A DNA stretch of 64,000 nt from Haliclystus octoradiatus (Eukaryota; Cnidaria; Staurozoa; Stauromedusae; Haliclystidae). Position numbers and translations under genes: made by a program. Below the pieces are notes generated by a model. That model made no database searches, was not told the DNA's origin, and saw only the letters and a program-made list of their open reading frames with translations. Of this stretch, positions 1 to 64,000 are shown one piece after another (the stretch's first letter is position 1; every line of letters begins with the position of its first letter). The stretch is from contig OU744450.1 in assembly GCA_916610825.1 (NCBI GenBank), positions 26,332,350 to 26,396,349 on the forward strand. The letters are read 5' to 3'.

Positions 1-190
1 TAAGAGCAATGATGTTAACTGCTCATTATTGATCTCAGCCTCGACACTACAGATCAATTTCAGCAGATTTCATGGCTACGATTGTCAATGCGCAACGATT
101 CGCCACAGCTACACACAATACAATTCCTCTGCACCATTTCATCTGCCATCTGAATACGGTACTCATTCAGTAATGCCTACGGATGCATCT
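1..190. mobile_element. Family D element, right arm, cut by the window edge
   Basis: GAGCAATGATG, TTGATCTCAGC, ACAGATCAATTTCAGC and ATTGTCAATGCGCAACGAT match the right arm of the element at 43430-43620 in order. The left part would lie before base 1. Confidence 0.6.
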
Positions 191-429
191 TTTTCATTTG
201 AGAATTGTTATTCAAAAATTACAAGTGTTTAAGAAATTATGTACTTAAAATAAGAAAAAAATGCTTGCATGCATTGATTTTGAGAAAAAATTGTCTAATT
301 TTGTCTAGTGTGAAGCAGAAACATTTTCTGTGTCAGATTTTGAAATGGCCCCTTCAGAACGTCAATTAACATCCTATAATTATATTATACAAAATTATAA
401 ACTCGTCCAAGGGAGCAAAAAGAACCTAC

Positions 430-2501
430 CTTGAATGATTGTAAAAATGTCCATAGCAGAACACGAATCGTGTAACCACGACGAAGTAGTTTCACAAGAC
501 GAGCAGCACGAAACAATCGAAAGAGACTGGGATCGAACGGAATTGTATCTGGTGCCTGTAAACGAAAAAGAACGCTTAATAATAGATCCTCATTATAAGC
601 AAGCAGTTTTGTAGTGTAATGGTTAGGAAATTGGACCTCAGCCGGCAGGGTTCATTCTCTGGCAGTAGTACTATAGGTTGGCGTCAGGAAGGAAATAAAT
701 TGACTATTGAACACACACACACTTGAAAATACTTATCAGTTAACCAGTCACCCTAGCGGAAGAAGCATATTGCTAAAGCCCTGTTTTTTGTATGTATAGT
801 GAGAACTAAAATAATAAAATAATAAAATAGCATGAAATCAAATTGAAAATATTGGCAAGAGTATATCTCAATACCTCCGCATACAGTCAAACAAAAAATG
901 GATGCCTCAGAAATAATATTTGTAAAACCTACAGCATGGGTGGGTACCCTGTGGTTACACCATAAATTACTAAATCTAGCATGTTTCCTGTCTACAAAAG
1001 AACCCTCTCTGCTGTTTATTCAGAAGCCAAAGTATCTTGGCTTATGAGTTCATTGTTGAAATTGTAAAATTTATAGTTATGTGATCGTTTCGATGACCCA
1101 CATGATATACCCAGGGTACACCTTATATAATCATGCGTAGAGAGAAGAAAAAAGAGAGGGCTATACAGAGAAAAAGAGTATCTTTCGATGATATTGGATG
1201 ATTTATTACAGCACCCGAGCGTTAATTCTGATCATGTGATACTCACCATTGTCTTTGAAAAGACATAATCAAGTAAACTGCCAAGTACAATGATGAAATC
1301 AAAAACATTCCAACCGTCACGAAAGTAGCTCTGGAAAGTTAGAAAAACAAAACACGTAATGACAATGACATGACACTATCACAGAGTGACAGTACGATAG
1401 TGTGGCAGAGTGATGGTAGGACCTTATAAATGTAGACAATGTCAAAAGTAATACCGTAAGTGAATAACATCATGACAATTGACTATGAATTATAACAACA
1501 ATTCCGAATAATTTACCTTTCTGAATGCAAACAATTTCAAAACACATTCACCAGTGAACATGAAAGTAAATATTTCATTGAGAAGATCGAGAAAGTTTCT
1601 GTATTCTTTTGGTTCATTGTTAAACTGTGAAGTCAAGTAACATAAAAGCCTTATAAATATATATACTATTAACACAGGGAAGATGGTTGTACAATATTTC
1701 AATATACTGTACCATGCTTGACTAAAGTCGATTAACACTGATTAACATTAATTGATACATATATATATATATTAATTTTTGTCCGTGAAGCAAATGTTTT
1801 TGTAATTAGCTTAGTTTATATTACTCGTTGTCACATTCGTTGACAACCCAGTCTCAGTGTCTTTTTGCTATACGAATAAGTATAGTGCTTTAATTAAGTA
1901 AATGGAGCACATTTCCATATGCATAGCTATATGGCGCACGAAAGGGCACGTAAGGAGAAAACGAGAAGGCATCAGAAACTCACCAGCCGCAGGAGCGGCA
2001 AATGATTTTCCCTTTGCAGTTTTCTTCTGCATAAATCGAATGCACCCTAAGCCATGACTCACATGGACTGCAAGCCAACTTTCTTGTAAATAACTAGCAC
2101 GCTGTTATAAACTTTTGCATTATCTTCTTATAAAAGCAAGGTGATATATTTTTAAAGTCCTAATCAAATTGGAAATTCTCAATGGTGACGGAAACTTCGA
2201 ATTGTAAGTTTTACCGCGTTTTAGAATTCTGTTTCGTGTTTATGTGATGATCTGGCATCGTATCTCTAAACCAATCAGATTGATAGAATCAATTTCATTA
2301 TAACATAAACTATATTATATACCATATATAACTTACCTTCAACATGAGAATCATCGTATTACCAGCAATGAGAAACATGATGAAATATTCAAATGGCGAA
2401 GAATCCACTAATTGCCACACTTTGTATTGTAACGTGTTTGGATCTTCTGGCATAAACCTTTCGACTGGTTTTGCAATCATAGCGAAACGAAGACAATCAC
2501 G
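430..2501 (-). CDS. Cav2: III-IV linker and domain IV S1-S4 (window edge)
   Basis: Exons, minus strand: 2501-2337 (III-IV linker and IVS1, [14 protein letters not shown]), 1624-1517 (IVS2, [16 protein letters not shown]), 1330-1247 (IVS3, [18 protein letters not shown]), 555-430 (IVS4, [16 protein letters not shown], then [15 protein letters not shown]). The last donor is AAG|GTAGGT at 429. The next exon (S5) is not found in bases 1-429, so the gene continues to the left. Confidence 0.93.
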
Positions 2502-5500
2502 CTGTTGATTCCAATTCAAGAAGAAAGTCAAAATATGCTCTCTTTAGTTTCAATGCTATTAATACAGCTCAACTGAGACTTGATTTGTTTAACGTTTAAC
2601 CTGAAGTAACTGATTTGAGATTTAAATTGCCCTCCATAAAATGTAAGGTAATAAAAGGAGGTTTCTGAATTCAAAAGCAAATTAACAAAATCGTCAGATA
2701 AGCGAAAAACACCTACACAATCTGAGACCCGGGGGTAGCACCATGTGTACATGCAAGACATGGTTGTTTCATTTTGTCTTAATTAAGAGAATAATAATTA
2801 CATAGAGAGAAATAATATCCCAAAATTATATTAATTTTGAAAAAGATACCCTAAAATTTGAAAAATCACATAAAATACATCCTAACTTTTGATTTTTCAA
2901 TTTTTTACAGATAAAAAACCAAAACTTTGCCCAGTCTTGAATGTGATACTGTACCCCATTTTATTTTAGAATCTCAAAAGGAATACTTATGCAAAGAGTC
3001 ACGTCTCCGTATAGGGATAGTATGTGAGTTACCCCCCGGATCTGAGACAGCTCATTCACGGAACAGCTTTCGTGATATCTTCCTTAATATCGATTCAGAC
3101 CTTACCAAACAGATGAAACTACTTAGTCTCTCTTACAGGGCAAACACAAATAGACAACAAACCACGTGTTGTCTCGTTTTCATACCTGGTTTCGATCAAG
3201 TTCACAATCTCCTTGATCAGCCTCTCCTTGTTCTTGAAATGTTAAAATAATCAAAGCCACGAAAATATTGATAAAGAAAAAGGAAAAAATAACAACGAAG
3301 AAAATAAAGAACAGAGCCACTTCAACTTTATTATTTAAAAGAGGACCACGGTCGATGGCTGTGCTGTCGATAGCTGCTTGCATAACACTAACAAGGAAGA
3401 GAACAAAAACAAATTAATTATTACGAAGATTGTGGTATTAAAGCTTTTGTCAACAAAGATGGGTAATCTCTGCAACTCGATGCTCTGTGATCCAGCTAAT
3501 GCATGAATGTATAAATTAATTATTCACTTGAATTCCAGAGTTTTGGAACTCAAAAACATCAAACAATTTTTTGGATAAATCATATGAAATTCTACGTATG
3601 AACAAACTGTACCATAAATTCCAAATATCCGCGCTTATATCAGTAATATTAAACGTACTCATTTAATTTACATGATACACAAACTATAGAACCATTGATT
3701 TACTCACTTTGGCCACCCTTCACCCGTCGATGACGTAAACAAGGTCAACATGGCTTCAAATACATTATCGAATGTAAAATCACGTATGAGCCATTGGCGT
3801 TTCACTTCCTGAAAAGTTGAAAATAAAACATTGCTCGTAGATAAGAATTAAGAGTCTCTAGCCCCACAGTCTATAAGACTCAACATTTCATTTTAGCCTC
3901 ATTTAGAAATTGATCGAGATTAACAGCATATGTAATGGAGCCGAAAAATCACATCATTTGGCTCAATTTAGATCCAGAAAACATTGTGCATGTAAATCTC
4001 TAATAAAATCAGACATTTGCATAAAACAGAATTGAATATATTATCATCACAGCATAAAACCATTAGAAGTCATATGGAATTGTTATCATGATAACAATAC
4101 GATTAAAAAGAATCGGATTAATTACCTCAGGATGATGTGGATCCATAGTAGGATAATCCAAATACGATCCCCTGCAGAAAATTAAATTTCAAAATTGTTA
4201 AATCGTCTCTGTCTATAAACACAATAGTAAAAAGGAAGATGAATTTTTAAACTGATTCAAAACTTACTGGCATGTTGCTTCTCTATCTTTAGATGCATCA
4301 TTGCAGTAAAAAGATTTACCCTGTAGAAAAATCAAATAATAAATTCGCTGTTACTAACAATCCAATTGACAGTTTTCCTTAAATTCAGAATATCCTTTCG
4401 CTTGTTGTTTAATAGAACTCATGGTTATAAATCAGTTGATAGTTTTCAAGTCAATTGAGGCATTATTGACTATATTATGTATAATATAATATATTACATT
4501 TTCAGTTAACTACAGATAATATAACTGATAGTCAGCCCGTAAACACAAGTGATTGTTCATTTAGGGAAGATATGAACAGATTTACAGAGAAATACAAACA
4601 TGTGTGCACCCCGGACGAGGAATCGAACCCCGGCCTCCCGCACAGAGTACGGACACTCTGCCACTGTGCTACCAGTGAACACCTTATTGTATTGACCATT
4701 TACATAACTGACTGCTTTATAGAGGTGACCGTTATACCAGGTTCTAGCGTGTTACATTTTTTTTATTGAATTTCATATTCAACATACCGCAAATAACTGT
4801 ACACCAATGACAGAAAAGATAAACAAGAAGAGAATTGTAATAACTAAAATATTGATGACATTCTTTAACGAATACAACATGCATTGGAAGACAGCCTACA
4901 ACAGAACATGATTAAATACATGATAATTTGAATACAAAGGAGAATAAAAATATAACATTTTTAGATATAGATCAGGTCATGCATCAAATAATTTTCCTTG
5001 TATAGAGCTGACAAAATATCATGAGGTCAAAACTAAATTACAGACAACTATTTTTCCGTATTAGAATAATTAATTTGTAACAAACGAAAGCGATAAAAAA
5101 TACTGGATATTTCGCTATTTGTTAAATTTCCGTGCAATTGTATTTGATAATTTCCTTTGTAAACTGAAACTTTATATGTAGTCGTAATTTATACTTTGTA
5201 TTTATATTAATTTATGCTTATAATTTGCTTTGTATTAATTTCTGTACTTGATGATGCCATACAGATATGATATGGCGTAACGTTGAGAAACCCGTGTTTT
5301 TAATCGCTTTCATTTGTTACAAATTTAATTAGCAATAATTTATTAATTGTAATAATTAATGATGGGAAAAACAGAACTGATGGGTGATGTTTAGATACAA
5401 TTTTCAGTGAATACATTTGTATGGCAGTTTGTATTTGAAATGATTGAGATACTAAACCTCCTGTTTCCTTCATTTGAAGCATGGTTGATTTACACTATTC

Positions 5501-8500
5501 AGAATGTGGGAACAGCATCAACGGGTAGAAAGATTTACCTGTGCAAATCAGTTTTCTACCGATGATTCAAGATATCCGCTTGAGAGAAGAGAATGCATAC
5601 CTTTGTTTTAACTGGTCATGACAGGTTATACATTAAGAAGGGCTGCCTGATTTGAGATTGTATTGCAACAGGCCTTACCTTTAATTTCTTCGCTTTATTT
5701 ACAGCTTTCAAGGGACGCAAGACACGGAGAACTCTCAAGACTTTTACGATTTTTTGAGATTGTGGAGAACTGTTCTTATCACCACTGATAATAATAATAG
5801 AAATAATAAAAATAATAAAATTATTTAAATTCATGACAGTCGCATTGTATCATTCGTGCTTTTTAGTTTGTGGAATGCAACATATCAATTTATAATTCTA
5901 TTGCTCGTGCAAAATGGGAAAATGATGATCGTTTGAAAAAGGACCATTACGCTTTGCTACTGTGAACACGAAACGAATCGCTTGCGTTGATAAATATTAC
6001 ATACGCAATACACCAACAAATGCGTATATTATATTCAACGAATATATGGATAGTTTAAAAAACGGAATCTTATATATAAATTGCAATTTACTCTCTAAGT
6101 TAATCTCTGTATATCTTAACCAATTAAAATCCAATATATTTGAATTGAAATATGAAGGGTAAAGTTTCTTTTCTTACCTCAACACAAGAGACGCAATTGC
6201 ACAGCTTACAACCAATGCATCGATGAAATTCCAAGCATCACGGAAATACGATCCAGGATGAAGTATAATACCGTAATTGATAACCTATTCAAGTAAACGA
6301 AGAAGAGTAGAACAAATGCTACCTGGAGTTTCAATCTGATTTTGCTAAATTGTTATATATATATATATATAAATAAATAGAGTCAATGACTACACATTTT
6401 TTTCTGTTACTTAAAAAAATGTGTAGTCATTGACTCGATTTATTTATCTACTGTTCTGTCATTTACTGACATTTACTGTAACACTGCGATTGGATCAACA
6501 ATCAAGTAATCAATATATATATATATTTAGAATATTTGTACTATAATAATTTTAATAAGAATAAGAATAATAAGAATAATATGCAAACCATTTAAGAGAG
6601 TGCTCAATACAGTTAAGTAGAGCTGTGTATAAATGGAACAAAGATTAGTCAAGTTTTACCGTGACTCTGATTTTCGCGCTTGTGCGCTCTTCAGACGGAA
6701 TTGATTCTAAATCGCACAAGCGCGAAACTCAGAGTCACAGTAAAACTTGACTAATCTTTGTTCCATTTATATATATATATATATTCAAAATACCTTGACC
6801 AAAACTTCAAGTGCAAATATTGCAGTAAATATAAAATCAAAATAGCGTAGAACCTGTCAAAATTCGATAAAATGAAATCATGTTAATGAAATAAATACAA
6901 TTATACATACCCGGGGGAGCGGGCCCTCGTATTTATATTTGCATCCGAGTATCTGAATGTTGTCATCATGGTTGTCATCTATTTACGTGAGTCAACCTTG
7001 TGTTTATTCTAGCAATATAACGACCTTCCAAAGGATGAATTATTTTTATATGATAACAATAAATATAACATACGTGGACATTCTCACAAACTTAAAGCCA
7101 AAGCAATACAGCATGTTAATACATCATTTTGTACGATCACCAACCGACGGTCATTCCGGTGTGGAACTCTTTACCCGAGTAAGTGGTTAGCGCAGCCTCA
7201 CTTGCTGTTTTTAAATTTAGTTTAAATAGCGTATCATTAGCACGATTTAAAAAAATATATATCATTCATTCATTCAATATTCCTATAAATGGTTCGTAAA
7301 TACACAGATCATTTTCTGTATAAGATACAGTATGCATGTTGTATAAGCATATTACATGATATGCTATCAATGAGTCACACGTATTGCTAATTGAAACAGT
7401 ATATTTTCTTTCGTTGCGATAATCAGAAATTTAAATAGAAAATCGAAGCATGTGCGAACCACGACTGGAAAATAGCCATTCTATAATTATGATATACAGT
7501 GTAAACTGTAGATAAACTTGACCATTATAGACAGGTGGCCTTTATATACAGGTCTGATTCAATAGAAAACACTATTTTAGACATTGCAAGAGTGACCACT
7601 ATAGACAGGTGGACGCTTTAAAGAGGTGACCGTTATAGCGGGTTTGACTGTATAACCAAATATCTTACTTGGAAACCCGGACACATACGCAGATTTCCGC
7701 ATTCATACGTATATCAGATGTTCATGTACAATGCGTAAAATATTATCACACATACTTTGTTAACTTGAGCGTCTTCGTTGACAGTATCTTCAATGGCTAA
7801 TAGACCACTGCTAATTAAAATGCATGCTAATATCACATTGTCAAAATGTTTGAGTGTGACTAACCAATGACAGAACACACGTGTCCTACGAAACAAAGAG
7901 AAAACAATAAATAAACAATATGTAAAATTGAGTTGAAGCTCAAATGTTCTTGACCTTGACTTTCTAGAAACGTCAGTATGAAATGTTCCAAAGTAGAAAA
8001 GTAAACCGGAAATGTTCCTACAGTCGAACCTGTTACAACGGTTACCTCTATACAGCGTCCATCTACATATCTATAGGGGTCATTTTTGCAATGTCTAAAA
8101 TTGTAATTTCTATTTCATCAACCCTGTATATAAAGGTCACCTGCACATAGTGGTCAATTTATCTGTCTCTTATCGCGCTATTATTGCTGGTTTCACTTTG
8201 AAATGTTCTCAAATAGTGTTCTTAAATTATCCAGAATCTCAGCTACAAAGCTTTACAGAGTGTGTTCTTATAAAAGAAGATTGTAGAGTACAAAAGACCT
8301 TTCGACTATTGCTGAAATCACCATCTTGTAAGAGCGACCACATATAAAAGGCTCTTGAAAGATCAATTTCAGAGTTGATTTAAGTTTCAAACTTGCTGTG
8401 ACTACCACAAGGACACTGAGAAATTTTCTTGCTCTGCTCGCTATAATATCAAAAACATGTGCTCGAACAAAGAACGTATCAGAACCCAGCAAAAAAACTT

Positions 8501-11500
8501 GACGAAACCTCAACTCAACCTCAAGAACATCAACCTCGCCATCGTACACTAGATTGACGTGGCTTCTGACAAGAGTGATTTCATGTCTATAGATCATTAT
8601 CTGAGTTAATGTATTTAAAGAAGGCATAGATACCTAAATTTAAATGATAATTGATTAGGATGATTAGGATCAAAATGAAGACATAGGGTTTGAAAATCAA
8701 GATTAAATTACCCAATAGGCCTACTCTATACTTACGGTAGACGTGGGAAGCAGATGAATAATGTATTAGTTTGAAGCATGGCTGTTTCAGGTTGCAATTC
8801 ACCAGTCATTCGACCAGGATTCTTTAAATTCTTTAACACATTATCACCAGGTCGTGCATGACCATCTGTAAATGATCAAAACAGATGGTAAGGTAATTCC
8901 AGTTAATCAAAATCCGTTTAGTTACGTCATATTATTGGCTTCATGTCATCATTTAAGAGAGTTATAGTATGCGACGAATAATGATTGACGTCTGTCTCGA
9001 ACATTATAGCACTTATTTAGAGACCATTACGTCATATAGTCAATGACTAATGAGTGTAACAGATGTCACTCAAACCAATTGAAAAGCTTTAAAATATATA
9101 ATACTGCAGTTTTATTCAGTAATTAATTAATAGAGGATGAAAACACACGATTTTCAATCTTATGAAATTAGTAGAAATAATTATAGATTATGAGGTCTGG
9201 ATAATACAGCACGTGCACAAAATCGTTTGAGGGCATGAATTTTGTAAAATATCTATAAAATATTTGTAAAATATAAATACGGGGAGCATTCTTCAAAAGG
9301 GGCATTGAGAATCCATGTTAAGTACATTTAATCCTAAAATATTCAATCCAAACACACTCTGGAATCGACATTGGATTGACTTATCTATGAACTGATTTCA
9401 ATACTCTTGAATTTTGTAATTAATAACCCTAATTTTTAATCATAATTCTAACTTGAAAATGGTTAATGTTGAGCCGCAATGTTGTTCAAAAAAATTGTTG
9501 ATGACATTGATGTTTAAAATAAATTGCAGTTAATCTAAATATGTCAGAAATTTATAACTTTTTCATACTCTTTGAAAATGGACGAAGGAAGGAACTATAA
9601 TGACGATAGAAAAACTGTTAGTAAATAGTATCTGCTTTTAATTAAATAATGTTTTATAAATAATAAATAACATATCTTTCCAGAATTATAGAGTTCAATG
9701 TAATTCTTTTGATTTACCTTCTTCTACGTCTGAGTCAAATTCATTTGAAGGATCAGAGCGAGCAGTTCGTCCATTCTGCGTGTATAAAAAAAACATGATA
9801 TTAACTATTTATTTTTATAAAAAGCTTCTTTGGAATAACTTTGATAAGAAAAGTGGACGAATATAGTTTTTGAATTATTAATCATATCGAAATTTTGTTA
9901 ATATGAATAAAAATTTAAAACCATATTCGTTGACTTTTATTATCACATTAACCACCTACTTTCCTAATATCGATCATTCGTAAATGATTAAATTAGCATA
10001 AATGTGAGATTATCGGCAGAGACTGTGGAAGGGGAATCATTTGTGCAGTTTCGAGACATTCATAATGGAATGTGGATTTCATCCCAAAATAATATGTATT
10101 TCTCATAATTCCAAATATGAATGATTTTCTATGCATAATATCTACTCATTTTGTTCTTATACTTTTTATCATAATTAATCTTGTTTTACAGAGGTGGCCT
10201 GAAACTCCGAGTAACGGGAAGGCTTTTGGGGGTGTCCTATTCTAGGGAATACTCGATCAATAGACATAAAATGAGTAATAAATGGTTCTTACCTCACGAC
10301 CCCTATACAAGAAAAAAGAAAGAAAAGAAATTAGAAAAGAAAAATGAGGACTGTACTACATAGTACACTTATGGCACAGTTCTTCTAAACAGGACAAAGA
10401 TATTCTGTCAATATGAATGATACATATGATCATTCCTAACTTCTTCTTTAAAGATTTTACTATGATACCAGGGCTAATACTGCTGCTAAAGCTGCTAATC
10501 AGATATATTGAATTAAACAGCTTCGTTTGCATTCTTAACTTGGAAACTAGTCTCAGCTGTTCATAACAGATTTCTATAATTTGGAACGATAGATGTTCAA
10601 TTGCTTATACATCCGCGTGTCTTCTTTTCCAATCTGAGATAAAACTTCTGATTTCATGCAAGAGGATGAACATTCTATTCTATATATAATATTCTTTTTT
10701 ATCTAAAATTGAGCATTTTCATATGTATATCAGAGTCTAGATTCAATATAATTATTTTTTTAATTTCTTATTATATTTTGGAGCATAAACTTTGTTTAAA
10801 AACAGTCCTTACGTCATCGGTGAAGGTACTTTTGGTGCGTATTTTTCTTTGATTTCTTTTTGTCGTTCTTCTCTTTCTTCTTCCTCCTTCTTTTCATCTT
10901 CACTTAATTGATCAGCATTTGTGAGATTATCAACAGCGATAGCAAGAAACACATTCAATAAAGTATCTGTATTATAATTGTTAAGGTATCAATTAACACG
11001 TAAATTGGCTTATCGTGCCGACCATTTCTCGAAAACAAGCTTTGATGCTCTTGTAGGATTTTAATTAACGACCATTCTATATGATCCCCGGGGGGTAACT
11101 TCCATACTTTTGGTATACAGGGACGTTCAAATATTAAAGGGTACCTTTTTCAAAATCCAGGAAAAATTTTTAGGGTATGCTTAGTCATGAAAATTTTTTG
11201 AGGTATCCTTTTGACGCTTTTGCAATTTTTTCATTCTGCAAAACAAATTCTGCCTATAAATTTTTCTTTTTTCACTTTGTTTTGGTTAAATCTGTCATTC
11301 ATAAAAATATATTTGGGGTATCTTTTTCATCATGTGGAGAATTTTTATGGTCATTCTGCCAAAGTTCCATTTGAACGACCCCATCGAAGCGCAATGGAAG
11401 TTACCCCCCCCCCCCCCCGGTATATGATACTCCGAATCATATAGTCAGTTCACAACAGCTCCAAAAATAATTACAAAATATTGGCGTAAGTGAATGTCTC

Positions 11501-14500
11501 ATCCTTTTACTTACCATTTTCAATATTTTTTTGATAAATATAGCACACAATGATGCCAGATATCAAAAATCCGAAATCACTTTGAGAATTGTAGAAGTAT
11601 AATACCTGAATATAAATTTTGGAGAAACAATTTATCTTTATTCTCGCATAATTTCCAATCAGCATAAGAAGAAGGATTATGAACCTTCAACCATTAGCCT
11701 TTTTAAAATGTTAGATTCTTTTGAGGACGAGGAAAAAGTATAAAGAAAAACTCTCTTGATTCTATAGAGGGTCATAAATACTCCAGGATGAATTAATTTC
11801 TTCATTTGAGACATTTTTGAGCAAAATAATAAAGGCGATAATGGTTTAAGAAAACTTTTGCTCAAAATAAGAAAATAGGCATGAACTGAGTTCCGTTTTC
11901 TTGGTTCTTGATTTAAGAAACAAATTGTTTCGAGAAAATGTTATTTTGTTTGAAGAACAAGGATTTTTTGTGATAGACGCACAAGACACATTTGTGCTTA
12001 AAATTAGATAATGTTTTCTTGGAATGACACATTTTTGCTTGAAACAAGAATATAAACACTCATTGTTCACATAGCTAGAAAATATTATCTTATCGTACGT
12101 AAAAAAGTTTTTAATTTTACGGTTATTTGGACCCGAAAAATTCTCAAATTAAGAAAATAGCCTTCAACCACAAATACAAAAAATATAGATTCTCATGTGG
12201 ATGAATGACAGGAAAGATGACATTCAAGTGTCAATTCTATTATTCCTAATTATTCTTTTTATGAAAAGATACAATTACCAAGAATGACCAATAAAACGAA
12301 ATAAAGAGACATTGCTAGACCTTTGGCATCAAGTGGTCCACCATTGGCTAAAACACCATCGTACATCACTACATTCCAATCTTCACCAGTTAGAATCTGA
12401 AAATTAAGTAATAACAAATGCTGTGGAACCTTTTGACGCTGGTGAATAAATATGACGTTATAGTCTTGTATAATCCTGTAATCTGATTGGTTGGTCCATG
12501 TGTTTGGAAATTCTAAATGATAAACCCTGTTCAAAATTATTGAAGGATTATATTATTTGATTTCAGCCAGATGCGAACAAAAAACATTTGATGTTTGCAA
12601 TAAATATGCTACGTAAAAAATGGGTGACCTCATCACGCAGGCAACATTTGCCGGTTTATATATCAAAATGATCTGAATGAATTATCGAGTGACGCATTTA
12701 ATACTTACAACATTGACAGAATGAACTTTCAATAATTATAAGTAGTAATTCAAAATGTGACTATCAACAAACATCAAGTAACAGCACGGGTAACAATTTT
12801 TCAGTGTACATTTGAAAAAAGATTATGGATAGATTATCAGCGCTTTTGCCAAGAGTTGTGCGCAGAGAACCCTGATTTGAACGAACTCCAACCACTATGA
12901 CAATATCCGATCAAGAAGCATCCAACTGACAAAGTACTACATAAAATCATCATTAAATACGTAAAATTGCACCTGAAATACTGCTAACATGGCATTCCAA
13001 AAATCATCAAAGTTTGTTCGAGGTGGTGGAACTTTGTATGCGAATCTAGAAACAGCAATCATTTATTTCAAATTTTAAAAATACAACGACAATAATGCTC
13101 AATTAAAAATGGATTTCCCATATATGAGGAATATCCCGCGATTGCAACGTTCTTGAACGGGAAAAGCCATCCATTTATCCAAAAAGTATTTTGACGCATG
13201 CCTTCGAGATTGAAATTTACGTTTAGAAATGAAGCACATTGAATAATATGCCTATGGATTCCATAAGAAATGGCGCTATATAATTGCATATTATTATTAT
13301 TACTATTATATTATAAGTTGAAACAAATCCCAAATTTGTATATCTACATAAATGAGAGGCATCAAACGATCTTTCAATCCCGTTGGCTGATCTAATAGTT
13401 CTGTTGAGGATTGTTCTATGCCTACTGTTTATCATAATGTATTTCATTTGTTAACTGTAAAGCTTGCGTTTGTAATCACGTATACCTTGTAAATGTAAAT
13501 CACTGTCTGTAATGTATTAACTCTCTTCGTGTCTGCCCTTCGTGGCGACAACATCTATATTAGCAAAGCTGGTCCACCTTCACAGAGGCTCTGTTTATCA
13601 ACGGTCATATTAACCCTCATTCATCTTCTCCCTGTTGGTGGTCAGCTACAGTTATTATTATATCAATTACATCTATATCAGAATCTCCTATGTACGCGTG
13701 TGGTAATTAATAGTCATCGACTCATTCCACCCGCTACAGAAGCAGATCTAAGACAACAAATCAATGTTGGCCACAAACGTGATAAACTTCAGAAATTAGT
13801 TACGTTATTGATAATTAGTTAACTTTTGTGTATAAAGAGTATACTCCAGAAGTAAACCAGCAGGCTTAATTTTCAAGTAAATAAGCAAAGTCAATGATGA
13901 AACACCTGTCAAGGACCAGCCTCATCATGTGATTCAATCAATAACGTAATTGTTATTCCATCGGGACTGCGAATGCGATATGCATTGAGGTTGTCACCAT
14001 CCTTAAATTCGTTAGCATGGACTTCGGTCTTCATATGTGATGAAATATCTCTGATGAATCCTTTAGCAGGGACGAAACAAGTGTTATACGAGCCTCATCA
14101 ATAAATTTAGTACATAGACGATAGCGACTCTATAGGAGACTATGCATTCAAATCAACAGCTTAGTCATAGTATACATATTTTACCTTATAAATGTTTCAG
14201 CAATAATAAGATGGAGAGAAATACTTACGTTCCACCGAAGAGTTGCATGCCAAGAAGAGCAAAAATGACAATGAACAAAAAAAGTAGAAACAACAGACTC
14301 AGGATTGATTTCATACTGCTCAATAATGAAGCAATTAGATTTTTCAACGATCCCCAATATCTAGAAGTAAAAAAAATGAAAACATCATCATTTAACGATA
14401 CTCTGCACAATGTCGAGAAAAATATTGAGCGAAATTATAATCTTATAATAATGTTGAATTATATTACAATTCAATAATTTTATTTGGAACGAATTGTTGT

Positions 14501-17500
14501 TTTTAATATTTGATTTCGACGGCATTATTCTGATTCTTTCAAGTGAAAAGTCCATACCATGTGAACTTAACATCCTAACACAATGGCAAACCAAATTGCA
14601 TTATCTACAAATTGATTTGTACGGAGATAATTAGCAGCAGGAAATAAAAACCTTACCTAAATCAACAATGTAGCCAAAGCAGTTCAATAAGTATATGTGG
14701 GCCTTATGGTTAGGTCATTGGACCTCAGCCCGCATGATCTTGAGTTCATCCCTGGCAGAAACACTATTGGTTGGCGTCAAGAAGTGTATCCGGCCAATAG
14801 ACTCAACCGCGCTCCAAGAAACTTCGAGTATTTCGCTGTGAGTCCAAGCATCACAAAGAAGGTGTATGAAAATGTCGAAACGTCGCAATAAAACATGATT
14901 CATTAGTGCTCCTATACTGTATTTGAAATTTCATAGAAGAAACAAACCTTGTAAATTTGAACAATCGAAGTAAACGCAATGCACGAAGTACAGAGATGCC
15001 CATGCTTATACCATATAACTCAGAAACGATTAATTCAAAAACACCAGCACAGACAACCTGATAGAAAAGATAAAACATCACCATAATAATGACACCAATT
15101 TTCAACATTTTATCACAGTTTATCAGCCAACAAAATAATTAATTTCGTTTCCTAAAGAAGAAGCGAGTACTAACAATGAAGTTGTTGACGTTCATAAGTT
15201 GTACACAATTCTATATTGATTCTCAATGTCCATTCTACTTGTATGGCATCGAGCCTTATTAAAACAGCAAGGACAACATATTTTATAATTATACATTATT
15301 ATGTAGCTAATAATAAGCCTTGTATGACGTGATGTAATTTATGTTCAAATAGTTTATTTGTAAGTTTATATATTTTTTATGTTACTACATATCATTTAGT
15401 AGAAGTTAAACACCAGGCCTTTTGGGGTCCGCAGTACGGCCCACACAGTTTTTCTAGTTTGCTGTTGCATTGCTTGGAGGCGTGGCGTTAGATACCGCAA
15501 GGAATGCATGCACGGGAATTGCCTCGTACGAAAGCTGGCATTGTATGGCCAATCTCTTGTCCATGGCATAGGGTAAGTCTTGTGACATAGTAGGGCGTAA
15601 TCATTCTTGCATGTGCTAGCCTGCTAGTAAGTAAGACACGAACGAACGATAATCAATTGAAATTACTATTTAGTTATGCCTCGACTTTCACGTAATAGTC
15701 GCGATGCTAATGCTTCTGCACCTTATGTTATTCCTGCGGCTTCTACGCTGCAGTCTCCTGTTCAATCACCGTCTTTTACAACTTTCTTTGGAGATGCTCA
15801 ACAACGTCAGAATTTTGTGAATGATGTGGCACAGGCGGTCGTGGCAGCATCAAGACCTCCAACATCAACGTCGGTAAGCGCTTCTTCAGCTGGTACCGTA
15901 CCTACAGTGAACGTAAACATGGATCAAGGTATGTCAGAACCTATATCTTTGCCACCATTTGTAAATACTTTCTCCTCTCCGCTTCCCAATGGTGATGCCG
16001 TTGCAGCTGCCTCTGCCTTTTTATCGGGTACTTCGGTCATCAATCAACAGGAGAATACGGCCACCACCAGCAGTCCATTGCCAACATCGTCGCTAGTGTT
16101 TGCACCGTGTATCATAGGACCTGGGTACGCCCCTATTCCTTCAAAATTGGTAGGTCAAATTGTCAGTGGTCGTTTCGTAGACCTGGCAGAACTGTTGTCT
16201 CCCTCAGTGGTGGATGTCGAAGCTGAACCTCAGTTGATCATGGATGGTCTAGCGGTTTTGATTGCCAAGCCCAAATCAAACCGTCGTAAGATCGACGACA
16301 TCGTAGGATGGATAGAGGCGTTCACGATTTATACGTCTATTATGACTACTCACTGCCCTGAACGCTGGAAAGACTTGTCGTCGTACAAACTGGTTATTAT
16401 TAAACTCTTTCGACAATTCAGTGGCTGGGCATGGTTGTCGTATGACACAGCCTTTCGACAACATGCCTACGCTAGTCGGTTATTTGATTGGTCACTGATC
16501 AACAACCAACTTTACACTTACCATACGGCTGGAGCAGCTGTCCGTCCTCGACTGGATCGGAACCAACAGGAAAAAATCAGTAGAGAGGCACGAGGTACCC
16601 CCAATGGCCCACGAGTTTGTCCTTCATGGAACGAAGGAAGATGTTCCTCGCGTTATGCAATTTGCCGATGGAGCCACATTTGTTCTACCTGCTCAGAAGG
16701 GCATCGCAGTATGGACTGTCCTCGAGAGTCAAAGCAGTTCATCGCCCCAGCTACGATACCTCCAGTCAAGGCCTCTGACGGCAGGCAGTGGCAACGGCGT
16801 TAACTCGTTGACATGTTACTTTAATATTTTGTGTTTTATAATAATTCTGCTATTGGACGTGATGATTCAGCAAACCATCAATTGTTAGCTAAATTTATAT
16901 TCACTGTGTTCACAGTCCTATTCTGTAATTATTGTGTAGCTCACTTTGTTTTTCTTGTCATTATTACCATTGTTTGTTTTTTTTCTTTACTGTTGGAATA
17001 TTTTACTTGCAATCGATACAGTTCAGTTTTTATTTTTAATTTAATTTTATTTTTAATTTTCGTCTGTTTGTTTGAACTTTGATTCGTAAGTTGCTTTTAC
17101 CATTAACGTTAAGAGCCCTTCGAAAAGCCACCACTTTCGTCTGTCCAATTCAGGATCTTGCTGTTTATAGTAAAAGGCCAGTCAATAGGAAATTCTTTTT
17201 TATTTATTTCCAGTTCCTCCTATACAAAAATATATAGAGGTGGTCTGTCAGCACAGTTTCGCAGCTATACGCTCTGTTATTTAACAAGACTCAAGTTGAC
17301 TGGTTCTAGAGCGTATTAGATGTACTGAGGCTTTCTTTATATTTATATCGACGACATGCGATCGAGTTTAGGCATTAATACATTTTCGTACGATGGTCTC
17401 TTTTATAAGGCAATATAATCCCAGTTCGTCCGACAAGGTAGACCAAACGAAGGTTACGTTTGAGCAAGTCGTCTATTTTCGTCCAACAAGGCACAACGTC

Positions 17501-18188
17501 ACGGACAAATTAAATGTTACTAGAATACCTGACTTTCATCTTCACCACGAAGACAAATAACTCGGTAGATGTGTGAGTGAAAATTTAAGGCAATCCAACG
17601 AATTGTATGGTCGAGAGGCTTATTTGATAATCAATAATTGCGATAACTCGAGCGATATTAGTAGATTTGATAACGCAAACTAAGAATTTTTCAGCAATAT
17701 TTGTAGCTCCATCTGATTGGTTCCTCAAAGCTTTTCAAGATTCCGATTGGTTGAGACAACTCTCCTTTGTTTCTGTAGTGTTGATGCATCAAGATTGTGT
17801 GAAAAATTTAACAAATACAAGTACCGCCGATACAGGTTTTTGTCTGTCAAGAAAACCGGATTGGTACCGAAAACCGTCACCGGTTTCATATCGGATTCCG
17901 TGTCGGTTTCCGTATGATTTTTTTTTTTTTTTTTACTTCCTTTGTCAAATGTTCATCTCACGGTTCTTATCATTATTATAGTTAGTAATTTACTTTAAAT
18001 TTTTATTTATTTTTTTTTCATTATTACTTTTATTTTATGATGATCTTCTAAGTTTTATTTATTTTTAATTTATTTTTAATTAATTTATTTTCTTTTATTT
18101 TTTTTTGTTTTTTATTATTTATTTTTTATTTATTTTTTTTTATTATTTTTTTTTATTTTATTTATTTATTATTTATTTTTTATTTATT

Positions 18189-18228
<40 letters not shown>

Positions 18229-21200
18229 CCCAAGTTTGCCTATTACCTTCAATGGCACAGACGACATTAGAAGGACTGCTATTAACCTTTCATGACTTTA
18301 TTTATTTTTTCTAGCCTGCTGCATTTTGCCGCCGATTTCCTCAATAACTCCTCTGAAAGCGGATCGCTTTGCCTATTATTTGGCCTATCATCCTAATCCT
18401 CATTTTACCAATTATGTTGTGAATGGTATCCAAGCAGGCTTCAAACTTGGTTTCAATCATCGGCAGAGTCTGAAACCAGCCAAAAAGAACAATCAGTCAG
18501 CCCATAAGTATTCTTCAGTAATTGACGCTTACTTGAGTAACGAAGTACAATTAGGAAGAGTGGCTGGTCCTTTTCGCAATCCACCGGTTGAAGGAATTCA
18601 AGTCAGTAGCTTCGGTGTTATACCTAAGAAGAACCAACCCGGAAAATGGCGTCTTATTGTGGATTTATCAGCACCTACAGGTTTAAGTGTAAATGATGGC
18701 ATCAACAAGCTGGACTTCAATTTTAATTATGTCCAGCTAGATCAAATCATATCAATGGTGAAAGATCTCGGTGTTGGGGCCTTGATGGCTAAGTTCGATG
18801 TTGAATCGGCTTACAGGAACATTCCGGTTCATCCAGACGATCGGTTTTTGTTAGGTATGAAATGGCGAAACAACTACTTCATGGACTTGACTCTTCCATT
18901 TGGGCTGAGATCTGCACCATTCATATTTAATTCGGTTGCCGAAGCAGTTGAATGGATTCTTTCCTACCACTTTCATGTGTCAAATATTGTACATTACCTG
19001 GACGACTTTGTCATGGCAGGACCAGCCAAATCAGATATATGTCTTCGCCAATGGTCTCTAGCCCAAGAAGTTTGCAAGGAATTGGGCTTACCACTGAACC
19101 CTAAAAAATGTGAAGGTCCGTCCACGTCTATGCTGGTTTTGGGAATTGAATTGGACTCGGCAACTCAGACCGCTCGTCTCCCAGCAGACAAACTGGCCAA
19201 CCTTCACTCCTTGATTCAATCTTGGGTTCTTAAGCAAGGATGCAATCGTAACCAATTGGAGTCTTTAATAGGTCATCTACACCACGCCGCTAAGGTAGTG
19301 TGGCCAGGCCGCACATTTATACGTCGGATGCTAGATTTACTCAGCTGTTTTCGATCAAGACGCCATCCAATTCGACTGAATCAGGAGTTTCGACAGGATC
19401 TGTTCTGGTGGCGTGACTTTCTTCATCAATGGAATGGAGTCAGTTTTTGGTTATTTCCAGGAATGCCTACTGACTCTAAGTTTGAAATGTTTTCTGATGC
19501 TTCAGGTCAGGCTGGGTATGGGGCCTACTACCAAGGAAACTGGTTTAATGGTCACTGGACTCCTTATCAAGCAAAGCAATCAATCGCTTATAAAGAACTT
19601 TTCCCCATTGTAGTGGCAGCACACACATGGGGTTCAGACTGGACACGCAGCCAAGTCCTGTTTCGTTGCGATAATATAGCAGTGGTTCATATTCTTAATT
19701 GCAGGACGTCCAAGGTTCCAATAATTATGCGTCTTGTAAGAAACTTATTATTTGTTGCAGCCAAATTGAACTTTTCTTTCTCTTCACAGCACATTGCTGG
19801 AGTCAACAACGGGATTGCTGATGCCTTGTCTCGTTTTCATTGGCAGGCATTTTACAACAGGGCACCCACAGCCAAGAACCATCCAATGCAGCTCGACAAC
19901 CAATTATTGATGAAGTTGGCTTGAATCATCTGGAAAGAAAGTATCAACTTTTCATGGCAAACAGTTTGGCCCCTTCAACTAGACGCACCTACGCCTCAGC
20001 CCAACATCGGTTCATAGCATTCTCAGCGCACCTGGGTCATGCGACTCCATGTCCAGCCAATGAATCAATGCTATGTTCGTTCGTGACACATCTTACAGAC
20101 TCACTAAAGCTCCCTTCAATCAAGGTATATTTATCGGCTGTCAGAGCGCTTCATATTGAGCAAGGTTTTGCAGACCCACTACTACATTGTCCTCGCCTAC
20201 ATAGACTATGTCAAGGAATCAAACGATCTCAGATCAACAAAACAAATCCTCGGGTACCAATAACGGACTCAATTATGAAAATTATTCATCAGTCATTAAA
20301 TCTGCTCCAGGACGACCACATTATGTTTTGGGCGGCCTGTACGTTGGCCTATTTTGGATTTCTTCGGTCATCAGAATACACAGTAACAAATTTGCTAAGT
20401 TTTGACCCTGCAATTCATTTACAGCCTGCTGATCTATCATTTGATTCACAGTCAACACCAACTTGCATGCGGATTCGGATCAAGGCATCAAAGACGGATC
20501 AGTTTAGACAAGGTTGCTACATTCATATCGGCCTTGGCTCATCCAGTATCTGTGCTATTTCAGCAATGTCAGCTTACCTTCACAAGCGAGGTGATAAATC
20601 TGGACCTCTTTTCCTTCTTTCATCTGGTCATCCCTTGTCTCGTAACTACCTGTCCAACTGGCTGCGCTCCATATTAGTGGATAATCAAATTCCTGGATAT
20701 TTCTCAACCCATAGCTTTCGAATTGGGGCTGCAACAGTGGCGGCTCGTAATGGGATTCCAGATCATGCCATCAAGGCAATGGGCCGCTGGCGTAGCCAAG
20801 CTTATCAGCTGTATACAAGGACGTCTCCAGCATCGCTGTCAAGCTTCTCCCAAGTCCTATCATAGATTGGGTTCTTAAGAAATTGCTGCTGTTTGGTGCT
20901 TGGACATGATGGGGTGGGAGTTACAGACGAGGAACCTGTACCTCCTCTCCAAGCACACTGGAGACAATGTTGGGGGAAACAGATTAGCACGAGCTTAGCT
21001 GCCTAACGAACGAATGAGTAACTCCCACCAACCAAGCACCAATCCCAAAACCCCACCAAAGGGTGAGGAGTTTAAATGTTACTACATATCATTTAGTAGA
21101 AGTTAAACACCAGGCCTTTTGGGGTCCGCAGTACGGCCCACACAGTTTTTCTAGTTTGCTGTTGCATTGCTTGGAGGCGTGGCGTTAGATACCGCAAGGA

Positions 21201-24200
21201 ATGCATGCACGGGAATTGCCTCGTACGAAAGCTGGCATTGTATGGCCAATCTCTTGTCCATGGCATAGGGTAAGTCTTGTGACATAGTAGGGCGTAATCA
21301 TTCTTGCATGTGCTAGCCTGCTAGTAAGTAAGACACGAACGAACGATAATCAATTGAAATTACTATTTAGTTATGCCTCGACTTTCACGTAATAGTCGCG
21401 ATGCTAATGCTTCCCAGCCCACCCTCACCATAAGTCAATAGGTCATGTTTGTCAAGTTTACTTTAAGTAGCTACAGATTAACTTTTATTTCAACAGGGTA
21501 GTTGTAATTTTTCCACTGATTATCAGTGTGACGGTGCTTGGTTCGAGTGGGGGAAACAGGTTAGCACGAGCTTAGCTGCCTAACGAACGAATGAGTAACT
21601 CCCACCAACCAAGCACCAATCCCAAAACCCCACCAAAGGGTGAGGAGTTTAATTATTTGTAAAAAGAAACCATAACATGTATTTTTGTACAGGCTATGGG
21701 GATTTTAATTAATATACATTTTAATTTACACTGATGTGCAGCCTAATGAGATTGCTTACAGTAACTACTTAAATCAAACTCATCCAATCTTTAAACTAAA
21801 ATTTTCGAAGGAAGAAGAGGTCACAATGTCTTCCGTTAATTAGTTCCATAAGGGAATTATGGGAGGTACTTCAAGGTGATTGGCACTTTATTAGTTATAT
21901 GTTGTAATAAACAACCCGTTGTATTAGGGATGATTTTCATTTTGATATAAAATATTATCACAAGTTGTAATTTTTCTTAAATTGACTTTATTTTTGACTC
22001 ACAATAATATTGTTAATACAGTCCTCTTTCGGTCAGAACAGTTCCTGTTTTATTATAGCATGGTTAGCATAAATATATTATAAACTTCTGTTTATCCATA
22101 CTTTGAATGTTCATGCTATCATTATCACGTGATATTGCAATTACAGAGTATTTAACCAATAACAAGTGACTTACCACACAATCGAATGTATTGAATTGTG
22201 ACTTGAAATAAAGATTGGGTCCAATACCATATAATTTTAAACACATTTCGAGAAAAAATCCAGATATAAACACTAATTCGGATATACCTAAACAAAATAG
22301 AAAATGATAAAACAAATGATACATAAATACAACTATAAAGTAGAAAAAAAAATTACAAAGTAATTTTGACAATCTTGAACTTTATTGACTTGTGACTGCA
22401 ATTCCACAAACAAAAATTGTACAAGTCTAAAGGTTTTAAAAGCTTATCATCAAAAAAGCATCTCAGTTTACGAATAAAAACAAACATGAATTTCTATTGT
22501 TTTGAATATATTTATTTGACAATTCCAATAAGAACTCTAGATCATACCATCTAAGACTCCATCTAAGACTTTCAATTTGCTGATACCACCTCTTAATTCA
22601 TTTTTAAATGAAATAAGCACATTTTACATTTATCCAACTTAAAAAGTCCAATCGAATGGTGGGAACAAGGTGTAGCAGGAGAACCAAAGGCCCCATTCAC
22701 GCTCCAGGAAAATCACCCCATTTACATCCACTGTCTATAGGGCGGTTCTTGACAGATGCTTTAAAGCTATCCTGTATTTGCCAGTCAATGTTTTCATTAA
22801 ATAAACTACACACATAATAATTAAATAATTTAAAATGAATCGAACACAACTGTTATATTGTAGATAATTAACCCACTTACTTTGAATATCTGTTATGATC
22901 TGTGGTTGACGATAATGCTGTACAGCAACAGAAGCAGTATTAAGAAACACACAACAAATAATAAGCCAGTAGAATGCTTGATGCTTAACAATTCTTTTGA
23001 CACGAAGTCGCCATACTTTATTAACTCTTTGAAAACGTTGCCATCGTGTTTCGCTAATTGGAGGAAAAGAAGCACTCAGTTGATATGCAAACGAAGTATA
23101 ACATGGGGAAAATGAAAAAGTATTTGCCTTTATTCAATCTTTTTTACTTGTTGCAATTTGTCAATTTCATGTATGTGTCAACAATCAGCATTTTTGTTTT
23201 GTAAGTCGAAATCGATTGAAAATTGGAGATAAACAATCAAGTGTTGCTCAAAACAAGAAATTTTAACTTGAAACGAAAAAATATGGTCCAAAACAAGCAA
23301 AATATTCTTGCAAGACATTAATATAGTCTTCCTGCATGTGTTTTATAATCTATCAAACGACGAAAAAAACTTTGTGGAAGTTTGTTGATATGCAAATTAC
23401 AGTCAATGATCAAGTCACCGTGCTTCTATTACATGCACAACAATGTGTCATCGTTACGCAATTTACATTTACAACGAATGAGACCATTCCTTCCTATTCT
23501 ATATATATATCCTTCGGGACATCTTACATGGAAATGAAGACAATCTCACAGACCTTCATATCAAAATGAAAATTTAGATTTTACAAAAGCAAACACAAAT
23601 AACTCTTGTAGCCATTTGATCACCATGGAAGCAGTCGAACTTGAATATGTGTAAATACATTTACATTATACATTCGGGAATAAATAAAATAACTTGATCA
23701 GAACTTTCAAATTTCATACATTTGCTAATAAATGCAAGTAGTTGTACGTTATTATTCGCAACGTTTGGACTTTGCACTGAAGCCATTCTCAAGTTAAAAT
23801 TACATTATAAGTTACCTATATGTCTATATGATTAACTGACCTAGAAATATTATGTTAAAAGTCAATACTCGAAATCGTACTGTAATAGATAAATAGTCCC
23901 GCATTAGTACTTTCTTCACATATTAATAAGTAGGGATGGAAGCCTGTTCTAACTCGTTATAATGATGGACAGCGAAAATTCCAAGCTCCGTTAAATGGAA
24001 AATATGTTCGCGTAGGGGCATAGCGAGATCATACGTATATATGTATATTGATATACAGAGGAATCCGGCAGTAACGGTACGCTAGGCAGACAAACCATTT
24101 TACCGGTTTTGCCAGAAATCGTTGTTAGCGGTAAATATTTAGCAAAGTTTGAACGTAAATTACTCATTCAAGAAAATTTTGGTTTACTGTTATTCACAGA

Positions 24201-27200
24201 ATACCGTTGAACCAGGAATCATTGTTCCCGGATTTTAATGTATTCGAATATCGGAGCCAATTGGAGATATTGATTACAACATAATGATTGAGATATCTTC
24301 AGATCAAAAGATTCTTGATTCTATATGCTACTCACGTCAAGTTTAATCGACATTGTTTTCGTGTTGATCCACCTCTAGCTAAAACATTTGTCATTCCAAT
24401 ACTTCCATCTTCTAGTTTTAAAGCTTTGTCTTTTTTACTCATTTTTTTCACTAGAAGATAAAAAGTTTGTTAGCCCCTTAAATCAGTGATGGTAACCCCT
24501 CTGGATAACTCTCTATACAAAAGAATAAAAGGGGTAGCCACTTTTAGAAAACCCCAGTACCCTCGATCTCCTAGATGGATGACCCTTTTGGGAAAACCCA
24601 GTACCATAAACGTTCCCAAACGAAGAAATATAAAACCCACAATCTCCTAGCTAGATGGATGATTTATTTCATTAAAATGTTGGCAGTTATTTGGGTATTT
24701 AATTAATTTTCCATAGCAAAATATTGATCAATTCTTCGAATGATAAATATGAAAATGTAGCTGAAAATTTTAAATTCTTTGAGAATTTGATGCCCATTAT
24801 GTTGTCTAATTTGTGATGACGGCATATTACTTCATTATTGTAGCCATTGAATACTATGCATCATGCAGCCCATATTGTTGTGCAAGTTTTGTCACGTTCA
24901 GAAAAATTGAAAAAGAGAACTATATATACAATACAACCATGTATATGACAAACCAGAAAATTAGTTAATAGTCCAGGGTTGTATAACTTTTTTCGTATAA
25001 GGAGACGTCCAGTTATTAAAGGTTATGTTTTACAAAATTACAAAAAAATGATTAAGGAATTATTCACCATCAACATTTTCTAAAGTATGCTTTTTGACTT
25101 CAATTTGGTCAATTTTTACCTTTTTTCTCATTTCTTTTTTGCACAAAATGTTTTCTTATTTTTGAGGTTAATATGTATTTTTCAAATATATTCGGGGTAT
25201 CTTTTTCATGGTATTTTTTATGGTCATTCTATCAAAGTTCAAAATGAACAACCCCATCGAAGTCCAATTTAAGTTACCTTCGGTGTAAACTCTATACCAG
25301 ATTATCATCATATTACTCCAATTTTAATTGTAAACTCCACATTTATTTCATTTAATAGTAAAAAGTTGTAGAAAACACATGCAAAAAATTTAACACTTTT
25401 ATTTGTTTCCATAATTTCAATACATACGTTCTTCTGCTTCTCGTTGCTCTTCTTCAATTAACACTTCTTCTGCTCGATTGATCCAATTCATGTAACCATC
25501 TAAGGCACGATCAACCTGTTGGTTCTGCCTCAGTTCCAAAAAGGCACGACGATTTTCCACACGTTCTCTTTCTTTAGCAAATTCACTAAAAATGATTAAA
25601 AACAAAACAAAATTAAATTAATAACAAAAGTTAGAATAGAGTAGGATCGGATGTTTATCGTGATTGAATCTCTAACATTTTCTACTGGAATATATCTTGC
25701 AATGGAACTTATGAGAAGTTACAATAATAATTGTAATTCTGTAAATGTTATAATCCACAACTGCAAATGATTAGCAAAGAAGATGTATTATAGAAAAATG
25801 ATGTGTATTTTACTCCTGATTGTAACAGTAAAGGTATGGCTCCCATTTTAATCGTGGACAGTCGGGAAAATGATCCTAAATCTTTATTTGAAACTATTTG
25901 ATTTAAAATTTGTATTGTGGTTTAAAAATAAATGTATTTTGAGTTTATATTGATACCAGATAGAATGTCGACTAAACTTACCCACTGAGTACACCAAGAA
26001 CAAGATTCAACATAAATTGTGCTCCAATGATATTCAATGTATAGTAATACATCCAAAAGAACACGCCGTGTTTGTCAACAACATCAAATGTCTAAAATTT
26101 AAAATAAATATGGAATATAATATTATCATGTTTGCTACTCTTTCAAGTTTCACACCAACGCGAACATCAGGCAATGTATTCAATACATTGAGAGTCCAAG
26201 ACTAAATGTACATATACAGAAATATGATGATAATTCTCAAAATATCATAACATGTTTATATTTAAACATTCTTATGTATGTACAACACCAGAAGGACGTT
26301 ACTGCTTTTAGTACCCCCTCATCAGCATGCAATACTATTTTGCGCATTGACAATCGAGACCTTTCTACCATGAAATCTGTTGAAATTTATCTGCAGTGTT
26401 GCAGCTGAGACGGGGGGGGGGCTGAGATCATTAAAGAGCGTTTAAAATCATTGATATCAGCAAAAGAGCCACTCCTAGAAATATAGGCGTGGTACGGGTG
26501 CCTTCGGTAGGGCAATACCGTCTGCGTTACTTTTATTAGGTGTTACACATGACAAGATTAATAAAAAGAAAATCTCGTTGATCAAATAGGAGACAATCAT
26601 CGACATCCAAACTCCCTTAGTTATAATTGATCAATGTACTCTGTAATTGAATGGCTGCATATGCTATAGTTTTTGAATTCAGTTAAGATTAATATTAATA
26701 CATCAATGTTATAGTTAGTGTGAGAGTATATATGTAGAGATAAGCAGGTTAATCCTTGATTGGATTATCTAGGATAATGGTAACAATCTGATTGGATTAA
26801 ATGTCTAGTTTGATCTATAGAGAACATTCAACTCAAAGTAGGACGTGCGCAAATTCATTTCAATTATGCAAATCAAATAAGTCTCATGGTTCCTGAAACA
26901 TCACGTTTCATACATTGAATTTTGATCCTTCTCTAGCCTAACCCTGATTTCGAGTAAACCGATAATTGATAACGTGATTGACTGTTCTTTTTTATACGAA
27001 TAGTTTCTTGCAAGTGTGTATAGCATATACTAGCAACTAAATCTTTGTTTTTCAAATCCTGTTGGTCGTAAAAATGATATTACAGTTGAATGGGGACGCT
27101 TTTCCCTCAATTCACTCCTACATATGTACATATATAGTATGCGTAATATGTACATAGAAATTTATTTATTTTAATTATATATAGCAAAGTTCTTGTAGGT

Positions 27201-30200
27201 AATGAAAATCAGCAATTGTTAACATTTAGTCCCATTTTAAATGAATATTTTATCAAGTAAAATTATTTCAGATATTGAACATGTAAATTACAGTCTAAAA
27301 TATTGCCAAAATAAAAGACATGCTTCGTGTTTTATTTTTATGTAAATATCTCGGATGTGTTGTACATCAAAACCATACGTTCTTTGATTGAAATTAGAAT
27401 AAATAATATTTAGGTGAATTATGCTGACATATGCATAAACCCTATGCTGTAATTGGCGGTACATATGACCGGCTGTCAAACAAATGGCAAATATTTACTT
27501 CTCTTGCACTAACATGTTGTTTTCTCAAGTGTGTCATTGATAACGAAGACTAACTTCATTTGGGGTAGTGATGTGTTTGAAACGATGATGATGATGTATC
27601 TCCATAAGAAAAAGTCACACTATGACATACCATGTTCGAAAACTTGGTGCACGCTGTTTAATTTTCCTATTAGTGGAATTCATTTGAACGGAATATCCCT
27701 TACATCAAGATTTTCGGGATGTAAAACCTATTACTGATCGTGAGCCGAATTGAGTATTATATAGAGCGCATGCCCAATAGGTATTTTCAAGTCAAACATC
27801 GAATTTGGAATAAAATATTTTGCAGACTGGAAATAAGTATAAAACTGTGTCGAATTTGACAGAAATATGCCTCGTTATCATATAACATGCCTCTTACCCA
27901 ATACATTGTATCAGTCCATCCTTCGCACGTGATACATGTAAATACGGTCAACATTCCAAGTAACATATTATCAAAACTAGTCATTCCGTTGTTTGGTCCA
28001 GTCCATGCCATTTCGCAAACAGTACCAGCAGGACATGATAAACCGTTTTTATTACTGCAAAGACGATCAGCCTCGTAGATTTCTGAAAATTAAAATAGAG
28101 CTTTAGTTATTTAATTCATAAAACTTTTGTTTAAAACAAATATCAAAGTACACACAGAAATTGTTTTAATTCTTGTAAGAATACTTTGCTTGAAACAAGA
28201 CAGTGTAATATAGCTCGTATGTCAATGCATTTAAACATTCCTATTATTTAATTGATTGGCTTTGCTTAATTAATTTGATCCAAAATGCTTGCAAGTTTGA
28301 CATAATAAACAAAATCTTCTTAAGCGAAGAATATCGACCTTGCATCAAGTAAAATATTATTGAAAATGTCGTTTGAACTATTTCTGATTGAGTTGGAATC
28401 CCTTTGAATGCATAAGCATGTTTGGCTTGATTTAAGAAAAAATGATCTTTGATTCAGAATTCCAAACATTTCTAAATTGCTCATCCAAAACGCAAAATTA
28501 TTAATTTGATGGGAAGTGACATTTTTCTTGAAGCAAGCAAAGACCAACTTTCATCAAGCAGAATCTACTTGAAAATTGCATAGCAATAATCAAATCAATT
28601 ATGTGACATTACAGCCAAACATTGATAAGAAATTAGTATTTTTGTGATAATAAAACTTGTAGCTAATAAACCGTTATTGTTTCGGATTATGTAATATAAA
28701 AGGATCATTTCTTGAAATGGGTAAAAACATAAACTTTCTTGAACAGATGAATCATAATTAAGGTAATGGTTATGGTGCCGGCTGACGGCCAGGCTGGATC
28801 CAATGGCGCAAGCATTCTTCTGGCAAGGGGGCTCTTCCCTGCTACGAGGTTGATGTGTATACCCCCTGTTTCTCTCTGGCGCCATCCATGTTTAGGGCTG
28901 ACGTTTTTCGGTAGAATAATGTGTAGCTGTTAATGTACTTACGTTTCGTTCCATAGTAGACACAAGTTTGATGAAATTGCCCACATAGAAATTCTAATCC
29001 AATGATTGAATAAATGACTATAACGAAGCCAACAAGCAAACAGATCTGTAACAAAGGGGCCATAGCACGACCAATTGATTTCATAACGACTTGTAAACCT
29101 ATTTTTGAATTAAATGGATTGTTAGACACATACGATATCGGATTGGGATTAAATAAAAATCGGATAATGAGATCGAATTATTTGGATGTCAACATCTTTT
29201 ATACAGTCAGTTGTAACTTATGTTAGAAAAAGGCAGAAAGGGTTAAAAAGAGAAAATAAAACTTTGAAAAAAAAGTTGAAAGAAAAAATAAAAACAGAGA
29301 ATTCGGAAATGATCAACTGAACAAGCAGAACAGAAAAAGTCGAAAAGAAAAATAAGTAGCAAATTTCATAACTGATGTACATCAAATAATGTGAATTACA
29401 GTCCAATGTCATTGCGAGAATAAATGTTACTGATACAAGCAGCTTATTAAATGCATATTTTAATTTCACAAGGAGATTGATTTGCACAACCTCATTCCCT
29501 TGTGTCATCATGATAAGGAGAGCTAAATATCATCAATGACATATAAAGAGCAATAATGATCAAAATGAACCGAGTACAAATCAAGCCCATTCCAGTATCC
29601 ATTCTGGTCACGCAGTGCATTTTTGAGTGCATCCGAATTTTAAGACATGTTGAAGCATGCCAATTTTACATAGTATATGTAAACGATAACACTAAACGTG
29701 GTTATCGTCACTGTCTCGAATGCTCTGTAATTCACTATCATAGATCATAGTGTTACAACACACATACATATAGCATGTATTACTAGATGACAGTATGACG
29801 GAGAGTTGGACAGTTGATACCATGTATACCATCACTAGAGCTAAGTAAGAAAGATATACTACAGTTTCACCCCAACCGTAACCTACATTCACGCAAAATA
29901 TGCTCAAAATAGCCAACTCATAACTTTCGGCACATTGGCTCAAACATCATATTTTTGGCAAATGTCAGGCTCATACAACTCAGAAATGAATATTTGCAAA
30001 TATGATAAAAATAGCAAACTCATCATTTCTGCCTATGAATCATTCAACGCCCGACAATCAACATACATAACAATGCATCACTATTAATTCTACTGATTCG
30101 ACGATTGAGTGGCATGTATATCGTTATGCCAACATTGACCTGAATTTTTCTACACGTTATTATCAGTCTTATGGCAATATTGTCCGCTGATTTGTAACGC

Positions 30201-32919
30201 GAGTGCATCGAAGTTAAAAACTGATGCAACATCAATCCAAAGCTAAAGTTTGGTTCCACGAAGACCACGCATATGCATGTACCCGCAAGTAATGTACTGC
30301 AGATTGGATATTAACGAATCAGTTCCTTATATCGTATCATACTGTTTTATAAATGTTGATAGATACATTAAGCATTCGAAGCATTATTCGATAGGTTGTT
30401 ATACTACAAGACAGAGTTGTGAATCGTCACTGATCAAGCCTGTCTTCACTGACTTCTGTGCAATTGAATGGCTGTCCAAACAACTTCTATTATTAGAAGC
30501 TGATTTATCCAGTGCATTTCAAGCTGATAACTCGTCTACATTATCTCCGCGATTGTAGATTCTGTCAGCTCTGAGAGGGACTGCCGACAGCTTCTAGGCA
30601 ACGTCAAGTCAATGCTCAGTTTTTGCGTATGCATATAAACGCAAACGAAGGCGACGAATGTTACATCGCTCAAACAAAACCGCACGTTGGAAACTAGGCT
30701 GCTTTTCTGCAGATGTGAAGTCAATTATGCATTGATTACGAAGAACAAAGTCGCCGGTAAGGCGTCAATTTTTATGTAAGGGATAATATCGTAATGATCC
30801 GTGAAAACTCAAAACATGTTCATCAGAATAATTGATAATTCAATTCTGAATTAATACGTTCTGTCTACTCAGCTACAACACAACCTGATATACTGGTCAC
30901 CTGCATATAACAACCACTTCTATGTATATTAGAAAGGCCTGACTATCACAGTCAACTTCTCTAAATCCCATATCAGTTCTTTATTCAAAGTTTCACAGTA
31001 TCCTATTTCCATACCGTGAATTATAGCTATGCCATTATAATTGCATTTGATGTGACCATCGTCATTAAATGCACGCATCATCACGTAATCTTCTACTAGC
31101 AACAACAACAACTCCCTTCAACATGTCAACCACTGCCATTTTGATTACAAGGCATTAGACTACACAATGAATAATCAAGCCACTAGTTTAACCTCTTTTT
31201 GATGAATGCTGCAACAAGTCTGATCCAATAGCAGATCACATAGACATTCACACATTAGAGGCTATCACATAATGGTATGTCTGTAGCACCTACTTGGAAT
31301 ACCAGATACCAATTTAAGTGGTCTTAATACACGACCAGCTCTCAAGGCTTTGATACTGCCTGCATCGAAATCTAATCTCAATTCTGGTAGACTGATGAAT
31401 CTGTAGAATAAAGAAGAAAAGAAAATATTCAAAGGCATATTAGTATAGCTTTGTTTTTCGATTTAACCTCTTTCACATGCCAGTCTGTTTGTTTTGTTGT
31501 TTGCAAGATGTGACATCCTTTTCTTTACGCCTCGTTTTCATACTTACTTGGAATCCCGGATACCAGTTTTAGAGGCCGAAGAACTCTGCCAGCTCGTAGT
31601 GCTTTTAAAGCCCCGCCTTTCAAACCCACATTTAACTCTGGCATGCTCAAAATGCTAAATTCAATAAACATGGTATTCAAATAATTTAAATTTCACATAA
31701 TAGTTGCAAATGATAACCTATGAATAAGGGTCAGTGAATAAACATGAAATATAACGTTAAAAACAGATACTTAAAATCGTATCTACAATTGTCAGTTTAT
31801 TGGGAGTACTTGGTGTTTATTATAATCCTATTTACTTAAGGACAAAATTAGATTGGACCGTGATAGAGAATTGCAAAGTAGTGAGGCTCCATTAATGCTT
31901 TAAGGGTGTTTGAAATAGTCGGATCACGAAACTGGGCTTCATTAATGCTATAAACAATATATTTTCATAATTGATCTTGGCTTGATGTCTCTTAATACAA
32001 CGTGAAAATATATGAATACAAAATATTGTTCAAGAATTGAAGCCTGGTAAAGTAAGGTCAAAATAGATCATATGATGTATTTGAACGAAGAAAGATTTCA
32101 CTGTTTCTTGGACTGCGCAGTAACTTCCAAATGGTTTGCAAACACGGACGTATAATTTGAGGTGTACACATATTTGGTTGTAAAAAATTTTCTAGGGGTA
32201 CTTCGAAGGATTATTTCAAATATCGAGTTTGAAGCTCTCTATAAATCCAAAAATCTTGAACATGTAATACATCTCAATAATATTTCGAAGCTCACAAATC
32301 TTGAAGCATAGATCTCAGATTTTTTGGATATATTTCAAAAGCTTTACTATATGTAATGGAATAATAGGCGTAATCCAGAGAAACATGATATCGTGCTGCA
32401 GGAGTTCAGTCAGTTTTCCATGTAAAGATACGTAACGAGTTTGTAGACTTATAGTAAGCGTGACAAATTGTATTGCTTAAAAATGGCTGTTTTATTTCTC
32501 AAAATTTATTGTAGACAGACGCTATAGAAAGATGAAAATGAATTCAATCTTAATCATTCGTTGTGTTTACATCTTACCGGATTAAAATTGTTGTTTCTAT
32601 TGCACGCACTATGACCTCAGTGTGAACAAGTGATTGTTCACATTATATAAACGACTTACCCGGTTACAACAACGACAAAATCTAGAATATTCCATGAGTT
32701 TCTTAGATATGAGCCAGGATGCATTATAAAACCCAACGATATAATCTTTAACAATGATTCCACACAAAATATACCTAATAAATAAATCTCGGTTTTTTCC
32801 TAAATAAATACAACAACAAAACAATAAAAAATATAGAGTGATATTCAATGAGTTTAAAATCCATAACAGAACATATTTGTTTAAAGATATATAAATATAT
32901 ATAGCAACAGACAAGTACT

Positions 32920-32951
<32 letters not shown>

Positions 32952-33977
32952 ATAAATATAATAGATATTATCTAATAGCAAAAAATAGTGCTCGATGTCA
33001 TTTGACCGAACTAAATATAATAAAAGGAGTCAAAGACTACACATTCATAATTGTGTATTCAGAATGTGTAGTCTTTGACTCCTGTTATTATACATAAATA
33101 TATGAAAAAACTTACCAATTCTCTGTTTAAATTCGATTTATCTTCAGATGGTAGTGGAGTATTCAAAGCCAATAAAATACAATTGACGAAAATGGTGAAT
33201 AAGATAAAATATTCAACAGGCTGATTACAATGTTAAGGTCTGCATTATAAATACAATATAATATTCTATATATATATATATATGTCATCATATCACACTT
33301 ATGAACTAAAAATTATTTCATTAATCAATAACAAATAATAATCTTTAAGACAAACAAAAACAAGACAGTGGGTTATGATTATCAACAATACATGCTCTTA
33401 TCGATTAAATCGGACAGTACCTTTTTAAAACGGAGAAATTGTATAGCATAAAATGGTCTTGAAAAATTAAGATTATTTAATACTTTAGATGATAAATAAT
33501 AATCAAATTTATATAGGTGAAATATAATTTGGTCAAACGTTTTTGATCATAAAATAAATCGCATGACTTCAGTACATAATTGCGCGTACATAGATGTGAA
33601 GAAAAGGTTACTTCATTTATAGCAGAAAGCTAGTTTAGTTATCTAACTCAGAAGTACTAACAAATAATTAACGTAAACATTTCTCAATCAAGCCCAATCT
33701 GAATAATTTCTCAAAACTTCACTTTTCTCTCAACATCAATTATTATAACTTTTTACATTAATAATATACATTTTTATTAATTGAAAAAGGATACTTTCGA
33801 TTCTGAGATATATCGGCAAAATTTCCGAATAAAATTGTCTTCAGGTAATATGAATAAACTTTTATATTTTTTACGAGCCGGTCCAGATATTTTTTGTAAC
33901 GATGAACTGCCGACGGACTGACTCCCAGCTGCAGAAAATGTCGAAGCCCGACGACTCATATCATCTTTTGCTTGCAT
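430..33977 (-). CDS. CACNA1 (Cav2-type): Voltage-gated calcium channel alpha-1 subunit, Cav2 type (3' end beyond window)
   Basis: Pore-forming subunit of a high-voltage-activated calcium channel of the plasma membrane, the class that drives transmitter release. Thirty-two exon positions in consistent phase sum to 3,732 nt (1,244 codons), with one position a choice between two exons. The selectivity glutamates of three pore loops are visible: CEGW (I), GEDW (II), GEGW (III). Cav2 rather than Cav1 is indicated by the start of the I-II linker ([14 protein letters not shown]), a domain II S4-S5 region reading [16 protein letters not shown] in domain III, and the III-IV linker ([14 protein letters not shown] then QYKVW). 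The start ATG at 33977 is the first Met followed by the conserved [12 protein letters not shown]; an upstream exon cannot be excluded. Domain IV from S5 and the C-terminus are outside the window. The symbol denotes the family, not a particular vertebrate paralogue. Confidence 0.95.
605..700 (+). mobile_element. tRNA-derived SINE, copy 1
   Basis: An A-box-like stretch (GTAATGGTTAGGAAATTGG) is followed about 25 nt later by a B-box-like stretch (GGGTTCATTC), then GGTTGGCGTCAGGAAG. The same order is found at 14697-14800. It lies in the Cav2 intron 556-1246 and ends near an (AC)n run. Confidence 0.6.
3186..9775 (-). CDS. Cav2: distal II-III linker and domain III
   Basis: Exons, minus strand: 9775-9718 and 8865-8736 (linker), 7885-7756 (IIIS1, [14 protein letters not shown]), 6853-6794 (S2), 6284-6178 (S3, [14 protein letters not shown]), 5784-5679 (S4, [15 protein letters not shown]), 4895-4788 (S5), 4320-4268 and 4171-4126 (turret), 3808-3708 (pore, SSTGEGWP), 3387-3186 (S6, [19 protein letters not shown]). 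The whole II-III linker is only about 110 residues, against several hundred in vertebrate Cav2. I see no synprint-like region, as is usual for invertebrate Cav2. Confidence 0.92.
4593..4684 (-). repeat. tRNA-like sequence, probably SINE head
   Basis: The minus strand has an A-box-like CACTGGTAGCACAGTGG and a canonical B-box GGGTTCGATTCC in a T arm (CGGGG loop CCTCG). The anticodon loop would be 6 nt and the acceptor ends pair poorly, so a functional tRNA gene is unlikely. It lies in the Cav2 intron 4321-4787. Confidence 0.5.
6371..6445. repeat. Miniature hairpin element
   Basis: 75 bp with arms reading AATAGAGTCAATGACTACAC and its inverted copy around a 10-nt loop, next to (TA)n. It has the same core as the hairpin at 33018-33089. 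Confidence 0.85.
6629..6770. repeat. Foldback element with 58-bp arms
   Basis: The left arm (6629-6686, ATAAATGGAACAAAGATTAG to CGCGCTTGTGCG) and right arm (6713-6770) are nearly perfect inverted copies around a 26-nt loop, flanked by (TA)n. Both arms are in the Cav2 intron 6285-6793, ending about 24 bp from the IIIS2 exon. Confidence 0.9.
7495..7652 (-). mobile_element. Short TIR element, family A, inverted
   Basis: Minus-oriented copy in the Cav2 intron 6854-7755. It ends GGGTTTGACTGTA at 7652 and carries the internal words ATAGACAGGTGG and AAGAGGTGACC. Confidence 0.75.
8019..8190 (+). mobile_element. Short TIR element, family A
   Basis: It starts TACAGTCGAACCTGTTACAACGG; the right end is decayed near 8190. 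It lies in the Cav2 intron 7886-8735, about 370 bp from the inverted copy at 7495-7652. Confidence 0.7.
10293..10302 (-). CDS. Cav2 10-nt microexon in the II-III linker
   Basis: The previous exon ends in phase 2 (AC) and the next (9775-9718) opens in phase 0, so a coding piece of length 3n+1 is required between them. The sequence GGGTCGTGAG fits exactly. It is preceded by a roughly 45-nt pyrimidine tract ending TTGTATAG and followed by a GTAAGA donor. It adds T-G-R-E to the linker. This is inferred from phase and splice signals; no transcript was seen. Confidence 0.7.
10813..24450 (-). CDS. Cav2: rest of I-II linker, domain II and proximal II-III linker
   Basis: Exons, minus strand: 24450-24336 (basic I-II linker segment), 23053-22881 (IIS1, [17 protein letters not shown]), 22287-22175 (IIS2, [12 protein letters not shown]), 15057-14948 (S3-S4, [15 protein letters not shown]), 14360-14229 (S4-S5 linker and S5, [16 protein letters not shown]), 13045-12973 (pore helix), 12396-12273 (GEDW filter and S6 start), 10966-10813 (S6 end, [13 protein letters not shown], then an acidic [11 protein letters not shown] stretch). 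The donor of 12396-12273 is AATT|GTATCT. An earlier GT would delete part of the conserved GNYTLL, which the chosen site preserves. Confidence 0.92.
11086..11420. mobile_element. C-rich-ended short inverted-repeat element, family C
   Basis: About 335 bp. The left end reads CCCCGGGGGGTAACTTCC and the right end GGAAGTTACC followed by a C run, so the ends are inverted. It lies in the Cav2 intron 10967-12272. Internal words ACGTTCAAATATTAAAGGG and TCATTCTGCCAAAGTTCCAT identify the family. Confidence 0.75.
14697..14800 (+). mobile_element. tRNA-derived SINE, copy 2
   Basis: CTTATGGTTAGGTCATTGGAC, then TTGAGTTCATCCC and TTGGTTGGCGTCAAGAAG, aligned with copy 1 over about 95 bp. It lies in the Cav2 intron 14361-14947, close to the domain II S4 exon. 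Confidence 0.6.
15379..15716 (+). repeat. Direct repeat A1 of the tyrosine-recombinase retrotransposon
   Basis: The left terminal repeat begins ATGTTACTACATATC and ends within the first 14 codons of the gag-like ORF. It matches 21076-21413 over its full 338 bp as far as I can compare by eye. Confidence 0.93.
15676..16803 (+). CDS. Gag-like ORF of the retrotransposon
   Basis: ORF of 375 aa from ATG at 15676. The N-terminal half is rich in Ser, Ala, Pro and Thr. A middle segment (about residues 155-290) has a mostly ordered composition. The C-terminus has closely spaced Cys and His residues ([26 protein letters not shown]), a zinc-knuckle-like arrangement typical of nucleocapsid regions of such elements. 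It probably coats the element RNA. The family assignment rests on position and the Cys/His cluster. Confidence 0.75.
   Translation: MPRLSRNSRDANASAPYVIPAASTLQSPVQSPSFTTFFGDAQQRQNFVNDVAQAVVAASRPPTSTSVSASSAGTVPTVNVNMDQGMSEPISLPPFVNTFSSPLPNGDAVAAASAFLSGTSVINQQENTATTSSPLPTSSLVFAPCIIGPGYAPIPSKLVGQIVSGRFVDLAELLSPSVVDVEAEPQLIMDGLAVLIAKPKSNRRKIDDIVGWIEAFTIYTSIMTTHCPERWKDLSSYKLVIIKLFRQFSGWAWLSYDTAFRQHAYASRLFDWSLINNQLYTYHTAGAAVRPRLDRNQQEKISREARGTPNGPRVCPSWNEGRCSSRYAICRWSHICSTCSEGHRSMDCPRESKQFIAPATIPPVKASDGRQWQRR
16804..18325 (+). other. Non-coding spacer of the retrotransposon, T-rich
   Basis: 1.5 kb between the gag-like and RT ORFs with no supported reading frame. It becomes extremely T-rich from about 17920, with an uninterrupted T run near 18190-18228. 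It ends in a pyrimidine tract plus CTAG at 18311-18314, resembling a splice acceptor just ahead of the RT frame. Confidence 0.6.
18315..19924 (+). CDS. Reverse transcriptase-RNase H of the retrotransposon
   Basis: Frame of about 535 aa, open from just after a splice-acceptor-like CTAG (18311-18314) to TGA at 19922. RT fingers and palm are visible: [16 protein letters not shown], then [17 protein letters not shown] with the first catalytic Asp, [13 protein letters not shown], and the YLDD box ([10 protein letters not shown]). RNase H follows, with [13 protein letters not shown], a [11 protein letters not shown] helix with Glu, [11 protein letters not shown] with Asp, and [10 protein letters not shown]. 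No ATG precedes the RT fingers; the first in-frame codons are TGC, ATT, TTG. Expression probably needs splicing, read-through or a non-AUG start. Confidence 0.92.
19954..20865 (+). CDS. Tyrosine recombinase of the retrotransposon
   Basis: The frame is open from about 19840, overlapping the RT ORF, but the first ATG is at 19954, 30 nt after the RT stop. The protein from there is about 303 aa. An N-terminal DNA-binding region ([17 protein letters not shown]) is followed by the catalytic set: Arg in [11 protein letters not shown], Lys in [10 protein letters not shown], His and Arg in [14 protein letters not shown], Trp in MGRWRSQAY and the nucleophile Tyr in YQLYTRTS. This enzyme inserts the circular cDNA. 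All catalytic residues appear present. Confidence 0.92.
   Translation: MANSLAPSTRRTYASAQHRFIAFSAHLGHATPCPANESMLCSFVTHLTDSLKLPSIKVYLSAVRALHIEQGFADPLLHCPRLHRLCQGIKRSQINKTNPRVPITDSIMKIIHQSLNLLQDDHIMFWAACTLAYFGFLRSSEYTVTNLLSFDPAIHLQPADLSFDSQSTPTCMRIRIKASKTDQFRQGCYIHIGLGSSSICAISAMSAYLHKRGDKSGPLFLLSSGHPLSRNYLSNWLRSILVDNQIPGYFSTHSFRIGAATVAARNGIPDHAIKAMGRWRSQAYQLYTRTSPASLSSFSQVLS
20972..21652 (+). repeat. Right-end repeats B1 - A2 - B2 of the retrotransposon
   Basis: B1 is 20972-21075, A2 21076-21413 and B2 21549-21652, with 135 bp of unique sequence between A2 and B2. B1 and B2 both start GGGGGAAACAG and end GGTGAGGAGTTTAA. Upstream of B1, a segment (GGTGCTTGG, GGTGGGAGTTAC) is complementary to the inside of B1 (GTAACTCCCACC, CCAAGCACC), so the end can fold into a hairpin. 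Confidence 0.9.
24054..24242 (+). mobile_element. Short TIR element, family B
   Basis: 189-bp second copy in the Cav2 intron 23054-24335. It shares the terminal CCGGCA and the internal GTTGTTAGCGGTAAATATT with the 37681-37871 copy and is more diverged at its ends. Confidence 0.75.
24975..25282. mobile_element. Family C element
   Basis: A diverged copy with GACGTCCAGTTATTAAAGG and GGTCATTCTATCAAAGTTC in the same order as the 11086-11420 element, between Cav2 exons 8 and 9. The C run is lost. Confidence 0.6.
25428..25585 (-). CDS. Cav2 exon with beta-subunit interaction domain (AID)
   Basis: This 158-bp exon follows IS6 and encodes about 52 residues. It holds the alpha-interaction domain that binds the cytosolic beta subunit: [19 protein letters not shown]. 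The family consensus QQxExxLxGYxxWIxxAE is met at the glycine, tyrosine, tryptophan and isoleucine that contact beta. Where Cav1 has QQLEE and vertebrate Cav2 has QQIER (the QXXER motif used by G-protein beta-gamma), this protein has QQVDR. The arginine is kept and Glu is replaced by Asp. Confidence 0.93.
25428..33977 (-). CDS. Cav2: N-terminus, domain I and start of I-II linker (exons 1-8)
   Basis: Exons, minus strand: 33977-33795 (N-terminus), 33220-33116 (IS1), 32799-32660 (S2 to S3, with [13 protein letters not shown]), then 31654-31548 or 31400-31294 (S3-S4 loop and S4), 29098-28943 (S5, GLEFLCGQ), 28082-27898 (pore loop, [12 protein letters not shown]), 26091-25982 (S6, [10 protein letters not shown]), 25585-25428 (I-II linker). 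All have AG acceptors and GT donors, and their phases close. The turret has cysteines in [15 protein letters not shown], as in other high-voltage-activated channels. The S4 reads [12 protein letters not shown]. The exon 1 donor (AAA|GTATCC) is weaker than the others. Confidence 0.92.
26320..26545. mobile_element. Family D element, one arm plus centre
   Basis: It contains GCGCATTGACAATCGAGACC, CATGAAATCTGTTGAAATT and GGTACGGGTGCCTTCGG, matching one arm and the centre of the 43205 element. A G run (about 26415-26423) interrupts it. It lies in the Cav2 intron 26092-27897. Confidence 0.65.
28120..28590. repeat. Diffuse CTTGAAACAAG-type repeat
   Basis: Words such as GCTTGAAACAAG, TTCTTGAAGCAAGC, GGCTTGATTTAAG and CATCAAGCAG recur every few tens of bases in the Cav2 intron 28083-28942. 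Similar stretches occur at about 11830-12075 and 23195-23320 in other Cav2 introns. No unit boundaries are clear. Confidence 0.5.
31294..31400 (-). CDS. Cav2 domain I S4 exon, variant A (mutually exclusive)
   Basis: Downstream (3') member of the pair, separated from the first by a 147-bp intron. The acceptor is TCTACAG and the donor A|GTAGGT; length 107 bp with the same phase. It encodes [15 protein letters not shown], then the same S4 as variant B. The loop is more acidic than in variant B (RLDFDAG against NVGLKGG). Either copy joins correctly to exon 3 (ends ACC GG) and to exon 5 (starts GT TTA). Confidence 0.9.
31548..31654 (-). CDS. Cav2 domain I S4 exon, variant B (mutually exclusive)
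   Basis: Upstream (5') member of a pair. The acceptor is ATTTAG and the donor A|GTAAGT; length 107 bp. With the flanking split codons it encodes [15 protein letters not shown] followed by [14 protein letters not shown] and SGIPS: end of S3, the S3-S4 loop and the S4 voltage sensor. The phase (one nt in, one nt out) equals that of the second copy. 107 is not a multiple of three, so including both copies would shift the frame. Confidence 0.9.
33018..33089. repeat. Miniature hairpin element, second copy
   Basis: 72 bp with arms GGAGTCAAAGACTACACATT and its inverse, 27 bp from the Cav2 exon 33220-33116. A long (TA)n tract lies nearby at 32917-32953. Confidence 0.85.
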
Positions 33978-36261
33978 AATGTAAATTTTAAAACACAAAA
34001 TATAATATCTTTTAACTCTATAAAGGTTGTTTAAGCAATTTAATGATAAATAATAATAGTAATATACCAATGTATAGGTGACTTTGTCTCGATGCGTAGT
34101 TTAAACGGACAAAATATTTCAGTGATTGCCCGCGGCGGACAACGCCGTCAGCTAAAAACCAATAGAACGATGAGAAATAAGATAGATATAATTCATTTGT
34201 TTTCTCCTTGTGTTAATTCTTTTGGTATAAGGTAACTTCATTTGGAATCACGACTGTAAAGGGAAGCTTTATAATACTTCCCTGTGTAACACCAACAACT
34301 AGCAATCATCTCGGACGGGTAAAATACAATCCTAAAAAGCTTTTCAGATTCACAACGAGTTATCACAAGATAGTCGGTCATAGTTTCCCTCAGCAAGTAT
34401 ATTAACCAATCAAACAGCCGTCTCACAATATGTATATCACGTGATAAGATAAAACAATAAGCTTCGGCAAATAACAGTCGATTATCTACAGGGAAATCAA
34501 ACCGATCGACATGCTACGGCCAAACACCTGTCTCGCGGCAGGGCGAAGCACCACAGACGCAAACTCACACGACCTGCGTCCAAGAAATATCCTTAAAACA
34601 TGCCTCTCTATAATGGAAATTAAAGCTTATTATTTCCAAGTTCTACTGCAAAATATATCAGCCTAGTATTATTCGAAGTGCGTTTCTTATGAAATAATAC
34701 TCACAAAGACCTGTCACCCTAGCGAAAAATAAGCGTAAAAAAGAATGATTTATTAATGAGACAAAAACAATTCTAGTCAGCAACAAATTGATGACGACAT
34801 CATTTAGTTTTATTTAACTGAATAATCACCATAGTAACAACAACAGCAACAACATGAACTCTCAGTACTTCACAGTACATCTCAGTTACTATGGATACAA
34901 ATTTAATCTGACTCAGCATTAACTATGATTGATTGAGTTAAAAATAAATATGCGCGCGTCTTGTGTTTGTTCGAAAGCGTCGTAGATGCGAAAGTTTGTT
35001 GTACTGTGGTAAAAGGACGATAGACAATCTCCCTGCTAGATTCATTAATTAAGACAATCAGATAGCGACTATTATCTATTTGTAAATACAATAGGATAAA
35101 TTTGCTTTACGGTAGAGTTTAGATTCGATTTAGGTCATAAAAGACTTCGATCAAATAAAATTACATACGTAATTTACGGCCAGCATGAACACAATAGTTT
35201 AAAATTAGAATTCTTATCAAATGTTTTCACAGTCTAACAGTTTTAAAAGACGTAAAAATACATCAATTTGTAATAATAATCACGTACAAAAGTAATACTT
35301 CCGAGGGATATATTATTATAGATATATTTATCGGTATTTGAGGCAATAAATATGCCTGATTTTAAACACCAGTAATTTTGTAGTATTGAATTTCTTACTC
35401 AATGGAAGCTAAGGAACTTATAAGCGTTAATTTTTGAATTGATAGGCCGAAATGTAGAAATTATTAATTCCATTTACAGATGAGAAGTTAAACTGGTAAA
35501 ATTCGATAACGAAATGCCTCATTGGCATAATACTGGAGTATGGTATGATTTACAAATTAAAATAGGAAAATTAGCAGTTGTTTGCTGTATATATAAGGCA
35601 TTTGATCGAATAAGAATGTCGCTAACACCTCACGATGCCTCTCGATTATCCGATGCGAAATTAAAAATTAGATTTACTCACTCATTCGCTCATGTGCTTT
35701 TTTGAAATCTGGTCAGCGTTACCAGCATGTTTGATATAGAAGTGTTTTTACTGGGTTTCAACACATCAGTCAGTGATAACTTTGAGTTTAGGTTGATAGA
35801 TTGCTATCTAGTTATTAAGTAGTGTTATTGATCTTTTAATCAAATTTAAAAAGATATTAAATGATGTCTTATTAAATCATCCTTTGCTTCCATAAGTTAT
35901 GCAACAGAAAGAGCTAGAATTTCATGACATTGTGTAAATTTATTATTTTAAAGTAAAAACGAAACAAAAAATAAAACGTTCGCTAACAATAAAATATTCA
36001 TTAAAAGAATAATCGGATTATATTACACGGATCAAGACTCTTTATGTGGGAAAAAGTCTAAAACTCCTTTCATATTTCTTTAAATTGATTTATAGGGTTT
36101 ACTTCAAAGTATAACATTAGGGGTCAAAGAAGACACGCACTAAGTTTCGCACCAAGTTCGACGCTATATGCGCCGTACTAATCATCAGGAGATATATTTA
36201 CTACAATCCGCATCATCATCAACATTACCGTAATGCTATATTCCCGAGTGCTACTCAGTCC

Positions 36262-36501
36262 ATAATTTTGGTATACGGGGGCGTTCAAATATTAAAGGGC
36301 ACCTTTTTCAAATTCCGCAACAAATGTTAGGGTATTCTTTGCCATGGGCATTTTTTGAGGTATATACTTTTTCCAGAGTGCTGTGTCTTTTTTAAAAAAT
36401 TATACTTGGGAAATCTATTTCATGATCTGAAGCTTGTCATTCTGTCAAAGTTCTATTTAAACGACCCAATTGAAGCGCAACGAAAGTTACCCCTCCTGCG
36501 G
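36262..36501. mobile_element. Family C element
   Basis: Intergenic copy. It shares TTTTGGTATACGGGGGCG, TTCAAATATTAAAGGGCACC and GTCATTCTGTCAAAGTTC with the 11086 copy, and ends near AAAGTTACCCC. Confidence 0.65.
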
Positions 36502-36760
36502 AATTATAATGCAAGTCATCGACGACGAAATACATCTTCTCTTTAAATGTGAATGAAATAATAATTTAAGAATAGTTTTGTGGACCACATATACCTTTTA
36601 CATTTACGATTTATTAATTAATAATAAATCTTCCTAATTCTTAAACATTCAACTTCAATAAGTCATCGTAGAAAGGGAATTTGAAAAGGGTGTTGTTGAC
36701 AGTTCATTTTCTCCCAAGCATTAAATACTTTAATAACTACATGATAGTAAAGGAATCAAA

Positions 36761-36941
36761 TACAGCTAAACCTGTTATAACGGTCACCTCTATACAGCGG
36801 CCATCTGTCTATAGCGGCCACTCTATCAATGTCTAAAATGTTATTTTCTATTGAAATAACCATGTATATAAAGGTCAACTGAATATAGTGGTCAATTTAT
36901 CTACCTCTCATAGCTGGTTGTTATATACAGGTTTTACTGTA
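36761..36941 (+). mobile_element. Short TIR element, family A (CAGT...ACTG, TA-flanked)
   Basis: 181 bp in intergenic DNA, starting TACAGCTAAACCTGTTATAACGG and ending ACAGGTTTTACTGTA, so the ends are inverted. CAGT ends flanked by TA suggest a Tc1/mariner-derived MITE. Internal words GGTCACCT, GTCTATAGCGG and TATATAAAGGTC recur in all copies. Confidence 0.8.
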
Positions 36942-37396
36942 CTACAAATTTGAGTATTGTTAAGTCTTTGAGTTAACAGAACCAAAATGTATCGAGTATT
37001 TGACTCCTTTCTTATTATTTACAGTCCTGTCAATTAATATTGTCATTGAGCAACGTTTTACTGCCATTAGTAGAAACCATTTAATGTAAAACATATTAAG
37101 AAATCGTTTTAATCATTTAATAACATTTATTAGAGTAAAATTTATACCGATCAAAATATTTTTACAATATCCTTTTTACATAAATTGAAGATATGATTTA
37201 TTTAATGAATTGAAAACAATTGCATGTAAAAAATGCTCTTTGTACAGAATTAATATTAAAAAAATGTGTCTAGTTTTACAACTAAGAATTTAATAATTTA
37301 CAAATAATTATAAAACTCAAATTTTTGTCATTTGTGACCAGATGATAATGTAACAAAGCAATATTTGCTTAGCAAATTATGATTTCATCAACACGT

Positions 37397-37402
37397 TTAT
37401 TA
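37397..37402 (-). terminator. Candidate polyadenylation signal of the p67phox-like gene
   Basis: AATAAA on the minus strand, 64 nt after the TAA stop at 37466. It is the first such hexamer downstream of the stop and lies just beyond the duplicated 3' coding tail. Confidence 0.5.
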
Positions 37403-37418
37403 ATTGCTTACCATTTTT

Positions 37419-37510
37419 AGTTTTCAATAACTAAGTTATGCGTACCTTTGCTGAATGAATCCATTTTAATTTTCAATAACTAAGTTATGCGTACCTTTGC
37501 TGGATGAATT
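37419..37510 (-). repeat. Tandem duplication of the last coding segment of the p67phox-like gene
   Basis: About 48 bp running from ATTCAT(C/T)CAGCAAAGG through the stop codon occur twice in a row. The upstream copy ends the reading frame (HNLVIEN, stop). The second copy lies in the 3' UTR with nearly the same sequence, including the stop and an AAAG|GTACGC donor-like site. Confidence 0.8.
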
Positions 37511-40500
37511 ATGTAAAAACTTTATTAAATTATTGTCATTTAATGATGATTTGTTTCCATTGATATCTTCAAGTCTAATTGAAATGAAAATAAAAAAGTT
37601 AGGTTAAAATGACCCATTGAAATAGGGGTAAGGATTAGGTAACGATTTCCCTCGGAGTCTACTGAGTTATTTATTTGAAATACAGTTGAATCCGGCAATA
37701 ACGGTACGCTACGGAGACAAACTATTTTACCGGTTTTGGCAGAATCTGTTGTTAGCGGTAAATATTTAGCAAATATTGACCGTAAATTACTAATTTTCTG
37801 ACTCTTTTTGGCTTGCTGTTATTGACAGAATACCGTTAAATCCAGAACTGTTATTGCCGGAGTTTACTGTAGATTGCTCTGCATGGTATAATCTATGCTA
37901 GGATGCTAGAAATTTTTGCGTGGATTTTTAGCAATAGAATAGATTAAGCAATATTGTTCAATTCCTTTCGAATGCAATGTGTGACGGTATTGCATTCTGA
38001 AAGAGTTCGTATTGCTCTTATGTACATAGTAGAGAGAGTAGCACTCATCTCTCAGTGGAATTATGATAAATGTGTTCATTCATACCATGTTTATACACGG
38101 TAAATATGCAGTTTTAATTAATTTAGCTTTACAAAATAAATCTTCGTTTCGCAGGAAAGAAATGTTATTTTCCAAATACTATATCAGGCAAATAAAAATC
38201 ATGAATAAATTGAAGGGAATAAGAAATTATTTCGATTAAATTATAAATCGCTGTTCAACCGATACTTTGCGTAAAGGGTCGACGTCAAACTCATAAATTC
38301 TAAGCAGATCTTCGATAGCGAATATATCGGATAAGAATACAGTATTAGAAGGTTTTTGATGGTTTTGATTAACTTGTAGATGCTATCATAATGCGATTTG
38401 ACAAAAATAATAACATGTTGAAACGATTTCATTGTTGTCCCTCGGCAAAACATTGTAACCGAACCATTTTCAGATTGTAAACTTCCATTTGAAATTCACG
38501 ACATCAGCAAACATCAAAATAAATGTTATCATAGAACATTTGATGGCTTTTAATTTCATATTTGAAAAAAAATTATGAAAAACAACTTCTATGGCCATAT
38601 ATGACCAGAATCATAGAAAAAATAATTTTTTTGACAACCTGCGAGTATTTTACGTTTGCTAAAGCATGCCAGCTTGGTCAATAATTAATATCAATCAAAT
38701 AATTACATATTATGGCATATGACAAACATGTCACGTAAAACCTATTTCACAATTCAATCTCACCAATTGAGTTGTGTGAAATTATTTGTCATTTTATTCG
38801 CTCGTGGTCACACTGGTCAAGCATGTGAATGGTGAATCGATCAAAACACTAAACAGTAAGTCTATTACAATCAATGAACAAGCTCGACAGTCGACATGTA
38901 AACAAAACAATGACAGCTATTAATAAACTGTCAAACAGAATAATACGGCATTCATTCATGGAATAATTGTAAACTTGTTTATAGGATAGAATAGGTGAAA
39001 ATGTCGTTCTGTATTGAAATGAGAGTCACAGCTAACCGCAACGTTCAAATAAATTATACGATAAGTTAGCCCAGTTTTAAACGGAGTAAAAAACAATATA
39101 ATTTAACTCGCATAATTAAGGCAAACAATAATTTGCACTCACGAAGAATACAATTTACTTGCAAAATAATGAGTTGACGATTGAAGAGAGGTGGTCGTTA
39201 AACGGAGGGCAATTGAATTAATCAAGTAAAAGACACTAGCATACAGTCAGTAAGATATTAGAAAATAGAAACAATAAAAATAGTGTAAACAACATGTAAA
39301 CAATAACATCATAATAATAATACGATAATATAAATTTATATAACATTATTTTCTCTTAGCGCTTAACAATATTAAAGTATATTATTAAAAAGCAGATTTT
39401 CAGTAGTCTCAGTAGTTATCAATCATTGTTCCGATTTAATTATAAGTTTTGGAATCCATTAACTATTGGTACTAATCTAGTGGGGCCATTAGAACCCAAT
39501 TCCAGATACTTTTTGGAACTAACATTTGAAGTTTAGAGTTTTCAAGCTATTAGTATAAAAAATGAGCAAAACATTTGTTTTCGTTTTTTGCATGGACCAG
39601 TCTATTGCACAACCAAGAGCTAAAACTAATATATAGTTTTGGCGTGCAACATTAGAAGAGTCATGTTGGAGTCTTCTGTAGGGTAGGACCAGACTGTCTC
39701 AATTACTGTATATATGCAGCATTGATAAAATAATCTATGTGGTCTATATACACTATTATACAGTACAAGTGATAAAGAATAAGGAGCTTTAAAAAAATAT
39801 TACAAAACTGAACATGAGACGTCACTTCTTCTTACAGCTATTATTATAGATAATATTACACTTACATCAATTTGTTTGAAGGCAGTAATACCAAAGCTTC
39901 ATTTAACTTTTTACGGAATCCCTCTAAATTTGTAGCAGAGTCAATTTGCAATGTACATGAGATAGCAATATTCAGATTGATAGAGAGTAGGTCAGGGATC
40001 TAAATCACATAGAAATAAGTATAACATTACAGTCAAACCTGTTATAACGGTCACCTTTACACAATGGTCACTGTTAGTGGTATGTCTAAAATAGTATTTT
40101 CTATTGAATCAACCCTGTATATAAAGGTCACCCACATGTAGTGGTCAATTGGTCAGCCTCTCGTTGATGGCTGTTATATACAGGTTTCATTGTATTTAGA
40201 ACAGGATTTGCTTCAAAGTGTGGAAGGTAAATTGTTATTGATCATTGTTCCCTTAACGTTCTCAAATCAGTTGAATTGAAATCAGTCTGAACCAGAATAA
40301 TTGCTCTGCATTGAACAAAATATAATTTAACCATTATCCTTGGAAAACGTTTCATTTGATAACAAACACATAGATGATATTATCATATTTTCTGATTACT
40401 ATACCTTAGGTTCAGGAAATGGGCTCTCGTTTGGTGACAGCCGTCCAGATGGCGAAAGACTTCCATTTATTGAAGTTGGAGATTGCGGTTTACTTCCCCT

Positions 40501-43500
40501 TGGAGGAGGTCTCATTGGTGGCGGTCTATTTGGTGAACGAGGCCGTGGTTGTCTTGCGGGGATAACAGGTGGTTGAGTCTATTTGAATGAAAATATAAAC
40601 GTAGTTTCATAAAATTAATTATTATTTATGCAATTCGGTTAAGTAAAATCCTTACATAATATGCAACCGGTCTCCCAACTCTAAAATTTCATTTATGGTA
40701 AGTCTTTGACAAACTAGGAATACATTGGCCCAATTTACTGTCTACTGCTAAACTTAGAAAACTTTCCCCTTCTGCCACTGCTATTGCTCACCAACGTCAG
40801 ATGTCTTTTTAGGTCACATCGAAGATCAAAGACGTATGTCCCTCAACCGCTGCATGACATCCTTCACTTGTAACCGAAGGAGATGCTCCGATGGAGCTAT
40901 GGGGGAGTGGTATCGTTTCATAATGTTTTGTATTGTGAATTGTGTCATTTACAAGTTTCTTTGTCAGCTATGTCTGACCGTGATTTGTGGCGTTCTTTGT
41001 GTAGCAAATATGTAAGGCGTAAGAGGGATGGCACATTCCTATAATGTGACTGTCTATACTACTACTTGACAAACTAGCTTTGAAATATGAAAATTTGGCT
41101 AAATGTAAAGAAAATTGTTGGCAGTCTTACGTTGCGCTCTGATAGGTACAATGTACAGTCTAACCTAGGTATAACATCACTTGTATATAGCAGCTAGTTA
41201 TCTATAACCTTCACAACATAATTATTTTCTTTCACAAAAGTAAACATTTTAAACATTGAGAAAATGAAATAATAGTTTTGATTCCAACTTACACTTGTAG
41301 CGTCTCTGGTATGATTTACAGAAACATGTAATAAAGGATTTGGCGGCAAGGCTTTCCTAGGAGGGCGTGCCTCTGATGGTGATGAGTCATTTGGAAGTGA
41401 GGGTAATGTCTTTTCAGGACGCTTCTTTGTTCGTTTCAATGATGCCTTATATTCAGGTTTCCTGATATCTTCATTAAGAGCATCTCTGCGGCTGACCTAC
41501 AATCAAAATAATATTAAAATTAAGTAGTCAACAGATTGATACTTTTTGCGAACATTACTATTGCGAACATTTCCAGTTGGTTCATGAACAAAACAGATGG
41601 TTCATGAAGAGTTCATGAACTATTTATGAATTTTCATGAATTATTTATCAGGTGATCTTGAACTATTTATAAGGTGTTCGTGAACTATTTATAAAGTGTT
41701 TGTGAACTATTTATAAGGTGTTCATTAACTGTTTATAAGGTGTTCATGAACAGTTCATGAACTCAGTTCATGAACTCAATTCATGAACTCAGTTCATGAA
41801 CTCAGCAAACTTTGTGCAGAGGTAATTTAATACCAAATTAAAATATATAATTTACAAATCTTCAAATACGAAGGGATTGCAGTTATGCAAAGAATAGCGA
41901 ATATTTCAAGAATATACAGCATTTCTTATAACAAACCTCTGCATTTACATTATGCCTGTACATTACAGGTTCACGTCAGACCTATCTTCTTCTAAATTAT
42001 TTGTTTTCAAATGTCATGAAAGGCTAGCGTAGTATCCAATGACAAAAACACCGAATAACTGTGTAAAATATTGCTTACTTTGGGTCGACTTTCTTCTTCT
42101 TTCGAAAACGATATGGACGATACAACCTACATTAACACAATAAAGGTTGGTTATCTATTGGCATAGGTAGGGTCTAACAAAAACGAGTATCCTGCGATCC
42201 TTGATTTTAGAGGACAGGAGAAAATTCAGAAGAAGATTAATGTATTTCAGATTTATAGGTCAAACCTCAATAGAGACTAAAAATCAGATACTGGACATAG
42301 TTGCCTACAGCCAGGAATGTGTAAGGATGGCCCTACACGAGAGGCTATATGGGAATAGAAGATAGGAACCAGCTAATAATTGGTTAGTTTTACTGTACAT
42401 AGAAAGAATGAACATTACACAAAGTACTCTAAAGCAACTAACCTTAGATTTTCCCAAATAATTCTTTTTTTCTAAACTTGACACCGTTTGTTTGACAGGT
42501 CTGAAGATGGCATTATTTGGCATTCCAACAGAAGAGTATGTATCAGAAGACTATTGCATAGTAAGAAAAGGAAATACAATCAGACAAACATGTCATAACG
42601 ATCACATCTATACAGTGGCCACCTGTCTAGAGTGGTCACTCTAAATGGTATATCTAAAATAGTATTTTCTATTGAATCAACCCTGTATATAAAGACCACC
42701 TGTCTATAGTGGTCAATGAGTGATAGATTACACATTTTGAGGCTGCGGCTGCTTAAAGTTTCAAACTTTGTACAATAATCAAAACAGGTTAACTAATCAA
42801 TAAATATAATTTTTAAATGTCTGATGATTGCACAATTAAGTATTTGAACAGACCAGTAATGACAAAATTGTTTTTTATCAATAAATAATATTTTTTATAA
42901 TAACATATCATTTAGGATCTTACCTGCAAAGATTCCAGAGCAAATTTAACTCTGTCTGTTCTACCATTAAATGAACACTGCAATGCACGTAGAAGGATAT
43001 TTCTTGCCTTTTCAATTCTACCAAGTTTCATTGCTGCTAGTGACTTGTTGACTAGAATCTAAGTAGAAATAGAACATGTTTTATGTTTATTGTTGATACC
43101 CTGTTTTTCTTTTCAGTTGAATATTAGGCTGAACTCACTCATTATCTACACGATTACCTATATATGCCAAGGTAAGATTAAAAGGACAACTAGCTCAGCC
43201 AGATGATTAACTGTGGCGTATTACTGCACATTGACAACCGAGGCATATCTATCATGAAATCTATTGAAGTTGATCTGTCGTGTCACGGCTGAGATCAGTA
43301 AAGAGCATTAACAACCATTGCTTTTAGCCAAAAGAGTGAATCTCCTTAAATAAAACTGTAGACGGTGTCGTCCTACCGAAGGCACCCGTACCACTCCTCT
43401 ATTTCTAGATGAGTGGCTTTTTTCGCTGAGAGCAATGATTTTAAACGTTCTTTGTTGATCTCAGCTGCGACACTGCAGATCAATTTCAATAGATTTCATG

Positions 43501-46500
43501 GCAGATAGGTCTTGATTGTCAATGCGCAACGATGCGCAGCAGCTACTCACAATACAATTCCATCTGGACCATTCCATCCGCTATCCTCAGATGGTACTCA
43601 TTTGATGTTTCAGATAAATTCAAGGCCGAGTTGACCTTAGGGGGATTTGAACCACAGTCGATCAGATATGAGTCAGTCAGTCCTTTGAAAAAAAGTTTGT
43701 ATAACTTAAAGGTTCTGAATAAATGATGATGATGATGATGATGATGATGATCCGATCTGAAGTTCGGTTGCTCTGCCATCTGAGCTAATCCCGCTAATCC
43801 TTAAATGGAAGAGTGGTAAGAGCATCTTTGGTAGGGCGTTACCACCTCAATTACTTATTACTTATAGCTGATGCAGTCTCAGTGCTAATCTGGCTTTCCA
43901 CAATTTTTTCTCGGTAATTGCTTATGCAAGATAGTTGGGTAATATTATCATCAGCAGTACTGTTCTCTAATGGTCACCTTCACTTATAATAGAAAATGAT
44001 ATTTATTTTATAATGTCAGCATCAGTTATATTTGTAGAGACAGTAAACTTACATCACAAAGATACAGTTTGTGATCCATTCCAAGTTGTTTATAGTCCAT
44101 AACAGTTGACTTTCGCATTAGTTCATGTGTTTTGCCAAATGCAGCAAAAGCAGAAGAATATCTAAAATCAAATGTAACATTAATAATCATATTAAACAGA
44201 TTACTTGTACATTAAAATCTCTAAATTCTGATTTAGCATTTTCTGATCTTTTATACATAATAACAGTACAATTGGGGAAATTTGAGTAGCCATTTTGTGT
44301 GTGAGGCTGGGGTTCAATGCCTTGTCAGTGCACACCTATGAATACATGTTGCTTGCGTTTGTCTGTTAATTTATCATTGAGCCCTATATACACAAGCACT
44401 TGTGCCATTGGTGATTCCTCAAACTCTGCAAAACTCTTCTATTTACAGGAGCATTAACAATGAGTAACTTGCGCTGCTGGGAAGTGTACGAGAAAAATAG
44501 GGATCCAAAGATCTAGGATTCCGGAAGTCTGAACTAAAATGACCAAAAATTTGAAGTTTGTAAATTTTGTAAAACAAATTCAGTAGGATTTCTATAGACA
44601 TTCTTGAAGAACTTTGATCTAAACTGGATTGTACCGTCTTTAGTGCTTTTCAATTTTAAGACTTTGGAATTGGAGCCGAGCAATGGCAATGCTATGGTAA
44701 TTTCCTATTTATGTCTATTTGAGGGCGGTTCAAAATGTAGCAAATGTTAAATTTTCTGTCACAGTTGATGTCACACGGACACAGGGATGTGATGTTGTTT
44801 TAACGAAGATATTTATCATTGTTTTGGTGCGTTGCAGGGCTAAATTCTGAAGAAATATTTAGGAGAAATTTTGGATTCCGGGAGATGAAGCCTTTTCGTG
44901 GACCTTTTTGCTTGGTAAACAATGATAAATGTTTCAACTAAGTTGATGTATTATTGGACTTCTACAGCTGATGAAATTTAACATCAAAAACGAATGCCAT
45001 ACAATTAATACAGTTGAAACAGTACATTTGTTCTCATAACAACAAACGAAATAAAACAAAAATAAAGCTTGTTCAAACCACACCTGGAAAACAGCAATTC
45101 TAATGACATATACAGTAACAGCAACTCAAATATCTTTCTTAAAACCCGACTGAGAAAGCAGAGGAAAACTGGAACACATACACACTCACACACAGATTTT
45201 CATATTTATAGATTTAACCTGTGTTTATCAGTCAAATGCATAAACCTCAAATAGTGGCCATTGTCAACAGGTGGTCTTTAAGAAGAGGTTTTATGTAATA
45301 GAATGCAGCAGTAGAGAAATTGTACTCACTCTTTTAGTTTCAGGTGACAATTTCCAAGCATAAATGATCCGATTGCAAGGTATTGATCTCTATTCAATGC
45401 CTCTGTGAAATTCTATAAAACAAAATGACAAATTGGATGTAAATCCTTGACTGGCTCAAAGTCATATTTGACAAAAATACATAAAATTTAAATCAATAAC
45501 CGACCAATACTAAGAAAATTCTTGATAAGCTCTAAGAGGGTGGAAGCCTAGAATGGGGTCAGAATCACACTTTGAAATTTGCCACAATCAAGTTTCATGT
45601 GGGCCTCATATTCATTTTTTCACTTTTACTAGTTGAAAAGCTATGAAAAAGGCTATGTCAAGTTTGGAAAAAAAAGAATAGTTTTGAAGTGCAAAATCAC
45701 GTTTCATTGGATCATGGCAAGGATATAGCTAACTTTGCAGAATCCCGCTAATTAGAAATCCTATTTCATGTTCAAGGAAGCACCCTTTACAGTCCCCCAA
45801 TCATTAAAGGTTTTTCATCGGCTGATTATTGCATATACTGTGGTATAGCTCTTGAAATGTGAATGTAATTGAGGGGATTGAAATGTGGTGTTACTAGTAC
45901 AGTAGAATTAGATTGTTGGAGTAGATGAAGAAACACTGCTGGGACCATGTTAAATTCAATTTTGTTGGAGAATAATTGTTCGATTGATTATCTGTATCTG
46001 ACTAATGACCAACTATTTAAGCTGGTTGATCCAGGAATGATTCTAATAACTTTTAGCTAGTTACAGTGCAAAGAATTGCGCAGTGGTCAGGTCAACATAC
46101 TTAAATAAGTTCATCTTATATAGAAATTTGTAGTGGGCTATAAGATTGTGTTTACAATAAAGTTGAGGGAAATCTTCCAAAGTGGCAAGCCAGCCCCTGA
46201 TATATGATATATATAGCCTGGTTATTAATTAAACTGGCAGTCTAGTCTAGTCATGCTACTGCTGGCATCATGTACCATGCATAACTCAACATAAATTGAC
46301 CACCTTTAGCAATTTCACGCTCAGTTGAAGCTAATATTTTGAAACAAAAGCATAAAGGTGACAAAAATAAAAACACACAATATCATAATATGATTTGTTT
46401 ATGTTTACCATGAATGCATTCTCAAAGTCTTCACGAATAAAATATTGAAAACCAATATTGAAGAAAATCTTTGCTGATGGTTGAAATTGTAAGAATGTCT

Positions 46501-47470
46501 TTGTTGATTCATTATACATTCCTTTATCATGAAAAGCTACAGCATCGACCCATGTTTGAATATCACCTGCAACGGCCATGTTAGCTTTTGGTCTTCCAAA
46601 GCCTGGAGCTTTACGGCTCTACATGTTTGAAGTATAGAAATAAGATCAAATTAGAATAAACTACTTCTCTTATTTATGTACAGATTTAGATGAGATTAAG
46701 ACCATAAGTGTTGTATATGATTGCAAATTAAATCAAAATCAGAACTATTTATTCTGAATATTCTCCCATGTTGGTGTTAAAAGTTTTTAATGTTTTCAGA
46801 TTTTAAAGCGGCACGCGAGAGTCTCGTATCTGATTTTGATTTCCCTGTTGAGAATGAGATTATTAAATGCTAAAACCATGACAACAAAAAGATGGCTGTT
46901 AAAAATAATTTTGTAAATAACTTTCTAATGTAATTTGTTTTGTAAATTGGATGTAAAAATGGAATATAGTGGAAGTAGCTATGACGGAGAAACCCGTGAA
47001 GGAAGGTATGCTAAGATAGGTGTACGGTGGTAATTATATCGTACGGCAAATACTTGTATATGGACATGAAACTCAAAATGAGCTAATTACTGTAGTTTCC
47101 AAAATTCCAATTGCCGAATTTCTGGTCAGTATAAGCATTAATTATCCTGATATTGAATGAATATTTATTGAAATCATAATAAGATTATTTGTACATGTAA
47201 CACGTGCTAAATAAATATATAGTAAATGACTATTGATAATTGATTGACGTCCTCCCATAATCAAAGCTTGTTTGTCGGGAGACGTATTATGATATATGAA
47301 TGTTGAAACATCTTTCTACTAATTAAAATGTAACAATTTATTCCCTTGGCAGGGACGAAACACGTGTCAGACCAGACTCATCCATAACTTTTTCACGAAG
47401 ATAAATAAATTTTATGAAATACTGTAACCGTTTTCAAACTTACCGCTGTTAGAAAGATGTCCACCGGCAT
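37466..47470 (-). CDS. NCF2-like: p67phox/NOXA1-like NADPH oxidase activator without SH3 domains
   Basis: Cytosolic activator of superoxide-producing NOX enzymes. Eleven exons, minus strand: 47470-47444, 46618-46409, 45412-45330, 44161-44053, 43058-42924, 42550-42443, 42126-42079, 41496-41293, 40578-40405, 39999-39866, 37574-37466. The phases close and give 446 aa. The N-terminal half is the Rac-binding TPR region (WVDAVAFHDKGMYNES, FFNIGFQYFIREDFENAF, YKQLGMDHKLYLCD). Next is the activation segment (IFRPVKQTVSSLEKKNYLGK), where human p67phox has [20 protein letters not shown]. A basic and proline-rich stretch follows (RPRSPNRPPPMRPPPRG), then a PB1-like domain (INLNIAISCTLQID to HNLVIEN) ending at TAA. 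Human p67phox has two SH3 domains; none is visible here. Confidence 0.88.
37681..37871 (+). mobile_element. Short TIR element, family B (CAGTTGAATCCGG)
   Basis: 191 bp, from TACAGTTGAATCCGGCAATA to CCGGAGTTTACTGTA, ends inverted and TA-flanked. It has ACCGGTTTT and GTTGTTAGCGGTAAATATT inside. It differs from family A except for the terminal CAGT. Confidence 0.8.
40028..40194 (+). mobile_element. Short TIR element, family A
   Basis: 167-bp copy, TACAGTCAAACCTGTTATAA to CAGGTTTCATTGTA, in the intron between exons 9 and 10 of the p67phox-like gene. Confidence 0.8.
41572..41812. repeat. TTCATGAAC/TATTTATAAGGTG array (p67phox-like gene intron)
   Basis: The first half alternates GAACTATTTATAAGGTGTTC-type words. 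The second half is a run of AGTTCATGAACTC units. It is the same palindromic word as in the ODR4 introns 18-20 kb away, in an unrelated gene. Confidence 0.88.
42575..42723 (+). mobile_element. Short TIR element, family A (right end lost)
   Basis: It starts TACAATCAGACAAACATG and carries the internal GTCACTCTAAATGG and CTGTATATAAAG words, but has no right terminal repeat. It lies just outside the exon at 42550-42443. Smaller fragments of the family are at about 4690-4755, 30890-30945, 41153-41213, 45240-45300, 52780-53005 and 60679-60770. Confidence 0.7.
43205..43625. mobile_element. Foldback element, family D
   Basis: The left arm (ACATTGACAACCGAGG, ATGAAATCTATTGAAGTTGATCTG, GGCTGAGATCAGTAAAGAGC) is the inverted counterpart of the right arm (TTTGTTGATCTCAGCTGC, GATCAATTTCAATAGATTTCATG, GATTGTCAATGCGC). 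The centre, near 43370, reads CCTACCGAAGGCACCCGTACC. It lies in the intron between exons 4 and 5 of the p67phox-like gene. Confidence 0.7.
43640..43794 (-). repeat. tRNA-like sequence split by a trinucleotide repeat
   Basis: The minus strand starts GCGGGATTAGCTCAGATGG (A box) at 43794 and has GGTTCAAATCCCCC (B box) near 43653. The 100 bp between them includes an (ATC)n microsatellite at 43723-43752. A SINE head enlarged by insertion is the simplest reading. Confidence 0.4.
43723..43752 (+). repeat. (ATG)n microsatellite
   Basis: About ten ATG/TGA trinucleotides in a row, inside a tRNA-like sequence in an intron of the p67phox-like gene. Confidence 0.9.
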
Positions 47471-50400
47471 TGTTGAACTGAATTAAATGAATATTAAAAA
47501 TGTTCAAAATCTCCAAATGGAAAGCTTCCTGAATGCTGTAACCGGAATGATGCGTCTTAGATAGGATCGAAAGATCATCTGTATTTTTAATTCTAATTCC
47601 TGTCTTTTATATGACTCGCTTTATTGGAATATATTTGATTCTATTGTTTCACCTATAGAATGGAAGGAAAGGGCACATACTTCTTTCCAGTTTCTATTCA
47701 AACTGCTTATATTGGGGAAATGAAAGACGGAAGGTTTGTTTTGGTAATATTTTTAATTTAACTGTATCCAAGAAGGTTAATTTAACTGCATCCAAGAAGG
47801 TTAATCATTGATACTATACTACTTCCAAGTCTTACACATACAATCTCGAAATTTTCGTTTGAGAGTCGATTTTGATTTCTCGAAAACAGTATTTTAAAAC
47901 ATGTGGAATATACGTCATAATTAGCTGTGGGTTAAATTGAAAGAAACAATGGTAATTCACTTATTAAATCAATTTGAAAGATCTAATTAGCATAACATAT
48001 CATTATTTAATGTCTGGTAGGAGAAAATTCTCTTTATAGAAAATATATTATTTTGCCGTACAAGTTACAACAATTTGCAAAGTTAGATATCTTTTGACAG
48101 GTCTGGTTAATATTATATTTGTTCACCATAGCAACTAAAATATTGTACATCTAATTTCACGAATACAAATTTAGAATAAAATAAAATAGAACAATAAAAA
48201 AATCAATCAAATTGTTTATTTTACAGCCAATAACATTTATTGTCCTATTATCAGTTGTTTTCATCTCCGCAATGTTTGATCTCCCGTTATGTTTTTGTAC
48301 AAAACATTTCAATAATTTGATCCCCAACTAAAGCATTGTTAATTGTTATCATTTTCTTATTGAAAAATACGCATCATAGTGGGGGTAAACATTTTAATAG
48401 AATTAAACAACGTTTTATTTATCTATCAACAATTAATTAAATAGAGGTGACTTTTATTGAAAAAAAAAATTATGGATTCGATTTATGGAATTGTTTGATT
48501 TTATAAAGATTAAAGAAAATAATTTTGGTAAAAAAAACACAAGAAATATTAGATTTATAAGGTTGCCATTTGCCATTAGTTGTCTAATTTTTGGAATCAT
48601 ATCAATTTATATAATATTCATACGAATATTCATAGTCCAATACTGAGCTTCTCTTTTTGTTTTCAATTTATTATTATAGTCAAATTTATCAAGCTTGCTT
48701 GATTATAGAGCTGTTTTTTTCTATTCTGAAATAATAATTTATAATGTGAACTTAGATTTCATGGAAATGGAAGTCTACATTTCAGTAATGGGAGCAAATA
48801 TGAAGGCGTTTGGGAAAAAGGAAAATCGATTGAGGTACAAATTCTTGTTCAAATCTATTTTATTGTTCATTTTTCAGAGCTCTTCCGAAAGTGTCCTTTG
48901 ACATTGACATTCCTTATCAGGCATTTTATTGATCTCATGTGTGCTTCAAAGACTTAGCTAGCTTCAATAACATCACATGCATTATGTTTCTGGGCTGCTT
49001 AGAAATTAATATGATACTAATCAGTAATCACATCATACTATTGTAAGGTGTTACAGAAGCATAGTTTAAAAAAATCATGTAGCTATTATATGAGATAATG
49101 CAATGCCGGCATAATTTTTTCTGTTACCGTGTCATTTCTTTGACCAATTAATTTCTCTTCCAAGAAGGTATCATTAATATCTATCGCAGTATAAAGTGTC
49201 ATATAAGTGGATGTTCATAATCTTTTCAGGGTAAATATATCCTTGAGGATGGTCTAGCATATGATTCTGAGGACTGGCAATATTGTAATCCTTCAGACAG
49301 AAGATTTTATACAGAAATGCAGAAAAGTCTTCAACCAGCAGGTTAGCATTTAATCTAGAATCAGCTGTGATTTAATCTTGATGGAATTTTAGAATAAGTT
49401 ACAAACGACGCACCGAAGAAGTTTAATGTAGACTATTGACACTGTGCTGCTGCTTTCATTATATTCAATTTATGGCGGATATGATTGTATACAACCCTTG
49501 AAGATTTTTGCTATATTGATAAACTTGATAAGAGGACAGCTTCGGGAGAGATATCAATGAATAAACGAAATTCTTTTTTCTATAACTTGATATTGATTTT
49601 TGTAACATAAAACATAAATTCTCGAGTTTATGAACATCTTCTAGTATACATTCAACTCTTACTTTCTATCTTCTCATAATCTGTCTCACATTTATGCTAA
49701 ACTAGATCTATTGATAGATAAGGTTTTCACGTAAACGGATTAGGAATATAAACAAAACGTGGTGTATTTTACCGTTCTAATATATAGTATCAATATGTTA
49801 TATCTTAAAGTGGGAATAAACCCCCAGACTATCTTTACATATGTAGTAGAACCCGACGTGAAAAAAAAAAAGGCGTAATTTTTTTTTCGATCTGGAAATT
49901 ATTTCTTGGTGAAAAGCGCCTTCAAAGTGGTGTTTTGACCCAAATGTCGCTGAGAAAAAAAAGGGATTGGATCTAGCTTTATGACGACAAAGTCACAAGT
50001 CGTGCGGTTTGTCTAACAGACTCAAGAGTGGGCTGATCACGCGACGTAATCTTTGAGGTGACCTAGCTCCGAGAAGTCACGCAAAAAAAAATTCTGACAA
50101 GCCTGAGCCATGAACAAACATATAAACTGGCGAATTACGTAAAAAAGATGCAATTTGTGATTTCAGGAGCAGAATAAAATCTATTGAAACGCTCGGTCGA
50201 AATAATTTCTTGTAGCGTCATTAAGCGCGATGAATCTGATATAGATTGCGGATTAATACAAATGTCAGGCGGTGCGACTGTTCCTTTGTGACTAGTCTAG
50301 TGACACATATTAGTTACGTATTCTGTGTGACCGCAGTACTTCTCAAATCTTAATTAGTAGACACGTACCCTTCAAAATAGCTTGATCTTACGCTATATAA

Positions 50401-53385
50401 GTTTTAACTATTTTTAACTCTATGATCTGCAAGTCGTTCTTGAGTAAACATTTCTACAAGATATCCTTTTCATGATCTAAATGTGAATGTAAACTGATTT
50501 GATTTTCACGGGCATGCACAGACGACTTTTCCTGGAGTATGGTACTGCAAAGTATTAATTGTACTGGAGTTGGTACTGCAAAGTATTAATTGTACTTTTT
50601 CGGATTTATTTAACTATCGGTATTACTAAATTATTAAATAGACATTTTTCAAATATCATTTCAACGTTTAAGTTTGAAATTGATGTTCGTCTAGTAAAAC
50701 TTAAAACATGTAATCGTATAGTTTATACGACTGTATAGATAGATATATTATACTCAATAGTCTAACAAAGTGTTCATCATTAATTCACCAAGCATTCAAT
50801 ATTTAAAAAACCATTGAGAATTCTTCAGTACATTACACTATAAAATTCTATAAAATATCGGAAAATAGTACAAACATGATAGAGGGCTCGGACGTTCTTA
50901 TTCAAGTTTACAGCCGTATACTAGAGCCACTAGAACTACAGTAATGCAGATTCTATCATTTGTCGGTTTTGCGGTATATCTTCATTGCATAAATTTTTAT
51001 CCTCTCTATCAAAGTTATATGATTAACAAAATTAGGGTTTTGCAGTGTGAATTCTCGTTCCTTATTTTACATACGCCACAAAATTATTTTACCAGTCTAG
51101 TATTCATTCCTTCGGCTATAAAGTAGAACATGTTAGCATCATGTCGTCACAATCTGTAATTTATAGGATTAGTAATACAGTGCAGAAGTTACTTTGCACA
51201 AAATACCTTTCTACAGAGACGCGAAATCAGATGGACGGATTTCGCTTCTGTGAAAAGAGGACTATAAAACCGACGGCTATGGTGTTCTTAATAGCGTTTC
51301 CCACCATACATTATGATTTTTACCCTCAAAAGAACACTCCATTTTCAGTGCAGACATATGCTTACAACAATAAATTCTACTTAGCTAGCTTTTGTGGTCA
51401 CCAGAGAATCTTTTGATATGTGTTAAATATGTGTGAGAATGATATGTCAAAATATAATCTGTATAACGCGCGCTACGAATGAAATATTTTCTGATTTTTA
51501 TTTTCTTCAAATTCGTGAACTTTAAAATCATTAAATCATCTGGAATTTTGCTACTCTTGAGTTTATATGTTCTTCCTTACCTCAGTTTTGTGGGAGAGAA
51601 AAATAGATTGCCGTTACAGAGCTACGCCATCTCAAACGTAACATCGCGTGATTAATCCGATCTAAAGTCTATTAGAAAAACCACACGACTTGTGACTTTG
51701 TCGTCATAAAGCTAGATCCAATCCCTTTTTTTCCCTCAGCGACATTTGGGCCAAAACACCACTTTGAAGGCATTTTTCACCAAGAAATAATTTCCAGATC
51801 GAAAAAAAAATTACGCCATTGTTTTTTTCACGTCGGGTTCTACTATATATGTAAAGATAGTCTGGGGGTTTATTCCCACTTTAATATATTATACTAGAAA
51901 TTAGTCCCCCGCGTTGCCGTTGCTAGTTTTATTTGAAGTAGCTAAATTAATTGTTGAGAAGTGTATTTTTAGTCATTCAAAATCGAAATTATTTAGAGGT
52001 TAAAATTATTGAGAAATATCCCATGTTATCAATTGCTGCAATTCTGCTTCATATGTTCATTGTTCATACGGATAAAACCTTTGATAAATAATTAGACCTA
52101 CTAATGTAAACATCTGTACTACCAACTATTAACACCTATCATTGATAATTATTTCCATTCGATGATCTGTATTCTGATTGGCTAATCGTTAACTCTATCT
52201 AGTTTTCGACAGATCATAATATACATGTTAATTTGTGTTTAAGAAACGAATGTTTGTGTGACTAGCTTTGTTTGTGCTGTTAGTCGAGTTCTACTAATCA
52301 TTAAGCCAGGTCTGAGTTTATCGTCAGTTCCTTCTTTTTTTATCCTTTTCCCAAGAGAACATTTGGGATAATTCTATTGAGCTATCTAGAGTTAACCCGG
52401 ATCAAAACATAGCTTCTCTCTATAAACTTATAGTTTCTTGACTTGGAACTGGCTTATAAGACAACTTGTCCTCCTAAATGTTAAATATAAAAAAAATGAG
52501 CAAACAAGAACTTATTTTTGTTTGTACTGTATATCGTTTAACATTTGCATACCGCTATTTTGCAGGTCGGTCTCAATTAACGAATGCTATTCCACCACCT
52601 ACTATCCCAGAAGATTGCTATGACTGTGGTGATGGATCTTATGATCCAATTGCAAAAAATGTGAAAAATTATAAAACTGGAAAATTTATCAGGAACACAG
52701 GTGAGCCTAAATTGAGTAACATAATCAATATTGAATTATTCAGAAGATTCATACCTGGATGATATTTAATAGTCAAATTGATTGCTATGTGCAGGTGGCC
52801 GTTAATACAGGGTTTCAATGCCAGGTTGCAGATAAGCCTGCTTTCACTTATCCCTTACAAAATGACTCGGTGTGCATCGGTAGGGTTTGACCAAATTCTA
52901 CCAATGTTGGCGAAATAAAAAGTCATTTGGGCAGGATTACACTGTATATGAGTATTACCAAAATGATCACTGTATACAGGTGACCATTATAGCATTTCTT
53001 CTAAAATTAAGTAGATGACGCCCTGGGCAAATCCCGTTCATTTGTGTGTTTTGAAGCAGTCTTTACAGGAGTGCGTGAACGGATATTACAGAATATTATA
53101 TCATCATATTTCAAGGTTAAGTCAGTATTTCCATACAGTTTTATGCAAGGGCCGACAAAACACCTGGCAAGTGGAATTCTGCACATGATTTAGATGTATA
53201 GACTATAGTATATTTTTAATTTTTGATTAGATCAAATGGAACACGAATGGATTTTAAAAAGATGTCGAAAAGGCTGGGATGAAAATGTTGGCTGTCAAAA
53301 CAATAAAGAAATTGGTTTACAAACAGAAAATCATTTCTTCAATCAAAATTGTAATCCTTCACAAAACGAGAGCATGAAACTTTGA
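46959..53385 (+). CDS. MORN5: MORN repeat-containing protein 5
   Basis: Six exons, plus strand: 46959-47005, 47659-47733, 48756-48834, 49230-49341, 52566-52700, 53231-53385. Phases close and give 200 aa; the human protein is about 160 aa, so the C-terminus here is longer. The start [16 protein letters not shown] aligns with human MEYTGSKYIGEYVDGR. MORN repeats follow ([44 protein letters not shown]), then the family signature [25 protein letters not shown] and [19 protein letters not shown]5 is known from ciliated and testis tissue and its molecular role is poorly defined. Exon 1 sits inside intron 1 of the p67phox-like gene on the other strand. Confidence 0.93.
49805..51884. mobile_element. 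TTAA-flanked DNA element with long inverted repeats (piggyBac-like target site)
   Basis: A 2,072-bp insert (49809-51880) in the MORN5 intron between exons 4 and 5, bounded on both sides by TTAA (49805-49808 and 51881-51884). The two arms, about 49809-50074 and 51616-51880, are inverted copies of roughly 265 bp starting AGTGGGAATAAACCCCC, with A-run and point differences. TTAA duplication is the hallmark of piggyBac-type transposition. The interior has no recognisable transposase; a 91-codon plus-strand frame at 51141-51416 has no family I know. It is probably non-autonomous. Confidence 0.8.
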
Positions 53386-53555
53386 TTACCTTGAATTACG
53401 AAAGAGCCAAATCAGAAAACAGGGCGATATAATTTTTGGATTTTATACTAAACACAAATGTCTTACATAACTAAGTAACTGACAATTATAATCAGAAATA
53501 CAAAATTATGAATTCAAAACAAATGTATATAATAATAGATAAACCCTTTAAGCAT

Positions 53556-56500
53556 TTAGTGTTTTCTTCTTCGGCTTCTGACTTTCTTTACGGCGCCTCC
53601 AAATTTGGCATTTTGACTGCGAAGGATGGCTGATGCACGACGGACAGCATCCTAAAAATGAAATAACTATTTATTAAATTCAAGACAATAGCACAGTGTG
53701 AAGCCTATTAAGATGCACAAGAAGGAATAAAGTTGCAATAATCACAGACATGAGAGTTAAGGTCAGTCAAAAGAGAGGAAATCACCTGCAAAACTGCTGA
53801 AACAATAGCAAATCAGCATTTCAGTGAATTTTTATATTGTTTTAAAACTGATTTGATAAAGAAAAAAATATTGTGTCTTTTGTAATCTTTAAAAATTATT
53901 TTAAATACTTCAAAACCATCATTCTACCACTACAATAACAACATTTTATTTTTGCGTGAATTGTTGTCTTCGGACAAAAATAAAATGGCGACTATGAAAA
54001 TTCAAACTGAGTTTATAATTTGAAAGCAAAGCTAATTCTATGTTTGCCACGCCCATTTTAGGGCCCTTTGGAGAAGAAGAGAGAGAGTGAATACTGGCTT
54101 TGAAATGTTAATGCGGCGCTGCACACGCAATAGCGAACACTATCACGACAGGGGATGGTTTCCATGTTACCGCAATTACGCTAACACCATTGATTGAGAA
54201 AGTGAGTGAAAATATCACATATGGTGGGTTCATCATAAGAATTTTTTGTCAACTTTTTCTGAAAGCATTTCAAGCATTTCAAGGTATAGGATCATATTAT
54301 CATACATCAAAAAAGATCAGCCATTAATAAATATCATCAAAAATAATCATTTGTTCTGATAATTTTTAATTAATTTCTATGGAAGACAAAATGCGAAATT
54401 TTGCAATCGCAGACATAATCAGAAATCTGCAAAAGTTGGATAATACAATAATAAGCAGCTTAATGATGTAGTTACTAAAACATTGGTTTTAGTATTGAGT
54501 CTTCTTACCTTTGTCAAATCACGGCGATAACATCCACCATCAAGCATATTTTTAATAGCTTTGAATGTGTGCCTGGAACCTTTTTTCATGGTTGTTTTGA
54601 CCAATTGCTTGCATGGCTTTTTGTTTGCTTGTGAAAAAAAAAATAAGAAAAGTAATTAATATCTTCCTCATTGGATACTTGAAATATATTACATACTTCA
54701 AACTCCTGGACATTCTAAAGATGGGTAAGCGAATCCTGGATAATGCAGCATTTTATATTTAACAAGCACAAGAGAATACAAAGGTTGCTGTAAGGCACTC
54801 AAAAGATCCAGCTGGCTTGTGACTTTCTGATGTGCCTCATGACGTAACACTTGTGTTTATATAACTCATATTACACAGAGTGTTCAATATTTGTATAACA
54901 TTATAATGCAGAGAAGTATGATAACATGCTAATGGTTGTTTCCAATCCCAGCCTTCACAAAGTTAAAAGGTGCTCATGAATATTTAATTGATGTAATACC
55001 TCCTGATGCACGTTTGACGGTAACAACAACACCATTTTCTGCTGCATCAACTCCAACAGTCTGTAAAGAGTTAGACACAAAGTGCTGTGGTTAACAATTT
55101 CACAAGGGAGCAAATTGCAGTAGCAAGAACTTGGAAAAAAAGTCAACTTCGCTTCAAATGTTAGGGTTGAATTGGGAACTTCAAAAAAGACCTCTCGATT
55201 ATGGATCTGACTCAAAGCTTTATTTACATGGTTAGATAAATGGGAGTACCGGAATGCTAGCACAAATTCAGAAGTAAGAGGAGGAAACAGCTGTATTCAA
55301 GTTGTTACAATTAGAATAATAATAATTTTGTTTCTTTTCTGCGGAAGATTCATGATCAGGTGCAGTTTTTATCACATTTTTATATCAAAACAATATTTTA
55401 TCGGACCATGTTCATTTGGCTGTTGAAATTAGGAAAAAGCTGTAACGTCTCATTTTAACAGAGGCAGCCTTTTTTCTAGTAACAATCTAAAATTTCAAAT
55501 TGATTGGAAAATCCTTTCATATGCAAATTAGTTGGCTACTAATTAGCATTTTTGGCGGGAAATATTGGCATTCTAGTAAACCTTGCGCTTTAAATCGATG
55601 TGATTGACTTGAAGAAAATTCGCTACGGCCCTTTACGATGCGAGAGCAAGGGTCGGCATTTCAAAGCAAATACCGCAAGGGTCACAAAAACAAAGAAGCT
55701 GCATGTTCGCATGTCCGCTAAACTTGGACACTTCACATCACATGGTAATTCTGTCGTCACTGTTGTTGAGATTAGCAGACGTGTTTTGACTTTGTCGCTT
55801 TCGAAGGAGAAAAGATTTTTCAATTATCCTCGTTGTTTAGACTAAATGATGCTACAGTTTGAATAAATACTACAACCATTTTACATTACCATATGGCTAT
55901 TTATTACAATTAAGTTGAGAAAAAGTTTCATAACAGCGTATTGTTTGTGTTTTTGAAGAAAACGTATAGGTCAGTCACAAATGCTTTTGGGACTCGTGGG
56001 AGAGTCACAAATCGTTGAAGGTCAGTCACAAAACATATTGGTTTATTGCCGTGAATTGTTTGAGAATTTCAAGTCAACTTAATTATATACTTACATTTAC
56101 ATCTTTAAAAGAATTGTAAAGCAATGATTTTGTTTACATTTGCGATAAGACTTAACAGAATTTTGCAAATGTTTGTGTCTGATTAAAAAAAATGGCGAGC
56201 GTCCGTGTGGGTCAGTCACAGCCCTAAATCTTCTTCTAATTGATATGATTTTGCAAAAAAAAATTATTTGTGTAGTCAAACAGAGTCTTTTTGTTGTTTT
56301 TAGTCTCTAGGAAACAAACATTTATCAAAGTTTTTTTCAAGTCAATGCCCTAGTGACCAAAACATGCTCCGTTGAGTAAGTCAGTCACAATGGCATTGCC
56401 CATGTGTATAGGCCTGTAATGTTGATGAACATGAGGGAGATTTTTTCTCATGCAATCTTTACTGAACTACTGAACACAAAACTGATGAGGGCAATGTATG

Positions 56501-56692
56501 GAATACTATGAAGAACTGTTATAAACAGTGAAATACCAAGCATAAACTAACCTTGGTGTTACAAAGTCCATTGTATTTATAACTATTTTCACCGGTCAAG
56601 TTATTTGCCTCGGTTGTCATCGTTTTTCCGAGACTTTTGACGAGAAAACAGGAACTTTTCCTGATCAACATCCATTGTAAATCGTTAGACAT
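53556..56692 (-). CDS. RPL28: Ribosomal protein eL28
   Basis: Component of the large cytosolic ribosomal subunit. Four exons, minus strand: 56692-56552, 55060-55000, 54627-54509, 53651-53556. These sum to 417 nt and give 138 aa (human 137 aa). The start MSNDLQWMLIRKSSCFLVK aligns with human MSAHLQWMVVRNCSSFLIK. Then come YKYNGLCNTKTVGVDAAE, GVVVTVKRASGG and RRDLTKDAVRRASAILRSQ, with a basic tail KKVRSRRRKH. An AG acceptor (TGTTTAG) 24 nt before the ATG suggests a non-coding first exon upstream. The gene is convergent with MORN5, with 170 bp between stop codons. Confidence 0.96.
55970..56395 (+). repeat. Dispersed GTCAGTCACA motif in RPL28 intron 1
   Basis: GTCAGTCACA occurs four times on the plus strand (near 55973, 56020, 56209 and 56379), with a fifth partial copy (GAGAGTCACAAATCG) near 55992. 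Otherwise the segment has no feature I recognise. Confidence 0.6.
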
Positions 56693-57195
56693 GTTGATTT
56701 GAGTTTTTGCCTAAACAACAAAGAATAACGGACGATAAATAACATCTAAACACGAAATATACATTTTCAGTTTATCAAGATAATCGCAATCTAGTTATTT
56801 ATTAGAATAAGATTGATTAATATGTTAAAAATTTGAATTTATTTCATGCCTTGAAAGACGTTTTCCTTCACTTGAAAATGGCTGGGTTGAGAAAGAAAAT
56901 ACCATGCGCGTGGATCGATGAAGAAGTCATAAAACGAGGGTCAACCATATTGAGGCCATAAAAACAGGAGAAGATTTTGCCTTTAAGACATGTTCAACTT
57001 CTCTCTATTCTTCTCCAGTTAAATTCAATATTAATTTTGACATGTAGACAGGACCTTGTGGCGCAAATGCTTTTATTTTCTACTCCTCTTTTTGTGCTTT
57101 TTGTGTGAAGTTGTTTATTTTTCGTGTCCATAGAACACATTTGGCCAACTCTTGTTGCTATAAATATAATATTATTTTATTGTTTTTATTTTAAG
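56693..57195. promoter_or_regulatory. Divergent intergenic region between RPL28 and ODR4
   Basis: About 500 bp separate the two start codons, which face away from each other. It must hold the 5' UTR of RPL28 (probably including a non-coding exon) and the ODR4 5' region, so a shared promoter is likely. No TATA box or other motif can be assigned with confidence. Confidence 0.45.
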
Positions 57196-60100
57196 ATGAG
57201 TAAATACAACATGAAAAGAAAGCTTTTATATTCAAGTAGATGTATGGATGGACAAATAAAAACATTTCTCGATGGTGAAACATTTGGAATTGGAGTTTTA
57301 ATAGGCAAGGTAGGGTAGTAGACCATGACTCAGGAGGCGCCATGGCGCAAGACCTAAGCTAATTAATCATCGGCATTAATCCTATATTCTTATTAACAGT
57401 AAACACAGTGGTGCAGTCAGCGTTTATAATATTCAGCATCTCAATTTTAATATGCCTAAAGCCTCCTAGACACCTAGTGTACAGCCTAAGTGTCTAGGTC
57501 TACTGGCTAGTACGACACAGTTTTCTCTTATCCTTGCATTATGCTGTCTGTCCATCAAATACAGTAATCTAGCTAGATCTAGGTAATACCAAATACAGTG
57601 GAGTGCTAGAAATGATGAATTATCTTTTGTTATTTAATTTGAGATTTATTGAAAAGTTTTGAAAAGTTTTGAAAAATAATATAAAGGTAGATATTAGGCC
57701 TAATTTGATCTATTTCGACAAAAAAAGTTGTAATTTTACATTACTTTCTTGAGGTCCTAGAAATAATGAAAAGTTTTCTAAAAGATATGTAAGACAAGGG
57801 CTAATTATGTAAGGCAAATCCCCAATGATTTCTATATTAACTATTTACCAGTCTGCAGATTATTGCAATGGAGCACCCGGATTCAACGATATTTAGTTTT
57901 TTACAGTCGAACATCAACAAAGTATTTTCTGTTGCGCACCTGAGATCTCGGGAAAAACTGCCCTTCTCTGCATACTGGACTATTAATACATTCATTCTGA
58001 AAGGCTCAAATAAGATGCCACTCTATCTTCATCTGCCACAAATTGATGAATTTTCTTTGCAACTGCCGTATTCTTCTTTTTAGTTGACTGATGATAAAGA
58101 TTTTTTGTTTCATTGCGCAAAACTTTCGGAACAAGTCGACGACAATGGTGGGTAGATGATGGCACTTTATGACAACATGCGACTGACGATAGTACCAGAA
58201 TAACATTTATACTGTTTCATTTATTATTTTTAGTTGAAACTGAAAGTGATGAAGTTGATTCTATGGCTGGCGATTCTCCAAAATCAAGTCCAACAAAAGA
58301 TTTATCTGGAATATTTGATGATACATGGCTGATTGAATTTGGAAGACAGGTAGGCCTAATAGACCCCTGATGGCTATATTCAACCTTCATTACCCGAAAA
58401 TTGAGAGTATAGCTCCCCTATGCTGAAAAAGGGAGAATTTGCAATTTCTGACAACAAATTATAATTTCCATTATTTTTGTTAGAACCCAAGTAGGCCCAA
58501 GAACTCCAAGACCCATTATAATCAGCCTCTATCCTAGTCTGCGTTTACAGACCGCAATTCATTCACAAAAGAATAGGGTCTGTGTGTTTTGCACAGTTCT
58601 CTGTCCAGCCACTCTACGAAAACGTAGAGCGGAAGTTTCTGATCGATGCCTGGTAAATCTAATGTTCTTAGATAATAAATTCACCCCCTCCGTTCGATCA
58701 ATTAATTGTCATAGCTACGAAGCCTAAAATAGAACTTATTGCAATCATGTCAACTGAAGTAAACAAAGTAATGTGAGAATCCCGGTGAGAATCATCTTAA
58801 TCTTGCATAATTATGTGACATCAATCTTATTCTTATACGAGGCCCAGACAGAGAAACCGAGCAATTCACACAGACCCTATTCTTTTGTGAATGAATCGCG
58901 GTCTGTACCGCAGGCTACCTCCATCCCTAATAATTTTGAGGTACAGCTACCATTTAATCTAATTGAAAGATTTTAATTTTCTCGAGAACAAAATTCCTCA
59001 TCCATTCATCGATCATCATCATCATCAGTTCATCAATTGATCGTCAATTGCTTTTAATCTAAAGCTGAATTTACAAAATTTGCTTCACATACATACACTT
59101 TGAAAAATAATAATAATATATAGATCTGAGCAATTTGAGAACAATATCAAAGGATTTTCAATTTTTCCATGTTATAAATAACAATCTTTTCTCTTCTTAA
59201 ACAGGTCTGTCGTTTACTTCCTGGTGGGTTACAAATCATTGGCATTTTCATTTGTTCTTCATCATCATATTTGGATACCAATTCAGCACTTCTTAAAACT
59301 TGTATCAGAAATTTATTCAAGGCAACAGAGAGAAATAAATTTTTACCGAAATCAAATATTCATTCATGTCGTTATCAATTGCACATTGATACAGAAACAA
59401 GAAGGTTAGTATGGTTTGTATCAGCCAACCAATAGTCTGTAGTAGTATCCCTGAGAAAAAAATCCATGAGTTCATGAACAGTTCATGAACTTTATAAACA
59501 GTTCATGCACAGTTCCTGAACATTTCATGAACTTCATGAACAGTTCATGAACATTTTTTTGTGGGTTCATGAACAGTTCATGAACAGTCACAAAGAGTTC
59601 ATGAACACTTCATGAACCGATTCATGAAATGGTTCATGAACGTGAAATTGCCCAAAAGTTCATGAACAATTCATGAACAGTTCATGAACTCATGAACTTT
59701 TTTCGCAGGGGATAGTATCATAGAAAAGCAAGAAATAACAGTAACACTTTGACTATCAGATCATAATTGGAGTATTAAGTGTAGAATTATCCAATAAATT
59801 ATATTTTGAAATGAACACAACGAAACCATTCCAGACTCTTTTCATTTTTATCTCAGTTTTGGCAAAATGAAGTTTGTAAAGTTCATGAACTGTTCATAAA
59901 GTCAATTTATTTTATTGCAGGGGCATCCCGTTATCTATCAATATTTTAATAAATATTTAAAAACTGTACGCTGTACGTTATTGTTATTTATCATTCAATT
60001 CCACTTTTTATATTGAAAATGTATAAATTTTGAATGATTCTTCACAATCCTTTAGCTAGGGATGCAATGGTATTAATTAATTTTAATTAATTTATGTAAT

Positions 60101-63100
60101 TTGATTTATCTATTTCATTTCCTCAATTCTTTTTGCCTGTAAGACAACTTTTTGATAGCTTAGTTCTTACGTTGAATTTATGTTGAAGTTTAGGATGCCA
60201 AATATTTCTATTTTTAGAATCAACTGCCACAGCATTGACGTTCTTGATCAGCAGGTATAGATTGTGATACAGATAGAGCTCAAATTTAAAATGTTCTAAT
60301 TTGTAATGATATTGTATAGCGAAGATGTGAAAGAAAACAGTTCATGAACGTTAAATGGTCCAATTTTTAAAACAGTTCATAGAAAATTTCAATGTGTAAC
60401 CTTTCAGAATAATGATATCTTTTTTTAAGATAAATTTCTTATTTATAGATTATATTCATTAGTAATTTGACAATAGAAGTAGGTATATGAATTCAATTTT
60501 TATTTTATTTTAGGATATGAAAAGTCTGGTTGAAATGACTGATAGCGCAGTTGTATATAATTTATGCGAAGTATCGTCATCTATTTATATCCATGAAAGA
60601 TTTCACATTCCAAAAGCGAAAGAAAAAAGCAGAATTGGAAGTCAAACAATGGTTGGTGATAAATTATGTGTATCATACCATCAAACCTGCTACAAAGGTC
60701 ACCTGTCTATAATGGCCATTTCACAAGTTCTCTATTGAATAAACCTTAATATATTATAAAGGTCTATGTAATCAAAGGTTCTAAATCTTATAGATGGCCA
60801 GTTTATGACAAATGGTTTAGGCTTCCAGGATCTGATCTTATAACATTGTCAACTTCTTTGTCTTTGTTGTTGAAGTTTGACCTAAAAATCAGATTTTTTT
60901 TCTTTAATCGTCATCTCATTGGATGCAAATTGTGTGGTTCGGGATAAACAAAGTAAATTCAGTAGAATTATACCGTGTTTGTTTCCCTAGGGACTGGTAT
61001 TAACAATGAGAAATATTAAATCGACAAGTAACTCCGAAGAGGCTGATATAATTAATTTGATAAATATTTAATGATTTTCATGTATTTCCTATTGTTACAG
61101 AGTGGCATGACACGGTTTATTAACAAACTATGGAATGCTACTGCCATAGAAGGTGATACAGTTATTAATGGAACCGATCCAATTGTCAAACAAAGCAAAG
61201 TAGGTCTAATTTTATTAATGTTGTTTTCGTTTTACAGTATCACAAACACAGTCTCATGTTTTACTTGTCATTATGATCACTGACAGAGAACTGCATGCAC
61301 ATCCCCTCTGAAAACATTAGTTGAGTTTATGAACATTTCATGAACTTTACAAAGTTTCATGAACTGTTCATGCACACCTTATAATCAGTTTATCAACAAT
61401 TCATTAACTACTCATGGGCTCCTTATAAATAGTTCATCAACTGTACAAATTTTCATAAACTGCCATGAACACCCTTCAAACATTTCATGAATGTTAATCG
61501 GTCCAATTTTCATGAACTGTTCATGAAAATCAAGCCATTTAGGGTTTATGAACTGCTTTCAAGGGGGAGGAAGTGACAATGAAACAATGAAGTAGAGATG
61601 GATAACAATAAAGTTATTCAGATCAAAAGTTATATTTGCCAAACAGTGATCAAACGCACATACACAAAATAGTTCCTTGATCTTCTTCATCTATTCGTAC
61701 AAATTTTGATATGTCAAGTATAGCCTATTGTCAGAAATGATGTTGTTGAATTTTTTTTTACTTCAGGGCAAAGGATCGCAGCAATCAAAAGACAATAAAG
61801 TTAATTTTAATCTGCTTTTAGCTTCGCCCGAGGAAGTAAGAAACCAGCTAACGTTACATCACTAAATATCATTGCTTCTTCTCAAATGGTTATTTATTAT
61901 GTTTTACGCAACTTTCAGGCCAAACCTACAGAAGATAATTTTGAATATGATCATTGTGGCGTTATAGCGTATCAAGGATGGATGGAATTGAAAGCATACG
62001 TTCCTATTAAATCAACAAAGCAAGATGCTCTGGAGGTATCGGCACTCAACACAGTCATGTCACATTATTGAGATGTGGAAGTAGTGAAAAAGTAATGAAA
62101 TTTCATTACATTTTCAGTAGCCTTGGCCTGTTTCAGTGCTCAACACAGTCATGTCACATTATTGAGATGTGGAAGTTGTGAAAAAGTAATGAAATTTCAT
62201 TACATTTTCAGTAGCCTTGGCCAGTTTCAGTGCTCAACACAGTCATGTCACATTATTGAGATGTGGAAGTAGTGAAAAAGTAATGAAATTTCATTACATT
62301 TTCAGTAGCCTTGGCCTGTTTCAGTGCTCAACACAGTCATGTCACATTATTGAGATGTGGAAGTAGTGAAAAAGTAATGAAATTTCATTACATTTTCAGT
62401 AGCCTTGGCCAGTTTCAGTGCTCAACACAGTCATGTCACATTATTGAGATGTGGAAGTAGTGAAAAAGTAATGAAATTTCATTACATTTTCAGTAGCCTT
62501 GGCCTGTTTCAGTGCTCAACACAGTCATGTCACATTATTGAGATGTGGAAGTAGTGAAAAAGTAATGAAATTTCATTACATTTTCAGTAGCCTTGGCCTG
62601 TTTCAGTGCTCAACACAGTCATGTCACATTATTGAGATGTGGAAGTAGTGAAAAAGTAATGAAATTTCATTACATTTTCAGTAGCCTTGGCCAGTTTCAG
62701 TGCTCAACACAGTCATGTCACATTATTGAGATGTGGAAGTAGTGAAAAAGTAATGAAATTTCATTACATTTTCAGTAGCCTTGGCCTGTTTCAGTGCTCA
62801 ACACAGTCATGTCACATTATTGAGATGTGGAAGTAGTGAAAAAGTAATGAAATTTCATTACATTTTCAGTAGCCTTGGCCTGTTTCAGTGCTCAACACAG
62901 TCATGTCACATTATTGAGATGTGGAAGTAGTGAAAAAGTAATGAAATTTCATTACATTTTCAGTAGCCTTGGCCTGTTTCAGTGCTCAACACAGTCATGT
63001 CACATTATTGAGATGTGGAAGTTGTGAAAAAGTAATGAAATTTCATTACATTTTCAGTAGCCTTGGCCAGTTTCAGTGCTCAACACAGTCATGTCACATT

Positions 63101-64000
63101 ATTGAGATGTGGAAGTAGTGAAAAAGTAATGAAATTTCATTACATTTTCAGTAGCCTTGGCCTGTTTCAGTGCTCAACACAGTCATGTCACATTATTGAG
63201 ATGTGGAAGTAGTGAAAAAGTAATGAAATTTCATTACATTTTCAGTAGCCTTGGCCTGTTTCAGTGCTCAACACAGTCATGTCACATTATTGAGATGTGG
63301 AAGTAGTGAAAAAGTAATGAAATTTCATTACATTTTCAGTAGCCTTGGCCTGTTTCAGTGCTCAACACAGTCATGTCACATTATTGAGATGTGGAAGTAG
63401 TGAAAAAGTAATGAAATTTCATTATATTTTCAGTAGCCTTGGCCTGTTTCAGTACTTTCAAATCTTATTGTGTCAGCAATGAAATTTATTATACAATGCT
63501 TACTAAATTACGTGTATCTATCCATTCGCACTTTTAACTCCTACGATATCCACATAGACATAATGTGCTGTGCATGATATTTTGTATTTAAATTAGGCAA
63601 TGTGGATGTGTAATACTTCCTTTGTGAATATAGTTCATGAAATTAGTCATCATTTCAATAAAATGGGTAGTTTCAAATTAACCACTGCTGAAATTTCTTT
63701 GGAATATTGTTATTTAAAGAGGTTCTCCTTGTTGTTGAACTTTAAAATTATGATTCTGTGTGTAAAAGCGACACACATTTGAATTAATTGACACACCTAC
63801 TGCCCAAATTACCTACATTTTTATGCTGGATGGAATACAATAGTTTATGTAATCATATCTCAAAGGCTAATAATAGCCCCATGAACTACTCAAAGTGGAC
63901 TGATGTCTTAAAATTATTAGCCTACAGTGTCTGCTTTTGATTATTTAGGGCTTAAAGCAAGATGGTATGAGAAGCTTACTTGCAAGATCAGAATTATTGT
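57196..64000 (+). CDS. ODR4: ODR4 homologue (3' end beyond window)
   Basis: ER-associated membrane protein needed for trafficking of some GPCRs (odr-4 in C. elegans); in mammals it also pairs with UFSP2. Exons, plus strand: 57196-57309, 58234-58349, 59205-59404, 60218-60254, 60514-60651, 61101-61199, 61767-61835, 61919-62035, and 63949 to the window edge. Recognisable segments are IFDDTWLIEFGRQVCRLLPGG, LQIIGIFIC, CEVSSSIYIHERFHIP, SGMTRFINKLWNATAIEGD, VNFNLLLAS and GLKQDGMRSLLARSELL, each aligning in order with the human protein. One short exon between 57309 and 58234 (entering phase 0, leaving phase 1) is required but was not found. The C-terminal membrane anchor lies outside. Confidence 0.88.
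59467..59700. repeat. Array of the palindromic decamer GTTCATGAAC (ODR4 intron)
   Basis: About nine exact and several near copies of GTTCATGAAC within 240 bp, at irregular spacing, often as AACAGTTCATGAACAG. Sparse degenerate copies continue at 59876-59900 and 60338-60380. The decamer is its own reverse complement. Confidence 0.9.
61318..61560. repeat. Degenerate TTCATGAAC array (ODR4 intron)
   Basis: Many TTCATGAAC-like words (TTTCATGAAC, GTTCATGCAC, GTTTATGAAC) in 240 bp, more diverged than the array near 59467-59700. Confidence 0.8.
62045..63454. repeat. 94-bp tandem repeat, 15 copies
   Basis: Units begin CTCAACACAGTCATG at 62045 and every 94 bp to 63361. They are almost identical; the variable positions seen are GGCC(T/A)G, AAGT(A/T)GTG and one C-to-T near 63425. 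Each unit has the perfect palindrome GTAATGAAATTTCATTAC and a pyrimidine-poor CATTTTCAG. The array starts 9 nt after the donor of an ODR4 exon. Confidence 0.97.

Follow-up and report, generated by a model that had tools for sequence, protein, structure and literature searches.

A tandem pair of IS3-S4 exons, probably spliced as alternatives, in a CaV2a calcium channel gene of the stalked jellyfish Haliclystus octoradiatus

Swapped exons for the IS3-S4 segment have already been described in the sodium channels of vertebrates and in the CaV2 channel of insects (PMC5811987, PMC11828482). In the vertebrate sodium channel (Nav) genes, an N exon without a linker aspartate is reported to precede an A exon that carries this aspartate, with a short intron between the two, and the N channels are more available after depolarisation; loss of the linker aspartate speeds the return from inactivation (PMC5811987). 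For Nav1.5, the reported exchange is from aspartate to lysine at position 211 (PMC3917359). The IS4A and IS4B exons of Drosophila cacophony (cac) are reported to be 99 bp long and to differ in 13 of 33 residues, and an I-II exon pair is also present in that gene; IS4 splicing shifts the voltage of activation, and of the two channel types only the one with IS4B arrives at active zones (PMC11828482).

Among cnidarians, the CaV2a channel of Nematostella is reported to be restricted to cnidocytes, but it is also expressed in 57 of 3709 neuronal metacells (PMC11405698). This channel, nCaV, inactivates at very negative voltage, so that stinging is blocked until hyperpolarisation; the main determinant of this strong inactivation is the beta subunit (PMC7250568). 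Splicing of the beta subunit is reported to tune this inactivation in Nematostella. The literature passages that we found describe no alternative IS4 exon in the alpha subunit of Nematostella CaV2a, and the open-access literature yielded no report of alternative IS4 exons in any cnidarian CaV2.

The exon pair and its gene

Haliclystus octoradiatus is a stalked jellyfish (Staurozoa, Cnidaria). The window, by which we mean the whole stretch of 64,000 nucleotides that was analysed, had been given a first-pass annotation that proposed duplicated, mutually exclusive exons for the domain I voltage sensor of a CaV2 channel. We drafted the gene by tblastn with two relatives and by fitting of the splice junctions. 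Exons 31-39 lie past the window start, in the locus L007, and the draft gene extends 6.9 kb beyond the window. The draft product has 1573 residues and the C-terminal sequence DDDWC; junctions 16 (II-III linker) and 38 (C-terminus) are uncertain, and exons there may be absent from the model. The features of the locus, in the order of transcription, are as follows.

1..33977, minus strand: portion of the CaV2a gene that falls within the window, with exons 1-30 of the 39-exon draft (tblastn and splice-junction fitting on P0001)
32660..32799, minus strand: constitutive exon 3 (IS2-IS3), ending in phase 2 after GG
31655..32659, minus strand: intron 5' of exon A, 1005 bp, in which no additional IS4 copy was detected
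31548..31654, minus strand: exon A (upstream copy), 107 bp, 35 residues + (S), from the sequence and the codon table
31401..31547, minus strand: intron separating A and B, 147 bp, GTAAGT...TACTAAT...CTACAG
31294..31400, minus strand: exon B (downstream copy), 107 bp, 35 residues + (S), from the sequence and the codon table
29099..31293, minus strand: intron 3' of exon B, in which no additional IS4 copy was detected
28943..29098, minus strand: constitutive exon 5 (IS5), starting GT LQVV
25428..25585, minus strand: exon 8, beta-subunit binding site (AID), in single copy (tblastn with P0001 and P0006 led to one place)

Among the protein matches listed, the best for this gene were cnidarian CaV2 channels. 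In a tree built from 53 full-length proteins over 1490 columns, the gene grouped with P0001 and P0003 with a support of 0.80, and the bipartition that sets CaV2a and its medusozoan relatives against CaV2b, CaV2c and the bilaterian CaV2 channels had a support of 1.000. For the Nematostella proteins, we infer from the C-terminal ends that P0011 (DDWC) is CaV2a, P0064 (SEWC) is CaV2b and P0046 (ETWC) is CaV2c; DDWC is not specific to CaV2a, being terminal in some coral CaV2b sequences too. Searches of the genome with two IS4-region queries detected two further CaV2 genes (L009 and L010), a CaV1-like gene (L011) and weaker four-domain relatives. In a domain-I tree, L010 was placed with CaV2c, and the placement of L009 was not resolved. 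These three HVA-type genes have one IS4 exon each within loci of 10 kb, in which the introns on either side are covered.

Several other elements were observed in and around the gene. A 75-residue open frame occurs twice (21096-21320 and 15399-15623, minus strand) within the 7.1-kb intron 11 of CaV2a, as a repeated element with no Pfam match, and a late CaV2a intron contains a long tandem repeat reading CYVML... (L007 5644-6291, minus strand). The next gene downstream on the same strand encodes the kinesin-associated protein KAP (L008 6483-7265, minus strand; PF05804, E 8.7e-77). At 46334-46618 (minus strand), an open frame, MAVAGDIQTWVDAVAFHDKGMYNES..., resembles by eye the start of a p67phox/NADPH-oxidase-activator gene; the Pfam scan assigned it no family.

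Exons A and B are adjacent homologous internal exons for the IS3-S4 segment of a CaV2 channel, with equal phase and GT-AG ends. They are identical at 24 of 35 residues, and the 11 residues that differ all fall within the first 16. The 20 residues of the S4 end are the same in both (20/20), whereas S4 differs between the copies of the insect pair. By charge count over the first 17 residues, the loop has a net charge of +1 in exon A and -1 in exon B. The sequence confirmed the coordinates of the first-pass annotation, the length of 107 bp for each exon, the 147 bp gap, the GT-AG ends, the phase, the common 20-residue end and the synonymous difference of 13 of the 19 codons in the S4 stretch. When exon B was used as a query against the 262-Mb genome, exon A was matched with E = 1.6e-9, so that the match is not due to chance. 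No third IS4 copy of comparable score was present in the window, L007 or L008.

In the S4 half, pS between A and B is 0.87, with synonymous sites saturated, and pN is 0.05; in the loop half, pN is 0.43 (Nei-Gojobori). These values indicate that selection has maintained the identity of A and B; a recent gene conversion was rejected, in view of the 13 synonymously different codons within the identical stretch. The saturated synonymous sites and the unchanged S4 half likewise bear out the earlier claim of an old duplication with the protein under selection, and so both exons appear old and constrained. Tandem copies only 254 bp apart are an error-prone spot for assemblies, where a false tandem copy or joined haplotypes might imitate such a pair. 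We give this explanation almost no credence, since A and B have 65 of 107 bases in common, which is much too divergent for alleles, and the assembly is built from HiFi reads with a reported QV of 56.6 (PMC9975415).

Splicing of the two exons

With either A alone or B alone, the draft 1573-residue frame stays open. Inclusion of both exons leads to a stop 7 residues past the A-B junction, which confirms the claim that joint inclusion breaks the frame, and skipping of both leads to a premature stop. The reading frame and the selection on the two copies therefore speak for the mutually exclusive IS4 exons of the first-pass annotation, the exclusive use being read from these two properties and not from RNA. 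We consider it likely that a single IS3-S4 exon of this cnidarian CaV2a gene underwent an ancient tandem duplication, and that each mRNA would include A or B through mutually exclusive splicing; this suggests a switch that would tune the response of the channel to voltage. Cells would then presumably use both exons and choose between them, and a double-inclusion mRNA would be frameshifted and then decayed, as a likely safeguard.

The splice sites of both exons were scored against the 35 other junctions of the CaV2a gene, with the 2 uncertain junctions excluded. In exon A, the donor is fair, at rank 11 of 36, and the acceptor is weak, at rank 30. For exon B, the acceptor ranks first among all 36, and the donor, at rank 31, is weak. 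The earlier description of good splice sites thus holds for the A donor and the B acceptor, but fails for the A acceptor and the B donor. Exclusion would probably operate by regulated splice-site choice that involves these two weak sites, and the use of exon A could be rare, given its weak acceptor.

Exclusion of the steric type is reported for donor-branch point distances of <50 nt, and in a survey of human mutually exclusive exons, 60% of the clusters are reported to have frame-incompatible lengths, with steric interference considered possible for 9% (PMC5740500). The A-B intron contains a TACTAAT, a likely branch point by motif match only, at ~107 nt from the donor, beyond the steric limit of <50 nt, and at 40 nt from the acceptor. 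The shortest of the 38 introns of the CaV2a gene measure 96, 109 and 186 nt. Because the 147-nt A-B intron exceeds two other introns of the gene and the branch motif lies so far from the donor, crowding is unlikely to enforce exclusion, and we rejected the steric explanation. A docking stem between introns was also considered and set aside: 13 weak inverted-repeat pairs were detected, none of them convincing, in a single sequence in which covariation is not assessable.

The presence of one weak splice site in each exon would also fit a gene in which only A or only B is used and the other copy is silent or dying, and no Haliclystus transcript was recognisable among the matches listed in the protein searches (best 120 each, in part scored from a capped set of candidates; 26 and 13 of the 120 entries were read in two of these lists). 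An RNA-seq run of the species, ERR9434978, is listed with the genome (PMC9975415). Such single use seems unlikely to us, in that A and B both retain frame, phase and length as well as their GT-AG ends, and their 19 full S4 codons encode the same residues despite synonymous saturation, which is not expected of a dead copy.

Relation to described switches and age of the pair

Like cac, the Haliclystus gene has tandem IS4 exons, here putatively alternative, in a CaV2 channel, and the same exon of the channel is duplicated in both. The first-pass annotation had considered deep conservation with cac, that is, a switch inherited from the cnidarian-bilaterian ancestor. An AU test does not reject this origin, with p 0.12 for a shared insect/Haliclystus origin and 0.55 for separate origins on 36 residues, which are too short to resolve the two; four constrained exon topologies and the free tree were all within the confidence set on the same 36 residues. 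The remaining comparisons do not support it, and we regard it as very improbable. In database isoforms from Anopheles and Agrilus, the insect pair is seen to have an altered S4 in IS4A (MLRSF, VSRIPS), where positive charge is added in cac, whereas A and B of Haliclystus have a common S4. The Anopheles pair differs in 13 of 34 residues, and the insect segments, at 34 residues, are two shorter than the 36 of Haliclystus; the cac exons are reported as 99 bp and 33 residues (PMC11828482), compared with 107 bp. In the best exon tree, the insect exons grouped with a mammalian CaV2 exon (support 85), and both CaV2 paralogs and the CaV1-like gene of Haliclystus are single-exon at IS4. Drosophila has the second, I-II pair, whereas tblastn with P0001 and P0006 found no second I-II linker exon in the Haliclystus CaV2a gene. 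The role of the cac exons was shown at fly synapses, whereas the Haliclystus gene is a cnidarian CaV2a.

The pair also resembles exon 5N/5A of the vertebrate Nav genes (exon 6a/6 in Nav1.5), in that the domain-I S3-S4 exon is concerned, the non-Asp copy comes first, and a short intron separates the copies. In Nav, the key site lies six residues ahead of the ALR of S4, where Asp is exchanged for Asn, Ser or Lys. When aligned on D-x-G-x-x-x-ALR, exon A of Haliclystus carries Lys at the linker site, and exon B carries Asp; the adult Nav1.5 sequence at the linker is TEFVDLGNVSALR, and we infer that residue 211 of Nav1.5 is the aligned linker Asp. The Nav case differs in that it concerns a sodium channel, was duplicated in early vertebrates and changes few residues, compared with 11 of 35 in Haliclystus. 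The linker site is Asp in 10, Asn in 7 and Glu in 2 of 19 CaV2a sequences, and it is Lys in 13 and Asn in 1 of 14 sequences of a medusozoan paralog group. Because the site is variable among CaV2a and its paralogs, the Nav parallel is suggestive only, and the charge swap may be less important than it seems, the site being weakly constrained in the 19 CaV2a sequences. The paralog group (P0017-P0030) is CaV2a-like, with ~1515 residues; P0017, P0022 and P0028 have a degraded beta-subunit binding motif, and a search with P0017 found no fourth CaV2 gene of this type in the Haliclystus genome. A 2004 study reportedly dealt with splicing near an S3-S4 loop of a CaV2 channel; that case is reported to concern a small optional exon of domain IV and differs from Haliclystus in not being a swapped copy.

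We also compared the two exons with the related proteins P0001, P0003 and P0129. The IS4 of P0001 is nearer to exon A (27 vs 23 of 36 residues), and those of P0003 and P0129 are nearer to exon B (31 and 30 of 36). Over exons 1-3, P0001 and P0129 share 102 of 117 residues, whereas of the first 16 residues of IS4 they share 5 (Fisher p 5e-6, which takes no account of fast loop evolution everywhere). In P0129, exon 3 is joined directly to the B-like exon, after which the sequence apparently reads into the intron; P0003 starts in an apparent intron directly before its B-like exon. Of the informative sites among the four exons, 4 join A to P0001 and B to P0003, 1 joins A to B, and 0 fit the third pairing. 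In addition, when 117 pairs of comparable overall identity are ranked by their identity in IS4, P0001-P0003 belongs to the lowest 5.

These observations would fit a pair that is old within Medusozoa, with A and B types already present in the common ancestor with the P0001/P0003/P0129 lineage, a proposition that we place slightly short of an even balance. The other 4 of the lowest pairs all involve the coral CaV2b P0041, which implies quick loop divergence or hidden switches there. Nematostella IS4 matches A at 29 and B at 28 of 36 residues, a near tie that makes the A label less secure; the topology tests reject no alternative, and P0001, P0003 and P0129 were compared as proteins. P0041 is ~83% identical overall to the coral CaV2b sequences P0042 and P0044 and 65% identical in IS4, possibly another hidden IS4 switch.

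Stinging and the response to voltage

A synaptic role had been suggested for the pair. The grouping of the gene with CaV2a, reported to be cnidocyte-restricted in Nematostella, weakens this suggestion and makes stinging, not synapses, the first functional guess; yet some neuronal metacells of Nematostella express CaV2a, and so a role in cnidocytes would not be an exclusive one. The alpha-1 gene concerned is orthologous to Nematostella CaV2a/nCaV (cacna1a), the channel that gates stinging there and sets its threshold by voltage-dependent inactivation, as tuned by beta-subunit splicing. The two Haliclystus isoforms would have the whole of S4 in common and would differ in the S3 end and the S3-S4 loop, with Lys in A and Asp in B near the sensor. 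We tentatively suggest that a loop switch beside an unchanged S4 would shift voltage dependence, and that inactivation or recovery from inactivation would be the property most plausibly affected.

The furthest reading of these data joins an exon switch, independent of those described, at the Nav-switched residue with a calcium channel of jellyfish stinging cells. In that scenario, which is a long shot in its entirety though far from absurd, the switch would be old in Medusozoa (Lys/Asn in the A type, Asp in the B type) and would set how readily the channel leaves inactivation, so that a single gene would yield stinging cells of a touch-ready and of a filtered kind, or would serve stinging cells and neurons alike. 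If the cnidarian case is true, there would have been three or more duplications of the same exon among four-domain channels, and splicing of the alpha subunit would join the known splicing of the beta subunit in tuning stinging. The A and B isoforms, which would differ in 11 residues and leave S4 unchanged, would offer a clean test in the ortholog of the Nematostella stinging channel.
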